A DNA stretch of 64,000 bases from Clytia hemisphaerica (taxonomy: Eukaryota > Cnidaria > Hydrozoa > Leptothecata > Clytiidae). Location: assembly GCA_902728285.1 (NCBI GenBank), contig CACVBU010001196.1, positions 62,001 to 126,000 of the forward strand, read 5' to 3'. Below, one piece after another: positions 1-64,000 of the stretch (positions within the stretch are counted from its first letter, which is position 1; each line of letters starts with the position of its first letter). The position numbers and the translations under genes were made by a program. Under the pieces are notes generated by a model. That model saw only the letters and a program-made list of their open reading frames with translations. It made no database searches and was not told the DNA's origin.

Positions 1-1243
1 AAGTTTATTTTTCTGTTAAAATTTTCATTTTGGACCTTAACTTGGCATCAGAGTATTTGTTTTCTATTTCTAATAGCCTAAGCATTACTTCCATATAATA
101 AAACATCATGCCAGCTTGCAAATACACTTGATCAGCAACATTTTAGACAAAATAGTTATGTCCGCAACATGAAATACATATGAAAGAGGTAAATAAACTG
201 GAAATCTTGCCAATAGAAAATTATGAAACTTTTTTCTAGTTGTAACCAACTTAAAATGACCTTAGATGCAATAATTTGTCAAAGAAACCTAAAATTGGTG
301 TTTGGAGATTGAGAAAACTTCATGCTTTGTTGCGGACATAACTTTTTGTTGCGGACATAACTGATTTTTGGAGAAACTGTTTTGTTTCACTGTCTCCCAA
401 TAAATAGCCTTTTAGACTTCAAATTTGTATAAAATGACCCCAAATGTAACCCTTGACATAGAAAAATGATTCAGCTGAGTAAGGATAACTCCTTGAAAAA
501 TTTAAAGGATTAAATAGTGTGCGGACATAACTCAAAAATGTGAACGGAAACAAGACACTGTTCACTTCAAAATAATTTTAAGCGTTGACCAAGATAACTG
601 CCGTTTTTTTGCAACTTGCTCTAGTTTCCCATTATCTGGGAAGAATTTAAAATGTAAAAACCAGTGAGCTAAAGCTTTTCAATTTTTTTCTGTGTCAAAT
701 CTGTGCGGACATAACTTTGTGAACGGAAAAAGTTATGTCCGCAACATTTTTGACTTTATATGCCAAAAAAACTTTTTTTGGCGGTACTTACTTTGTTTTT
801 CATTTTTCATATTCTCTGGCTGTGAGAACAACAAAAACCAAGCTGGAGAAAGCATGTTGTTGATGAATTATTATACAATGATGTTGATCATTTTTTTTAA
901 AACCTTATTTTCCGTTCACATTTTGAAAGAAAGCCCCCTCTAGGAAAATTTGAGTACCTGTTATATCAGAAAAAATGACTGTTTAAGCTTGCCCATGTCA
1001 AGATTGACCAGAAACAATAAGATTTGATATGACTATATACCTATAGAGATTTCACCAAAGCCTCAAAGTAGGAAAACTAATAAATCGAAAAGTGGGCCAC
1101 ATTACCAGATTCATGCTCATACTTACAATAGTTTTCAATCTTTATGTTAATTTTTACAATTCACAACTCTTGCATTGCTTGGGTATCTCTTTATGAATTG
1201 ATGGGAAACACATTTTATTGTATTTACTTTTCTATTGTTGTAG
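1..1243. other. 5' intron of XRN1, no exon seen
   Basis: AT-rich DNA upstream of the first XRN1 exon visible here. It ends in a pyrimidine tract and TAG acceptor just before 1244. I found no ATG exon encoding the conserved XRN1 N-terminus, so that exon should lie left of the window. The stretch 145-930 carries a repeated short motif, listed separately. The small open frame at 692-943 shows no protein-like features. Confidence 0.6.
145..930. repeat. Dispersed TTGCGGACATAACT motif cluster
   Basis: A roughly 14-bp motif, TTGCGGACATAACT or its reverse complement, occurs six times: near 151, 329, 347, 519, 703 and 731. Several copies lie next to the phrase GTGAACGGAAA, which also recurs (reverse form near 910). 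Copies in both orientations suggest a degraded inverted-repeat element or an array of protein-binding sites. Confidence 0.5.
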
Positions 1244-4200
1244 ATTCCAGAATTTGACAATCTATACCTGGACATGAATGGAATCATTCATCCTTGCTCA
1301 CATCCAAACGATGACGACCCACATTTTCGGATTACAGAGGAACAGATCTTTCGAAATATTTTCAATTATATTGAGGTGAGCTAAACTGTTGCAAATTCGA
1401 CTCGTTATCAAATAAACTGCTTGATACTTGATAGAGCGAGCAGTTTATATAAAAAATGAATAGACAATTTTTTTTAATCCTTCTGAGCTTTTTGCAGTTT
1501 CAGACAGTTTCTAGTCAGATTTCTTTGAGGTATCTTGAATAAGTATCCATTTTTCATATTTGGACCTTAGCCTCACAATATGATATGGGTTCTCTGGACC
1601 CATATGGACTTTAAAAAATGTCTTTTATGCGTTGATGAGTTGAGAATGTTTCCTTGTTTGGTTCACTGTAGGTTTTGTTCAGAATCATCAAACCAAAGAA
1701 GAACTTCTTCATGGCTGTTGATGGGTGTGCACCAAGAGCTAAAATGAATCAACAGAGAAGTAGAAGATTCAGGTAGGCTTCACTTACTTACTTATGAAGG
1801 GCCTAGTTTTGTTTATACAAACCTTTGAAGACCGTTTGAAGTTTTTGTCTCCAAACATGTCAGATCTGAATTCATAGGGAGTTTTTGGTTTATCTCACTA
1901 AGAATAATGGTGAATAAAAAACCTTTTGGTCAGTTTAAGTGCTCAAATGCATCACATAAGAAATCGTAAAGGGATGATGTAAAACTTTAAAATTCAAGAT
2001 CTAAACCTTTCTGTATAAAAAGAATGAATTGACTCTTTCAGGACTGCAAAAGAAGCAGAAAATAATATTCGAAAAGCTCAAATGAAAGGACAAACTCTAC
2101 CAAAGGAGGAACGATTTGATTCAAACTGTATCACACCAGGTATTATTTCAAACTACATCCAAATGAGCTAAGTCCATGGACTGGAATTTTTCCCTTTCCA
2201 CCAGTAGAAAAACCTTTTTTTAAGGTTCTGATCTGATAAATCAAAACACCCAAACTCAGTCCGCTCAAAATAAGGTACAATTGGACGATAACAATTCTGA
2301 TTAAAAGCAATTCTTTTTACATTGTTAAGAGCAGACGGCATAATACAACCTTCTAAAAATTGTAAATGTTCATTAGTCAATAGTTCAACATCATAATGCT
2401 TACTATTTCTGATGCACTTCTCCTTCAGGAGTTCCAAGATTTGGCGTCGGACGGTTTTTTTTCGATTGTACGGCTCCCTCTGATCCCTCTGATATTGTCT
2501 CCTTTGAAATCCATTCGTCATAACCTCGTTTACGTTTCGTCTCAATGGGCTTGAAGAAATCAAGCTTAACTCGGTCAGGGAAGCCCACTCTCTCACGGAT
2601 GACATTCTGGCGGTTGACGGACATGACGGCGAGACGCTCGAATTGCTCCTTACCATGTACTCTTCTTCAGAGGACGTAATTGAAACAATTCGTAATCGCG
2701 GACGTGCCAGTCTTGAGGAAGAGGGATAGGTTGAAAGGGGGTGGACAGCAGGGACGTTTTCTTGTAACTCTCCGGAGACGTCAGGTTTTCCGTTGCAGCA
2801 GAATCCCTTAGCCTGTTGCTGTGTGGAATAGGTGACACATCCTCTATCAACAGCTTTGGAGAACATGTCCTGGAGGTGCTGCCAGACGTATTGACGAATT
2901 GTTCTCCTATCCGTCTTCTCACGCCAAGTCCCCTTGTGACGGGTTGCGCTGATAAGAAGGACGTCGTGTGTATGCAACTGGTTTTTAAGGGCATTTTCGC
3001 AGGCGTATGCCGAGGTGTCGGATTCGGTTGACCAATGTTCGGCAACGAGTAACCTTTCTGCGTTGATAGCGTCGAGTTTCTTCTTCGAAAGATGGAGTCC
3101 GGGGTAAATTGCGTGAATGATAACTGTAGGTGGTGTTGATACTTCGGGGTTGTAGACATCGTCTAAATAAACAAGTCCCTTTTCTTGTATTGCAGTGAAA
3201 TGTAAAGCTAGCATCTTGGGGTTTGTGTGACCGGCTTTTAAGGCATCGTATAGATCGCTTTTCGACATGGCCTTTACCTCGTTAAAGACTCGCTTGACCT
3301 GTTGAAAAATAATCACATCGTCAAGTTCCATACAGGGTACAATTTCAAATTCGTATTGATAGCGTCTATTATCAGTATTATAGACTCCTTTCATATTAAA
3401 TAGTTCTTTCGGGTTACTCATTTTAAAATTCCAAAAAAATGAATACATAATGTTCAAATAAGCGAAGTAGAAGGCTGCATCAAAAGTAACATTTCGGCCT
3501 TCGTCTAAGATATTTTTACATTCTTCTGACCCATCGTCTACTGTATCAATTAAATAGTCAATGTTTCGCATAGATACGTTACTTTCTAATAAGACATCAT
3601 CAATTGCAGGAATATAACTAACCTCTTCGTCTGCAACAAGTTTGTCCATTTCAGCGTCCATGTTAGGAAAATCATCGTCCATAAGGTTTTCAGGGTCTTG
3701 GTAGCATTCATCATCAACGATGTCTTGTGTCTGCTTTAATTCTGCCATGTCTGCTTCGTTATGAGGTTGAGCGTTTGGATAAGCGTCTTCCCAAATTGTT
3801 GGTATCCAGTAGTCGTCGAGTGATATCTTTACGGTTTCCCACTGATAATTCATTTGATTGAAAATTAAAAAGTCTAATAATAATTCTATGAGATCTCATA
3901 GTATAATTATGTAATACCGTATGGGTTCCGGTAACGATTCGGGTACGGGCCGGGGTCGGTAATAATGTCTTATTTTAGGTACTTGCGTCACCTATTGTTC
4001 CCTCGAGATTAATACCCCCGGATATGTCTAGAATCATCACCCCCGATTTTGTCTGTTATTTATGATTGATTCAAACTGTATCACACCAGGTATTTTTTCA
4101 AACTACATCCAAATGAGCTAAGTCCATGGACTGGACTCTCCACCAGTAGAAAAACCTTTTTTTAAGGTTCTGATCTGATAAATCGGTCTCAGTATGCTTT

Positions 4201-7200
4201 ATAACGATCTCCATCTCTTCATATTTTTCTCTCTACTTTTTTGAAAGGTACTGAATTTATGGCAAGGTTGAACAATCAATTGAAATACTTTGTCAACATG
4301 AAGATCTCAACAGATCCAATGTGGCAAGAATGTACCATTTACTTGTCTGGGCATGATGTAAGTTGTTCCAGAAAAAATTAGCATATCCCGTTGTCAAAAA
4401 CATGTTATATTGGAAGGTTAATCCAATAGATTTTTGACCTGTTTCTGGAAACTCCCCAGAAGATCACTTTAAGTACACAGATAGGCTAGATGTGACAGTT
4501 TTAGCAAATTGTGCCTCAGAGAGTATGATGGAGTGCACAGTAAGAAGAGAGAGATTACCAATTGAAAAGATACCCCATCAAGATGAGAATGTTTGAAAAT
4601 GTTTTTCAGGTACCAGGAGAGGGAGAACACAAAGTAATGGATTTCATTCGGTATTGCAAAGCACAACCTGGTTATGATCCTAACACAAGACATTGCTTGT
4701 ATGGTCTTGATGCTGATTTGGTAAGCCCATCAGACCAGATGTCCGTTTTTACCCTAATTTTGAAAAAAGATGGAAAAATCGTCTGAAGCCTTTTGCTTTC
4801 TTCCTTGTTCTCATAATAACTATCAAATATCGACTTTAACACTTTAACTTACTCTTTAATTTATTCTCAAGCAATAGGAGTAGAATGCTTTATTTTGATA
4901 CATGTTCTTTACTTATCCAAACTCTAAATTATTACCAAGTATCATGAAATTCCATTTCCTCTTCAGATTATGCTGGGCTTGACCTCCCACGAGCCTCACT
5001 TTGCTTTACTTCGAGAAGAAGTTCGATTTGGTAAACAAGCTAAAAGGATAACGAAACCTGAACAACAGACCTTTCACTTGCTCCATTTATCACTTCTACG
5101 AGAATATCTCGAGTTTGAATTTGGTGCTTTAAAGGTAAGGCTTGTTTTCGATGACTCACACAATTTTAGCTAGTAAGTAAGTCTGCGACCGCAGTCGGAG
5201 GCGACCCGAAGGCTCCTCTTTCGATAGCTATCTACCCGAAGGTAGGGGAGGGCGCCACTCTTTCTCCCTGGATTTCTCCACTTACCCTTGATCCTTCTCT
5301 TAGTTACTGAGCATCAAGCAGAGAGGCATCAAGTACCATTTTGGGAATCTTTGGTATGACCCGGCTGGGGGTTGAACCCACAACCTTGCGAACCGTAGCC
5401 GGATGCTCTACCACTGTACTACGGTCGCTATTTTAGCTAATCTATCTTTAAAAGTAAAATTTTAATAAAAACAATCAAAGGAATATATTTCAGTCATTAA
5501 AAAAATTAAAATCACTAATGACAACGTGTTTACTTCATTCCTGAAAGTTCACAGAAGGAGAGTTAAAAACTTTTTCTTTTCTTCTTAGAGCAAGCTCCAT
5601 TTTCAGTATGACATTGAGAATATCATTGATGATTGGATTCTCCTTGGCTTTCTTGTCGGAAACGATTTCGTACCTCATTTACCCAACTTTCATATTAACC
5701 ATGATGCATTGCCATATCTGTACGGTGTTTACAAAGATTTTCTCCTCACCACGGATGGTAAGTAGTTTTTCAGGTTTACTAATCCTGATCGGTTTGAACA
5801 TTTTGGGGTAAAAAATATTAATTTTTTTGAAGCCGTATTTTCAAATTGCATTCAATTTATTTCAAATCATGAGAAATCTGACATTTGATTTTCTTCTTTT
5901 AAACCAGGCTATTTGCATAACGGTGGATATATCAATTTGCATCGAATGAAAAAGTTCTTCGAGTTTCTAAGCAAGGTAACATGGTCCATCTTTATAATGT
6001 TTCGAAATGCGAGATCGAATTTGATATAAGATTTTGATAACGAAAATCATAACGTAAAAAGGAAAAATTAGAACTGTTCGAAAAGAAAAAAATTATATTC
6101 TAGTACCCTAGTAGTCAGAAATGGTTCAGGTTGAACTGGAATATTCAATCCATGGTTAACGATGAAAATAACAAAAAAACTGAATTTGATAAAAACAAGT
6201 AAAGTTTTCAAGTTTGCATATAGTCACTTTACCCTCTTTTTGTTTGTGTAATTTTCAGTTCGATTTGAACAATTTTGAGGAAAAGTATGAGGACTTTAAA
6301 TGGTTACAAAGCAAGAAAACGGGGGACATGCTGGAAGATTCGCACCAAAACAATCCCAGAGGGACACCAAATAAGAGAAGGGTGAGCTCATTATAATGTG
6401 ATAAAATATTTTTTATGTGTCGAATCAACAATGATTTTTCTTTCCAGTTTAGTTCTTTTAGCATTTAGCTTTGCTCTTTTTCTTTCGTGTAATTTTTACA
6501 TCAATCATCCCTGTTTCCCTTTGGATTTTTTGTCATTATTTGTTAAAAGAAGGCATTGTGAAGTTTCGAATGTTCGATGTTTTTATATTGCTAGAAAGTG
6601 GCTACCAGTGAATCAAACTAACACCTTTTTGTAAATTGAAATTTATTTTAACACTGCTATTTTACCAGCCTTTCCTAGATTTTTCTCTCAATCATATCTA
6701 GCTGTTTCACTTACTTTGATTACTATTTTTGGACCTACCTAAGGTAGTCCTTTAAATTAACCCTTGTCCGTTCGTTCGTTCGTTCGTTCGTCCGTTCGTT
6801 CGTCCGTTCGTTCGTCTGTTGCCAGCTTTTCTCGAGATCGGCTCATTAGTTTTTTCTAATTTTTTGCACAATGATGCAAAATGGCAATGCCCAAAATGTG
6901 ACGGAGCCCGATTTTCAAAAAAAACGAAAATGGCGGAAATATGCCGGAAAAACGGGTTTTTCGGCATTTTCTCGAGATTTCATCATTAGTTTTTTCAGAT
7001 TTTTTGCTCAAAGATGCGTATTAACAATGCCCAAAACATGGCCTAGTCCGATTTTTGAGAACAAATTTTTTCCGGCCGAAAATGCCGAAAATATGCCGGA
7101 AATCGCCGTTTTTCTGGATTTTCATTGGACTTTTCCATATAATTGGTTGTTTTTTCATTCAAAAAGATTATTAATAGCAATGCCCACCATAAAGCATGTT

Positions 7201-10200
7201 TCAATTTTCAATGAAATTGATTTTTGAAGCCGGAACTTTCTAAAAATCGCCGGAACAGCCGATTTTCTCCGGAAAAACGGTATTTCTTGAATTTCTTGAG
7301 CTGTACTTTATATTTTTTCATGAAATTTTGCACACTGATGCAAAATGTCAATACCTAAATTGCGACGGAGCCCAATTTTCGAAAAAATTCATTTCCGGCC
7401 GAAAATGCCGGAAATATGCCGGAAAAACTGTTTTTTTGGCATTTTCTCGAGATTTCATCATTAGTTTTTTCTGATTTTTTGCTCAAAGATGCGTATTAAC
7501 AATGCTCAAAACATGGCCGAGTCCGATTTTTAAGAAAAAATTTTTTCCGGCGGAAAATGCCTGAAATATGCCGAAAATCGCCGTTTTTCTAGATTTCCGT
7601 TGAACTTTTCCATATAATTGGTTGTTTTTTCATTCAAAAACATTATTAATAGCAATGCCCACCATCAAGCATGTTCCAATTTTCAATAAAATTGATTTTT
7701 GAAGCCGGAACTTTCTAAAAATCGCCGGAACAGCCGATTTTCGCCGGAAAAACGGTATTTCTTGAATTTCTTGAGCTGTACTTTATGTTTTTGCATGAAA
7801 TTTTGCACATTGATGCAAAATGTCAATACCTAAATTGTGACGGAGCCCGATTTTCGAAAAACATTTTTTTCCGGCCGAAAATGCCGGAAATATGCCGGAA
7901 AAACCGGTTTTTTGACTTTTTCTCGAATTTTCATTCTTAGTTTTTTCTGATTTTTTGCAGAAAGATGCGTATTCGCAATGCTCAAAAGATGGCCGAGTTG
8001 ATTTTTGAGAAAAAAATTTTCCGGTTGCCGGAAATCGTCGTTTTTGCAGATTTTCATTGGATTTTTTCCTTGTATTTCTATGTTTTTCACACAAAAACAT
8101 TATTGATAACAATGCTCACCATCAAGCATGATTCAATTGTCAATAAAACTGATTTTTGCGACCAGAACTTCCTATTTATTTTTTCCCTGCAACCCTTCTC
8201 TCTCCCCCCATCAACAATCAATGATGAATTTATTGTGTTGTGTATTTTCGCTAAATGCTATATTTTCTGACTGATTTTTTCATTTTTCTTTTCGCATTGC
8301 TAACTAACTTTCATCATCAGGTAGGTCCATTCAGCATGTTGCTTGTTTTCTTTCAGGGAAGGCACGATAGTAAGGGAAACTCAGTCGGAACAGAGAATCC
8401 GTACGCCGCCCTCGCTAATGTGTCCGGTGCATTTGATGACTTCTCGTTACTGGAAACACCACCAAAGCAGAAAAAGAAACCTTTGAAGATTAGTCTCGAT
8501 CCTGAGGTTAGTTTATTACTCTTTTTCACAGATAGGGTAGTCAAGTGCAATTTGCATTTGATTTTGTTAATACCATGCATTCAAAATTTCATCGTTACAC
8601 CAAGCAAGGAAATTGCTCAATTTGTAGGTAGACCTTCGTCAAAGGAGTACCGACCGCCTGGCAGAAGGGTCCTCTCACACAGTAACGCTTTCAATCCACT
8701 ATTTTGATCCTTTCTCATAACATTCAATCCACCAGATGGACCCCTCTTTTAGAATTTACATTTTTTAATCCACCAACGGGATCTCTCATACAACATTTAC
8801 ACTTTCTAATCCACCAGGTTGACATTGAAGATATGGATGAAGAGGAGGTGTTCCAGTTGGAATTCAAACAGCACAAACGCCATTATTACATGGAAAAGTT
8901 CGATATGGATATTGTTGAAGAGTAAGTCGAGCTGTATGTTTAAAAAATCAGATCATCTGAAAGTAATCTCTCTAAAGTTTGTTTTGAATTTTACTTCCAA
9001 TAACGTACAATAGCACAAATGTCGAAGGTGTTATATGACTTTCAGATAGATACTTCTTGGTTATTTCTAAGTCAATGTTTTGACTCACGCACGAAATCAA
9101 TTCTTATGTGTCGCTAGACGAAGTAAAGGTAAATACCTAACTACAGTAGTATAGCAGATGTAAGACTGTAACAAAACTCTGTGATACGGTATTGATGTAC
9201 TTTCTTTCAGCTCTGCCATCCAAAAGATCTGTTTGGAATACATCCGTGCTTTACAATGGATTGCCCATTACTATTTCAACGGCCTCCAATCGTGGAGTTG
9301 GTAAGTATCATTCAGTTATTCAGTTTTGTGACGATATTTTGAACTTAATGTTGATTCTTTTTTTTATTCTGCAGAAGCTTAACTTAAATTTTGGTATAAA
9401 AACTTTAAAACCGGTTGTCTCTATCTTGAAAAAGTTATGTAAAAAAAACCAAAAATTTTGACAAATTCAAAGTGCGATCCATTAAAAACAATAGTAAGAA
9501 TTTTAATGAAGAATAAACACTCAAAGGAAATTTAATCAAAATGAAATTTTTAAGCATCGTTTTGGGAGTAATATAGTTTTCTTGTTTTTTTTCGCGATCC
9601 TAATTAAATACATTTCATTTAAAAACAATTAAAATATAAGGCGAGCAAAACTGAACCAATGACATCAAAGTATTGATAAGGTGGTATTTTGATGAATTTT
9701 TAATTTTTTGGGGTGGTTTCTTTGTGTTTTTAGCTATTTAATCAAAATTTTCGAACTTTTAATGTGAGTTTTCACTTTCTTAGCAATTTTTGTGCTTCAG
9801 AGACCTTAAGCAAGAAAAGTAACATCGTGAATTTAAGAAAATGAATCCTTTTGAGGATGTGTACTCAGTTATCCATTTTCTTGCGCCGCTTTTCTTCCCA
9901 TTTCCCATCAAGACGTTTTTTTTTGATTGTCATTAAATAAAAAACAATTCATAAATATATGCAATGTTGAGTGACAGCGCCTAGAAAATAGCAGTTTAGT
10001 CAGGTTTAGTAGTGCGTTTTAATGATCACGTCCATTTAATCCGCATTTCCATTTTCATTCTCAGTATTTGAGAATGCTTGCTTTTACATCCTATTTTTCG
10101 GGCAATACGGAAAATATTTTCTCATCCTCCTCTTCTTATACATCTGTTTCATCAGTTTCATCTCTGTCTCCTTATTTTTGTTCACTAAAAGCAAAAGCAA

Positions 10201-13200
10201 TAATAATTGTTCTTTTTCAGCTTGGGCTAAATGACCTAGTAACTTACGCCATTCGATTTGCGTAAGTTACTCTTTGAAATCGAAAGATGGCGGTTTTCGC
10301 TATACAAGAAATTAGCCCGAAATACCGAGAATCGGTAATAGCAATTTTTTATTACAAAAAGTAATCAAAATTTAAGAACAAATTTCGATTTACGAAATAA
10401 ATTTTTCTCATACAAACTTTGATTTTGAGTAGCCAGGTTTTCCAATTCCTTTTCCGTTGCCGTAGACAACAAAGAGAATAACAGCAAACTCATTCAAGGA
10501 CGATATTTCGAATTCAACCATATATTATCAGGCCCTTCCTGAGCCTGATGGAGAAAAAAAACATTGCAATTTACCGAATCTCGATTTCTCGGAAAAAATC
10601 CACCTTTATACTGCTGTTTTTTCCCTCTCTCTATTTTCTAGAATTCACATTCCTCTCTAGGTCGCCATTCCCCTCTTGTGGATTCGTGGATTTTTCCGTG
10701 TTTATTTAACTGTACCAGCCCTTCTCCCTCCATATTACAGGTATTATCCGTACCATTATGCACCGTTCATTTCGGACGTCGCAAACTTCATCGTTCAAGA
10801 CCTTCACTTCGAGATCGGTCACCCCTTCAAACCTTTCGAACAACTTTTAGCTGTTTTACCGTCAGCCAGTCGCAAATTGTTACCCAAGGCTTTTCAGGTA
10901 ATGTTATCTTTAATTACTGCCCCATGAAAGTTACTGCCTAACCGACTATTAGACGTTGTAAGAAAATTATACATATGATAAAACTTTAAATACAATAAGT
11001 AGCAAAAAAGGCGGCTATAGAAATTGGTTTTAAAATCAATCTTTCAACAATTGATGGGTGGATTTCTAATAATGGATTTCACTTTTTCCCAGCACTCTGC
11101 CCAATAATCCTAAACTAGCATTGAGTTTTCTTCTGCCATGAAAACATCTAAACTTTTGACATTAAAATACAATATCTATCCATCTAATAATCATAGAATT
11201 ACCCAGCTGAAAAATTCAACTTTATTTTATTCCTTTGTCAGGATTTGATGGTAATGGACAATTCAGCGATCATTGACTTCTACCCGCCCGACTTTCGAAC
11301 AGATTTGAATGGTAAACAACAAGAATGGGAAGCCGTTGTACTCATCCCTTTCATTGACGAGGTAAATCTTTTCATATGTAAAGACTCCTAACCACGCCAA
11401 AACATATTCTTAACGCCCCACCACGCCAAAACATATTCTTAACGCCCCACCACGCCAAAACATATTCTTAACGCCTCACCACGCCAAAACATATTCTTAA
11501 CGCCCCACCACGCCAAAACATATTCTTAACGCCTCACCACGCCAAAACATATTCTTAACGCCTCACCACGCCAAAACATATTCTTAACGCCCCACCACGC
11601 CAAAACATATTCTTTAATCACATAATCCCACCAAAAAATTCTCAATTACACCATTATGCAAACCGCGTGGAGCCCTAAATACACCTGTCAACCTGGAGGT
11701 CCTATAAATTAACCTCTCGTTCATTTGTTGCTAGCTTTTATCGGGATTGGTTCATAGGATGTCTTAAATTTTTGGCACAAAGATGCAAAATAGTAATTCC
11801 CTAAATGTGACGAAGCCTCATTTTCGAAAAAAACAAACTTTTCCGGTCGCCAGATCCGGAAATGTCCCGGAAAATTTGTTTTTGAGATTTTCTCAATATT
11901 TTCTCATTAGTTTTTCCTGATTTTTTGTACAAAAATGCGTATTAGTTCAACCATGAATGTGTAGAATACATTTTCCTGAGAAAAAAATTTGACAGGTCTT
12001 CACAACTGGAAATATGCTGGAGATCGCCGTTTTTCATAATTCCGTGACATTTTTTCATTTGACTTGATTATTTCTATTGAAATGAAAAAGTTTTATTGCC
12101 AAAAAAAAATATTTTCAACCTGGAACTCCGTAAAATTCGCCAGAACAGCCGAAAACCGGCGTAAAACGGGTTTCTTTTTATTACACTCGACAGATTTCGA
12201 TGATTCAATAGCTAATTAGGTTTTAGCCAATGTCGTTAACCACTAAAAGCCTACAATGTTCTGGTTTTCTATCCTTCTGTTTTACTCATAGACACGCCTA
12301 CTAAGAGCAATGGAAGAGTGCTATCTACGCCTTACAGACGAAGAAAAAGAACGCAACAGTTTCGGAAAGTGTCTCAAATACACGTACGATCCTAACCTCA
12401 ATTTCATTTACCCGACATCCTACCCTGGTGTGTTTGAAGACGTCAACCGCTGCAAAGCGCACAAGGAGGATATCCACCGTGAACAGTTTCATCTGGACAC
12501 GCGCTACTTGAAGAAAGGTCTAATGGAAGGTACACAGTTGGATGTATATTTCCCTGGCTTTCCAACCATGCGGCACTTAAGACATAAGAGTTACCTGAAG
12601 AAAGCAGGTGTGAAAGTGTTCCAGTACAACAGTCGAAGTGAAAACACCATCGTCAAATTGATTGGCAACGAACACGAGGTAATATTGGTTTTGAATCAAA
12701 CTATCACACGTACTCTTCCTCTTCCTAAGTCACCTATACGTTTTATAAAAACTACCCTCCCTCACAGCTCATCTCAAAAACAAACTATTGTGTCGGCAGT
12801 TTGCCCAACTTACAAGATATGATTTGTCAAAACTGGTAGCAAGTAACTCTGTGAATGAAAATATTCAAGAGATCAAAATTTGATCACGCCAAGTTTTAAA
12901 TGGGATACGTCCATACTTACTTTTCACGTTTTTCCTTTGTATCTTTGATCAGGATTTTCAACGCTTAGCACAATCATTGGTCGGTCAATCTGCGCATGTC
13001 GAATGGCCGTACTTGGTGGAAGCAAAGGTTGTTTCTGTAGCCAATGACAGTGTCAAATATTTCATGGACAACGAAACAAGACAACTAACCTCCGAGCTGG
13101 TGGAGCACGGCTCTTATGATACGGTCAAACGAGAAATGAAGTCTGTTTCTTCATTTCTTTTCAATCGAAAAGGGATCGATATTGGAGATTGTGATGTATT

Positions 13201-16200
13201 GGTGGAAGCCAAATTACTTCTTGGTAAAAGGTCAGTCAGCTTTCTTTTTCATTATTTCTCAGTTTTTATTATACCTCGATTTGGCTGTTCTTATAAATGA
13301 AGGTATCTTCTAAGCATACTAGAAGATCCTGTCGACCTCGAAAAGCTTAAAAGTAAATTATCTATTGGCTTAAAAATGTGTGAAAAATTTAAAGATTGTG
13401 CTCCTATTTTGATATAATAACGAGGATCTGAACGTACGAAAGTTGATTTGAAATCAAATTCTTTTTACATCTTCTATATTTCAGGTATTTTTGCACTAAG
13501 GACGGTTCGGTCAAACTCGAACGTGAATATTCGAAGAATACGAGCTTCTATGCTGCTAAAACTGTCGTTAAGGTACTATTATAATAACCATCACCTTTTA
13601 AAAATGAGTTTTCATCAATTTCATAATGTTGAACTAACGATGGAAAAACTATTCCAACTTTTTATCCATCTTTCAAAATTTATGCAACCTTTCCTTGGTT
13701 CCGACTTTTCGCAAAGCTTTTGGATTTTATTTCGTTCATTCGTGCAAATATTCGTTAGTAACAAAACACTCAAAACAAACTTTTAACTTTAATCTTTTAC
13801 TTTTTCTTCACCCTTAGAACCTGACGGTGCACAAGAGTTCCTCTAGAGAATACAAAACAGTTCAATCGCTCTATCCTGTCGGTTCCACGTGTTTCATGAT
13901 GGCTTCTGAATTCTACGGCTGTGCTGGTGAGGTGAGAGAGGAGAAAAGTTTTCGAATTTTTTTTGTTTTGTCAAGCTAAGATATCAACCTAGACTGCACG
14001 CACGCATCCCCTCCGATATGTTTTGATATAGGGGATGCGGATCTTATATAAAACTTCCGTCCGAGAGTTACCCCCATCTTTGTGTTTTTGAGTTTAGAAA
14101 ATTGATTAACTTGATTAGTTTTATACACATGAGAGATCTTTAAATAACATTAAATTCGAATTGAAAATTTGAATTGCTAGAGGTTAATTCAATCGTTGAA
14201 TCCCTGAACCTTTTCAAGAAAATTCAATTAGGCTACCCCAAATTTGGGGTATCTCTCGGACGGGAATTTTATACACGATTAGAGGGGATACGTACAGCCT
14301 AATATCAACCTTGCTAAACAACCAGAATGGGTCATATTTTATCATTTCTCGTTTCGGTTCGATGAAACTTTTTTTCTTTTATGAGAACAATTTTATGAGA
14401 ACAACGAGGCTCAAAATCACCAAAAAATAAGAACAATGCTGAGCCTGGAATCACTCAATTTCAAACAATTTAAGGGTCAAAGTGGTAAAAATTTGGTATG
14501 ACGCCTGAAATAACCTCAATTACACCCCATAAATTAGAACAGGATAATAAGAACTATTTGAGGCTCAAAGTGCCAAAAGAATAAGAACAGCGGAGCCTCA
14601 GCAAAATTTTACTGGTTCTTTCATCGCCGTATCTTGAATACAAATCAATTTTTGGCTGGTCTGTAAGTTGTAAGTTAACAGCACTAGAGTGAGAGTGTGA
14701 GCTATTTCTTAAAAAACAAACTGTGCAACAGCTTTTATACTTCTTCTAAAGGTTTTCGACTTTGAAGAGGAGACACAAAAAGTACGAGTGGCATTGAAGC
14801 CCCCGGTTGAACCAAATTACGATGACGTCATCCAAGATTACGACCGCCTGTCCGTATGTTATCTACATGAACACATCGTCGTCCAAAAACTCCACATTTC
14901 CGCTTATGTTCTTAACCGTATTACGGGCGACCTGTTCATACATGAACACGAACATGAAAGCCGGTCGAGTGGTACCAATATTGGGCTGAAAATTAAATAC
15001 AGTGGCCGAAATAAAGAGGTAGGCTCGAAAGAAATTACTAACTATATCTTTTATTTTTTTAACTGTAATCTTGCCATTCTTCTTATCGCAATGAAGTGAA
15101 TAATTTTATCTTTTGACCTTTCATCAGAAGCCTTGTTGATCCGGCGAGATTTGCCAGAATTCAGAGTCATGCAATTTGCAGGTGTCGTCTCCACCATCGA
15201 GGCAAGAAAAGTAATATTGCGCATGTACGAAAGAAAGGTGTGAAGAAAATACATGAAAAATGCTTACAATTGGATTTATTGTTACGAGAGCAATTGAAAT
15301 TGGGAAAAACTTTAGAAGAAATTTTTAAGGTTTTGGTTAAGTAACTAGGATAATTTTCCCATTATGGAAGAAGAACTTCGAATCGCATAGAAAGTCACCT
15401 CTTCAAATTCGAACATCTTCTTCTATAAAGACAGATTTCAACTAGGCTCCATGCCCCTGTGAAAGGTCTCTTTAAGGTATATTTTCTTTCCAACAACAAC
15501 TTCATAACAACATCCATTTGACGTCTCCAACGTTCGTATAACGTTAGAACAACGTTGTTTATAAGGTTCTGTACCAATTGGGTTCTTCAAAAAGATCCTT
15601 TTCTTTTTCTTTACCAGGCTGTTGGTTTTGCACGTCGCGTTAATGACACGTGGACCTTTTCTCCCGTCACCGTAGACATCGTACGTGAATACATCGACCG
15701 CTTCCCCGAAGTCTTCGAAACGTTAGGTCGTCGTGGTCACAAAGACAATTTCCTGGTGTCTGACTTCAGTAAGAGGTTAGTATATCTATCAACGTTTAAG
15801 GGCGAAGAGCGAATAATGTCAAACATATTGAAGTTCTTGGATTTGCGCGCTCACGAGTTATCTAATATTTTGATGGCAGATTGGTGACTGCCCACGTTTA
15901 AACTTTAAAGGAGGGGGCAAATTTTCCATCGGAGAGGAGTGGTTTTCTGCTTTTGATATGCCACATCCCCATTCTAGTTCAACGGTCCTTGCACGTAAAC
16001 CTGATAATATTTTGGTTGGATCCGCCAATCCCCGGACGCGAGGGATCTAGCTCCATCTCTTCAAACACGGCTTGGTGAAATTCCATAATTCAAACCTTTC
16101 TCAGATGTTGAAATCTTTCCGTTTCGGAAGAAAATTTCACAGGGGGATATTTGCGTCTCAACTCGACCCCGTTTCTTTTTGTAGTCGACGAGTATTTTCT

Positions 16201-19200
16201 ATTATTTTTAATGAACATTTTCAATGAGAATTTTCAATGAACTTCTTAAAGTTAAGTCTTTAGTCATTTTGTTAAGCCTTTAATATCCTCCTCCGTATTT
16301 TTTAGGAAGAACTTTTTGGGTGACGTGAAAGGCTTTTTGAAGTCGTTACCGTGTAACAAAACAGAGACTGTCCGGTGTGGAAGCAACGTCTTGGATAAAC
16401 CCGTCATTCAAAGGCTGAACGAAAAAGTCACAGCCCTCAAAGAAGTATGTGTTTTGCCTTTACTTTTTCATGATATTCAATATTATAAAGCTTTTCAAAA
16501 TTCGGATTAAGTACTAGTTACCACATGACTTCGAGTTCAATACGAGAAATATTTTGTGAGTTCCGGGATTTTTCCGAGCCTTTAGGCCTCTGCAAATACG
16601 AAGCTTAATGTCGAATGGTCAAGCTGGTGATTACCTCGCCACTAAGCAAATTTTATTTTTTTCCTTACCGCGTAGGAAAAAAGCCGTGAAAGTCTAATAG
16701 AGGTTTAGAAAAGCCCGTCTTTCGAACGTAATCGATTACTCATTGATTGAATCATTCCCTTTTTCATTCCAGGGCAAGAAATCAGAGAAAGTGACAAAAG
16801 TGAAAGTGAAACCAAACTGTATTTTCCGGCCGACCGATCAATTCGGGAAACTATCACCAGACCCCAAAGCGGAATTCTTTCTTTTGGATCGTGTTATCAA
16901 CGTGGATAAAGGTCTCACCGTTCCTCTTGGCTTGCGTGGTTCTGTTGTAGGGATATATCATGGTAAGCAACTCTCACGTATAGGCCATTTTATCGCCTAC
17001 CTAGGCTATAATCTACCTCGGAGGTCTTATAGATTAACCCATGTTCGTTCGTTCGTTCGCTCGTTCGTTCGTTCGTTTGTTCGTTCGTCTGTTATCAGGT
17101 TTTCTCGCGATTGACTTGGTATTTTTTCTGATTTTTTTGTTAGTGATGTAAAATAGTAATGTTTTAAATCTGATGAAGCCCGCTTTGTGAAAATATAATT
17201 ATTTGGCAAATTTGGGCCAAAAAGTGCCTAGAAAATAGTATTTTTAGACTGTGCTTGCTTCATTAGTTTTTTCTGATATTTTACAAAAACACAGACAGAG
17301 TGGTTCTCTAAAAAGTGGTCGAAACCGTTTTTTTTTTCTGAAAATCGTCTTTTGGCCGTAAAAATCAGATTTTTTAATTTGCATCTTCATATTGTTGTTA
17401 TCTTATTTTCTATTTTCCATTAATTTTCAGGTAGGTCGATTCAGCATAAGCTTGTCTCGTTAGAAATGAAAATAGTACAATTATTAAACCCAGAGCTGTC
17501 AGAGAAATTAAGTCGAGTTTATTGAGACGTCAATTGTCTACATCTGTGAGTTGATTCTTATAGAGATTTGAGAATCATAAGACCAAATCCCTTCCATGCA
17601 GTTTTTGAGCGCCATGGTTGTAGTTAGGATTGACGGCATTAAATAATTATGATTTGTTAGGATTCGTGACATAATATGAGACTTGGATATCATGAGTGGT
17701 GGATAGTGAATAAATGTCTTCTTCTGGAAAAGCACCTAAACTAAAAGTTATTGTAAAAAATGTTAACAAATTAAAATCGTAAAAAAGTTATAAAAGTATT
17801 TCATATAAAAGATACGCTGAATTTAAATAAAGGATATATAATGATAAAATGAATCAATTTTGGTCCACATCAATGCGCACTTAACGGCTGCCGATCAAGA
17901 TTTTCTTCTCTAATATCTGTATCTGTATTTACGTTGAATTCGGACTTTACGGCAGATGCGAACACGTCGACAACGTCGGACAGGTTTGCAACGTAATTGA
18001 TAACGTGGCTTCTTGTATTGGCCTTTACCGGCGTGCTTTGCGGGGATACGGACACGCGAACATTTCTTTGATGAGCGACATTTGCGAACGTAACGGCATT
18101 TTCTGCGGTAGTGTGTAGGGTCTTCCATTTCTGAAAATGAATCCAAATTTTTTGCATTGATAATAATAATTTCTTGTAAAAAGCATCAAAAAAGTTACTA
18201 GGTACCACAAACAACTGACCACTAACCACTCAATTAACATCGAGAAAAATTAGAATAGATGACCCAAAAAGTGATAAGTAGATCTTAGGATGTTTGTTCT
18301 TACGAGACAAAAAGATTGGGATCCCAGTATGGAGAAAGTGGATCTGGAAAAGCCTTCCCTTACCAAATTCTTCTGACTGACTTTGAAACAGAGAATGTAG
18401 TGATAACATGTCCCTTACATAACACCTCGTACCTTTTAACTCTTACACTGAAAACTACAAAACAGGACTGGATTCGAGTTTACCTAGAGGCGGAATGGTG
18501 ATAAAGAATGCACACAAAAATACAAACATTCAACTCTAGGAAGCTTATCACATCCCCGATGTACACGTTTTTTATAAGAGCAAACTATATAAGAACATAA
18601 GGCTTCAATGGCCAAAATGTTAAGAACAAGTTAAAGAACACTTTCAGGCTTTGTGGATTCTAGAGAACACCGAATCTCATAGGAAAATGGTCAAAAATAC
18701 TCGAAAAATGGCGAAAATAAGAACATGTTAAGAACAATTTAAGACTTAAAACTCAAAAAGTTAAGAACATCCCAAGGCTTCAAAATTTTTGGATGTTCTT
18801 ATAAAAAAACGTGTAGGTTCATTTCAATTTACCTTCAGCATCTTCATCCTCATTCTCTTCGTCATCCAAATCACTCAAATCTTCATCTTGAACGTTATCC
18901 AAAGCATCTTCCACAACTGTGTCTTCTGTAGAAAATTATCCTCTTTTCTCCTCGACTTCTTCTGTTGTCGTTGGTGAACCTATTATAATCAAGGATTCGT
19001 CACTAAGAGAAAAATAACCCGACCCTTCTTGATTTATGATTTACAATACCCTTTTATGATTTTCTTCTGTCACGGACCCATTAGATGTGATTTTCCTTCT
19101 CGTGATTATTTGCCTGAGTTTTAGCTCCTCAACCAGAGAAATCCTCCTTTTCTACCAGATGAGAAATCTTCTTTTTAACCAAAATTCCCTTGAATCTTTT

Positions 19201-22200
19201 TTCGTCAACAATATCATGATAGATAAATTTTTACCATCAAAATTTCGTTACCTTCTGGATTTTAGAATACTGAATCATTACAACTTACATTTCACCATCA
19301 CAAGCATTGCAACAAACAAGAAAATCAATTTCGTCATCTTCATCTCTGCTGCTGGATAAAAAATTTCTTCCTTGAAATGTCGAAATGCTATCTTTGGATG
19401 TTTTGTTGAACTTTTGAACTTTGGTTGACTTTGAATGATTTTCTTCCATTTCCGAGAACCTTTTATAGCAGTAAGAATGATTCATAACATCTGCACAGCT
19501 TCATGCAATATGTATGAAAACAGATGTAAATATGACCTCCCAACCAACATATCCCAATCTGTCATTTTTCATAATTCACGCTAATTGGCATCATTAAAGA
19601 AATTACTGTCTGTGTCTCTGAATTTTAAATGGAGCTAAATGATAAAACTACACATTGCGGTATTCTGTTTATCATTATTTGTCATTTCTGGCATGTTTAT
19701 AATTAAAAACCACTTCCCGGTTATCTTCTATCTAAGTAACTAAACTTTCCTGAATTTACCCACAACAGAGACATTTGGTTAAGTTTCTAGTCCTCTTAAT
19801 TGGTCAGCCTCGGTGACCCTTCAAATCGGTTCCGCGATTTTTCTTCCGCTGGTGAAGCTCTGGATCAAAATTTTGAAACTTTTAAAACCGATTTCCGATT
19901 TCCGATTACCGATCTCACTTTGATTTCTAAACTTTCTTCCGATCGGGTTAACTTTTTGGGCACTTTTAGCGTGTGTTGTTTTTAACGATCATAATGTGGT
20001 GTTTCAAGATGGCGGTTCAAGCCGATAAAGTGTTGTTCCAAAGTATTTCCAGTGTGAATCTGTTTGTCTGTTGCAAGCTTCAATTTCTGTCATTTATTTT
20101 TCTAACTCGGCAAATCAAACACATTATTTTCATCAACAGGATTCTTTTTCTACATCTTTTGAAGGTTTAAAGCCGTTTGCTCAAGTTTTTGTTTATGTTG
20201 AATTTTCTGATACTTTTTATTGTAGCTAGTTTTTGCAATAAAAACATATTTTTTTTGTTTGCCTCTAGAGGGGGGATTGATGGTGTTATAATGCTATTGG
20301 AATTTGATAAAGTATACAAAAGTACAGCTACTGTCTAAATTTGATAAAGACTGGCGTGTTTTTTTGGACTTGGACGTGTTTGGCTTCAGACGACCCTGCC
20401 GATACACCGTACATTCCGGCGTTATCTTTTGTCTGGTATTTTCTTCATTAAATTTTCAAAAGTGCACACCGGACTACACCGGACTGTCTGGTACATTTTT
20501 CTCTCGGAGGAAACAAAGTACACCAGACACTACACCGGAACTTTTGTCCAGTGATTTATCCATATATTTGCGCACCTGACAAACTGCACCGGAATGTCCG
20601 GAAATTGTTTGGTTCCCGTCATTTCTACTTTAAAAAGTGGGTCGTCCGGTCGGTCGATCGAAAATATTTTTCTTTTTAAAGAAGCAGCTACATCTTGTTG
20701 AAAGGGAATCGGCGTGGACTTGTCCGAATTAAAAAATTGAGAAACCGTCAACCGTGGATAAACTGGTTTTCGGTTTACTCTCCCTTATAGCACGCGGCTC
20801 GCTACTTCGATTTGAAAACTTGTAAACACAGAGCGTGCAGAGGTTGACAGTGGGAATCCAGTAAAGCAGCGGAAAAGCTTTCAGACTTACTGTACCACGG
20901 CAGCAGGTAGAGTAACTACCTGCTGCCGTGGTACAGTGGTCATCAACCTTGATTCCTGTATGGGAGATCAAGGTCCTATTCTTACTCACGGCAGCTCGCT
21001 TGGCAAGTGAGCGAACCTTCGCCCGGGTCCACCCATGCCATGTGAGGGGAATTTGGTAGTCAGTCCAAGGTGCTGACGGGACACTAACTTGGTGTCTCTA
21101 GTTGAGAATAGGCTTCTCAGCCTCCTGCAACTCAACCACATAGACATAGACATAGACGTAAATCAGGGTCGGTCAGATGACGGGAACCAAATGATGACGA
21201 TCACATCTCCTATTATTGGACTTGCAAAATTATAACAAAACGGTCTTTGGAATTTGATCAATATTTGTCCTTTGTCCACTTCTTCTTTCAGTCTACGACA
21301 CAATTAGTTTTATGGCGTGAGATGCTAGGCAATTCGATCTGCCTAGCCAGGGTGCAGTATGCAGTGCTGACGAGTCCTAGTAAGGACGAAATGCATATGC
21401 TGCTCTGCCACCCAAATCTCCTGAAAGAAGATAGTTGGACAGAAATTCTTCTTCACATATATACAGTTTTTTCTGATCTTTGCGCACGTTTTTGGCTTCA
21501 ACTATGGTTGATATGGAATAGACCTTTTTTTAAAAAGGACGTCCTGTTGAATAATTATGTACTCTAGCCATAAAAACAATGATAGAGCCATGCATAATTA
21601 CTGTATCAGTAATTATATTTTGTATGTATTGTAATAATTATGCATGGTTTTATCATTGTTTTTCTGCTGGACTACATAATTATTCAACAGGGTGGCCTCT
21701 TTGAAAAAAGGTCTATGGCAGTCAGTTACAATTTTTAGAAGAAGCTGCAGAGAGTTACGACAAAGTGTTATTGGGGTTTTATCAAGTAAACAAAAAAAGT
21801 ACAGTTTCTATGTAATGAAAACTAAAAATGGTTCTACACTAAAATTATGGCATGTATCTTTATTTTGGGTTTGACTTTTTGGCAATTTTCTTATTTATTT
21901 GTAGTATAACACTTTGGTCAGATATGGATATTGTCTACACCCAACAGAAAAAATGTATTATAACTGACTAAAATGAACAAAAAGTTTAATTACACTAGAC
22001 TAACTAACATCCCAAACGAGCGAGGTTCCTGCACTTTTCAACCGGCAGCTAATTGCAATTGTATCGAACGCTGATCTAACATTTGCTCGCATCTCATCAA
22101 AATTATCCCTTTCACCCCTTTGACCCTCTAACCCCTTTGACCCTCTAACCCTTAACCCTCTTAGCTCTTTTGGCTGACCTTCCAGCCTCGGCTGGTTTAT

Positions 22201-25200
22201 TTTGCTTTCATTTTCTTCCGCTTGGTCCTTGTAGTGGATTGAAAAAGTGATCTTGTTGTGATCTAGTCTATTCCAAAGAACAGTATATTACAAGATATTT
22301 TTAAGAGGGAGGACGCGGATTAGGCTTGGGAAACCTTTTTATGACCAAAATAGTGACGCCATAGGCAAAACTGCAAGGGAAAATAAGGGGTAGAAATAGC
22401 TGATTTCCGAAAGTCAAAATAAACGAAAATGATTGGTATCATCTGAAAGAGCATGAAATTCTGAGCAAAAAAATGTATTACAACAACTCTCTGACTAAAA
22501 CACACAAAAAATACAGCCGCTTGAAGTTCAAAAACATACCGACGTCAGTACGATCAAGACAAGATTTGACGTCAAATCACAGTAGAGTGGTCTTAAAACG
22601 GCTGTATTCCTTTGTGTGTTTTAGTCAGAGAGTTGTTGTAATACAATTTTTTTCTCAGAATTTCATCCTCTATCAGATGGTACCAATCATTTTTGTTTAT
22701 TTTGACTTTTGAAAATAAGCTATTTCTCTACCCCTTATTTTCCCTTGCAGTTTTGCCTATGGCGTCACTATTTTGGTCATAAAAGGTTTTCCCGAGCCTA
22801 ATCCGCGTCCTCCATATCAAAGATATCTTGTAATATACTGTTCTTTGAAATAGACTAAAAATGGCTAGGTCGTAGAAAAGATGTCACGGAACCCCAGGCT
22901 TGGCTCCCTACTATATATAGGTCATTTCATCGCAATGAATCATGGGTAATCTGGACTACAGATGCAAAATCTTCTTAATTTTCGGATAAACTGGAATCAC
23001 TGGTCCTAGTTACTCATGATTCATTTCGACCACGATATAATTATATACCTATTGTGATGCATCATGTCTATTAATTAGTCTAAGTATCATATACAGCACC
23101 TGACCCCGAGAATGTAGGTGAAATTTGAATCATACCTGAAAGATGTAGATTTGCATTTTAATAGATTTTGAATCTTTTCAACGAAATTTTGAACTCCCAA
23201 AATCCTTTCCCAGGGGTTAGTTTCATTATTTTTGATAGATGGCCCAATTTATTTGGTCTTTGAAGTTGACTCCCATTTTCGTTATAGCCCCCAGAATGTA
23301 GGTTTGGTTTTATGGCTTTATATCTAGTAATAGTAAAATGTTGATATTTTTTCAATTGGATTAACTCTAACTGCAAATTTTAGAAATATTTTATGCCAAA
23401 ACAATATTCTAAAGAGCATTTTGTTATTCTGAAAATTTGATTTTTTCCCTTTTTAACCCCCAGAATGTAGGTAAAAAGATTCGGTTGTTGAGAATGGAAT
23501 CTCGGTATTCATCGGAAATTATTGTTCTCTAAGTGAAATTTATATTTTAGAAATATACTCTGACAAAAAATTAACAAAGATATTTATTTTATCGTGCTAC
23601 AAATGAGGGAAAGTAAAAGGAGGGACGAAATCAAGAGACAAGATAGGTTGAAAATTTTGTGTTGAAATGATGTGAATAATGTAACATTTTGTAGGTTGAA
23701 AATTTTGTGTTGAAATGATGTGAATAATGTAACAACACAACTTTTTCCCAATGCGGGTCCAAAAATTTCTACTTAAGTCCAAATTGGAATAGAAATTCTA
23801 TTGTTCCAAACTTAGGCAAATTTTCTGATTGGGCTGGGGTCCCAGTGGGCCTTGGACACGTCGTAAAAGCTCAAAATGTCAACAGTAATCATCTCTCAGG
23901 TAGTACTTTCATGTTATGAAAGTACAACAAACAAGTTTTATATAATTTGACAGACTTTTTATGTCGGGTTATAAAGGCCCCCAAATTGTAGGTCAACTAA
24001 CCCCAAAAGTTAGGTCAAACATTTTCGTCAAAATATCTAACTTAGAACAATAAATATTGAAATGGACTATTTTCCCCATTTCCTTAGTTCATTAGGACTA
24101 AGAAAATACCCTATCATCATAACTTAATTCCAATAGATTTCGATTTAGAGAGGATTTATTTAAAAAAATGTCTCAATTCGGGTAGTATCCAATCAACTTC
24201 CATTTAAATTTTCGTTAGAAAAAATTAATTCAAGTTAAAATCTTATGTCCAGAAATAATCAGTAAGATGTAACAGTATGCTCTGAAACAACTTTTTATGA
24301 AGTTGAACTATCGTTAGGACTACAATGCTAAAAAATGAGAAACCTACATTCTCGGGGTTTACTACATTCTCGGGGTCAGGTGCTGTACATCTCAAATGAA
24401 AATAGTACAACTATCAAACCCAAAGCTGCCAGAGAATGCAGAGTCGAATGTGATAGATAGACGTCAATTGTCTATATCTGTGAGTTAATTTTTTAGTAAT
24501 TTAATATTTTAAGACCCAGCCCCTTACATGTAGATTTTTTACGCAAGGGTTGATTCGTGTTGATATTGGTATTATTTTAGATAACGTATGTCATATTTTT
24601 TTCTTCATTGGTTTGGAAGTGCCTTGTTTATGTTAGCATTTGTGACATACATATTCAATTATAAGACTTGGATATCATGAATGTTATATAAATGTCTTGT
24701 TCCGGAAAAACACCTAGGTTAAAAGTTTATGTAAAAAATGTTGAAAAGATAAGTAGGTTATATAAGATATAATATGATAAAATTAATCAATTTTAGTCCG
24801 CATCACTTGACGGTCGTCTAATCGACCAGTAACTCTTGACCAGTTCATTTTCTAATATCTGTATCTGTATTTACGTTGAATTCTGACTTTACGGCAGACG
24901 CGAACACGTCGACAACGTCGGACAGGTTTGCAACGTAATTGATAACGTGGCTTCTTGTATTGGCCTTTACCGGCGTGCTTTGCGGGGATACGGACACGCG
25001 AACATTTCTTTGATGAGCGACATTTGCGAACGTAACGGCATTTTCTGCGGTAGTGTGTAGGGTCTTCCATTTCTGAAAATGAATCCAAATTTTTTGCATT
25101 GATAATAATAATTTCTTGTAAAAAGCATCAAAAAAGTTACTAGGCACCACCAACAACTGACCACTAACCACTCAATTAACATCGAGAAAAATTAGAATAG

Positions 25201-28200
25201 ATGACCCAAAAAGTGATAAGTAGATCTTAGGATGTTTGTTCTTACGAGACAAAAAGATTGGGATCCCAGTATGGAGAAAGTGGATCTGGAAAAGCCTTCA
25301 CTTCCAAATTCTCATGACTGACTTTGAAACAGAGAATGTAGTGGTAACGCGTCCCTTACATAACACCTCGTACCTTTTAACTCTTACACTGAAAACTACA
25401 AAACAGGACTGGATTCGAGTTTACCTAGAGGCGGAATGGTGATAAAGAATGCACACAAAAATACAAACATTTAACTCTAGTAAGCTTATCACATCCCCGA
25501 TGTACACGTTTTTTATAAGAACAAACTATATAAGAACATAAGGCTTCAATGGCCAAAATGTTAAGAACAAGTTAAAGAACACTTTCAGGCTTTGTGGATT
25601 CTAGAGAACACCGAATCTCATAGGAAAATGGTCAAAAATACTCGAAAAATGGCGAAAATAAGAACATGTTAAGAACAATTTAAGGCTTAAAACTCAAAAA
25701 GTTAAGAACATCCCAAGGCTTTAAAATTTTTGGATGTTCTTATAAAAAAACATGTAGGTTCATTTCAATTTACCTTCAGCATCTTCATCCTCATCCTCAT
25801 CCTCTTCGTCATCCAAATCACTCAAATCTTCATCTTGAACGTTCTCCAAAGCATCTTCCACAGCTGTGTCTTCTGTAGAAAATTCTCCTCTTTTCTCCTC
25901 GACTTCTTCTGTTGTCGTTGGTGAACCTATTATAATCAAGGATTCGTCACTAAGAGAAAAATAACCTCGACCCTTCTTGATTTATGATTTACAATACCCT
26001 TTTATGATTTTCTTCTGTCACGGACCCATTAGATGTGATTTTCCTTCTCGTGATTATTTGCCTGAGTTTCAGCTCCTCAACCAGAGAAATCCTCCTTTTC
26101 TACCAGATGAGAAATCTTCTTTTTAACCAGAATTCCCTTGAATCTTTTTTCCTCAACAATATCGTGATAGATAAATTTTTACCATCAAAATTTCGTTACC
26201 CTCTGGAGTTTAGAATACTGAATCATTACAACTTACATTTCACCATCACAAGCATTGCAACAAACAAGACAATTAATTTCGTCATCTTCATCTCTCCTGC
26301 TGGATAAAAAATTTCTTCCTTGAAATGTCGAAATGCTATCTTTGGATGTTTTGTTGAAGTTTTGAACTTTGGTTGACTTTGAATGATTTTCTTCCATTTC
26401 CGAGAACCTTTTATAGCAGTAAGAATGATTCATAACATCTGCACAGCTTCATGCAATATGTATGAAAACAGATGTAAATGTGACCTCCCAACCAACATAT
26501 CCCAATCTGTCATTTTTCATAATTCACGCTAATTGGCATCATTAAAGAAATTAATCAGTTTTTATGTATCTCTGAGTTTTAAATGGAGCTAAATGATAAA
26601 ACTACACATTGCGGTATTCTGTTTGTCATTTCTGGCATGTTTATAATTAAAACAACTTCCCGGTTATTTAAGTGACTAAACTTTAAAGAATCCCCGAATT
26701 TACCCACAACATAGAAATTTGGTATAGTTTCTAGTCCTCTAAATTTTACCTTCATTTTCTTCCGCTTGGTCCTTGTAGTGGATTGGGAAAAGCGATCTTG
26801 TTGTGATAAATCCAAAGGTCTTTTTTCTTACTTTTTAGTAGCATTTTCGTTGAGTTCTTTATATGTCTTTAGCTTCAGGATCTTTCTGCATTACATTTCT
26901 TTCTTCTCTTTGTTATAGTACCAATCGATGAGAATGATCAATTTTCACCGACAGAAATCCGATACGAAGTGATGTTTGATGAAGAATTTCTCGGTGCAAA
27001 CGACGTCAGGTAAGCAGTGACGGCTAAGTCGTCAACCCATTGTCGAACCTCGGTAATTCCGATGTTACGTCAGTTTTTAAATAGCCCAGCCTGTGAAAAC
27101 TTTAGAAATACTTTTTAAATGTCTTCTATCACAGGGCTATTCAAGTAGAATATCGACTCTGTAGAATATCGACTTTTCACCTATAAGATAATTGTAATAT
27201 GTTTTATAACTTACCATATAAAACAAATCGGTTGATCGTGAACCACTTAAATACAATCTATTGGGTGTTTTTGAAATCTTGAATAAAACAGAAGTCTTGT
27301 ACTAATACTAGTCTCACAACCCCTTGTGAAGTGGTGAACTTCAGTAAATGAACTGTTTTGAATCTTAGAATTTACGAGTGGTTTAATTCGAACTGGACCT
27401 AAAAAATTCCAACAGCTAACCTTTGAGCATTCTCAAAGGAGATACTATCCCATGAGTTCGAATTGTTTTTTCTTTACACCATATTATTGTTTCATGCTAT
27501 AGACATGTCAAAGAGCGCGGATACTTTATGTATGGTTACTCTTTGCTCAACCTTTCGTATGGCGAACGAAAACTTCGAAAGAAAGACAACACTCAACCGA
27601 TCGATCCTTTGACAGAGTTCAAGAAACGAATCACTGACCCTTCAAAAACTACTGGTACAGACGTACAGTATATCTGTTTAAAACAGTAATCCTGTTACTT
27701 TGGTCATTACCCTTTAGCTAAGCTAGGGAAATAGCCTGAGTTTTGAGAGAAATTTATTTGCTTATTTTTTACCAATGCTAAAACGCTTTCTGCCTTCTCT
27801 CCGTTCGGTGTAGAGAAGGTTGGTAGTTTCAAGAAGTCATTGTTATGGCGTCAAAAAGGTGGTATTGACTTGAGACAGTCTTTTTTCTGCTGACGTCAAG
27901 ACTGAAAAAGATATGTCAGAAAGTCGATCTTCTAGAGTAGTAATTTATATACACATGAAACGTAAAAGAGCTTGGTTTTTGTATTTTTAGGTAAATCTTC
28001 AACACCCAACAACAAGGGCCCTTACCGAGGGCGGTTGGGACCAAACAGAGACAACGCCCAACAGAGAACGCCCGAACCACCTCAATATTGGTTGAAAGAT
28101 AAATATCAATCACCGAGAGGGAAGCAATCGCCTCACGGTAGTGGTCATAAGTCACACGGAACGGGCGGTGCGCGGAAGAAAGAAAATACAGCGTAAGCAA

Positions 28201-31200
28201 GCTCTCTTTAGTTTTCGTATTTGTCCTGTCCATTAAAAATCAAATTCACTTTTTTTAACGTTCGACCACAACCTCTTTTTCATGGTAGAAATTTATGATG
28301 ACGACGTCGTCATTGATGACGGTGAAATCATTGATTCGATCCACATCGATCGATCCTAATGTTTTAAAACAGTCTTGCCATATTCGAAACGTCCTGGGAA
28401 AGCTCAGGACCTAAAATTTGATTCCGTGTTAAGCCTTTGGAAAGCCGTATAAAACAGAGTGAATAGTTTGGTCACAGGTCCTAGATACTGTCTTGGATGT
28501 TTGATGTCAAAAATGCAAATCATATAAAGAATACCAAACTAATTCAGTGCTTCTTTCTTTTAGAACACCTCCTACGACAACGAGTGGAACAGATTTTCTG
28601 AACATGTGGAAAGAGTTGAAGAAGGAAGAGAATCAAAGCACACCGCAAAAACCTCAGCCCTCACAACAACAACAGACGACACCACAATTCGTCACTCAAT
28701 CGTCTGGTAAACCACAGGAAAGCGTTGACCAGGTAAACACCGTCTTAAAAGCTTTTAGTATTTGAGCCTTTCTTTCTAAGAACAAGAGAAAGTGCAACCT
28801 AGATAAAGTATCAAAAGTTGCAAGAATGGGTGTAAAAATACTTTGAATTTACGATAAAAAAAAAGTCATATTGCACCAGATTTAAACAGCTTTCGTGGAG
28901 ACTTATTTATCAACGGTTTTTCACTTTTTCACAGGACGCGACGACAGCTATTCATCAACTCTTGAACATCAACAAGACGTCACAACAACCTGTTGTCACA
29001 ACCCCTCCGCAATCATCTGTACAACAACCCATTCGTCAACTCTTACAACGACCACAACAACCGCAAACCATCGCCATGCTTCAACAGATGCAACATCCAC
29101 AACAAATGGTTGCTATGCAACAACGCATGCCACAAGCGCTTTATCAACCACCAACTCACCAACATCGTGAGTAAATACTGATAGATTCTTTGTAGATTTT
29201 TTATAGATTTTCCCGATTGTCAGATTGACTTCCAAACTAATGGTTGATTTACCTCCTCTACCTTTGTCAGAGGACTGGTAATGCTCAAATCCGAAACCTA
29301 ATCGAAGTTTTGTATGCTCAGTAATTTTCTGTTCTTTCTTTCCAAAATCCAGTCCACCTTTCAAATTTTCTTTATTTCAGCCCCCGCGATGGTTCCTGGT
29401 TCCGCTCTGCCTCCTTTGTAAGTTTCTATTGTTTGGTAGAAACAAAAGATTTGATGGAAAATTCACACTATTGCTACCATAGGAAAACCTAGTACAAACT
29501 ACGCATCAATAACATCTGTTCTACTGGCTTTGTGACTTTTTCGAATTTTTGGAACCCCGGGTTCTTGGGCTGTAAATGTTTATTTAACAATAAGTAGTTA
29601 AATCGTAGTTTAATTTTAAATCGTCTAAATCACTTATTCCGCCTGCGGTACTACCGGGGCGTCCCGCCTGCAAGTAGCCTTACTTCTCCATTGGTTCCGT
29701 GCGATATTGGCTATACTCTGAAAGCACAAACAAGGTTAAGATGGCGGTGTTCAAGTCTCAGAAATTTTTTACCTCCCTCCCGCCCTACAGATATTGGTTG
29801 CCGGCAACCCTATTTATAGTTTATGTTAGTTTATCACTAGCAGGGGACTAAATTTTCCCCAAAACTGATTATGGGTTAGCCAAATATGTGAACGCCAAAC
29901 TTAAATGAAAAATGTCTCAATCTATTCTACTCCCCTCCAAACAGATGAACGAATTTGGAAATTAAACATTCTATTTTTCACGTCACACTAAACGTTCGAA
30001 GCTCTCCTCGCAAGAGCGAAACTATCGAATTTGCGTCAAAACACTTGAAAGGACTCGTGATTTTTTGGAAAGTCAAAAAAACTTTCTATGGAAGGTCAGG
30101 TTAGATTTGTAATATTTTGTTTTCTTTTTCATAGCATGCAACCATCGATGATTTTACTACAGTGTTGTAACCAGAGAAAATTACTTCCACCAAATTATCT
30201 GTTCACTAAACATCCTGAGGTATTTATCTCTTTTGTTTAAAAGGCTGAAACGAAGCATGATGCCCAAGGGGTTGACCATCGTCCTCTATGCAAAATATTC
30301 GATGGAGTATTTGCAAATTCAGAGTGATGCTACTTTTGAAACTAAAAGATACATATGCTGAGGATGGCAACAAAGAAGCGTGATTGTCTTGAAATGGAGC
30401 GCTACACTAAGTTTTCGGATTTGATTACTTTTAATATCATTTGTCTTCTTCACTTTAAACAGGGGTTCAAAGCATTTATTTCACTGGACGGACGCCATAT
30501 TAGCGGACAGATCTGTCCCACTCAACAACAAGCCATGGAAAACGTGGCCACAATTGCTCTCCAACAATTAGTAAGAACCAATCATACAATCACATGTTTC
30601 AAATTCTTCCCTATTCTTCAGCCTTCCACAAACGTATTCAGTCCCTAGATTTATCGTTAATAAAATTAAACAACGAGCCAATGTTGGCTCGTAATGTGTA
30701 TGCTTGATTATTGATTATCCGAAGCGACGCTTATAGCACCACGGACATCAACATGCTATCGCAAGGCCCGTTGCTGGGCCATTGATCGAAACTTCTTGTC
30801 TCATGTGTATAAGGAATTCTTTATTCAATAAGTAATCACTTGCAAAACTGTGTCCAAATATCATCTATAAAGCTTTTTTTCATTTACCAGACTGGTGTAG
30901 CGACAGCCTTTTCACCGGCGTTCGTTCAGCCTGTAGTCCAACCTCCTCAACCATCACTGCAACAACATCAACCACAGGCTAATTATCACATGCAACGACA
31001 GCCGTCTCCTGCACAGAATAATATAATAAGACAGGTTCGTCTTATAATTTTCTCTCGTTCGAATTCATTTTTCTAGGGAAATTAAGAACATTCGAAGAAC
31101 CTTTTTAGGCTTAAAACTTAAAAAGTTGAGAACAAGTGAAGGCTTCAAAAAGTTTAATTTTTTTGTAAAACGTGTTTTCTTAGAAATGTTCCAAGTGAAC

Positions 31201-33498
31201 CGACTCTTTTAGGTCTCGAATTTTTGTTATCGATAATCAGAATCTATCACATCATCATTGCCTGTAAAATTGCAATGCATTACTGTTTGTTTCCATCATA
31301 GAGCCAATCGGATTCTAATTTATCATCAACAAAAGAAAACAAAACACCGTTACGCCCGAACCCGTTCGTGCCACACCAGGTTTATTTAGATTATCTTCTT
31401 TTCGCATTTGGAAACGGTCTGCTGAATATAAACAGCAACCACTCGGCTGCCAGAGTATCTCAGGGTATTTCAGCTCCAATTCAGTCAACTGTCAACCCCC
31501 ATCTCCTCCGAATAAAGTTGAGGGTAGCAATTTTTATTCCCGTCTTGGTCGAGAGATGCCTTTCTTCGGTGTTTTATCAGGGCTTTTCTGCTTTTCGGGT
31601 TTAAACAGGTTGGGGTTTATGATTAGGTTTAAAAGAAAGGTTGCAACCAGTTAAGATTTTCCTACCGGGTGACCCACGAAAAAGTTCAGACATTTCCCGA
31701 CATCTTGAGGCCGAACAAATATCCCAAAGTGCTTGGAGTTTTGATATTTAGAAGGTAGATATCCTAACTTAAAATTTGAGCTATCACTTTTTAAATTTGA
31801 CCAACTTGTTCTCTACTTATGAGCTTTAAACTCAAAATTCACTTTTCGGAAAGTGTAAAAAAACACGTAAAAAAGAGGTATCAAATTCATGCAATCAATT
31901 AGAAAATCACTTACAAATTGACCTATTTAACGAGTTTTATGACATTAATAATTAATAAAAACACCTTTGAAAGCAATTTTTGTTTAAAACAAGACTAGTT
32001 TTTATAAAAGTTGGCGCTTTCATAGATTTTTTTCAAAAACTGTATATCAAGAACGTCTAAAAATACCAAATTTGATACCCCTTTTTTACGTGTTTTTTAC
32101 ACTTTCCGTAAAGTGAATTTTGACTTTAAAAGCTCATAAGCAGAGAGCAAGTTGGTCTAATTTAAAAAGTGATAGCTCAAATTTTAAGTTAGGATATCTA
32201 CTTTCTAAATATCAAAACTCCAAGCACTTTGGGACATTTGTTCGGCCTCAAGACGTCGGAAAACGTCTGAACTTTTTTGTGGGTCACCCGGTAGTTTCGT
32301 TGTTTTAATGGATGCAATGTTCTTATGATAACTTTTCACCTTTTAATTCACTATCCCTATCCGTTTTACTTAATACGTCTTTTGAGATACAAGAACACTG
32401 GTGTGAGGCTCTTTGCTGGTTCCTTTTGAACCTGAAACCTATACTTAGATTGTCTAGTATTAACAATTAATTAATCAGTTGATTTACTTTCTAACCCTTT
32501 TACCCTCGTGAGCAGGTCTCAGTCAAAAATACAAAGTGGGAAGAAAGCAAGCAACCCGAAGTTCATGGACCGCCACCACCTATCAACGTCAAGGCCGAAT
32601 GTGACCTCAAAGAGATGTTAGGTATCCAAGCTAGATCTAGCCCTGATCCCATGCAGCAAAGTGAAGGTGAACTGAAGAAGATGTTAGGAATAGTTGGTAA
32701 GCCTTCAACGTCACCTCAACCACCAGATTCTCCTGGTCAAGACATTCTGAAAAGCATTGGTGTCACCAGATCTTCACCAGCACTTACAGCAACCTCAATG
32801 GAGAACCAACTCACTGATGACATGAAACTCATGAACCTGATAGGAATCAAACCAAATTCCTCGACCTCACCGCCAACCAATAATGTCGGTAGGCCACTAC
32901 ATCAAACAGCTTCTGAACCAATCATGATTCAAGAGAGACCTACCCAGGTAATCCTTTTATAGCCGATTCCAGAATTTTCCTAAACTGCACGCATCCCTGA
33001 CATGGTTTTTGTTCCAAGGGATGCGAATCAGACTCAAAAAAGCTCTTCCGCTTAGCAGGCTCTAATGTTATATGCATATGATTTCAAAATTTATATTAAC
33101 CTTAAACCATTTGCTTGACACCAGTTTATAGAATACCTTTTTTTACGTCGGCCCCAATTTAATTCCCATCTCTTACGCCGGCCCTTATAATGCCAGCGAC
33201 AAAAAAAATAACCAACTCTAAATTTATTAATCCGTCTCCTTCCTTACAGCAGGTAAACATACCAAAACAATCAACTGCGGCGCATTCTAGCGCTTCTGCA
33301 TCACAATCATCTTCATCACCACTGCTTCAAACAAGAACACAAGCGGCCAAACCGTCACCTAGCAACAGTTCAAGATCCTCCCCAGCTCTCTCAACAGCCT
33401 CAAGCAACAGAAGCCAAAATTCATCTCCAGCACCTGGAAATGCAACCAAGAAACCAATCCTCTTAGCTCCAACTTTCTTCGGAGCTAAAAAGAAGTAA
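1244..33498 (+). CDS. XRN1: 5'-3' exoribonuclease 1, first coding exon missing
   Basis: Degrades decapped 5'-monophosphate mRNA in the cytoplasm. Exons: 1244-1375, 1672-1772, 2042-2139, 4248-4357, 4610-4720, 4967-5134, 5589-5757, 5908-5975, 6259-6381, 8357-8506, 8818-8921, 9211-9300, 10741-10897, 11242-11361, 12292-12678, 12953-13230, 13485-13572, 13818-13931, 14752-15018, 15618-15775, 16306-16444, 16773-16962, 26919-27009, 27503-27654, 27991-28192, 28564-28732, 28935-29166, 29381-29417, 30135-30219, 30463-30570, 30891-31034, 31302-31379, 32516-32947, 33250-33498. The sum is 5301 nt, all phases agree, and the product would be about 1790 aa with the missing start. The first traced residues [16 protein letters not shown] match about residue 25 of animal XRN1. 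Nuclease motifs seen: [46 protein letters not shown]. Later come [19 protein letters not shown], the SH3-like [12 protein letters not shown], Gln/Pro-rich exons, and a dsRBD-like exon (30463-30570). Identification is very secure; small C-terminal exons are less so. Confidence 0.95.
2116..2242 (+). repeat. Left direct repeat, copies XRN1 exon end
   Basis: These 127 bp contain the last 24 bases of an XRN1 exon, its GT donor at 2140 and adjoining intron. They recur at 4066-4184 with an 8-bp length difference and a few substitutions. This left copy holds the donor that keeps the reading frame. The duplication brackets the 1.8-kb insert and is far longer than a usual transposon target-site duplication. 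Confidence 0.85.
2168..3853 (-). CDS. Unrecognised 561-aa ORF in insertion
   Basis: Uninterrupted 561-codon frame. I do not recognise the family. The N-terminal 120 residues are acidic, with many Asp and Glu and a motif [13 protein letters not shown]. The middle (about 120-350) looks like a folded domain with hydrophobic and aromatic residues. Residues about 370-470 are Ser/Arg-rich and look out of frame compared with flanking protein. The C-terminal part is basic with a Lys/Arg cluster ([18 protein letters not shown]). The last 24 or so codons, ending [11 protein letters not shown], come from the antisense of the XRN1-intron direct repeat, so the natural C-terminus may be lost. Two other minus frames stay open here (2650-3159 and 2403-2624); the latter has a KRKR nuclear-signal-like stretch. 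Whether the ORF is expressed is unknown. Confidence 0.5.
   Translation of the reverse strand: MNYQWETVKISLDDYWIPTIWEDAYPNAQPHNEADMAELKQTQDIVDDECYQDPENLMDDDFPNMDAEMDKLVADEEVSYIPAIDDVLLESNVSMRNIDYLIDTVDDGSEECKNILDEGRNVTFDAAFYFAYLNIMYSFFWNFKMSNPKELFNMKGVYNTDNRRYQYEFEIVPCMELDDVIIFQQVKRVFNEVKAMSKSDLYDALKAGHTNPKMLALHFTAIQEKGLVYLDDVYNPEVSTPPTVIIHAIYPGLHLSKKKLDAINAERLLVAEHWSTESDTSAYACENALKNQLHTHDVLLISATRHKGTWREKTDRRTIRQYVWQHLQDMFSKAVDRGCVTYSTQQQAKGFCCNGKPDVSGELQENVPAVHPLSTYPSSSRLARPRLRIVSITSSEEEYMVRSNSSVSPSCPSTARMSSVREWASLTELSLISSSPLRRNVNEVMTNGFQRRQYQRDQREPYNRKKTVRRQILELLKEKCIRNSKHYDVELLTNEHLQFLEGCIMPSALNNVKRIAFNQNCYRPIVPYFERTEFGCFDLSDQNLKKRFFYWWKGKNSSPWT
2243..4065. mobile_element. 1.8-kb insertion of unknown type in XRN1 intron
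   Basis: The segment between the two 120-bp direct repeats. It is less AT-rich than the surrounding intron and is mostly filled by one minus-strand ORF. The 3853-4065 part upstream of the ORF start has no coding signal. It contains a 16-bp palindrome, CTATGAGATCTCATAG, near 3887 and GC-rich stretches near 3930-4030. I see no terminal inverted repeats, LTR or poly-A tail. Candidate origins are an unclassified transposon, an integrated viral fragment, or foreign DNA captured during break repair. Confidence 0.55.
4066..4184 (+). repeat. Right direct repeat, decoy exon end and donor
   Basis: Second copy of 2116-2242. It contains a duplicate of the XRN1 exon tail with its own GTATTT donor at 4090, but no acceptor or complete exon in front. 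Removing the insert and one repeat would leave a short intron of about 158 bp, which is the likely ancestral state. Confidence 0.8.
5172..5428 (-). repeat. tRNA-derived SINE
   Basis: Read on the minus strand, the right end has a tRNA-like head with an A box (GTACAGTGGTAGAGC) and a B box (GGGTTCAACCCCCAG), spaced as in tRNA genes. A non-tRNA body runs to about 5172. It lies in an XRN1 intron. The non-tRNA tail and the lack of a matching acceptor stem argue for a SINE rather than a tRNA gene. Confidence 0.7.
6731..8338 (+). repeat. Interspersed repeat: GTTC microsatellite plus about 470-bp tandem units
   Basis: Fills most of the 6382-8356 XRN1 intron. It opens with ACCTACCTAAGGTAG and a GTTCGTTCGTCC microsatellite (about 6765-6820), then three tandem units of about 470 bp starting near 6866, 7330 and 7803. 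Each unit has a GATGCAAAATGNCAAT block and repeated CCGGCCGAAAATGCCGGAAATATGCC-type tracts (shortened and variable here). It ends GTAGGTCCATTCAGCATG. Related copies lie at 11691-12180, 16996-17447 and, reversed, 46255-46441. Small open frames inside it are shadows of the repeat. Confidence 0.75.
11391..11614 (+). repeat. 29-bp minisatellite, 8 copies
   Basis: Eight head-to-tail copies of a 29-bp unit containing ACCACGCCAAAACATATTCT, with only C/T variation at one or two positions and the last copy truncated. It starts about 30 bp after an XRN1 splice donor (exon ending 11361). The near-identity implies recent expansion, and copy number is probably polymorphic. Confidence 0.9.
11691..12180 (+). 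repeat. Degraded copy of GTTC/CCGG interspersed repeat
   Basis: Begins with ACCTGGAGGTCCTATAAATTAACC, like the other family members, followed by TCGTTCATTTGTTGC and a GATGCAAAATAGTAAT block with CCGGAAA tracts. More diverged than the 6731-8338 array. Lies in the XRN1 intron before the exon at 12292. Confidence 0.6.
13991..14301. repeat. MITE-like element with GCATCCCCT ends
   Basis: The left end has ACTGCACGCACGCATCCCCT and the right end GGGGATACGTACAGCCT, an imperfect inverted pair. An inner hairpin ATCCCCT...AGGGGAT sits at about 14005-14040. A shorter relative is at about 32975-33045. Both lie in XRN1 introns. Confidence 0.45.
16512..16680. repeat. Partial relative of the 36532 hairpin MITE
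   Basis: CTAGTTACCACATGACTTCG, then a stretch with CGAGAAATATTTT, GGGATTTTTCCGAGCC and TTTAGGC, matches one arm of the element at 36532-36679. The second arm is diverged. Intronic in XRN1. Confidence 0.4.
16996..17447 (+). repeat. Copy of GTTC/CCGG interspersed repeat
   Basis: Starts CCTACCTAGGCTATAATCTACC, contains GTTCGTTCGTTCGCTCGTTC (17043-17095) and ends GTAGGTCGATTCAGC, like the family member at 6731-8338 but without the tandem inner units. It sits at the left edge of the big XRN1 intron, directly before the segmental duplication. Confidence 0.65.
17910..19343 (-). pseudogene. Left copy of cationic six-Cys peptide gene, nonsense-mutated
   Basis: Three exons, matching the intact copy at 24852-26291: 19343-19289 (signal peptide), 18979-18833 (acidic pro-region) and 18130-17910 (basic Cys peptide). 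Splice sites and phases are kept. In exon 2 one base change turns a Glu codon into TAA at 18936-18938, so translation would stop at about codon 33, before the basic peptide. Exon 2 is 6 nt shorter than in the intact copy, losing two acidic residues. The mature peptide exon differs from the intact copy by one residue (Ile for Val before the last Cys), so decay is recent or conversion is ongoing. A sequencing error at the TAA is possible. Minus-strand, nested in XRN1. Confidence 0.7.
18562..18815. mobile_element. MITE with TACACGTTTTTTATAAGA ends (left copy)
   Basis: About 254 bp with inverted ends TACACGTTTTTTATAAGA / TCTTATAAAAAAACGTGTA and inner repeats of AAGAACA and GGCTTCAA. It lies in intron 2 of the peptide gene. 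The same insertion is at 25503-25756 in the other copy. Family relatives lie near 14370-14600, 31080-31170, 34190-34260, 56830-57150 and 62498-62775. Confidence 0.7.
19459..19467 (-). promoter_or_regulatory. TATA box of left peptide gene copy
   Basis: TATAAAAGG on the minus strand, about 115 bases upstream of the signal-peptide ATG. It is identical in the right copy at 26407-26415. Position and sequence fit a core promoter with a 5' UTR of about 85 nt. Confidence 0.5.
20890..20936. repeat. Perfect 21-bp-stem hairpin
   Basis: CTGTACCACGGCAGCAGGTAG, the 5-base loop AGTAA, then its exact reverse complement. The right arm is the start of the tRNA-like SINE head, so this looks like two SINE heads joined head to head, or an inverted partial copy. 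Confidence 0.8.
20916..21160 (+). repeat. tRNA-derived SINE with ACATAG tail
   Basis: A tRNA-like head (GTGGTACAGTGGTCATCAACC as A-box region, GATCAAGGTCCTATTCTT as degenerate B-box region), a body with GCTTGGCAAGTGAGC, and a 3' tail of three ACATAG units ending near 21160. Head, body and short-repeat tail are the SINE layout. Confidence 0.6.
21543..21691. repeat. 149-bp foldback element
   Basis: CCTGTTGAATAATTATGTA at the left is mirrored by TACATAATTATTCAACAGG at the right. A second inner inverted pair is AACAATGATA..GCATAATTAC with GTAATTAT..GCATG..TATCATTGTT. It would fold almost end to end. Confidence 0.75.
22264..22857. mobile_element. 594-bp near-perfect palindrome
   Basis: Arms 22264-22519 and 22599-22857 are reverse complements with few mismatches, around a spacer of about 79 bp with GACGTCAG and GACGTCAAA. 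The outer ends read TAGTCTATTCCAAAGAACAG and CTGTTCTTTGAAATAGACTA. It codes for nothing evident. Fits a foldback transposon or long-TIR MITE. Confidence 0.85.
22930..23029. repeat. Small inverted-repeat element
   Basis: CGCAATGAATCATGGGTAATCTGGAC faces GTCCTAGTTACTCATGATTCATTTCG across about 40 bp. A related GAATTATGGGTAATCAGGAC arm is at about 41569 in a GGCX intron. Confidence 0.55.
23094..24385. mobile_element. 1.29-kb non-autonomous DNA transposon, TA target
   Basis: Perfect 24-bp terminal inverted repeats starting CAGCACCTGACCCCGAG, flanked on both sides by TA. A motif CCCC(A/G)GAATGTAGG recurs inside (near 23101, 23289, 23457) with weaker copies near 23975. These may be transposase-binding sites. 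No transposase ORF. It ends 8 bp before the right duplication copy starts. Confidence 0.75.
24852..26291 (-). CDS. Secreted acidic-pro / cationic six-Cys peptide precursor
   Basis: Predicted 142-aa prepropeptide in three exons: 26291-26237, 25926-25774, 25072-24852. Exon 1 encodes a signal peptide (MKMTKLI then a hydrophobic run LFVAMLVMV). Exon 2 starts CSPTTTEE and is very acidic, about 26 Asp/Glu in 50 residues. Exon 3 is very basic, about 30 Lys/Arg in 72 residues, with six Cys spaced C-X5-C-X5-C-X23-C-X5-C-X5-C, ending KYRYRY and TAG. Phases agree at both junctions (T|GT, G|AA), and donors GTAAGT and GTAAAT with AG acceptors are present. The layout (signal, acidic pro-part, Cys-rich cationic end) is that of many animal antimicrobial peptide precursors, so host defence is the best guess. 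A nematocyst or matrix-packaging role is possible. I do not recognise the family. It is nested antisense in an XRN1 intron. Confidence 0.75.
25503..25756. mobile_element. MITE with TACACGTTTTTTATAAGA ends (right copy)
   Basis: Same element as 18562-18815, in intron 2 of the intact peptide gene. Confidence 0.7.
26407..26415 (-). promoter_or_regulatory. TATA box of intact peptide gene
   Basis: TATAAAAGG on the minus strand, 116 bases upstream of the signal-peptide ATG at 26291. It suggests that the nested gene has its own promoter, separate from XRN1. Confidence 0.55.
27010..27502. other. XRN1 intron, nothing distinctive
   Basis: AT-rich intron between exons 26919-27009 and 27503-27654. No repeats or conserved signals were seen beyond the splice sites. 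Confidence 0.5.
31662..32294. mobile_element. 633-bp foldback MITE with about 225-bp arms
   Basis: Starts CTACCGGGTGACCCAC and ends GTGGGTCACCCGGTAG. The arms stay complementary for about 225 bp (for example CCAAAGTGCTTGGAGTTTTG and its mirror). The AT-rich centre has no coding content. Lies in the XRN1 intron between exons ending 31379 and starting 32516. Confidence 0.85.
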
Positions 33499-34074
33499 AA
33501 TGCTCGCCTATTGGATTGAATTGGTTTAAGAATACTACTGTATACGTATTTACTTTATTACTTGAATTACTATTTGTTTTTGTTTTTGTTCTCGGATCAT
33601 AGTTTTAAACCTTTTGTCCGTTCTTGAATATTCGACCATGCTGTTTATTTTGCAAATAATTCTGTCTTTCCCTTATTTGTGTTGAAAGTAGTCAATCTTT
33701 CAGTTTGTCAATTTCCACGAACTTTTGGTAATTTGAGATGAAGTTGCTTTGTTTGCGTTTGTACAGGCTTTGTAATACATACAACTTTCGTCCCTAGTCA
33801 CACTTTTCGAGCAATGTTTCTTGCTTTGTTACCTACTTCATACATTACATGCATTTGTTTTTATATTTGAAAAATAATTGTTTTTAAAAAATATTAAAAA
33901 ACCTTTTTAAAAAGCAGTTTATATAAATTATGTAGGTATGTGTCTGTTTGTTTTAATTATTTTACTTGTTTTTGTAGTTTTTAAATATTATTCTTAACTC
34001 CTTAGTTACTAACTACATCACTTTTCAAACTGAAAGATTTTATTTCTGTAATGATTTGTATTTTTGAAAGAAAG

Positions 34075-34080
34075 AATAAA
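34075..34080 (+). terminator. Probable XRN1 poly(A) signal
   Basis: AATAAA 577 bases after the XRN1 stop codon (33498), at the end of an AT-rich 3' UTR and followed by a T-rich stretch. About 520 bp upstream of the GGCX start. Confidence 0.5.
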
Positions 34081-34602
34081 CGAATTTTATCAATTTGACG
34101 AATACCTTTTTTTATGATTTAGCCTGGATGCACAACCCATTACTTCCTATTGTAATTCCGTGAAAGCTTATCACTCTTGCTACCTTACACGTTTTTTGTT
34201 TTTTTATAGAACTCAGTTTATAAGAGCATTTAGGCTAAAATTTTGGGAAAAAATAATAACATCGTAAAACCTGGCTATCCTGAAAATTTCTTCCAAATCG
34301 TCTGAATTCATAAGAAATTTTCGTAATTGCCGTAATTCGTTTAACTTTCCAAAGTTGAATCAGTTAGAGCAGATTTGTTCGAATTGAGGGTCCGTTTTAT
34401 AACTCAAGGAATTAATTTCAAGAACGTCAATAAGATTAAAATTGTACTCCTTTTAACCCTGTGTAGAAGTTAGCAAACTAACTATGCTTAACTTGCTGCA
34501 CAATGACGTTTATCTAACGGTTGCAACTTCTTGTGTATTTTAGGTGAAAAAGAAAACAATGTTATAAAAAAATATCAAATGTATTAAAAAACAATAATAA
34601 AA
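34081..34602 (+). promoter_or_regulatory. XRN1-GGCX intergenic region
   Basis: A short head-to-tail intergenic gap that must hold the GGCX promoter and 5' UTR. Contains CACGTTTTTTGTTTTTTTATAG-type MITE remnants near 34190. No clear TATA box or initiator. Confidence 0.35.
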
Positions 34603-37600
34603 ATGAGAAATTACATAGACAGAATTTTACTGAAAATCAACGAAGGGCGTGACCCTGCTGCATTGGGTGTTCTTCGATTTTGCTATGGTAAGTGATTATT
34701 GTTTTCCATTCTTGTTTAAACCGATGTGATACTTTTTTCTAGGAAATATTCAAAACGAATTCGTCAAAGATGGTTGATATTTCTGAACTTTGATCAAATG
34801 ATTAAGAATTATTGTTTTAAAAATGGAATAGATTTTTCAAAGCGATTCTTTTAAAACTATATCGAATTTTTATTTTCCGTTTTCGAAGAGATGCTTAAAA
34901 TTTCCATTTTTCCCAAATGACCAGTTTTGGTGATCACTTTCACCTACCGAACGTTCTTTTTTTGTTCCAGGACTTTTAATGATTATCGACATTTTTGACG
35001 AACGTGGTTTGTCTCGATTACCCATCAAGCATGGCGACCCTTCATCCTGCTACTTCCCGCTATTCGATAATATGCCTCGATTATCAATCGAATATTTATA
35101 CTTAGTATATCTGGTTTTGCTGATGTCAGCATTTGGGATAATGATTGGGATGTTCTTCAAGTTGTCTTGTTTTTGTTTCATGTCTTGTTATTGGTACATC
35201 TTTTTCCTGGATAAAACTGTTTGGAATAATCATTCATATTTGTATGGATTGATATCCATCATTTTGTTGCTAAGCAACGCTAATTATTATTGGTAAGGCT
35301 CACATAATGAGAATTGAGTTTACCATCCCAGCCATGCGGACAGCGTTTTGCTTTCAAAACTCGCTGGCAAAGACAACCGACAAATCTTTTAGACAACGAT
35401 TATTTGTTATTCTTGATGACTATTCTTTACCAAAAGGTTTTAGGTATTATTGCCGACCCAAAAAAATATCAGCGTTTTGATTGGTCGAGAGCATCGAGAT
35501 ATTTGCGATATTTCATATTTCTTTAGTCTGGAAATATGACCGCGTTGACTTTTGGGGGACTGGGTAAGCGGCGGGAGAAAAATCAAAACAAAACAGCCGA
35601 AAAGAACTGACTTTCGGAGAAACTGACTTGGAAATCAAAAGGGGGAAACGCAACAAAAATATGTTCAGATTAATTTTTACTTTGGAGTTCTTCAATAAAA
35701 GACACTAAAATCAAATCTGATGAACTAAGAATTTATTATAAAACAACTTTTGGCAAACTTGTCCGTGTGATAGCCAAACAGTTTTTTATCAATGCATACA
35801 AAAAAACTTGAGATTCTTGAATGTTTGCCAATAAAATTTCTCATAACATAACAAGGAAAGTGTAATGTCTTGTATTTAACCAAATGACGAGTGATTTTTA
35901 TAAAAGTTCTCTCCTAATTCTCGTTCTCGACAACAACGTAGTCTACGTCCTTGACTTTTCAACTCAACAATCATTATACGTCTTCCTTCTAAAATTCGAA
36001 ACATTTAGAGCTTGACGATAATCAAGAAAGTATCCAAATTGTTTTGCTGTTGAAAAAATGTTGTTCTTTAACCATTTTTACAAGCATACATTTCCATCAT
36101 GGGACTCCTTTCCTCTGCTATTCTTTCCCATGCATGGCCATGTCACCGAAACAAAAACATAGAAAAAGACTGAATGTTATCAATCTGATTAATCTATTGA
36201 TGGAGGGTTTCTTCTCTATCGAAACCATACTGTACATCATCTGCATTTTGAATTATCAATCTAGAAACTTTCAAATACATCTCTAAAAAATCTGCAACTC
36301 TTCAAAACAAAACTTCTAGATCGAAAATGATCGAAAAATGTTTCTCTATTTTGTTTTTGTGTGAATATTTTTAGCGGGAAGTTATCGAATGTTATTTTGT
36401 TCGAATCTAACGTTCGAATTAGATTTTCGAATAAAAACATTCGAAAGTACACAGAAGCAGAAGAAAGCGGAAGTAAGTTTAAAAACAAAAAGAGGACAAT
36501 TTTTTTGAGTCGACAATAAATTAGTTATCACATGACTTCTCGTGCAATACTCGATATTTTACTCGTTCCGAGATTTTACCGATATTTTTCCTCGCCTAAA
36601 GGCTCGGAAAAATATTACGGAAAAATCTCGGAACTCGTAAAATATTTCTCGTATTGCACTCGAAGTCATGCGATAACTAGTACCTATTTACGACAAAAAG
36701 TCTGATAGAAACTAACGAAATACGACGATGGCTCACTTTTATGTTTACCTTAAGAGAAGAATTTTTGGCAAGAAGAATTTTTAGCTAATGAGCCCATTCG
36801 CCAATTTTGGTGCAATTTGGCGAAATTTATTTTGGCGATTTAATAAAGTTTCTAAATTTGGCGATAATTATTTTTGGCGAACGACCCATTTTTGTTCAAT
36901 AATTTAGCTGAAAAAAAAGAGGAAAAGAAGGGTTTTTAGGAGAAATGAAGACTAAATTGAAAGAAAATTTAATTTGGCGGGAATTCTTTTTTGGTGAATG
37001 ACCTATGAATTTAAATTTGGCGGAGAGAAATATTGGCGAAATTTTTAGGTAGTTCGCCAAATTCGCCAAAATTTCTTCTCTTAAGGTATTTACTATGTTG
37101 CAAGCAAGCAATAAATTATTCACAAGTTATTTGACAGTCTTATTGTTGAATAATTCACTGGCCAGAAGTGACCAAACTTTCGGTATTTCGGGATCCTGAC
37201 TTTGGCCTTCCACTTTGGATAATACAGTTATCTTCTTTATTTTAAGGTCAATAGATGGTTTGATTTGGCCATCGATAAGAAATAAACAGATTCCCCTCTG
37301 GCAATATGGGGTTGTCAGATTTCAAGTAAGTAGCCCCCCCCCCCTTCATTTTACATCTACTAACAGTATTATGTTAAGACTTGAGCACGTGGTTCCAATT
37401 GAAATTGTAGAAGTCTTCCCGTCCTTTCCACAATAGAGTTTTACTGGTTTCTTTTCAAGTTATCTACCTCTCATAAATTTATGTCCCAAATTTGCGATTT
37501 TCAAATTCCTTCATTTATATTTCATATACTGAAATCCATCCACGATCAGATTGCACCATTTTTGGTTTCCGCCTGGAAATCACCCTCAAAAGAATCGATC

Positions 37601-40600
37601 TAATTTTACTGTTTCCGTCTCAGACGAAATTCCGTCCCAGAAATGTATAAAAAATAGCATTTACCACAAAATTCAACGAAATTTTATTAAGAATCTGACA
37701 TTACTTATGGGTGGAAAGCCAATTTCAGGTTACTTTAGCCACTGCTTATTACACATTTAGTTTTTTAAACCAGTGAACGATTCAATTAATCAAAGTCTCA
37801 ATACTTATGTAAATGAGAGTTAGGGGGCTGTATCAATGCTTTTTCTACTTATAGGTTTTCCTGTTATACTTTTACGCCGGTCTGAAGAAGCTGGATCGTG
37901 ATTGGATGACAGGCTATTCCATGGTTGGCTTATCGAGGGAATTCGTCTTCGATCCTTTCCGATCGTTTTTGACGAATGAGCAGATTGATTTTTATATGGT
38001 TCATTGTTGTGGCTTGATGTTCGACCTGGTCCAAGGCTTTATGTTGTTTTTTGATACCACTCGACCAATTGGTATGTATTGGTTTGGCTTTCATGTAAAG
38101 ATTTAAGAAACGTCTTGATAGAATGTACCTTATCGGGAAAAAAAATGTGTTTTATTTAGTTGGTTTTTTTTTTCGTCGGGGAAAAATTTCGTCACCTAGA
38201 GGCATTTCCGTCACTTTTCTCCGACAAAAATTTCAAATTCATCACTTCCACCCGACTAAATTGTCCAAAAGAAATGATTTCCTTCACTAGCTCGAAAATA
38301 GATCTTGTAATTCGACGTTTAAAGCACTAATTTCGGTAAATAAAGGTGTAAAAAAATTAGATTTGAATTTTGGTTGCGGTATAAAAGTTCGGGTAAATGT
38401 TTTGGTCGGGGATAAAAAAATCGGGTACAAGTTTTGGTCGGGTGATAAAATGTCGGGGAAATATTTCGTCGGGGAAAATTTCGTCACCCCCTCAAAATTT
38501 TCGTCACTTTCCCCCGACATTTTTTCCCCGATAAGGTATACAATAAAACCTCCAATAAATGGCCACTCTAGCCAAGCGGATAACTCTGATAAGCGGAAAA
38601 TCCTATTTTCCCCGGCCATTTCCTAGTCAAAGCCAAACGTATCCACAAATTAGCGGACCAAAGTTTATTGCACGAAATGGCCAAAACTATACTTTTTCCT
38701 CTCTATTTAGCGTCATCGACGGTCAAAATTTTCACAGACTTTCTAAAAGATTAGACAGGATTGATTTAATCAAACGTCTTCATCTCTTTACCTCTTTCGC
38801 TAGGTTTCTTTTTCGGTTACAATTTTCATATCATGAATGCAGTGATGTTCAACATTGGTATGTTCTCTTACATGTGTATGGCTGTCATACCGATATTCTG
38901 CAGACCGGAATGGCCAAAGAAAATCATCAAAATGTTACCGTCGTTCTTACAGAAAGTCTTACCTATGACTGAAGATTCGGTGGACAATAAATCATGCACA
39001 TTGATTGAACAACCTCCATCCAAGAAGAAGAAACTGAAACCAAGAAGTTGGACTTGGAACAATCTGTTCATGAATTTACTATGTTTACATTATGTTGCAG
39101 CACAGTTATTCTTACCTTATTCTCATTTCTTGACAAAGGTAAAGTGATTTCCATTTCCCTCTTCTTGACATGGAAGGTTTTCCTACATTCTACAAATATG
39201 ACGAAAAATCAGAACTCGAATAATATATCCCATATATCCCACTCGATTCGTTACCTTTGAGAAAACTGGGAAGTACATTAGTGCAGGATCCGTTGATTCA
39301 TTACCCATAAGTAATACGCACTTGATTTCACACAGTGACTGTTGATGGACTAGTTGTCCGAGATCGGAGCTCCGTTGGGCTAATGCCTCTCCCCAATGTA
39401 CATAGCTTAACAGTTCTCTCAAAGTTAGCGTGTTGGTTGGGGATTGGACACTAGCTGTGTCTCAGTTCGTGGCAATTCCATTGATTCGTAGAATTCAGGT
39501 ACCGGATGGTGAACATTGAGCACATTGTTCCCCTCGTCTACTACGAACTAGTGTAATAGCAACGAACCGATAGCGCAGTTGGGAGAGCAATCGCCCGGCA
39601 AGCGAGAGGTCGTGGGTTCAATCCCCACTCGATTCGTTACCTTTGAGAAAACTGGGAAGTACATTAGTGCAGGATCCGTCGATTCATATCCCATATTGTA
39701 GTCTGTACCGTGTGATAACTGTTATATATTTATTATCTCTCCTATGACTAATCTCCATCTCCCAGTGTTATCCCAGGCCTTTTCTTTAAGGCTGCTATCG
39801 CTCTAAAACAGTTAGTGACAGCTTAGACATGATTTCAAGATACATTATTTTTTTGCTTCAACAGGGCTACAATTCATGGACACAAGGTTTATACGGTTAC
39901 TCATGGGATATGATGATCCATTCGTGGAGTACACAACACGTGGTCGTCAAGGTTACCGATCAAATAACAAACAAAGAACAATATCTCAGACCTGGTGTAA
40001 GTTGACAAGCAGTAACGGTCGTTTTCTGTTCGCTCTACTTTGCCAACTTTAATCAAGTTTCAATCCCTATATCCCTACTTTCATTGTGGGAACCAAATTA
40101 GTTATTTTGAAATCTAGGTAAGGGTTACGCCGGCAAGCTATGAGCTAAATATTCGATGTTCGGTATCAAATATCACGACAACTTTTCATATGTCTTCAAC
40201 CGCATTACATCTTTGATCATCATTTGAACATATTTTTTAGGCATTTTTCCCATACGGAGATTCAAAGAATCGTATCTTCTCACATCCAGACATGTTGAAA
40301 CAATACGCAACTTGTTTGGCTGATCGAGTCAAAGGAATGGATGAACTGGGTATTCAACATCCACAAATTACCGTGGATGTGTGGAAATCCATGAATGGTC
40401 GATACCAACAACGCATGGTAGATGAGTTTTGTGTGAATTTTCTTTCAATTTTTTACCAAAGTTTTCGTGTGCTATTTTCTAAGCAATCTTTTGACTGATG
40501 AATGGTTTTTGTTGGCTTCTACACTTAGTTCACTTTATTTTCTTGTCAATCTTTTGAAAAGTATCAATGGGAAAGAGGAATAAATAACTGCCCACTTCAA

Positions 40601-42224
40601 AGTCTAGCAAGATAATTTTGAACTCAGACCAATTGGCTTATGGCGTACAAATGGCGCTCTCTCATTCGATTTTCAAAAGGAATTGGATTTTCATTGAATA
40701 AGGGGATTTCGAATAGCAGAGCGTCCCTCACTTTCAATATTATCGAATAACGGAGCGTATCGAATAGTACGACCTTGAATTAGAGAGCGTCAATTTCATT
40801 TAAAATTCATTTCTAGCTTGATCCAACGGTGGACCTTGTGACTGCAGAATGGGACCCTTTCACACACACCAAATGGATGCAACCTCTTCTTGTTGAGCTT
40901 TCCTCATGGAGAAGCACACTTAAACAAATCCGTAATGCGAACTTCGAAGTGAATAATGCAACAGAGATTGTGTTCGTAGCAGATTTCCCTGGTTTGTCAC
41001 TTGAGAATTACATAGCACCTGAGATCAAAGCTAATGTGACTGTTCTCAAAGGTATTACGTTTATGAGAAATTATTTCTTTATTCAGTTTTCACAGACTGT
41101 TTATGCCTTATTCAATTAACATTCATTCGTCAATCCTTGTGTGTAGTGTTGACCCCTTCAGTACGAGTAAGCTAGCGGTTGACCTTCTCCGGGGCTAGAT
41201 TTTAGCCGCTCCCAGAAACTGGTCCTTTTTTAACTTTCTTCACTACGACCTGTTATTAAAACTTTGAGTGTAATATAAACCTTCCTTACTCCCGACACAG
41301 GTGAAGTGATTGTCCAATCAGAACATGACCACAACACGACTGTCAAAGTGAACGAAACGTTGAATTTGGCGAGCGATGAAACCCACGTGATTCACACAGT
41401 AACCAATGATCCTTCGTGTTATATGTATGTTTACTACAATGAAAGTTGGGTTGATAAAACTGATGAAGAACTATTGGCGTCTGATACAGGTATTCAAACA
41501 GCCTTTTGCTGAGTATCATTCTCGATGTTCACGATGTGAGCTTTAATCGAGTATTTCGTGTTCGAAATGAATTATGGGTAATCAGGACTGATTGCGTTCT
41601 AGTAACAGCTTCCCGTCGGTTAGACGCAAAAACATCGAACATTTTAGATCAACAGAAAGCCGATCTTAGAGTGTCGTGATTACCCGCAGTTCCTTTCAAC
41701 CTTCAATCTTTCAACCATGACAGTCGATAAAGGTTTATGTTGTTGATATCGTAGAAATCATGTCATTGTTAAAAAAAGTTTATTCAAAAGTATAAAGGAG
41801 GCACTTTCTTGAATTCTCCATTCGACAACTATTTTAACTCTAAATATGTTTAAAAGAGCCTAATATTAACATAAAAGTTGACCCACTTTGAGGTGTTGTG
41901 ATTTATAACCAAAGGAGAAGATTTATAGCGCATGGCACATGTGATGTGGCTCTTCCAATACATTTTCTATTTTTGTTGTCAGAATATCAAAAGAAGTTGG
42001 AGTCGGCAAAGAAGTGGAAAGAGATGCCAGTGTACGAAAAGTTTTATACATTTATGAAGAAGAAAGTTATGAACATGAAATATGGGCTGCAACAAATTCA
42101 CATGGCCATGAATATTATCATTGAAGATTTGACTGAGCTTGAAATGTATCCGCGTGAAGACGCGCATGAGGGGGACTGGGAAGGAGAGGGCCGTGGAAAA
42201 GGGAAACATGATGATGAGTTATGA
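34603..42224 (+). CDS. GGCX: Vitamin K-dependent gamma-glutamyl carboxylase
   Basis: ER membrane enzyme that carboxylates Glu to Gla using reduced vitamin K, CO2 and O2. Ten exons: 34603-34687, 34971-35292, 37247-37325, 37855-38071, 38804-39138, 39865-39996, 40241-40417, 40817-41051, 41301-41489, 41983-42224. The sum is 2013 nt, 670 aa, frame kept throughout. The start is supported by an in-frame TAA 18 bases upstream. Family stretches: [38 protein letters not shown] (containing the catalytic Lys, human Lys218), [26 protein letters not shown] (membrane-to-lumen part), [22 protein letters not shown] and [11 protein letters not shown]. The N-terminus is about 50-60 residues shorter than in human, and the acidic tail ends DDEL*, which could act as an ER-retention-like signal (inference). 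Confidence 0.95.
36532..36679. repeat. 148-bp hairpin MITE
   Basis: TAGTTATCACATGACTTC... mirrored by ...GAAGTCATGCGATAACTA, with inner arms CGTTCCGAGATTTT and AAATCTCGGAACTCG around TTTTTCC..GGAAAAA. In the GGCX intron 35293-37246. A partial relative is at 16512. Confidence 0.8.
36748..37086. mobile_element. 339-bp MITE, CCTTAAGAGAAGA ends, TA target
   Basis: Inverted ends CCTTAAGAGAAGAATTTTTGGC / GCCAAAATTTCTTCTCTTAAGG, flanked by TA on both sides. The interior is built from repeated TTTGGCGAA and TTCGCCAA. Tc1/mariner-like by target site (inference). Confidence 0.8.
38128..38536. mobile_element. 409-bp MITE, CCTTATCGGG ends, TA target
   Basis: CCTTATCGGGAAAAAAAATG at the left and CATTTTTTCCCCGATAAGG at the right, each next to TA. 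The interior repeats GTCGGGGAAA and TTTCGTCAC in both orientations. In the GGCX intron before exon 38804. A further stretch (38540-38680, GCCACTCTAGCCAAGCGGAT) resembles the end of another inverted-repeat element. Confidence 0.75.
39241..39690 (+). repeat. tRNA-like SINE with duplicated tail
   Basis: 39561-39640 looks like a tRNA: ATAGCGCAGTTGGGAGAGC is the A-box region, GTCGTGGGTTCAATCCCCAC is the B-box region, and the ends AACGAA/TTCGTT can pair. The tail CGTTACCTTTGAGAAAACTG (39628-39689) also occurs at 39248-39305, so two related units are adjacent. The anticodon loop has C instead of the universal T before the would-be anticodon GGC, so a SINE is more likely than a working tRNA-Ala. Confidence 0.6.
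40654..40793. repeat. MITE with GCGCTCTCTNATTCGA ends
   Basis: GCGCTCTCTCATTCGATTTTC at the left, mirrored by TTGAATTAGAGAGCGTCAA at the right, with TCGAATA repeats inside. A second copy is at 59000-59171. Confidence 0.6.
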
Positions 42225-43646
42225 AGCTGCTTGATGAATGAAAAGTTTTACAATTAAGAGGGAGGGAGCATTTCATGACTTAAAGAAATGATATGAGGGA
42301 GGGTGTGTGGTGGATTCATGAAATTGATTAAAGAAATGAAAAATCGTCGCCGGTCGATCGGTCCACTTCGGGACACGAAATTGATCAATGCTTATTCAGA
42401 GATAAGCGAACTTCTTTTCCACTTGTCTGGATTATAATTTTCGACTCACTTCATCTTGTTCAGGATATTTTCCATCAGTTAATTAGTTCATCATTTTTCA
42501 AAATTTTATTCTTAAAAATAATGTAGATTTTTTTAATTTTCAAAATATTTTTCAACGGATATAATTCGGCAGAATTCAACTGAAGTTTAAGCTGGAAATT
42601 AACATTTTTTTCTTTACTTTTATTTTTGCTGAATCAAAGGGTTAGGAAGATCTAGAGGTCTGAAATACTATTTACAATTTTCTTGAAGTTGCACAACTAA
42701 GAATTATATAGAGATTCTATTTTTACTTTTTTACTCTTTTTTTTTTAATTGCAATTTACGTTTACAGTTCTGCAGATTTTCGCGTAGAAAATAGGCCTAA
42801 ATAGACCTAATTCTACAAAATTATACACCTCGATAAAAAACACTACTTTCCTTTGGTAATTCATTTGGGATATGTCGAAATAAAATGTTACTTTTCCTAC
42901 TGTCAAAATTGAATAAACACCATATTCTTCACTACAATTACAGATATTAATATACTTGAGGTCATAAATAGACCTAATTTTTCGAAATTATACACCTTGA
43001 TAAAAACAGTCCTTTCCTTTTGATAAAAAACACTACTTTATTTTTTTCAAAATTACCCTACTTTGTTTTTGTCAAAAATATCCTACTTTCCTTTTTGATA
43101 AAAAACACTACTTTCCTTTGCCAGTTCCTGTGGAAGAAATCAAATTAAAATGTTACTTGAAATTAAATTAATTGAGGCCCTCTTAGGCACTTCTTTTTAG
43201 TTCATATCAAATTCTCACTCACGTTGAGCTTTTTATAGAAGACAAATTCTCAATGCACCCTCGCATTATCATCTCCTGCTGCACCCTCACAGTGTAAAAT
43301 ATATGAACTCATACTGCACCCTCTGATCCGTAAAAACAACAAAAAACGATAAACGATATCCTTTCTCCCTTATATTAAAAAGGGCAACGGAAAAATTGAG
43401 AATATACTAGAGAGTTTGAAAGACGTGTGATGAGTTTGGAAATAGCTAGTCTGAATCGCAGACCTCTATAGATATACTTCCTATATTTTCTCTAAGAAAT
43501 CTTTTCGCTGGAGGATGAGCAGAAGCCTAGGAGATAGCTACCACTTTTATTAACACGCGAAATCTTATCATCAAATTAGTAATTTACATAACGACTTTTT
43601 CTTGACATATCTTTCGGAACCGCAAATAAATTCAGTGCTGCACATT
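42225..43646. other. GGCX 3' region and convergent intergenic DNA
   Basis: The GGCX 3' UTR starts here; AATAAA at 42912-42917 is a candidate poly(A) signal. 42820-43160 repeats GATAAAAAACACTACTTTCC several times with decay. GGCX and the minus-strand receptor gene converge here. No other gene was seen. Confidence 0.45.
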
Positions 43647-43745
43647 CCCAGCTGTCACACAACGTTGTTTTAACGTTCATCTGACGTTATATGGACGTTG
43701 TGAATATTATATTAACGTTTAAATGAACGTTGATTGTCAGCTGGG
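43647..43745. mobile_element. 99-bp AACGTT MITE next to opsin stop
   Basis: CCCAGCTGTCACACAACGTTG at the left end, with CAGCTGGG at the right and repeated AACGTT inside. It ends 12 bp from the stop codon of the receptor gene, so it probably lies in its 3' UTR. Same family as 56427-56524, with a partial relative at about 15495-15560. Confidence 0.75.
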
Positions 43746-43757
43746 GTGTCCCTTGCT

Positions 43758-44748
43758 TTACAAACCAGTTTTAGATGTTCTATTATTTTGTTCTGTTTGG
43801 CTACCAACAAAAGAAGATTCTGGAACAACACTGTTCGGTGGAATCCGAAAACATGCCAAGAACAATCTCAATAATCCCGTTCGGAATTGTTTGTATAAGA
43901 AGACGTAGATGATCGGATTATGAATGATGGAACTTTTCCCTAAATACGCAGAAACGTCTAAAAAGTCTGGCGAAATTTCAATCCTTAGTGAAACAAGGAA
44001 TACGCAGAGTGCGTAAGGAGTCCACGCAAGAAGAAACGACGTTAACATTACGGCAACCACGACGGTAAACGTACGTTCTTGTTTAACGGTAGCCGTTGCG
44101 GACTTTGAGTTTTTTCCGGTCGAATCTTTGACTTTTTGTAACATGCCGGCTATTTCTCGTTTAATGATGCAGAATGACGTCATCATAATGATTATTGGAA
44201 CGATGTAACAGAACACCAAAAGTGTGTAATTGTAGCTGACGATATTTGGTGATCGCGACACCAAGTCGATACTACACCGATGGTTTGTGAGAGACTCGTA
44301 CGCGTAACGCCCCCATCCGAACCACGGGAAAAGCGCCCACATGCTACCGTAAACCCAACTGGCCACAATGAACAGAATAGCATAGAATTTGCTTTGTGAT
44401 ATTTTTATACTTATGAATGGTTTCGATATTGAAAGATAACGCTCGATGGCAAGCGCCCCCATATGAGCGATTGAAACAAGCGATAAAAGAGTGACCAAAA
44501 AGCCGGCAGCGATGCATGTGTCTCCTGAGAAGCTAAACGACTCCAGTGTGAAACCACACAAACCAGTCACGATGTCGGTCACGGCAAGACTGATCAGAAG
44601 CGCATGACGTAATTGGAATTTGTGTTTACGTTCACGGGCTAGAACGGAAATGACGAGGGTGTTGAGGATGGTGGACGCAGCCACTAGTATGACCATGAAG
44701 AATAAGATGCCACGACTCATAGCGAGAACGTATTTATTGTGATTTCTA
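43758..44748 (-). CDS. Opsin-like class A GPCR
   Basis: Seven-helix receptor; 320 codons from the ATG at 44720. TM1 has the conserved Asn (TILNTLV), TM2 LAVTD, TM3 ends LAIERYLSISKP (E/DRY), ECL2 has GWGRYAYE and a Cys partner, TM6 FLLAWTPYALC, TM7 GKSSIIHNPIIY then YKQFR. The Lys six residues before the NP of NPxxY is the retinal Schiff-base position (Lys296 of bovine rhodopsin), so this is probably a real opsin. Position 113 is Ala, so the counterion may be the Glu of RYAYE (Glu181). The ATG leaves almost no N-terminus, but the frame is open upstream to an AG acceptor at 44749-44750 and includes NHNKYVLA. An upstream exon is therefore likely, not found here. C-terminal tail short and Ser/Thr-rich. 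Confidence 0.8.
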
Positions 44749-45438
44749 CTGAAAAGTCAGAGTAAACTATTATTCTCATATTTCACATTTATTCAAATGA
44801 CCCAGGAGAGTGTAAATTTATTACTTCTAGATTTTCAAAAGACATTTCCTTCTTATCGATCAAACAGATCTAAGCTCATAAAAATCTTAAAATGACTAAA
44901 CTCATACTGGCATCTTGTAACATCATCATAACGAAATTATGTATGTAATAATAATTCTAACGAATATTCCTGACATAGAGAGCTAAAATCAAATATCAAA
45001 AAGATTTTTCTAGTTTTTCCAGTTTTCTTGTTTGGAAAATTACCTATTTCCAGTTTTTCCAGCTTTCCTGTTTTTCCAGCATGCGTGGCCACCCTGCCAG
45101 GCAACTTTGCCGTCAATGAAAACTATTTGCCCAAGTGAAAGTCAGAGATATTTAGGATTCCGTTTTCGCTGTCTAAAAACTCGTATTAAAATAGAAGTCA
45201 CGAGGCAGATTCGTGGCTATGAACATTTTGAAAAATGAACACATTTAAAGAAACGGGAAATCGAAAATCTGCAAAAATGGTTGCAAAGAAGGTCAAGCTG
45301 TGCGCCAACACCCAAGCCTTACAAAATGTTACCCAAAGGAATGAACAGTAAAAATGTTGATAACAATTGAAGATTTCCCACTTCGTGACTTCTTATATTT
45401 TCAAGTTAGAAAAAATCGAAATATTTCGCACATTTTGA
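44749..45438. other. Upstream region of opsin-like gene
   Basis: AT-rich. The missing N-terminal exon and promoter of the receptor could be here or further right, but no open frame with a correctly phased donor stands out. Repeated CAGTTTTTCCAG-like phrases at about 45010-45080. Confidence 0.35.
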
Positions 45439-46949
45439 GGAGGCCCGGAAAACCCGAGTTACAAAAACTCGAGTTACAAAAGCCCGAGTTACGACGAATG
45501 TGACGTCACAAGTCTCAAATAATGACGTCATAAGTGGGCTTTTTAACTCGTAATAGTTTTTAACTGTTGTTTTGTAACTCGAAATATTTTTTAAAAATTT
45601 TGTTATAGAGTTACGCAACTTAAAAATAAAATTCAAATTTCATTTTTCGAGTTACGATACTTGAAATTGTAGTACATTATTTGAACTTTCGAGTTATCTT
45701 CTGGTGAAACCGAGTCGGGCAATAATTCTAGAATTCATATTAATAATAAATATACACCATTATATTACTTTCGAGAAGAATCAATAGATCCGATTAAAAT
45801 AGAAACCTATTTTAAAGCGGAAATGTTAGAAACAGCGTCAAATCATCTAATTTACAAAACAATAATTATAATAGACCAGAAGAGCAGGCGTCATAAACGT
45901 GATTTTGAACTTTCTTGAGTGGATATATATGATTTCTCAACCTAACTCGAGAAAATCAATCCTAAAGAAAGTGTAAATATGACGTCATCAAAACTTCGTA
46001 AGCTTTTAACTTTTTATTATCAAATTTTTAGACATAGTTACTGACCTTTTTCTTAATCTACGTCAAAAAACGCGTCGGTTGGTATATAATATGTCTATGC
46101 TTTTTTTCATAAAAATTTTCATTTTGCTTGTGACGTCATCAAATACGAAAATACTTTCGGACGCGTCCAGTAAATATTTTCAAACTGTCCGGTTGATGAT
46201 TTTGTGTTCAGAAAGGTCTTATCTATTGAAAGCAACTGTTTAAAGTTTGCTCGCATTTTTTTTTCGAAAATCGGGCTCCGTCACATTCTGGCCACCACCA
46301 TTTTGCACCTTTGTACCAAAAATCAAAAGATTCCTATGATTCAATCCTGAGAAAAGTTATGGTAACAGACGAACGAACGGACGGACGGACAAACAAAACA
46401 CAGGTTAATCTATAGGACCTCCACCCCACCGGGGTAGGTCCAACAAATATAGATTGTGGAATACAAAATGTGTTTCGAGTAATCGAATCTTTTAGATTTT
46501 AGTCTACTTCACCCAACAAAACCTTCAGAAATTCCCATCAAAATAGAGGTATATAAGATTCAAGAAAATTACAGAAAATTAAATTGTTTACTGTCCCCTT
46601 TCATTTTTACCCCCTTCCTCTCTACTTTTAGTTGTATAGATCAAAAACCCCATTCGTAAACTAAAAGAAAAAAAGCGCTTTTTAGAATTGTTGGCCAACT
46701 TGGTTGCGCTTTTACATAACTCGAAATATTTTTTTAAAATTTTGTTTTAGAACTCGAAAAATGAAATTCAAAATTTACTCTAAAACAAAATTTTTAAAAA
46801 ATATATCGAGTTACAAAACAACAGTAAAAAACTTTTTCGAGTTAAGAAGTCCGCTTATGATGTCATAATTTGAGACTTGTGACGTCACATTCGTCGTAAC
46901 TCGGCTTTTTGTAACTCGAGTTTTTGCAACTCTGGTTTTCCGGGCCTCC
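45439..46949. mobile_element. 1.5-kb long-TIR DNA element with CRE-like sites
   Basis: Arms of about 215-220 bp, at 45439-45660 and 46725-46949, are inverted copies, with outer ends GGAGGCCCGGAAAACC / GGTTTTCCGGGCCTCC. Both flanks read ATTTTG, a possible 6-8 bp target duplication. The arms contain perfect TGACGTCA sites (45501, 45523, 46880) and repeated AACTCGA / CGAGTTA. The interior includes a nested reverse copy of the GTTC repeat. No transposase ORF. Confidence 0.75.
46255..46441 (-). repeat. Reverse copy of GTTC/CCGG interspersed repeat
   Basis: GAACGAACGGACGGACGGAC, then GGTTAATCTATAGGACCTCC and GGGGTAGGTCC, with AATCGGGCTCCGTCACATT to the left, match the family of 6731-8338 in reverse. 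Nested in the long-TIR element. Confidence 0.65.
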
Positions 46950-48510
46950 ATTTTGTGATCCCTCCTTCATAGAAACATTATGATAAACGAAAATGATTTC
47001 TCCGAATATAAATCTTTCACGACATTAATTAAAGAAACTACAAACTAGAGCTTAGAAAAATTATTTAAAAAATGCTCCGATGTCATAAAAATAATAACAC
47101 TATGGTTAATACGGAGATCTATTTACAGGAGCTTGTGTTAATAAATAAAGTCAACCAAATTAAAGAATATTTGCTGGGAACGAGAAAGGTTCCAAGCTTT
47201 ATATACTACTGAAGAACTCATAAATAATGAACGACTAGAAAAAATGAGAAAGAACAAACAATGAAAAGTGAAGTTACCTTTTTATAAAGAGAATATTTAA
47301 AAAAACTATGGGACCAATATGTAAAATGGACCCAAAAACTTTTTAAAACATTAACTTTTTAAATTCTCGCACCTTTTTTTTAACTTGAGAAAAGAAATCT
47401 CAACATTTGGATGATTTCAACCACAATTATATGAGCACGAATTGTTTCCGCAGAGATTCGAGTCTTTTTAGTAAAACTGAAATTTGAGTTTTCATAAAAA
47501 TATAAGAAACTAATTTGAATTACAAAATTACTGTCGTACAAAAACGGTGCAAAAATACAATATGACACGAATCTATTACAAAAATATATATTTTGACCAT
47601 GAAAGAAATTATTTTTGATTTTTATTTCCAATTATAAATAAAAATGACATTTTGAATTTTTTACCCAAAATATCATAAAATCCCAAAAATTTCCCAAAAA
47701 AACAAATACAATACAACAATACGATTTCCGAGGTAAAAAGTGATAATAGCTACTGAGCTTCAAAAAAGAAACTTTCTAAGAAGGTTGACTTTGTATTTCC
47801 CCATTACAACAAATACAGCGTGTCGAGCGTGTCCCAAAAAAAACACACCAATTTTCATATCAAGTAAAATCTTCACAATTTATGCGGAATTATATGACTT
47901 ACATACTTGATATTTCAATCTCAAAAACTTACTCATTCGTCTTGGGAGTTGAATATATTTTGACACTCCTGTCTCACAGCCCCGGTGGAACTTTTCTCCT
48001 CCGTGAAGATGGTTTTGGAGTGCAATTTTTAAACTTTGAATTTCTAATGGGGATAAAATCAAAATCAATTTCCCAGTAGGACTGAAATTTCTGCCAAATT
48101 TCCCAGGGTCTGTGACACAGGGGTGTATGAATGGAGCATTTAAAAATTATTTCAATTCTTCAAAGCCCAGTTTAGATAAAGAGTTTTGAGGATCAAAAAT
48201 GTATTCGCTTTTTTTGGGACACATTGCAGTGTTCGACATAAACATTCACAATGAATGAATGATACGAATGATAGAAATACGTCTGGCCCTTAATCATAAA
48301 TCACTTAAAAATCTTAATTAGTACAGATTATTATCTCAATCATTTTCTTATTTCTCACTTACAACCAAGACAGTTGTTGTACGCAACTCCTTAAAAGGGG
48401 CCAGTGCAAATCCACAACAACAGGCTTTTCTTTCCAACCCACATCCTTCACGAATTCCGGAAAATGACCAGAATGAAGACTTTTCCCTAAATTTTACGTC
48501 TTCTTCGTTT
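46950..48510. other. Intergenic AT-rich DNA
   Basis: No gene recognised between the long-TIR element and the 3' end of the DPP gene. Contains poly-T and poly-A runs and two near-identical GGGACAC motifs (about 47830 and 48220). The antiparallel short open frames at about 47880-48079 are featureless. Confidence 0.4.
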
Positions 48511-48609
48511 CTAAGTAGTTTCTAATCTCAATTTTGTTATGAGAAACTCGGCGAAGGTTTGGTAAAGATGATCCCTTGGGTTGATGCCATGATCTTTGTC
48601 TGGGTAATA
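48511..48609 (-). CDS. DPP alternative last exon B
   Basis: Acceptor TATATTTCAG, then YYPDKDHGINPRDHLY and a short tail ending RLETT and TAG (32 aa). It enters in phase 0, exactly like last exon A, so either can follow the exon ending at 50032. It carries its own DHG catalytic His. Its length after DHG matches the usual DPP4 C-terminus closely. Confidence 0.8.
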   Translation of the reverse strand, partial: YYPDKDHGINPRDHLYQTFAEFLITKLRLETT

Positions 48610-51600
48610 CTGAAATATAAAAGACACAGGAGTGAATATCAGAATTTTCAAGAAAAGTCCATTTAACCATCATTAAGACTAATGAGTTGTTTCGATTTTT
48701 TTCGCCAAACACTTCCAAAAATATAATTTTTAATGATAAAAATATTTTGAAATTTTTGAGAAAAAAGGTGTGAACCAAAATGAAAGTCCAGGAACATAAT
48801 AATTCAAGTATTCTTTTTCGAACGTCTGATTGGGTGTTTATCGAAGAAAAAAATGAAAACTTTAATTTATGAACTTTCTTCTTTCTTTAATTTCAGAATT
48901 GAATAGCAGATAGTCTAACAACAGAGGGGCTGTATGGTCTTGAGGGGTGGAGGAAGAGGGTAAAGGAGGATTGGGAGGGGTAAAGGAGGATTGGGAGGGG
49001 GCAAGGGTATGAGGGAGGGTGGTACATACCATACTACTTTTCTTGGTCAGGACGGAAATGAAATCCAAAAGGTTTGTTCAAGGGTTCGAGTTGCTCATTT
49101 TTCAAATGTAACAGAATGAATTCAGCAATTTTATAATAAATAAATCCATCACTCTCTATACCGTGGTCTCGGTCTGGGAAATACTGCAAAATTGAATAAA
49201 ATAAAAGAATTATATCCTTTGGAGACATGGAAATATAAGAGCCGATTTTTATTCTCGAAGGAAAGGTTTTTAGAATGGTTAATAATACATCTTTTGGCAG
49301 CGGTCGGAAAGACTTATAATATAACCTTCCCTCGTGTAGCTGGGTCATTAGACAAATAAATTTCGTGAACGCTTGAAGGGAAATCTTTCCATTGTTCAAA
49401 GCGAAATATCCTTTTTTCCCGTGAAGAACTTAAGAAATGAGTGGTCAAGGCACTAAAAATCCAACACAGAAATGTTTTCCAAGAACTACCCAAAAAAGAA
49501 AGCGTACTTCGAATGGTTTGGAAATCTTTAAGAAAGTGAGATATTTGATCAAAACTGATATCTTCACAGGGAAGATTTCGAAATGTAGCAGAACTCCTTA
49601 AGTACAATGAAAAGATGAGATTTTTCCAGAAGTCGAAGTATGGGTTATAAAGAGAGATAATTGAAAACATTTCTCAGGCCAAACGTGTGTTTTAATTTAT
49701 AGTTTTCTTCAGATAAAGGAACCGAGGCCAGTAATGCGCTTATTTCCTGACGTCATATTCATTTCGAAGAGATTTCTATTTGAGATTTCCCTCACGAAAC
49801 TATTGGATAAGCGAGATACGGGGCCATTTCTACAGACTTAAAAAGTTCCCTGATTATAAGTCATATGCCACAGTAATATAAAATCAATCTCAACTGGCAA
49901 AAAAATTTCAGGTCCGACTGTTTTCTGGAATCGTTTATGAGAAATTGACAAAGTGAACAGGGAAGAAGATCAGTTAATGTTACTAATGAAAATGACTCTA
50001 CAAAACTATGACAAATCCAGTAATAACATACCTGTGTTTTAAAACTGACTTTATTTTTAATGAGAGCGGATGATAATTGTGCAGAATTTTGGAAATGAAC
50101 ATTATCTAAAAAAAGAAGAGAACATTTTCAAAATCAGTAAAAAAATTGGTGAAACACTTCACAGTTTTTTTAAATAATTTCATAAGAGTACATATAGGAT
50201 CTTTTTTCATCTCCCCTTTATTCCACAATACAAAAAGAGGTTCAACCAGTGCACATAAGATTTCGAATGAAAAGAGTAAGCGAGCTTTTGAGCGCAGTGA
50301 TTGTCCGAGATAAAACGATCACATCAAAACATTAAGTCAATGGTAAACATATCGTTACAACCAAGTCGCCTCCGCTTCGATTTTCGTATACGCGTTCAAA
50401 TAAAAGGAATGTGCTGGAGTTTTTATAAGATACTTTAATAATTGGTTTTTGGAGTAAAAGAGGCGTTCTTTAGAAAAAGTAATAAAATCGTTTTATTAGT
50501 GGTTAACGACCAACTAAATCAAATAGGAGCTTGTAAAAACTCCAGCTTATCCAAAATAAAAAGCGACGCGTTTTTTGTTGTTGATGATGAAGAAGTAGAT
50601 CAGATCATCACATTCGCCGCAACTTTTTAAAACACAGAGTGTAATGCGCGGAGAACGGATGATCTGTTATGAGAACAGTTCAACACAGACGTTGTTAGAG
50701 GCCAAATTGAAAGCAGCATAAAAATGAACTATAACTAGCCTAACACAGGCCCGGCGGAAGCGGGGAGACTTCAGCCTCCCCACTTTTGAGCAAATGAGAT
50801 TTTTTTCTCATATCTCATTTTGAGCCTTCAGCCTTCCACCGGGCCTGTAACAGGGGGGTACTTTATAGTCTAATGAAAGAATGGGTATATTTAGTTGGAT
50901 TCTTTGAAGTACTAACCATCTGCTGTTCCGTGCATCAGTAGAAAATTCTTTCCTTTAAATTTCTCAGCTTTTGACATGATATTAGTGCTCTGAAGAATAG
51001 AAAAAGCAATATTTCGAAGAATTTGGGAAATTCATTACAAATTACGCAACGTAACAACGCGAGAGTTACGTAACGTAACAACGTGAGAGGAAGAGTTCCC
51101 TTAATTAAACACCCTTTATATTCACAACACGTAACACGTAACACGTATAGAGAGTTTGAAACAATATCAGCGGGTCAATATCATACGAATGTCAACAGCA
51201 TGGTTAAAGAAAAGTACAATGGAGTCTTCATAACTCGAGCAGACAGAGAGAACGCAAATTTGCTCGAGTTATAAAGTGTAGTTTATAAGGCACAAGGCAG
51301 GTTAACAGAAGTGACGAGAGAATTTGTTATAGACATGGCTTGGCAGCAGGTTTTAGGTTCCCCCTAAGAATTCAGGTGACCCCTAAGATTTAGGTAACCC
51401 CTGGTTGCCAAATATTTTAGGTGACCTCTAAGCCAATGACACGTCAAATTTTTTCGAAAATTCTTTTCAAACAATCAAACAAATACAACAGTTAGTTTAG
51501 CTTATTGCTAAATAGAATAAATACCCTAAGATATAAGAGATAAGCTAAGTACTGAAGGTTCAAGTCAGGCGTGCAGATCCCTTGCCAGACAGATCTTTTA

Positions 51601-54600
51601 TCTAAGTAAATGCATCAGGATTAAAGAATTTTTACAGATCAGTGCAGTAGGAAGCATTTTCATATTAAGGGGGATGAAGTTTAGTGACACTGCGAGGGCC
51701 AACCATGGTTTAGCCTAAGGGGGAAAATTTTGAAAATTTGAGCTCTAGATTGCTTGAAAATGCACTCAAAACATGCATTTATAAGACAATTATGACAAAT
51801 TAAAAAAGAAAAACTTTGCATTTTGCAAAATAACCATTTTTGAAAAATTATTGGTGCCCCCCAGTTGCTACGGCACTGCAGATAATATATTAGATACCAA
51901 ATTATCAGTTTTTGAGCATTGCTTAGATTAAAATATAAGATGAGAAAGTGCCAACCTATGGTCTGGTAGGCTACTTATAATTCAATCACCAAACATAGAA
52001 TCTAGCCCCCACGTCCATCTAAAAAAATTTAGGTGACCCCTAACATGGTTAGTCCCCCCTAGCCACAGGCTAAAATCAGGTACCAATTGCTGCTCGACCT
52101 TTTAGCCCCCCCCCCTCAGGCCAGGGGGGGGGTTCCAGCCATGGTTTATCAATTTGAATTATTTTTTTCAAGGCTTGGAAAAATTCTCTCCCAAAGTTAG
52201 TTTTATTTTCATTTTGATTCAAGGGTCGGTGGTCGGGTTCGTAAAACAGCTGCTGAACAAGTTGACCTATCCTAATCACAAGTTTTTGGTTTCCATTTAG
52301 TATCCTGTTATTCTCGTTTCTCTTACACCATGTGGTGGTAGGGATGATAATATAACAATAATAAAATTGAGAAGTGGTTTTTGTATATTTGTCTTGTGGT
52401 TTCAAACTCTTGGGATTCTCGGCTACAAGTTTCAAAGGCCAAGACAAAAGACTCTTCACAAAAAGTATATCCCTTCTCGAGATAAAACATTTCTGGTAGT
52501 GAGTGTGAAAAGAATATTTCAAGAAAATAACAATCCTAAAGTTTCATCAATTCCATAGTACATAACTTTGGTTTTATCGTTCATGGTGAATTTCGAAATT
52601 CAAGAAAGAAAATCTCAGAATAAGACTACCCTTTTTTGGCGCCCAAAGTTCCATTGAAAATGAGCCATGCAAAGGGCATGAAAGAAAATCCCTTAATTTA
52701 AAAGTTATTTTGAGGTCCTAAAGTTATCAGCTAAAATATAAAGAGGTAAAGTTATGTTAGGCTGGGTGGTTTGAATATGGACTACACTCGAAATGAAAAC
52801 AAATGAAAACAAAGGAAAATATAATGTCTCCTCTGTTTTAAGAGTTTCTACTAATTTTTTTCTTTTCATGTTTCTTCCCTTTTGAAGATGGAGGAGTGAC
52901 TGAAAAGGTTTGGATCATCCCGCGGTTTTGTCCCGCAAAATCGAGGTCGGTAAAATATCTCGAATATTCTAAGTAAATAATCTCTACAAGTAAAAACAGT
53001 CTCTATGGCAGAAAACATTACTTGGTAACAAGGATAAAAGAATACCTGATATCCAGCTAGGTTATCTTCAACTGTTGGTAGACCCATATATCGCTCACTG
53101 TACACAGTATCTGAAATCGAAAGTGAAAGTAATTAACACCGCAGAAAGCCCTTAGACCGTCTACGTCACACGCTACGGTTCCGTTTTGCTTAGAAACAAA
53201 ATAGAACCATTCTATCGGTTAAATTTAGTTTGTACGTCACTACTAACTAATAGAAGGGCTTCATTTCGTTAAAATGAAAAGTTACGTGCGAACATAGTCT
53301 TAGCCAGGAAATCTCTGATGGAAAAGAACTTTTGAGAACTTTTGAGAATTTTACAAATTTCTCTATGCAAAGCGGGTAGTTTTTGAAACGTTTACAGGTC
53401 GCTACAGACGCGCTCCAATGTTCCAAACTCTCGCAACTTTGGGAAGGAACCTTACCATAATATCTCCAATCGGTGACAGGTGCCACAGAGACTGCTGTGT
53501 TGATCGTGTTATTGGACATGGCGAGCGTGATGGCTGAATAAAATCCTCCGTATGACTGAAATAAAGAAATAAAAATTTTAGAGCTTTCCATCGAGTAAAA
53601 AGGCACTGTATCAAAAGCAAAATTACTGGGACAATAAGGCAAACGATGTGTTAAATACACGGCAAATAATAAATAATAGAGGCGGACCGTCGTGACAAGA
53701 AATCAAGACGAAGGCTTTGTGAAACAAGTATATATCTTAGGCTGAAGGAATCACTTTGCGTCGATAATATCGTGTATAATCATTCGCCATGATAGTAATT
53801 AAAATTTTATAATAAAATAAAGTTGATTTTGAAGGACATACCCATCCCCAAATGGCCATTTTGTCTTTATCAATATACTCCAGTTCTCCTAAATATCTAC
53901 AAAAAGGATATTATTAACATTTTTGAGAAAGATTTTGCTTCAGTTATGTGGTTTTCAACTATCAGATTGCCTAATTTAGCGATTACCGCCTAGTCTTTTT
54001 AAAAGTTTGTATTATCATAGTAGCCTCTCATCTCTATCCCAAACGCGATTTTTTGAGCGCAATGTTGAAATGGAGAGTCTACGTTAAGACCAAATGAAAA
54101 CATGGGAAACGTACTTTGCTACATTGATGGCGTCGATGGCTTCATAATATCCGAGCTTCTTGTAAACTGCATGTAAAAATCTGGAAATAGAAGGTGGTGA
54201 AAGAAATGTTATCAAAAATCAAAACAAAACCAAAGTTATTCAGTATCAAGCTTATCATGTTTAATAGTGTAGCATGCTATAATTCAGAAAAAATATTTAA
54301 CTGAAGGAACAAATTGATATTATCCCGTTACGATTATTGTACTATTATATAACAAAAATATTACTGTTAACCGACTTAGGATCATTTAGCATATTTATGT
54401 ATAGGTTAAAGATTAATCTAAAGGTTTTATTTTTACTAGAGTGTTCCCGTTTCATATCAGACACATTTCATATAAAAACAGTGTCTGCCTATTGTTACAT
54501 TATGCTGATATAAGCAAAAAAATGTTCTCTTTTCCTTTTTCTGACCAATCTTGCTCCACATCTGTGTCAAACCAATGTGAAAAAGCTTGGGTGAATCAAA

Positions 54601-57600
54601 AGTGATAAGCAAGCAAACGATACCACTCTTATTTAAAAACAAAACCTTTAAAAGAAATTCTGAAACAGAAGGGTAATCTATATTTTCAATTTTCATGTCT
54701 GGAAATAAGAGCAATGTCTATCAATTATGTTTATCAATTAACAATTTTATATTACATTTTTTACGTAAATATTAAAGTTTAAAGTTTAAGATTTTAAGCT
54801 TACTCATAACCATAGTAACCAGAGCCTCGAGCATCAATTTGCAGGACCAGAATATCGAAATTAGTGCATAAGTATTCATTGAAGTGCAACGAAAACATAT
54901 CTAACACCTAAAGTAAAAATTACGGAAACAATAGAAGAAGGAAGCGTAAACGAAGAAGATTAAAATCCAATATACATATCCAATGAATTACTCTGGAGTT
55001 CTAAAAAGTGAAAACTTTGAGACAAAACATTGAGATAAAAAACGTCGATAAGTTTTTATCGAAAAAATTCTTTGGATATGTATCAGTGTTGAGCTGCTCT
55101 TAATACCCTGTTCATTGCACTCTCACAGTGGAGGGTTACGACTTCATTCTAAAATTTTACTTTCGTATACCAAAAATTAGCAAATAACAAAGATTTTACT
55201 GCAAGAAGTTTCCCTACCCTTCCTACCCAGGACATGAAAAAACATTTTAAGCTGGAAAAACAAACAATGAACAAAGCATGAGCTTAAGCTCGATCACTGG
55301 GTGGACTTCTTTTCATTACTTACTTATACCCAAGAAAGCCAGTTCCACGCGCATCGAAAGCGACCACGATTATGTCATGTCCAAGAACGAAAAAATCGTT
55401 AAAGCCTATCCCGTATTGGTCTGTCACCTAAAGTTGAGGGTTTGAAAAGGGAGAGGTTAAGGGTGCTCGAGTTTGGGGGAGGGAAAGGTTAAAGAGTGGG
55501 AAGTATTTGGGTTAGGTAAATAAGGAGCTAGAATGAAATGAAAGATTGGTTCATGTGAAAAAACCATTTACTGCATGGGGATGAGGTATATTGGGCAGAA
55601 AGGAAGGTTCTGTTGTCATAAAAAGTCAAGTCTTATAGATCAACTTTGGACAGAAATAACTAAGAAATGCCTACTCGAATCTTGTTAAGATACTAAATGT
55701 TATACCTTTTGAGTATTTGGGCCACCATAGACATCAAATAAGACAGCATATTTCTTATTGACATCAAAGGTCGGAGGTCGTGTTTCTTTCACTGGGATAT
55801 CGTATCCATCAGATTTAATGGTGTAATATACGTTGACTGGTAGGTCCTTCTCTTTCAGTTGCTCACGAGATTTATCATTAGACGCCAACATTTGATAGAC
55901 TTTCTCGTTTTTGACGTCGAACATTTGAACAGTAGGGAGGAATGGACCTTGGCACATCAATGAAACCCAGCTACATTGTTTGCTGAACACTGGGTAGTGG
56001 TACGTACACTCTTGTTTGGTGGTAGGGTCTATAAAAATAAGGGTTTGTTTAACAACTAGGCTAAGGATCCCAAAATAAAACAGAAATAAATTACTTATGC
56101 GAAAAACACATTGATAGCTACAGGGACTAAATCAACAAAAATGCACGAAAAAATCAGGAAGATTTATTATTCATCCCAAGTGCCGAAAACCCGAAGGGTG
56201 ATTATAGAAATTCTAAAGATTCTTTAAGGGACGGATTAGCAAAAGGACCATTCCCATAGTTGGAAAGCAAATTTTTGCAAGTCCCTGCAACATTTTCGGG
56301 TGTTTATGCATGTTAGATGGTTTTTCGTTTTAAAATCACGAGCTGGATTGAAAAAGCCTAAAAGTTTGAAACCTTAAAAAAGACCGTTATTTGAATTTTT
56401 CACGCACGGTAGACTTTTCGAGGGTTCCCAGCTGGCACACAACGTTGTTTCAACGTTTATCTAACGTTCACAACGTCCATATAACGTTAAGTTAACGTTG
56501 AAACAACGTTGTGTGCCAGCTGGGTTGTTGATCTCTCCATATAAAGTAAACTATTTACAGATTTTTAGGTGTTATGGCTATTGTATATTTTTTGTATCGA
56601 GATATTTTCAGAAATTCATTTTGAAAAATAATAAGCGAGTTTCGGTAAAAAAAGTTAAAATGAGAATAAAATATTTTCCGGACTGAGAACGATAGTTTTG
56701 CCGAGCGACAGAATCAAAGAAAATGTTAAAAGTGAAAATACAATATTTCAAGTAACGGATAATTTTTAATCAAATCTCACAATAAATTATGAAAAACGGC
56801 TTAGGAATTTTTCACAAAGAAAATTTGTTGTTTAAAAAAGTGTCTAGCTAGCCAAAATCTGTCTACTCCTGAAGGGGAATGAACTAATGTTCTGTCGTTC
56901 TTAACTTTTTGGGAAAAATTATCTTATAATATTCTTGCAGTTTGGATCCAAACTCATCCTAAATCTAATATGAGCAGAAATTTTGCATTTCTGTGAAAGC
57001 TCTTAGCATGGCTGGGGAATTTTAGAGCAATTTACGAGCAAAATGCCCTAAAAATAGCATTCTTAGGCTCAGTTGCCTAATTCCGTGATGATGATATTCT
57101 TAGCATATTCTTAACTTTTGGGCAAAATTCATCATGAATATTCTTATAAACTGTTATAAAAGAAAAAGCGTGTTGCGGCTCTTTTACTCGTTATTTATGG
57201 ATCAAAACATTCCTCGGCAAAAGTTTCTTCGGCAAGATTCAAAATTGATTTATCAGATTAGAAATTCTTTCTAAAACCAAACTGCAGCATTTACCACGTT
57301 TATTGAAATGCGAGCTTTTAATAATGATAAAAATGTGTAGTACCTTTGATCAGTCCACAAGTGAGACATTTCTTTTCCTTTGTGTTGACATCGATACTGT
57401 AAACCTGGCGATAGCGCGGTGATTGTTCTGTGCTTCGAAAGTATCTAGAAAAATATCCAAGCAGCCCTCCTTAAGAAATGGTCGAAAATGATGTGGTGTC
57501 TGAAGTGTGGATTCAAAGATTGAAATTGACACCACGAAAGAACATACAATCAAATTATGGAGCACATACAATACCTGTAAAGAACTTTTTTTTGAACCGC

Positions 57601-60600
57601 TCAACGCTTTGACCCACGTGGACCCATTGGAAAAATTGCCACTTGAAAACAAAGAAAGCGCTAGGTTCAATGCGTCATCCTTAATGCGGTGCAAATCTCA
57701 AGGTTTCCCTTTTTCCTGCTCGGGAAAGGTTGAAGATTCATCTCTAGCCCTTCGGGGCTTCAAACTCAATGGCAAGGATACTCTTTATCCTAGGAGTGCA
57801 ATCTGTTTTAAAACCACGCGTCGACTTTCTGACAACAATTCGTTGACGAAACTTCTGACTTACACTAAATTGTCTTTACTGTTATAACAGTTGATATCTT
57901 GAACCCAATATTTCCCACGAGTCAAATAATCTATGGATGGTGTCTAAAGAAAAATGAATTGGTTAATTAATTTCAACTGCAAATGGCCGGAACATATCTC
58001 AAGATATCATGGACATGAGTCGGTCATGAACCTTTTAATCAGAATTTACAATCGGTGACGAAAAACTTGGCACAAAAAGGAAATCCACCGGGGTGTTTTG
58101 AAACCACAATCGATTTGTAAGTGCTCTAAAGTAGGTTCGAAGTGTAGAGTCGTAACTCTGAGTTTTAACGCTAGACTTAAGATCTAGACTGAGGATCAAA
58201 AAGTTCAAAAATGGTCCAGTAGGGCTTGAAATATAGCCTAGAAACCAATAACTCTCTCCCAGATCGAAATCAAGTTGAAGGCCCGAAATTGACATTCTCT
58301 CTCGAACTTCAATTTTCGAAAAATGGTAAATTAGCCAAAAGTGCCAATATGTTATGGCACTAATTGTGGATTGATAAAATTTCCTACGAATCAATAAAAA
58401 CTTTACAAATCATACAGTTATATCATACCTCACTGGTCAGGGAGACTTTCGCCAAATGTCGATTGTCGTCAATGGGTAGCATTGTGATGTAATAGCTGCC
58501 GTCTGGTGAAAATTTCGGTTTCACATACTAAAAAGGAAAATTATTGAACTTTATAACGTTAGCAGAATACGAACGAGAGAGGTTTAGAAAATCCCCTTTT
58601 AACAGTGGTCAATGTTATTTTGGTCAAAATGGATTTTACACAGCAAGTCAGGACAGGACAGGATATCCTTGAAATTTTGGTGCATTATACAGAATCTTGA
58701 AACGGAAAAGCCTTTAAATTTCACAGGTACGGAAATACTTTTAACACTGTTTTAAAGAAGGAGAAGAAAAAATGAAGCCATCATACATCATCGTCAATCC
58801 ACCCGTTCAGCGTTGAATGCTCTTCGACCTGTACATAAAGAAAACAAAATTAAACATCTTCAGACAACACCGAAACTCATAGAAAAAAAAACAAGTCTGG
58901 AATACTTTTCCTTGTATTTTCATCGGAAAATCGATTTGTGTCGCCTGTGGAAAAAATAGAGGTTTTAATATTAAAATTGCACGCATTACAAATTATAGTT
59001 AACGCTCTCTAATTCGACGTTCTAGTATTCGATGCGCTTCATTATTCGATATATTGAAAGTTACCATCAACATGAAACTCTCATAAACGACGTTATACCA
59101 TTCGTTTCGATACGCTCCTTTATTCGATAAAAATGTAATTCCCCTTGAAAATCGAATTAGAGAGCATCAATTGTATACGACAAGTCTTACAGTTTTTCCC
59201 TCGTCTTTATCAGGAGGATATGTGATACAAACAGTCTCGTTTTGAGCGCGGTTCATCCATTGGACGAATAATTCGTTCCCAGGCGTCCATTTCATGACGG
59301 CGTAATAATAATCACTGAAAAATATAGTCCAAAATTAGCTTTGATTAGTTCATTACATAAAATCCTTAAGAAACTTTATTTCTAAGACGACTAGAATTCC
59401 TAATTTCTTTAATTTGCCTCTCCAGTTTAGGTCACTCAATTTTAGCCAAAATCTTTCTAACGGTTGTACTGTCGCTCAAAGAAATCATGTTTTTTATTAT
59501 AGAAAGTGATTTGGAAGGATGGCAAAAATGGTATAATAAGCTCTAAAGGATTTCAAGCAGACTCAAAAAACTAAAACATTCTTTTTAAGAATATTAGCTA
59601 CAAAATTACGTTTTGGAGATTTTCGCAGGTGGTTTTGGATGTGATCGTTTAGATTCTCTGCTTTTGCTTTTCAAAACTTCTTCCATGTCAATGACACTGA
59701 ACTTGATAGTGGGGTTGGGGTAACCAGCCTAATGGGGAAAATGAAAAAAGTTACATAATTCTGACATCCATGTCAATTCTGATTTCATTAATAATTTTTG
59801 GAACGGGTAAAAAAGTTATATATCTATTTTGAGTTGACATTTCTGATAGTAATTTGCTTGACAGACTTGAGATCACCACAAGTATACTAAAAAAGATTCA
59901 ACGAGGTCAATAATATAAAAGCCAACTACTGTATGATATTAAAAAGACAGGAGGAGTCGGCGCAGAGTTAAATTGAATTCCAAACTCAGCTCTTCCATTC
60001 AAAGGGATAAAATCGAACTGATAGTCATTTAGGAGACTATGTAATAAAGGGATCACCAGAGGAACACATTACTATACCTTTGGGTAAGCAATTTTATCAA
60101 TAGTTGTGTACTGATGATCGACGGAACCGTAAACGGGGAACTTGAAGAAGGGAACATCCGTAGCATTGAATGTAACAAAAGCGATGTATCGGCCATCTTT
60201 GGAGACTTCGATGGCGTGCGTTGAAGCGATGATCTCCTCTGTTGATAAAAGCGAATTAGTGGGATTCGAATGTTGATTTATTCATCGTTTTATAAATAGT
60301 TAGAGTTTGGACAAGAAACGAGAATTTCTGTCACGATATATGCACTCATTTTGGTAGCAAAGTGGAATATGCATTTCTTCCTTATCTAGATCTTGTCCAC
60401 ACTGCGTTCAGAATTCTCACTGGCGGTTTAACCACAAAATTTATAAAAAAATGTCAGAAATTGTGCATGAAAAAGTTGGGTAACGTTCTTCATTATTTTT
60501 AGCCTTTCATAGAAGATTTTTATTCTTCATTTTAGATGAGAAAATAATCAGAGAGAAATGTAGCCACACATTGAAAAATATGTCAGCAACTTTTTTTTAA

Positions 60601-63600
60601 TAAGTTGGTAGTTAAATCGGTCTGCTCATTAAAGCCAAATTTTGAAGCAAACTATTAAAAGAGAAGTATGAACGAGGAAGCGAAGAGTAGACCATCAATT
60701 AATTTGAATTATTAGCGTGGTGGTGATGGTTATATTATGGCTTCCTTGTGGTCACAAATGTTCCAACTGGAAAGATGGTCGAATTGAAATATTAAAAAAG
60801 CAGATTATAAAGATGAAATTGATGAGATCAGAATCTGGTACTTAGAAAAGTCCTAATAATTTATAAATCAACGTATTGAAAAAGATTATAGGCTACGTCA
60901 TATCTTCCTTCCTTTCGAGCTTGAAACTCTGGAACTGTCTCCTGCCTGGTGTAGACCAAAAAAGGCTGTGTGTTTAACGATTGAATTGAAATCTCTTAAT
61001 ACTAAAATTGAATTCGAATTATTATGAAACACTTAAAAAATATTGGTGCTAACAGTAAATTCTTTTCGAAAAATGACATGTGTTTTTAATTTCAAACTGA
61101 TTCCATCAAAAATAAAGATAAAAACAAAAACAAAAAGAGAACAAATGGAAAACCTAAAAAGGGTTATCAAACATTTATGATCAGTAAAATTAATTGAAAG
61201 AAGAAGAAGATGAAGAATGAACAAAATTTATGTGAGAGAAGTTTGTTGTGAGAGAGAGTATATTTCTGTCTTGTTCAATCTTTGGTAACAGTCTGAAATT
61301 TTGAAGGCCTTTTCTGTTGTGATTCAGAATAGTGAGTAGGTATGATTTATTATAACTTTTGTTTACGTAACTTGAAATTTGTTGTCATCATATTAAAGAA
61401 ATGGTCACTGATGGGAAGTTACATACAACATTTGGGAAAGTTTGAGAATTTTGTTAAATCAAGGAATTTCTTGGTTTGAATGATTAGATTTTTATACCTT
61501 CATATACCCAGTCGGGAACACCATTAAAAACCTTCTTTGGTATTCCATTGTCTGTCAGTTGATAATATCGATCTGTAATCTCCAGGACGGCGGGAACGTA
61601 ATAAATATTGCATTTGTAAACAAACACCTAAATATAAGTCAAGAAATAGTTTTTAAGGTTTTTTTCAAAAGAAGTTACATTTTACTTTTGAAATCAGTGA
61701 AAACAAAACTTTCCAAAATGTATCATATTCACAAAATTTTAAAAATCTACAACATTGTGTATGTTCAAAAATTGTTCCTTTGGTATCCGGACGGGCCTCG
61801 TTGTTTAAACATAAAAAAAACTCTTTCAGAAGAAGCTGGTATAAAAAATCAATCTTGACGAGTCTTACCAGAGCATTATCTTTCTTGGCCCAGCCAACAT
61901 ATCGAATCTGCTCAGTTTTATCTTTATCTGGTGTTTCAAGCTTTATCGTTCGAGGTTTACTGAAACGAAGTTTTTAAAATAATATAATAACTCTCGTGGA
62001 ACCAAATTCAAAGAGCTCTTAATAATTTGGATGAAGCATTAAAATCATTTTGCTAAACCCAAAATACATTTCTGAAAAAAATGGACAACCAGATTCCAGT
62101 ATTTGAAATGCTTCACCTTTTTGGTAACTTGATGAATTGTGATATGATAAAAAAGACTTAGAATTTCTTTACCTGCTATTGCGCTCAGCATTTGAACGTA
62201 AATCTTGAATATAGTAATCAGCATAAGAAGAATGTCTATAAAGCTATGAAAAAATGAAAAAGAATTAATAAACATGATAAAAAGTCACTTTAATAAAGAA
62301 TTCTCATAAGTATCCAGCATGCATTTTAAACAAATTCTATACTATATTTGTCAAATGAAAAAGAACCCTAATAATTTTTTATGTAGTTCTATGAAAACAT
62401 GAGCATGATTTTTGCTCCAAGCAAACCAAAACCCAAGCTATTGCTCGAGCCCCAAAGTCATCTTTGTAATATCAAACATTACATTCAAATTTATCATCTA
62501 CACGCTTTTTTTTATAAGAATGGTGTTTTTTTATTTCATCATGGATATTCTTGACATTTTGGCGAAAATCATCCAGAAATATTCTTACGGTATTCTTACT
62601 TAGGTTAAGATCGAAATTGGCAATCTACAGGTTAAAATGCATTAAAAATGGCATTCTTAGGTTCGTTCAGTTGCTAAATTCCATGATGGTGAAATTCTTA
62701 CCATATTCTTAATTTTTGGCCATTTTCATCACGGATATTCTTATAAAGTGTATTCTTATAAAAAAAAGCATGTAGTTCTGATCTTTTTCTGGAAACAAAA
62801 TATTTAAATAAGAAAGAAAATAACATCACTTACTCTCTTGGTATTATTTGATAATAACACCCACTTTTGATCGGGTGATAATTCATAATCACCATAGCTA
62901 TGTCTATACTAAAAATGTAAAGCAAATACACATGTCCTTTATTTGAACTTAAGTAACTTAAATAACCTTACAGCATTATTTTGGGCTTGTCGCTAAGTAT
63001 TTTCATGAAGTCTAAGAGACAGCAATGTTGTGTTTTCTATAAATTCTGAGCCTGGATGCTTTTATTAGCTAATAAAATGTACAATCAACTTAAAGGAGAA
63101 ATCATTGTTTTAGCTTCTACTCTCTTTTTTAAGCTTTTGAGTCTGATAAGAGAATTGACACTATCGTATGAAACTTAGCTCAATTTCTTAAACTTCACAT
63201 TTTTAATTATCACTTTTCTTTTGCTAGAAGAAAGTCACATTTAGAAGTTATTTAGAGAAAGATTGATTATCAAAAAATTATAAGTCTTTAGATTTTCAAC
63301 ATTTTGAACATCATTTTCATTTGTAAAGTCAAAAGAGACTTCCTGAATTATAACAAAACAAAAGATAGTGTTTTCCAAATTTCATACAGTTGCAATCTAA
63401 CACAAGCAAGTACGGATCCCAAGATAAGTGTCACAAGCTTGGATTATCTTTCTGTTTTACAGAAAATTATCAAATTATGAGATTCTTCAAGAAGCATCTT
63501 ACGTTATCAGTAGCATCGATGATTGTTTCAGTAGCCATGCTACTCATATTATATTTAAGAACACTTCCTTCAGAATGCAAATATGAATCATCTATAAAGA

Positions 63601-63902
63601 ACATAAAATGTGCCCAGTTGAAAATATAGATTTAGAACTAGTTTAAGATGAGAACAAAAGACTTTCCAAAAAATTCCAAAAAAATTCTTCATTTTCAATC
63701 ATTTCAATTGTTTTTGAAAAAAGAAGCAGGACTAATTTAAAATTAATTAAATGGGATAAAAACAAACCTGAAACCCATGTCAAGCCATAAGTCGAATAAG
63801 AATATTTCCCACCCATGACATCTTCTATCGCAAATTTATTGTCCGCTCTTTTCAGCCTTTCGACTCCAGTGCTAACTTTTATACTTGTGCCTGTCAGCCA
63901 AT
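48511..63902 (-). CDS. Dipeptidyl peptidase 4-family serine exopeptidase, 5' end missing
   Basis: DPP4/FAP/DPP6-type protein: N-terminal beta-propeller and C-terminal alpha/beta hydrolase. Exons in transcript order: 63902-63768, 63591-63503, 62908-62834, 62243-62173, 61959-61869, 61627-61498, 60238-60078, 59728-59610, 59314-59191, 58944-58906, 58828-58787, 58527-58429, 57943-57864, 57444-57344, 56028-55706, then 55427-55324 or 54907-54804, 54180-54115, 53896-53842, 53555-53456, 53110-53046, 50989-50917, 50105-50032, then 49183-49034 or 48609-48511. One isoform gives 787 aa in frame. Key residues: RHS (substrate Arg), WVYEEE (Glu pair), DVYGGP (oxyanion Tyr), WGWSYGG (Ser, split W|S at an exon joint), GTADDNVH (Asp), DRDHG or DKDHG (His). 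The full triad predicts an active enzyme. Missing upstream: about 50 residues including the membrane anchor. Confidence 0.93.
49034..49183 (-). CDS. DPP alternative last exon A
   Basis: Acceptor CAATTTTGCAG, then YFPDRDHGIESDG and a 49-aa end with its own TAG. It supplies the catalytic His (DHG) in the same phase as exon B, about 425 bp further downstream. It has a longer C-terminal tail ending RPDQEK. It would need a poly(A) site between 49034 and 48611; ATTAAA on the minus strand at 48861-48866 is a candidate. Confidence 0.8.
   Translation of the reverse strand, partial: YFPDRDHGIESDGFIYYKIAEFILLHLKNEQLEPLNKPFGFHFRPDQEK
50745..50848. repeat. 104-bp hairpin MITE
   Basis: ACAGGCCCGGCGGAAG and CTTCCACCGGGCCTGT as ends, with inner AGCCTCCCCAC, TGAGCAAATGAGA and TCTCATTTTGAG. 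In the DPP intron downstream of exon 50989-50917. Confidence 0.75.
50990..53045. other. 2-kb DPP intron with GTGACCCC repeats
   Basis: The 51330-52140 part contains AGGTGACCCCTAAG-type repeats at both ends (51370-51430 and 52030-52060) and a C-rich/G-rich block (52105-52135), which may be a decayed element. ACGTAACAACG is repeated at 51050-51080. No gene seen; the 148-codon minus frame at 52076-52522 has no recognisable domain. Confidence 0.4.
54804..54907 (-). CDS. DPP mutually exclusive exon, version 2
   Basis: 104 nt encoding VLDMFSLHFNEY through QIDARGSGYYGYE: the hydrolase strand with the DARG motif. Same length, phase (0 in, 2 out) and position as version 1 at 55324-55427, but clearly diverged in sequence. 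Confidence 0.8.
55324..55427 (-). CDS. DPP mutually exclusive exon, version 1
   Basis: 104 nt encoding VTDQYGIGFNDFF through VAFDARGTGFLGYK. Follows the exon ending at 55706. If both versions were spliced in, the joint AA|GTGTTAG would read AAG TGT TAG, an immediate stop. If both were skipped the frame would shift. Hence one and only one can be used. Confidence 0.8.
56427..56524. mobile_element. 98-bp AACGTT MITE
   Basis: Nearly perfect palindrome: CCCAGCTGGCACACAACGTTG at the left and its reverse complement at the right end, with seven or more AACGTT units. Best-preserved member of the family at 43647. In the DPP intron 56029-57343. Confidence 0.85.
56870..57170. repeat. Relative of TTCTTATAAAAA MITE family
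   Basis: Contains GTTCTTAACTTTTTGGG, TCTTATAATATTCTT, CTTAGGCTCAGTTGCC and AATATTCTTATAAACTG, the internal phrases of the MITEs at 62498-62775 and 18562-18815. Ends are decayed. Confidence 0.45.
59000..59171. repeat. MITE with ACGCTCTCTAATTCGA ends
   Basis: TTAACGCTCTCTAATTCGACG at the left, CGAATTAGAGAGCATCAA at the right, with ATTCGATA repeats inside. Same family as 40654-40793. In the short DPP intron between exons 59314-59191 and 58944-58906. Confidence 0.65.
60239..61497. other. DPP intron, nothing distinctive
   Basis: AT-rich, with long poly-A/T-rich stretches. No exon with correct phase and no clear repeats were found. Confidence 0.45.
62498..62775. mobile_element. 278-bp MITE with CTACACGCTTTTTTTTATAAGAA ends
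   Basis: Left CTACACGCTTTTTTTTATAA, right TTATAAAAAAAAGCATGTAG. Inner repeats ATATTCTTA and GGCATTCTTAGG. Same family as the MITE in the peptide gene intron (18562, 25503). In the DPP intron between exons 62908-62834 and 62243-62173. Confidence 0.75.
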
Positions 63903-64000
63903 CTAAAAAGTTAAAATTTAAAATTGCAAGTAAGAATTATGCCAAGAAAATTTACATTTGATGAGAAGGGTATTGCAAAAACTTAAAAAGGTTTTATTAT

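What the first reader, a model, noticed from the sequence alone, without database searches (positions are those of the whole stretch)
24852..26291. Nested gene for an apparently unknown secreted, charge-balanced, six-cysteine cationic peptide
Seen: three short minus-strand exons join in phase to give a signal peptide, a pro-region with about 26 acidic residues, and a 72-residue basic end with about 30 Lys/Arg and six Cys in C-X5-C-X5-C-X23-C-X5-C-X5-C. A TATA box lies 116 bp upstream. Known: antimicrobial peptide precursors of animals, including coral ones, often pair an acidic pro-part with a cationic Cys-rich mature part. Inferred: a host-defence peptide of a family I do not recognise, hidden in an XRN1 intron and easily missed because each exon is small.
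Basis: partly seen in the sequence, partly recalled or inferred. Interest (0 to 1): 0.9.

Follow-up and report, generated by a model that had tools for sequence, protein, structure and literature searches.

The report
Charge-masked six-cysteine jellyfish peptide gene
A jellyfish gene hidden inside another gene's intron encodes a small secreted protein whose acidic half balances a very basic, six-cysteine half, a design seen in antimicrobial peptides of Hydra, but its function is untested.

Summary
The gene is real. Three minus-strand exons (26291-26237, 25926-25774, 25072-24852) splice in phase to a 142-residue precursor: signal-peptide-like start, 50-residue pro-part with 26 D/E, basic end with 30 K/R and six Cys. 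A Clytia hemisphaerica UniRef entry matches at 99%, so it is already in databases, uncharacterised. It lies antisense in a 9,956-bp XRN1 intron. A and C share exon pattern, splice phases and a 31-bp TATA-to-TCATTC spacing, and show purifying selection (dN/dS 0.25; Cys core 0.14). A and B look gene-converted. Three exon-3 relatives from unnamed contigs keep the six Cys; the basic end looks like a doubled C-X5-C-X5-C unit. No Pfam family passed its cut-off and no PDB sequence matched convincingly. Best explanation (0.5): a charge-masked cationic antimicrobial peptide that works like Hydra periculin but belongs to an unnamed family. Antimicrobial function is inferred; matrix or glue protein and embryonic signal remain live rivals.

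The parts
26237..26291 (-). copy A exon 1: start codon and signal-peptide-like start ([18 protein letters not shown] + first base of Cys)
   Evidence: maximum 11-mer Kyte-Doolittle 3.39; no signal-peptide predictor was run; same exon length (55 nt) in locus C
25774..25926 (-). copy A exon 2: whole acidic pro-part (phase 1 at both ends, 153 nt)
   Evidence: 114 nt in locus C
24852..25072 (-). copy A exon 3: basic six-Cys end C-X5-C-X5-C-X23-C-X5-C-X5-C and stop
   Evidence: relatives P0002-P0005
26407..26415 (-). TATA box of copy A (TATAAAAGG)
   Evidence: TATAAAAG starts 31 bp above the A of a TCATTC in A, B and C
26381..26386 (-). TCATTC initiator-like element; predicted +1 at 26384
   Evidence: a further TCATTC lies above the TATA box in A and B; the UniRef model P0001 begins at 26375, i.e. 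+10; the initiator motif is recalled
25073..25773 (-). intron 2 of copy A, phase 1
25927..26236 (-). intron 1 of copy A, phase 1
17910..19343 (-). copy B, tandem duplicate: exons 19343-19289, 18979-18833, 18130-17910; in-frame TAA at 18938-18936 in exon 2, so probably a pseudogene
16963..26918 (+). XRN1 intron (9,956 bp) that splits the Xrn1 SH3-like domain and holds A and B on the opposite strand
   Evidence: exact splice bases read by eye

Best explanation
A Clytia gene makes a secreted pre-pro-peptide. The acidic pro-part (net -24) masks the cationic end (net +27) during synthesis and storage. After secretion or protease release, the 72-73-residue, Arg-rich end, held by three disulphides, binds anionic microbial surfaces and protects an epithelial or embryo surface as Hydra periculin does. 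Gene structure, family membership and selection on the protein are shown. Transcription (from the database model), signal-peptide cleavage, disulphides, processing and antimicrobial action are inferred.
For: Architecture. Same three-part plan and splice phases in locus C/P0002. Six Cys kept in 5 of 5 compared sequences (A, C, P0003, P0004, P0005) with outer spacings 5,5 / 5,5 and a middle loop of 20-24. Purifying selection between A and C: dN/dS 0.25 in the basic end, 0.14 in the Cys core. Hydra AMPs are described as precursors with a signal peptide, most with bipartite charge and a complex Cys pattern, encoded by paralogous, taxon-restricted genes (PMC10945409 section 3), in tandem clusters (passages). 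Periculin-1 is described as anionic N-term, cationic C-term, 8 Cys (PMC12466427 table row). Anionic propieces neutralising cationic peptides are cited for mammalian alpha-defensins (PMC7073735 passage). A and B are tandem duplicates.
Against: I saw no activity, expression or mass-spectrometry data. The basic residues before the first Cys (RRK) are RQK in P0004 and RKK in P0005, so a dibasic processing site is not strictly kept. Only three exon-3 places in the genome, against 28 periculin paralogues in one Hydra strain. No kB-like motif within 500 bp (A) or 430 bp (C) above the predicted start. The Cys core is conserved, whereas many AMPs change fast (recalled). At 41% K/R with few hydrophobic residues the end looks more like a polyanion binder than a classic amphipathic pore former.
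Confidence: 0.5

Rival explanations
1. Structural or adhesive secreted protein: a Lys/Arg/Tyr/Cys-rich polycation that condenses with acidic partners (its own pro-part, mucins, glycosaminoglycans) and cross-links by disulphides, as glue, egg coat, perisarc or matrix component.
For: 7 Tyr, 11 Lys, 19 Arg, 6 Cys in 72 residues; near charge balance, net +3, would suit a coacervate; the authors of PMC12225738 weigh AMP against adhesion for Clytia's short Cys-containing secreted PF1 proteins (passages).
Against: Structural proteins are often longer and more repetitive (recalled); six Cys positions kept in 5 of 5 sequences suggest a folded domain, although cross-linking proteins can keep Cys too.
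Confidence: 0.25
2. Embryonic signalling ligand or modulator that binds heparan sulphate through its basic end.
For: Locus C product is named 'Cnidarian restricted protein' in UniRef, the vocabulary of the Clytia Wnt3-morpholino screen PMC4169000, which counts 13 cnidarian-restricted sequences with signal peptides, 77-526 residues long (passages). That P0002 comes from that screen is my inference.
Against: No receptor known and no strictly conserved cleavage site; the screen's accession list is in a supplement I could not read.
Confidence: 0.13
3. Nematocyst component: a polycation that pairs with the poly-gamma-glutamate of the capsule.
For: Cnidarian, Cys-rich, basic, with a pro-part (general knowledge, recalled).
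Against: No nematocyst or collagen family among the 10 Pfam hits listed; no minicollagen-type Pro/Gly stretch in the sequence.
Confidence: 0.07
4. Chance exon chain or a dead gene.
For: The neighbour copy B carries an in-frame stop.
Against: UniRef model with the same junctions, intact locus C, 26 of 47 differences at third positions, reached by 19 of 20,000 random assignments.
Confidence: 0.03

Closest known systems
Periculin (Hydra)
   Same: signal peptide, anionic N-terminal and cationic Cys-rich C-terminal part, gene family (PMC10945409 passages; PMC12466427 table row)
   Different: 8 Cys against 6 here; described as confined to the genus Hydra; no Hydra protein among the hits
Arminin (Hydra)
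   Same: one of the Hydra AMP families, most of which are said to have a bipartite charge (PMC10945409)
   Different: its C-terminal active peptide is listed as alpha-helical (PMC12466427 row); lack of a six-Cys scaffold is recalled
Aurelin, damicornin, AmAMP1
   Same: cnidarian AMPs with six Cys (PMC12466427 table rows)
   Different: ShK relation of damicornin/AmAMP1 taken from the title of a cited paper, of aurelin recalled; no ShK match here
PF1 short secreted proteins of the Clytia planula
   Same: short, secreted, conserved Cys, no similarity found outside Clytia by their authors (PMC12225738 passages)
   Different: sequences are in a supplement I could not read, so identity with this family is neither shown nor excluded; 'many' PF1 members against three places here
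SCRiPs of corals
   Same: small secreted Cys-rich taxon-restricted proteins
   Different: mostly anionic, other Cys spacing (PMC2652719 passages)

Membership tests
Hydra-type bipartite AMPs (as a kind) | signal peptide + acidic part + cationic part | tested here: met
   (hydropathy and charge counts only; no signal-peptide predictor)
Hydra-type bipartite AMPs (as a kind) | antibacterial activity of the released part | not testable with these tools
   no assay
Periculin | eight Cys | tested here: not met
   six Cys in the basic part of 5 of 5 sequences
Periculin | sequence homology | tested here: inconclusive
   no Hydra protein among the hits (E up to 1, 10, 10); coverage of Hydra in that database not checked; no direct alignment made
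ShK-type (aurelin/damicornin) | ShK domain | tested here: not met
   no ShK family among the 10 Pfam hits listed at E up to 10; HMMER's filters drop most matches above about 0.1
Defensin-like | match to a defensin model | tested here: not met
   only PF25052 at E 1.7, 9.4 bits against a cut-off of 25
Any solved structure | sequence match in the PDB | tested here: not met
   best E 0.2, query 7-100, acidic part included; 0.4 with the five-sequence profile; sequence only, no fold search
Family of P0002 and P0003-P0005 | C-X5-C-X5-C-X20-24-C-X5-C-X5-C and exon-3 similarity | tested here: met
   P0002 found by copy A alone at E 2.5e-38 and P0003 at 1.1e-30; P0004 and P0005 only by the A+P0002 profile, 1.0e-13 and 4.0e-13; the basic-end profile found P0005 again but not P0004, which is longer than that search admits; spacing in 5 of 5
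PF1 (Clytia) | sequence match to PF1 | not testable with these tools
   sequences only in supplement

The most novel reading that the evidence does not exclude
A hydrozoan host-defence family built on a new disulphide scaffold made by doubling a C-X5-C-X5-C unit, with a built-in splicing safety catch. The acid mask is exactly one symmetric exon, and skipping it creates TAA at the exon 1/3 junction in both A and C, so the secreted polycation cannot be made unmasked.
Probability: 0.2. Interest if true: 0.68.

Novelty: new variant of a known kind. Interest (0 to 1): 0.5.

Why it matters
Hydra AMP families are reported to have no homologues outside their genus (PMC10945409). A conserved charge-masked family in another hydrozoan, with relatives on unnamed contigs, would let one ask whether the same precursor design is reinvented in each lineage, in an animal where morpholinos (PMC4169000, passages) and CRISPR knock-out (PMC6078951, title and abstract start) have been used. 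The exon-skip stop and the A/B likeness make specific, testable points about how such genes stay safe and alike.

Tried and rejected
Chance ORF chain: rejected (UniRef model, intact locus C, codon-position bias). Membership in ShK, defensin or any Pfam family or solved structure: no match above cut-off or below E 0.2. Prokaryotic or viral relatives: 53 and 594 pattern stretches in viral contigs and genome contigs gave 0 relatives by tblastn. More Clytia copies: three queries of different divergence found the same 3 exon-3 places; the tool scores only its best candidates. kB-like sites: none by two patterns. Words shared by the 300 bp above A and C: TATAAAAG at -31 in both, three further 8-mers (nearest pair -142 and -159), two in reverse orientation, none of 9 or 10. 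Nesting of locus C was not settled: I only listed ORFs of 70 aa or more in 9.9 kb around it, without a domain search. The NF-kB paper PMC12221839 had nothing on effectors in the passages searched. The first script mis-set copy B's exon 1 end, so its B translation is junk; one search has the right one.

Not in print: searches (21 of 21 papers listed; 11 of 11; 20 of 516; 20 of 126; 10 of 10; 12 of 391; 9 of 9) listed no paper that, by title and abstract start, describes this gene. I read passages of eight papers and one section of one of them, no whole paper; most subscription journals and all supplements were out of reach.
Full report
WHAT IS THERE. The minus-strand exons 26291-26237, 25926-25774 and 25072-24852 join with GT...AG introns in phase 1 to a 429-nt CDS and a 142-residue product. 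Residues 1-19 are a signal-peptide-like start, 20-69 carry 26 D/E and 2 K/R (net -24), and 70-142 carry 30 K/R, 3 D/E and six Cys spaced 5,5,23,5,5 (net +27).

IT IS AN ANNOTATED GENE. The protein search returned a 170-residue UniRef entry of Clytia hemisphaerica (A0A7M5XCS3) identical to the spliced product except one residue, V to I, the residue found in copy B. That entry starts without Met, at window 26375, which is +10 of the transcript predicted from the TATA box and TCATTC element (+1 at 26384). I read this as a 5'-truncated, transcript-derived model; its origin was not seen. So the gene was not missed, only unnamed.

COPIES. The held genome (417 Mb, 951 contigs) gave the same three exon-3 places with each of three queries: A, B and locus C on another contig (C526). 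C has three exons (55, 114, 224 nt) with the same phases and the same 31-bp TATA-to-TCATTC spacing, and its spliced product is P0002 letter for letter (exon by exon). P0002 is called 'uncharacterized protein' by NCBI and 'Cnidarian restricted protein' by UniRef. A and P0002 are 64% identical over aligned residues, the acidic parts least. Copy B (17910-19343) lies in tandem with A and has an in-frame TAA at 18938-18936 in exon 2; on this assembly it would give only a short product.

GENE CONVERSION. Over the 1,612 bases of A from 26463 to the stop codon A and B mismatch in 38 columns, introns as alike as exons (98.0-98.1% against 96.4-99.1%). Directly after the stop only 282 of 392 aligned positions agree, with 120 gap columns. 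In 0 of 1,000 shuffles was any 1,600-column stretch so poor in differences. The 3' flanks of A and B are still kin (171 of 235) compared with C (129 of 251 and 119 of 232). An old duplication with a recent conversion tract explains this. Against a neat tract: the upstream flank is also alike (423 of 440 aligned, 32 gap columns), so the 5' end is not sharp, and a fast-changing 3' flank is not excluded; the shuffle does not model uneven rates.

SELECTION. A and C differ at 13, 8 and 26 first, second and third codon positions in 72 codons of exon 3. dN/dS (Nei-Gojobori) is 0.25 for the basic end and 0.14 for the Cys core. This is protein-level constraint, from a single pair of sequences.

RELATIVES. 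Copy A alone found P0002 and P0003 (526-bp contig); a profile of A and P0002 added P0004 (4.4-kb contig) and P0005 (4.2 kb). Their N-termini do not align, and I take them as exon-3 frames read on into intron by a gene caller. The five distinct sequences keep the six Cys, with a middle loop of 20-24. P0003-P0005 show no signal peptide or acidic exon in what I saw, and their species are unknown. Viral and prokaryote collections gave none. No Pfam family passed its cut-off and the best PDB E-values were 0.2 and 0.4.

INTERNAL REPEAT. The halves [18 protein letters not shown] and [18 protein letters not shown] match at 9 of 18 positions. With Cys fixed, 245 of 20,000 shuffles scored as well for A, and 37 to 525 of 20,000 for the other four. 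A doubled C-X5-C-X5-C unit is likely but not proven; the sequences are related, so these are not independent tests.

NESTING. XRN1 runs on the plus strand: D1 in frames at 12292-13297, D2/D3 in frames at 14713-15884, and the SH3-like domain split between an exon ending at 16962 and one starting at 26919. The second half alone scores below Pfam's cut-off; a typed join scores 51.2 bits against 26.2. The 9,956-bp intron between holds A and B on the opposite strand.

SPLICING CATCH. Exon 2, the whole acid mask, has phase 1 at both ends. Joining exon 1 to exon 3 gives TAA at the junction in A and in C (B was not run). So from the normal start codon exon skipping cannot yield an unmasked polycation. 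This follows from Cys (T|GY) and Glu (G|AR) at the two junctions and may be accidental.

FUNCTION. The plan is that of most Hydra AMPs: signal peptide, bipartite charge, Cys pattern, paralogous taxon-restricted genes (PMC10945409, section 3 and passages). Periculin-1 is the nearest by description but has eight Cys (PMC12466427 table row). Acidic propieces masking cationic peptides are cited for alpha-defensins (PMC7073735 passage). I therefore hold a charge-masked cationic surface-defence peptide most likely (0.5). Against it: no activity data, no strictly kept processing site, no kB-like site upstream, only three copies, and a Tyr/Lys/Cys content that also suits a glue or matrix protein. For Clytia's PF1 secreted proteins the authors themselves leave AMP and adhesion open (PMC12225738 passages); whether this family is PF1 could not be checked. 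The label of P0002 hints at the embryonic Wnt3 screen (PMC4169000 passages); that link is my inference.

VERDICT. Novelty: an unnamed family with its own Cys scaffold on a known precursor design.

Noticed in passing
window 43761-44756 (-): Uninterrupted 7tm_1 receptor frame, 332 aa stop to stop, E 1.4e-31.
   Followed up: no
window 34934-35293 (+): HTTM-domain frame, E 1.5e-39, downstream of the XRN1 SH3 exons, probably another gene.
   Followed up: no
window 2171-3895 (-): Open frame of 575 codons without a Pfam match at E 0.1.
   Followed up: no
window 22264-22857, 21518-21716, 31662-32294, 36522-36679: Self-complementary blocks of about 160-630 bp, probably MITE-like; the first lies in the XRN1 intron beside a 65-column match (22199-22262) to the upstream end of copy A (26743-26807), as if an insertion split copy B's upstream flank.
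   Followed up: partly
window 6747-8174, 11717-12035, 17024-17186: Related repeated blocks at 69-86% identity.
   Followed up: no
window 25700-25520 and L003 2600-2420: By eye, a similar GTTCTTAAC-rich repeat lies in intron 2 of copy A and in intron 1 of locus C, perhaps independent insertions of one element.
   Followed up: no
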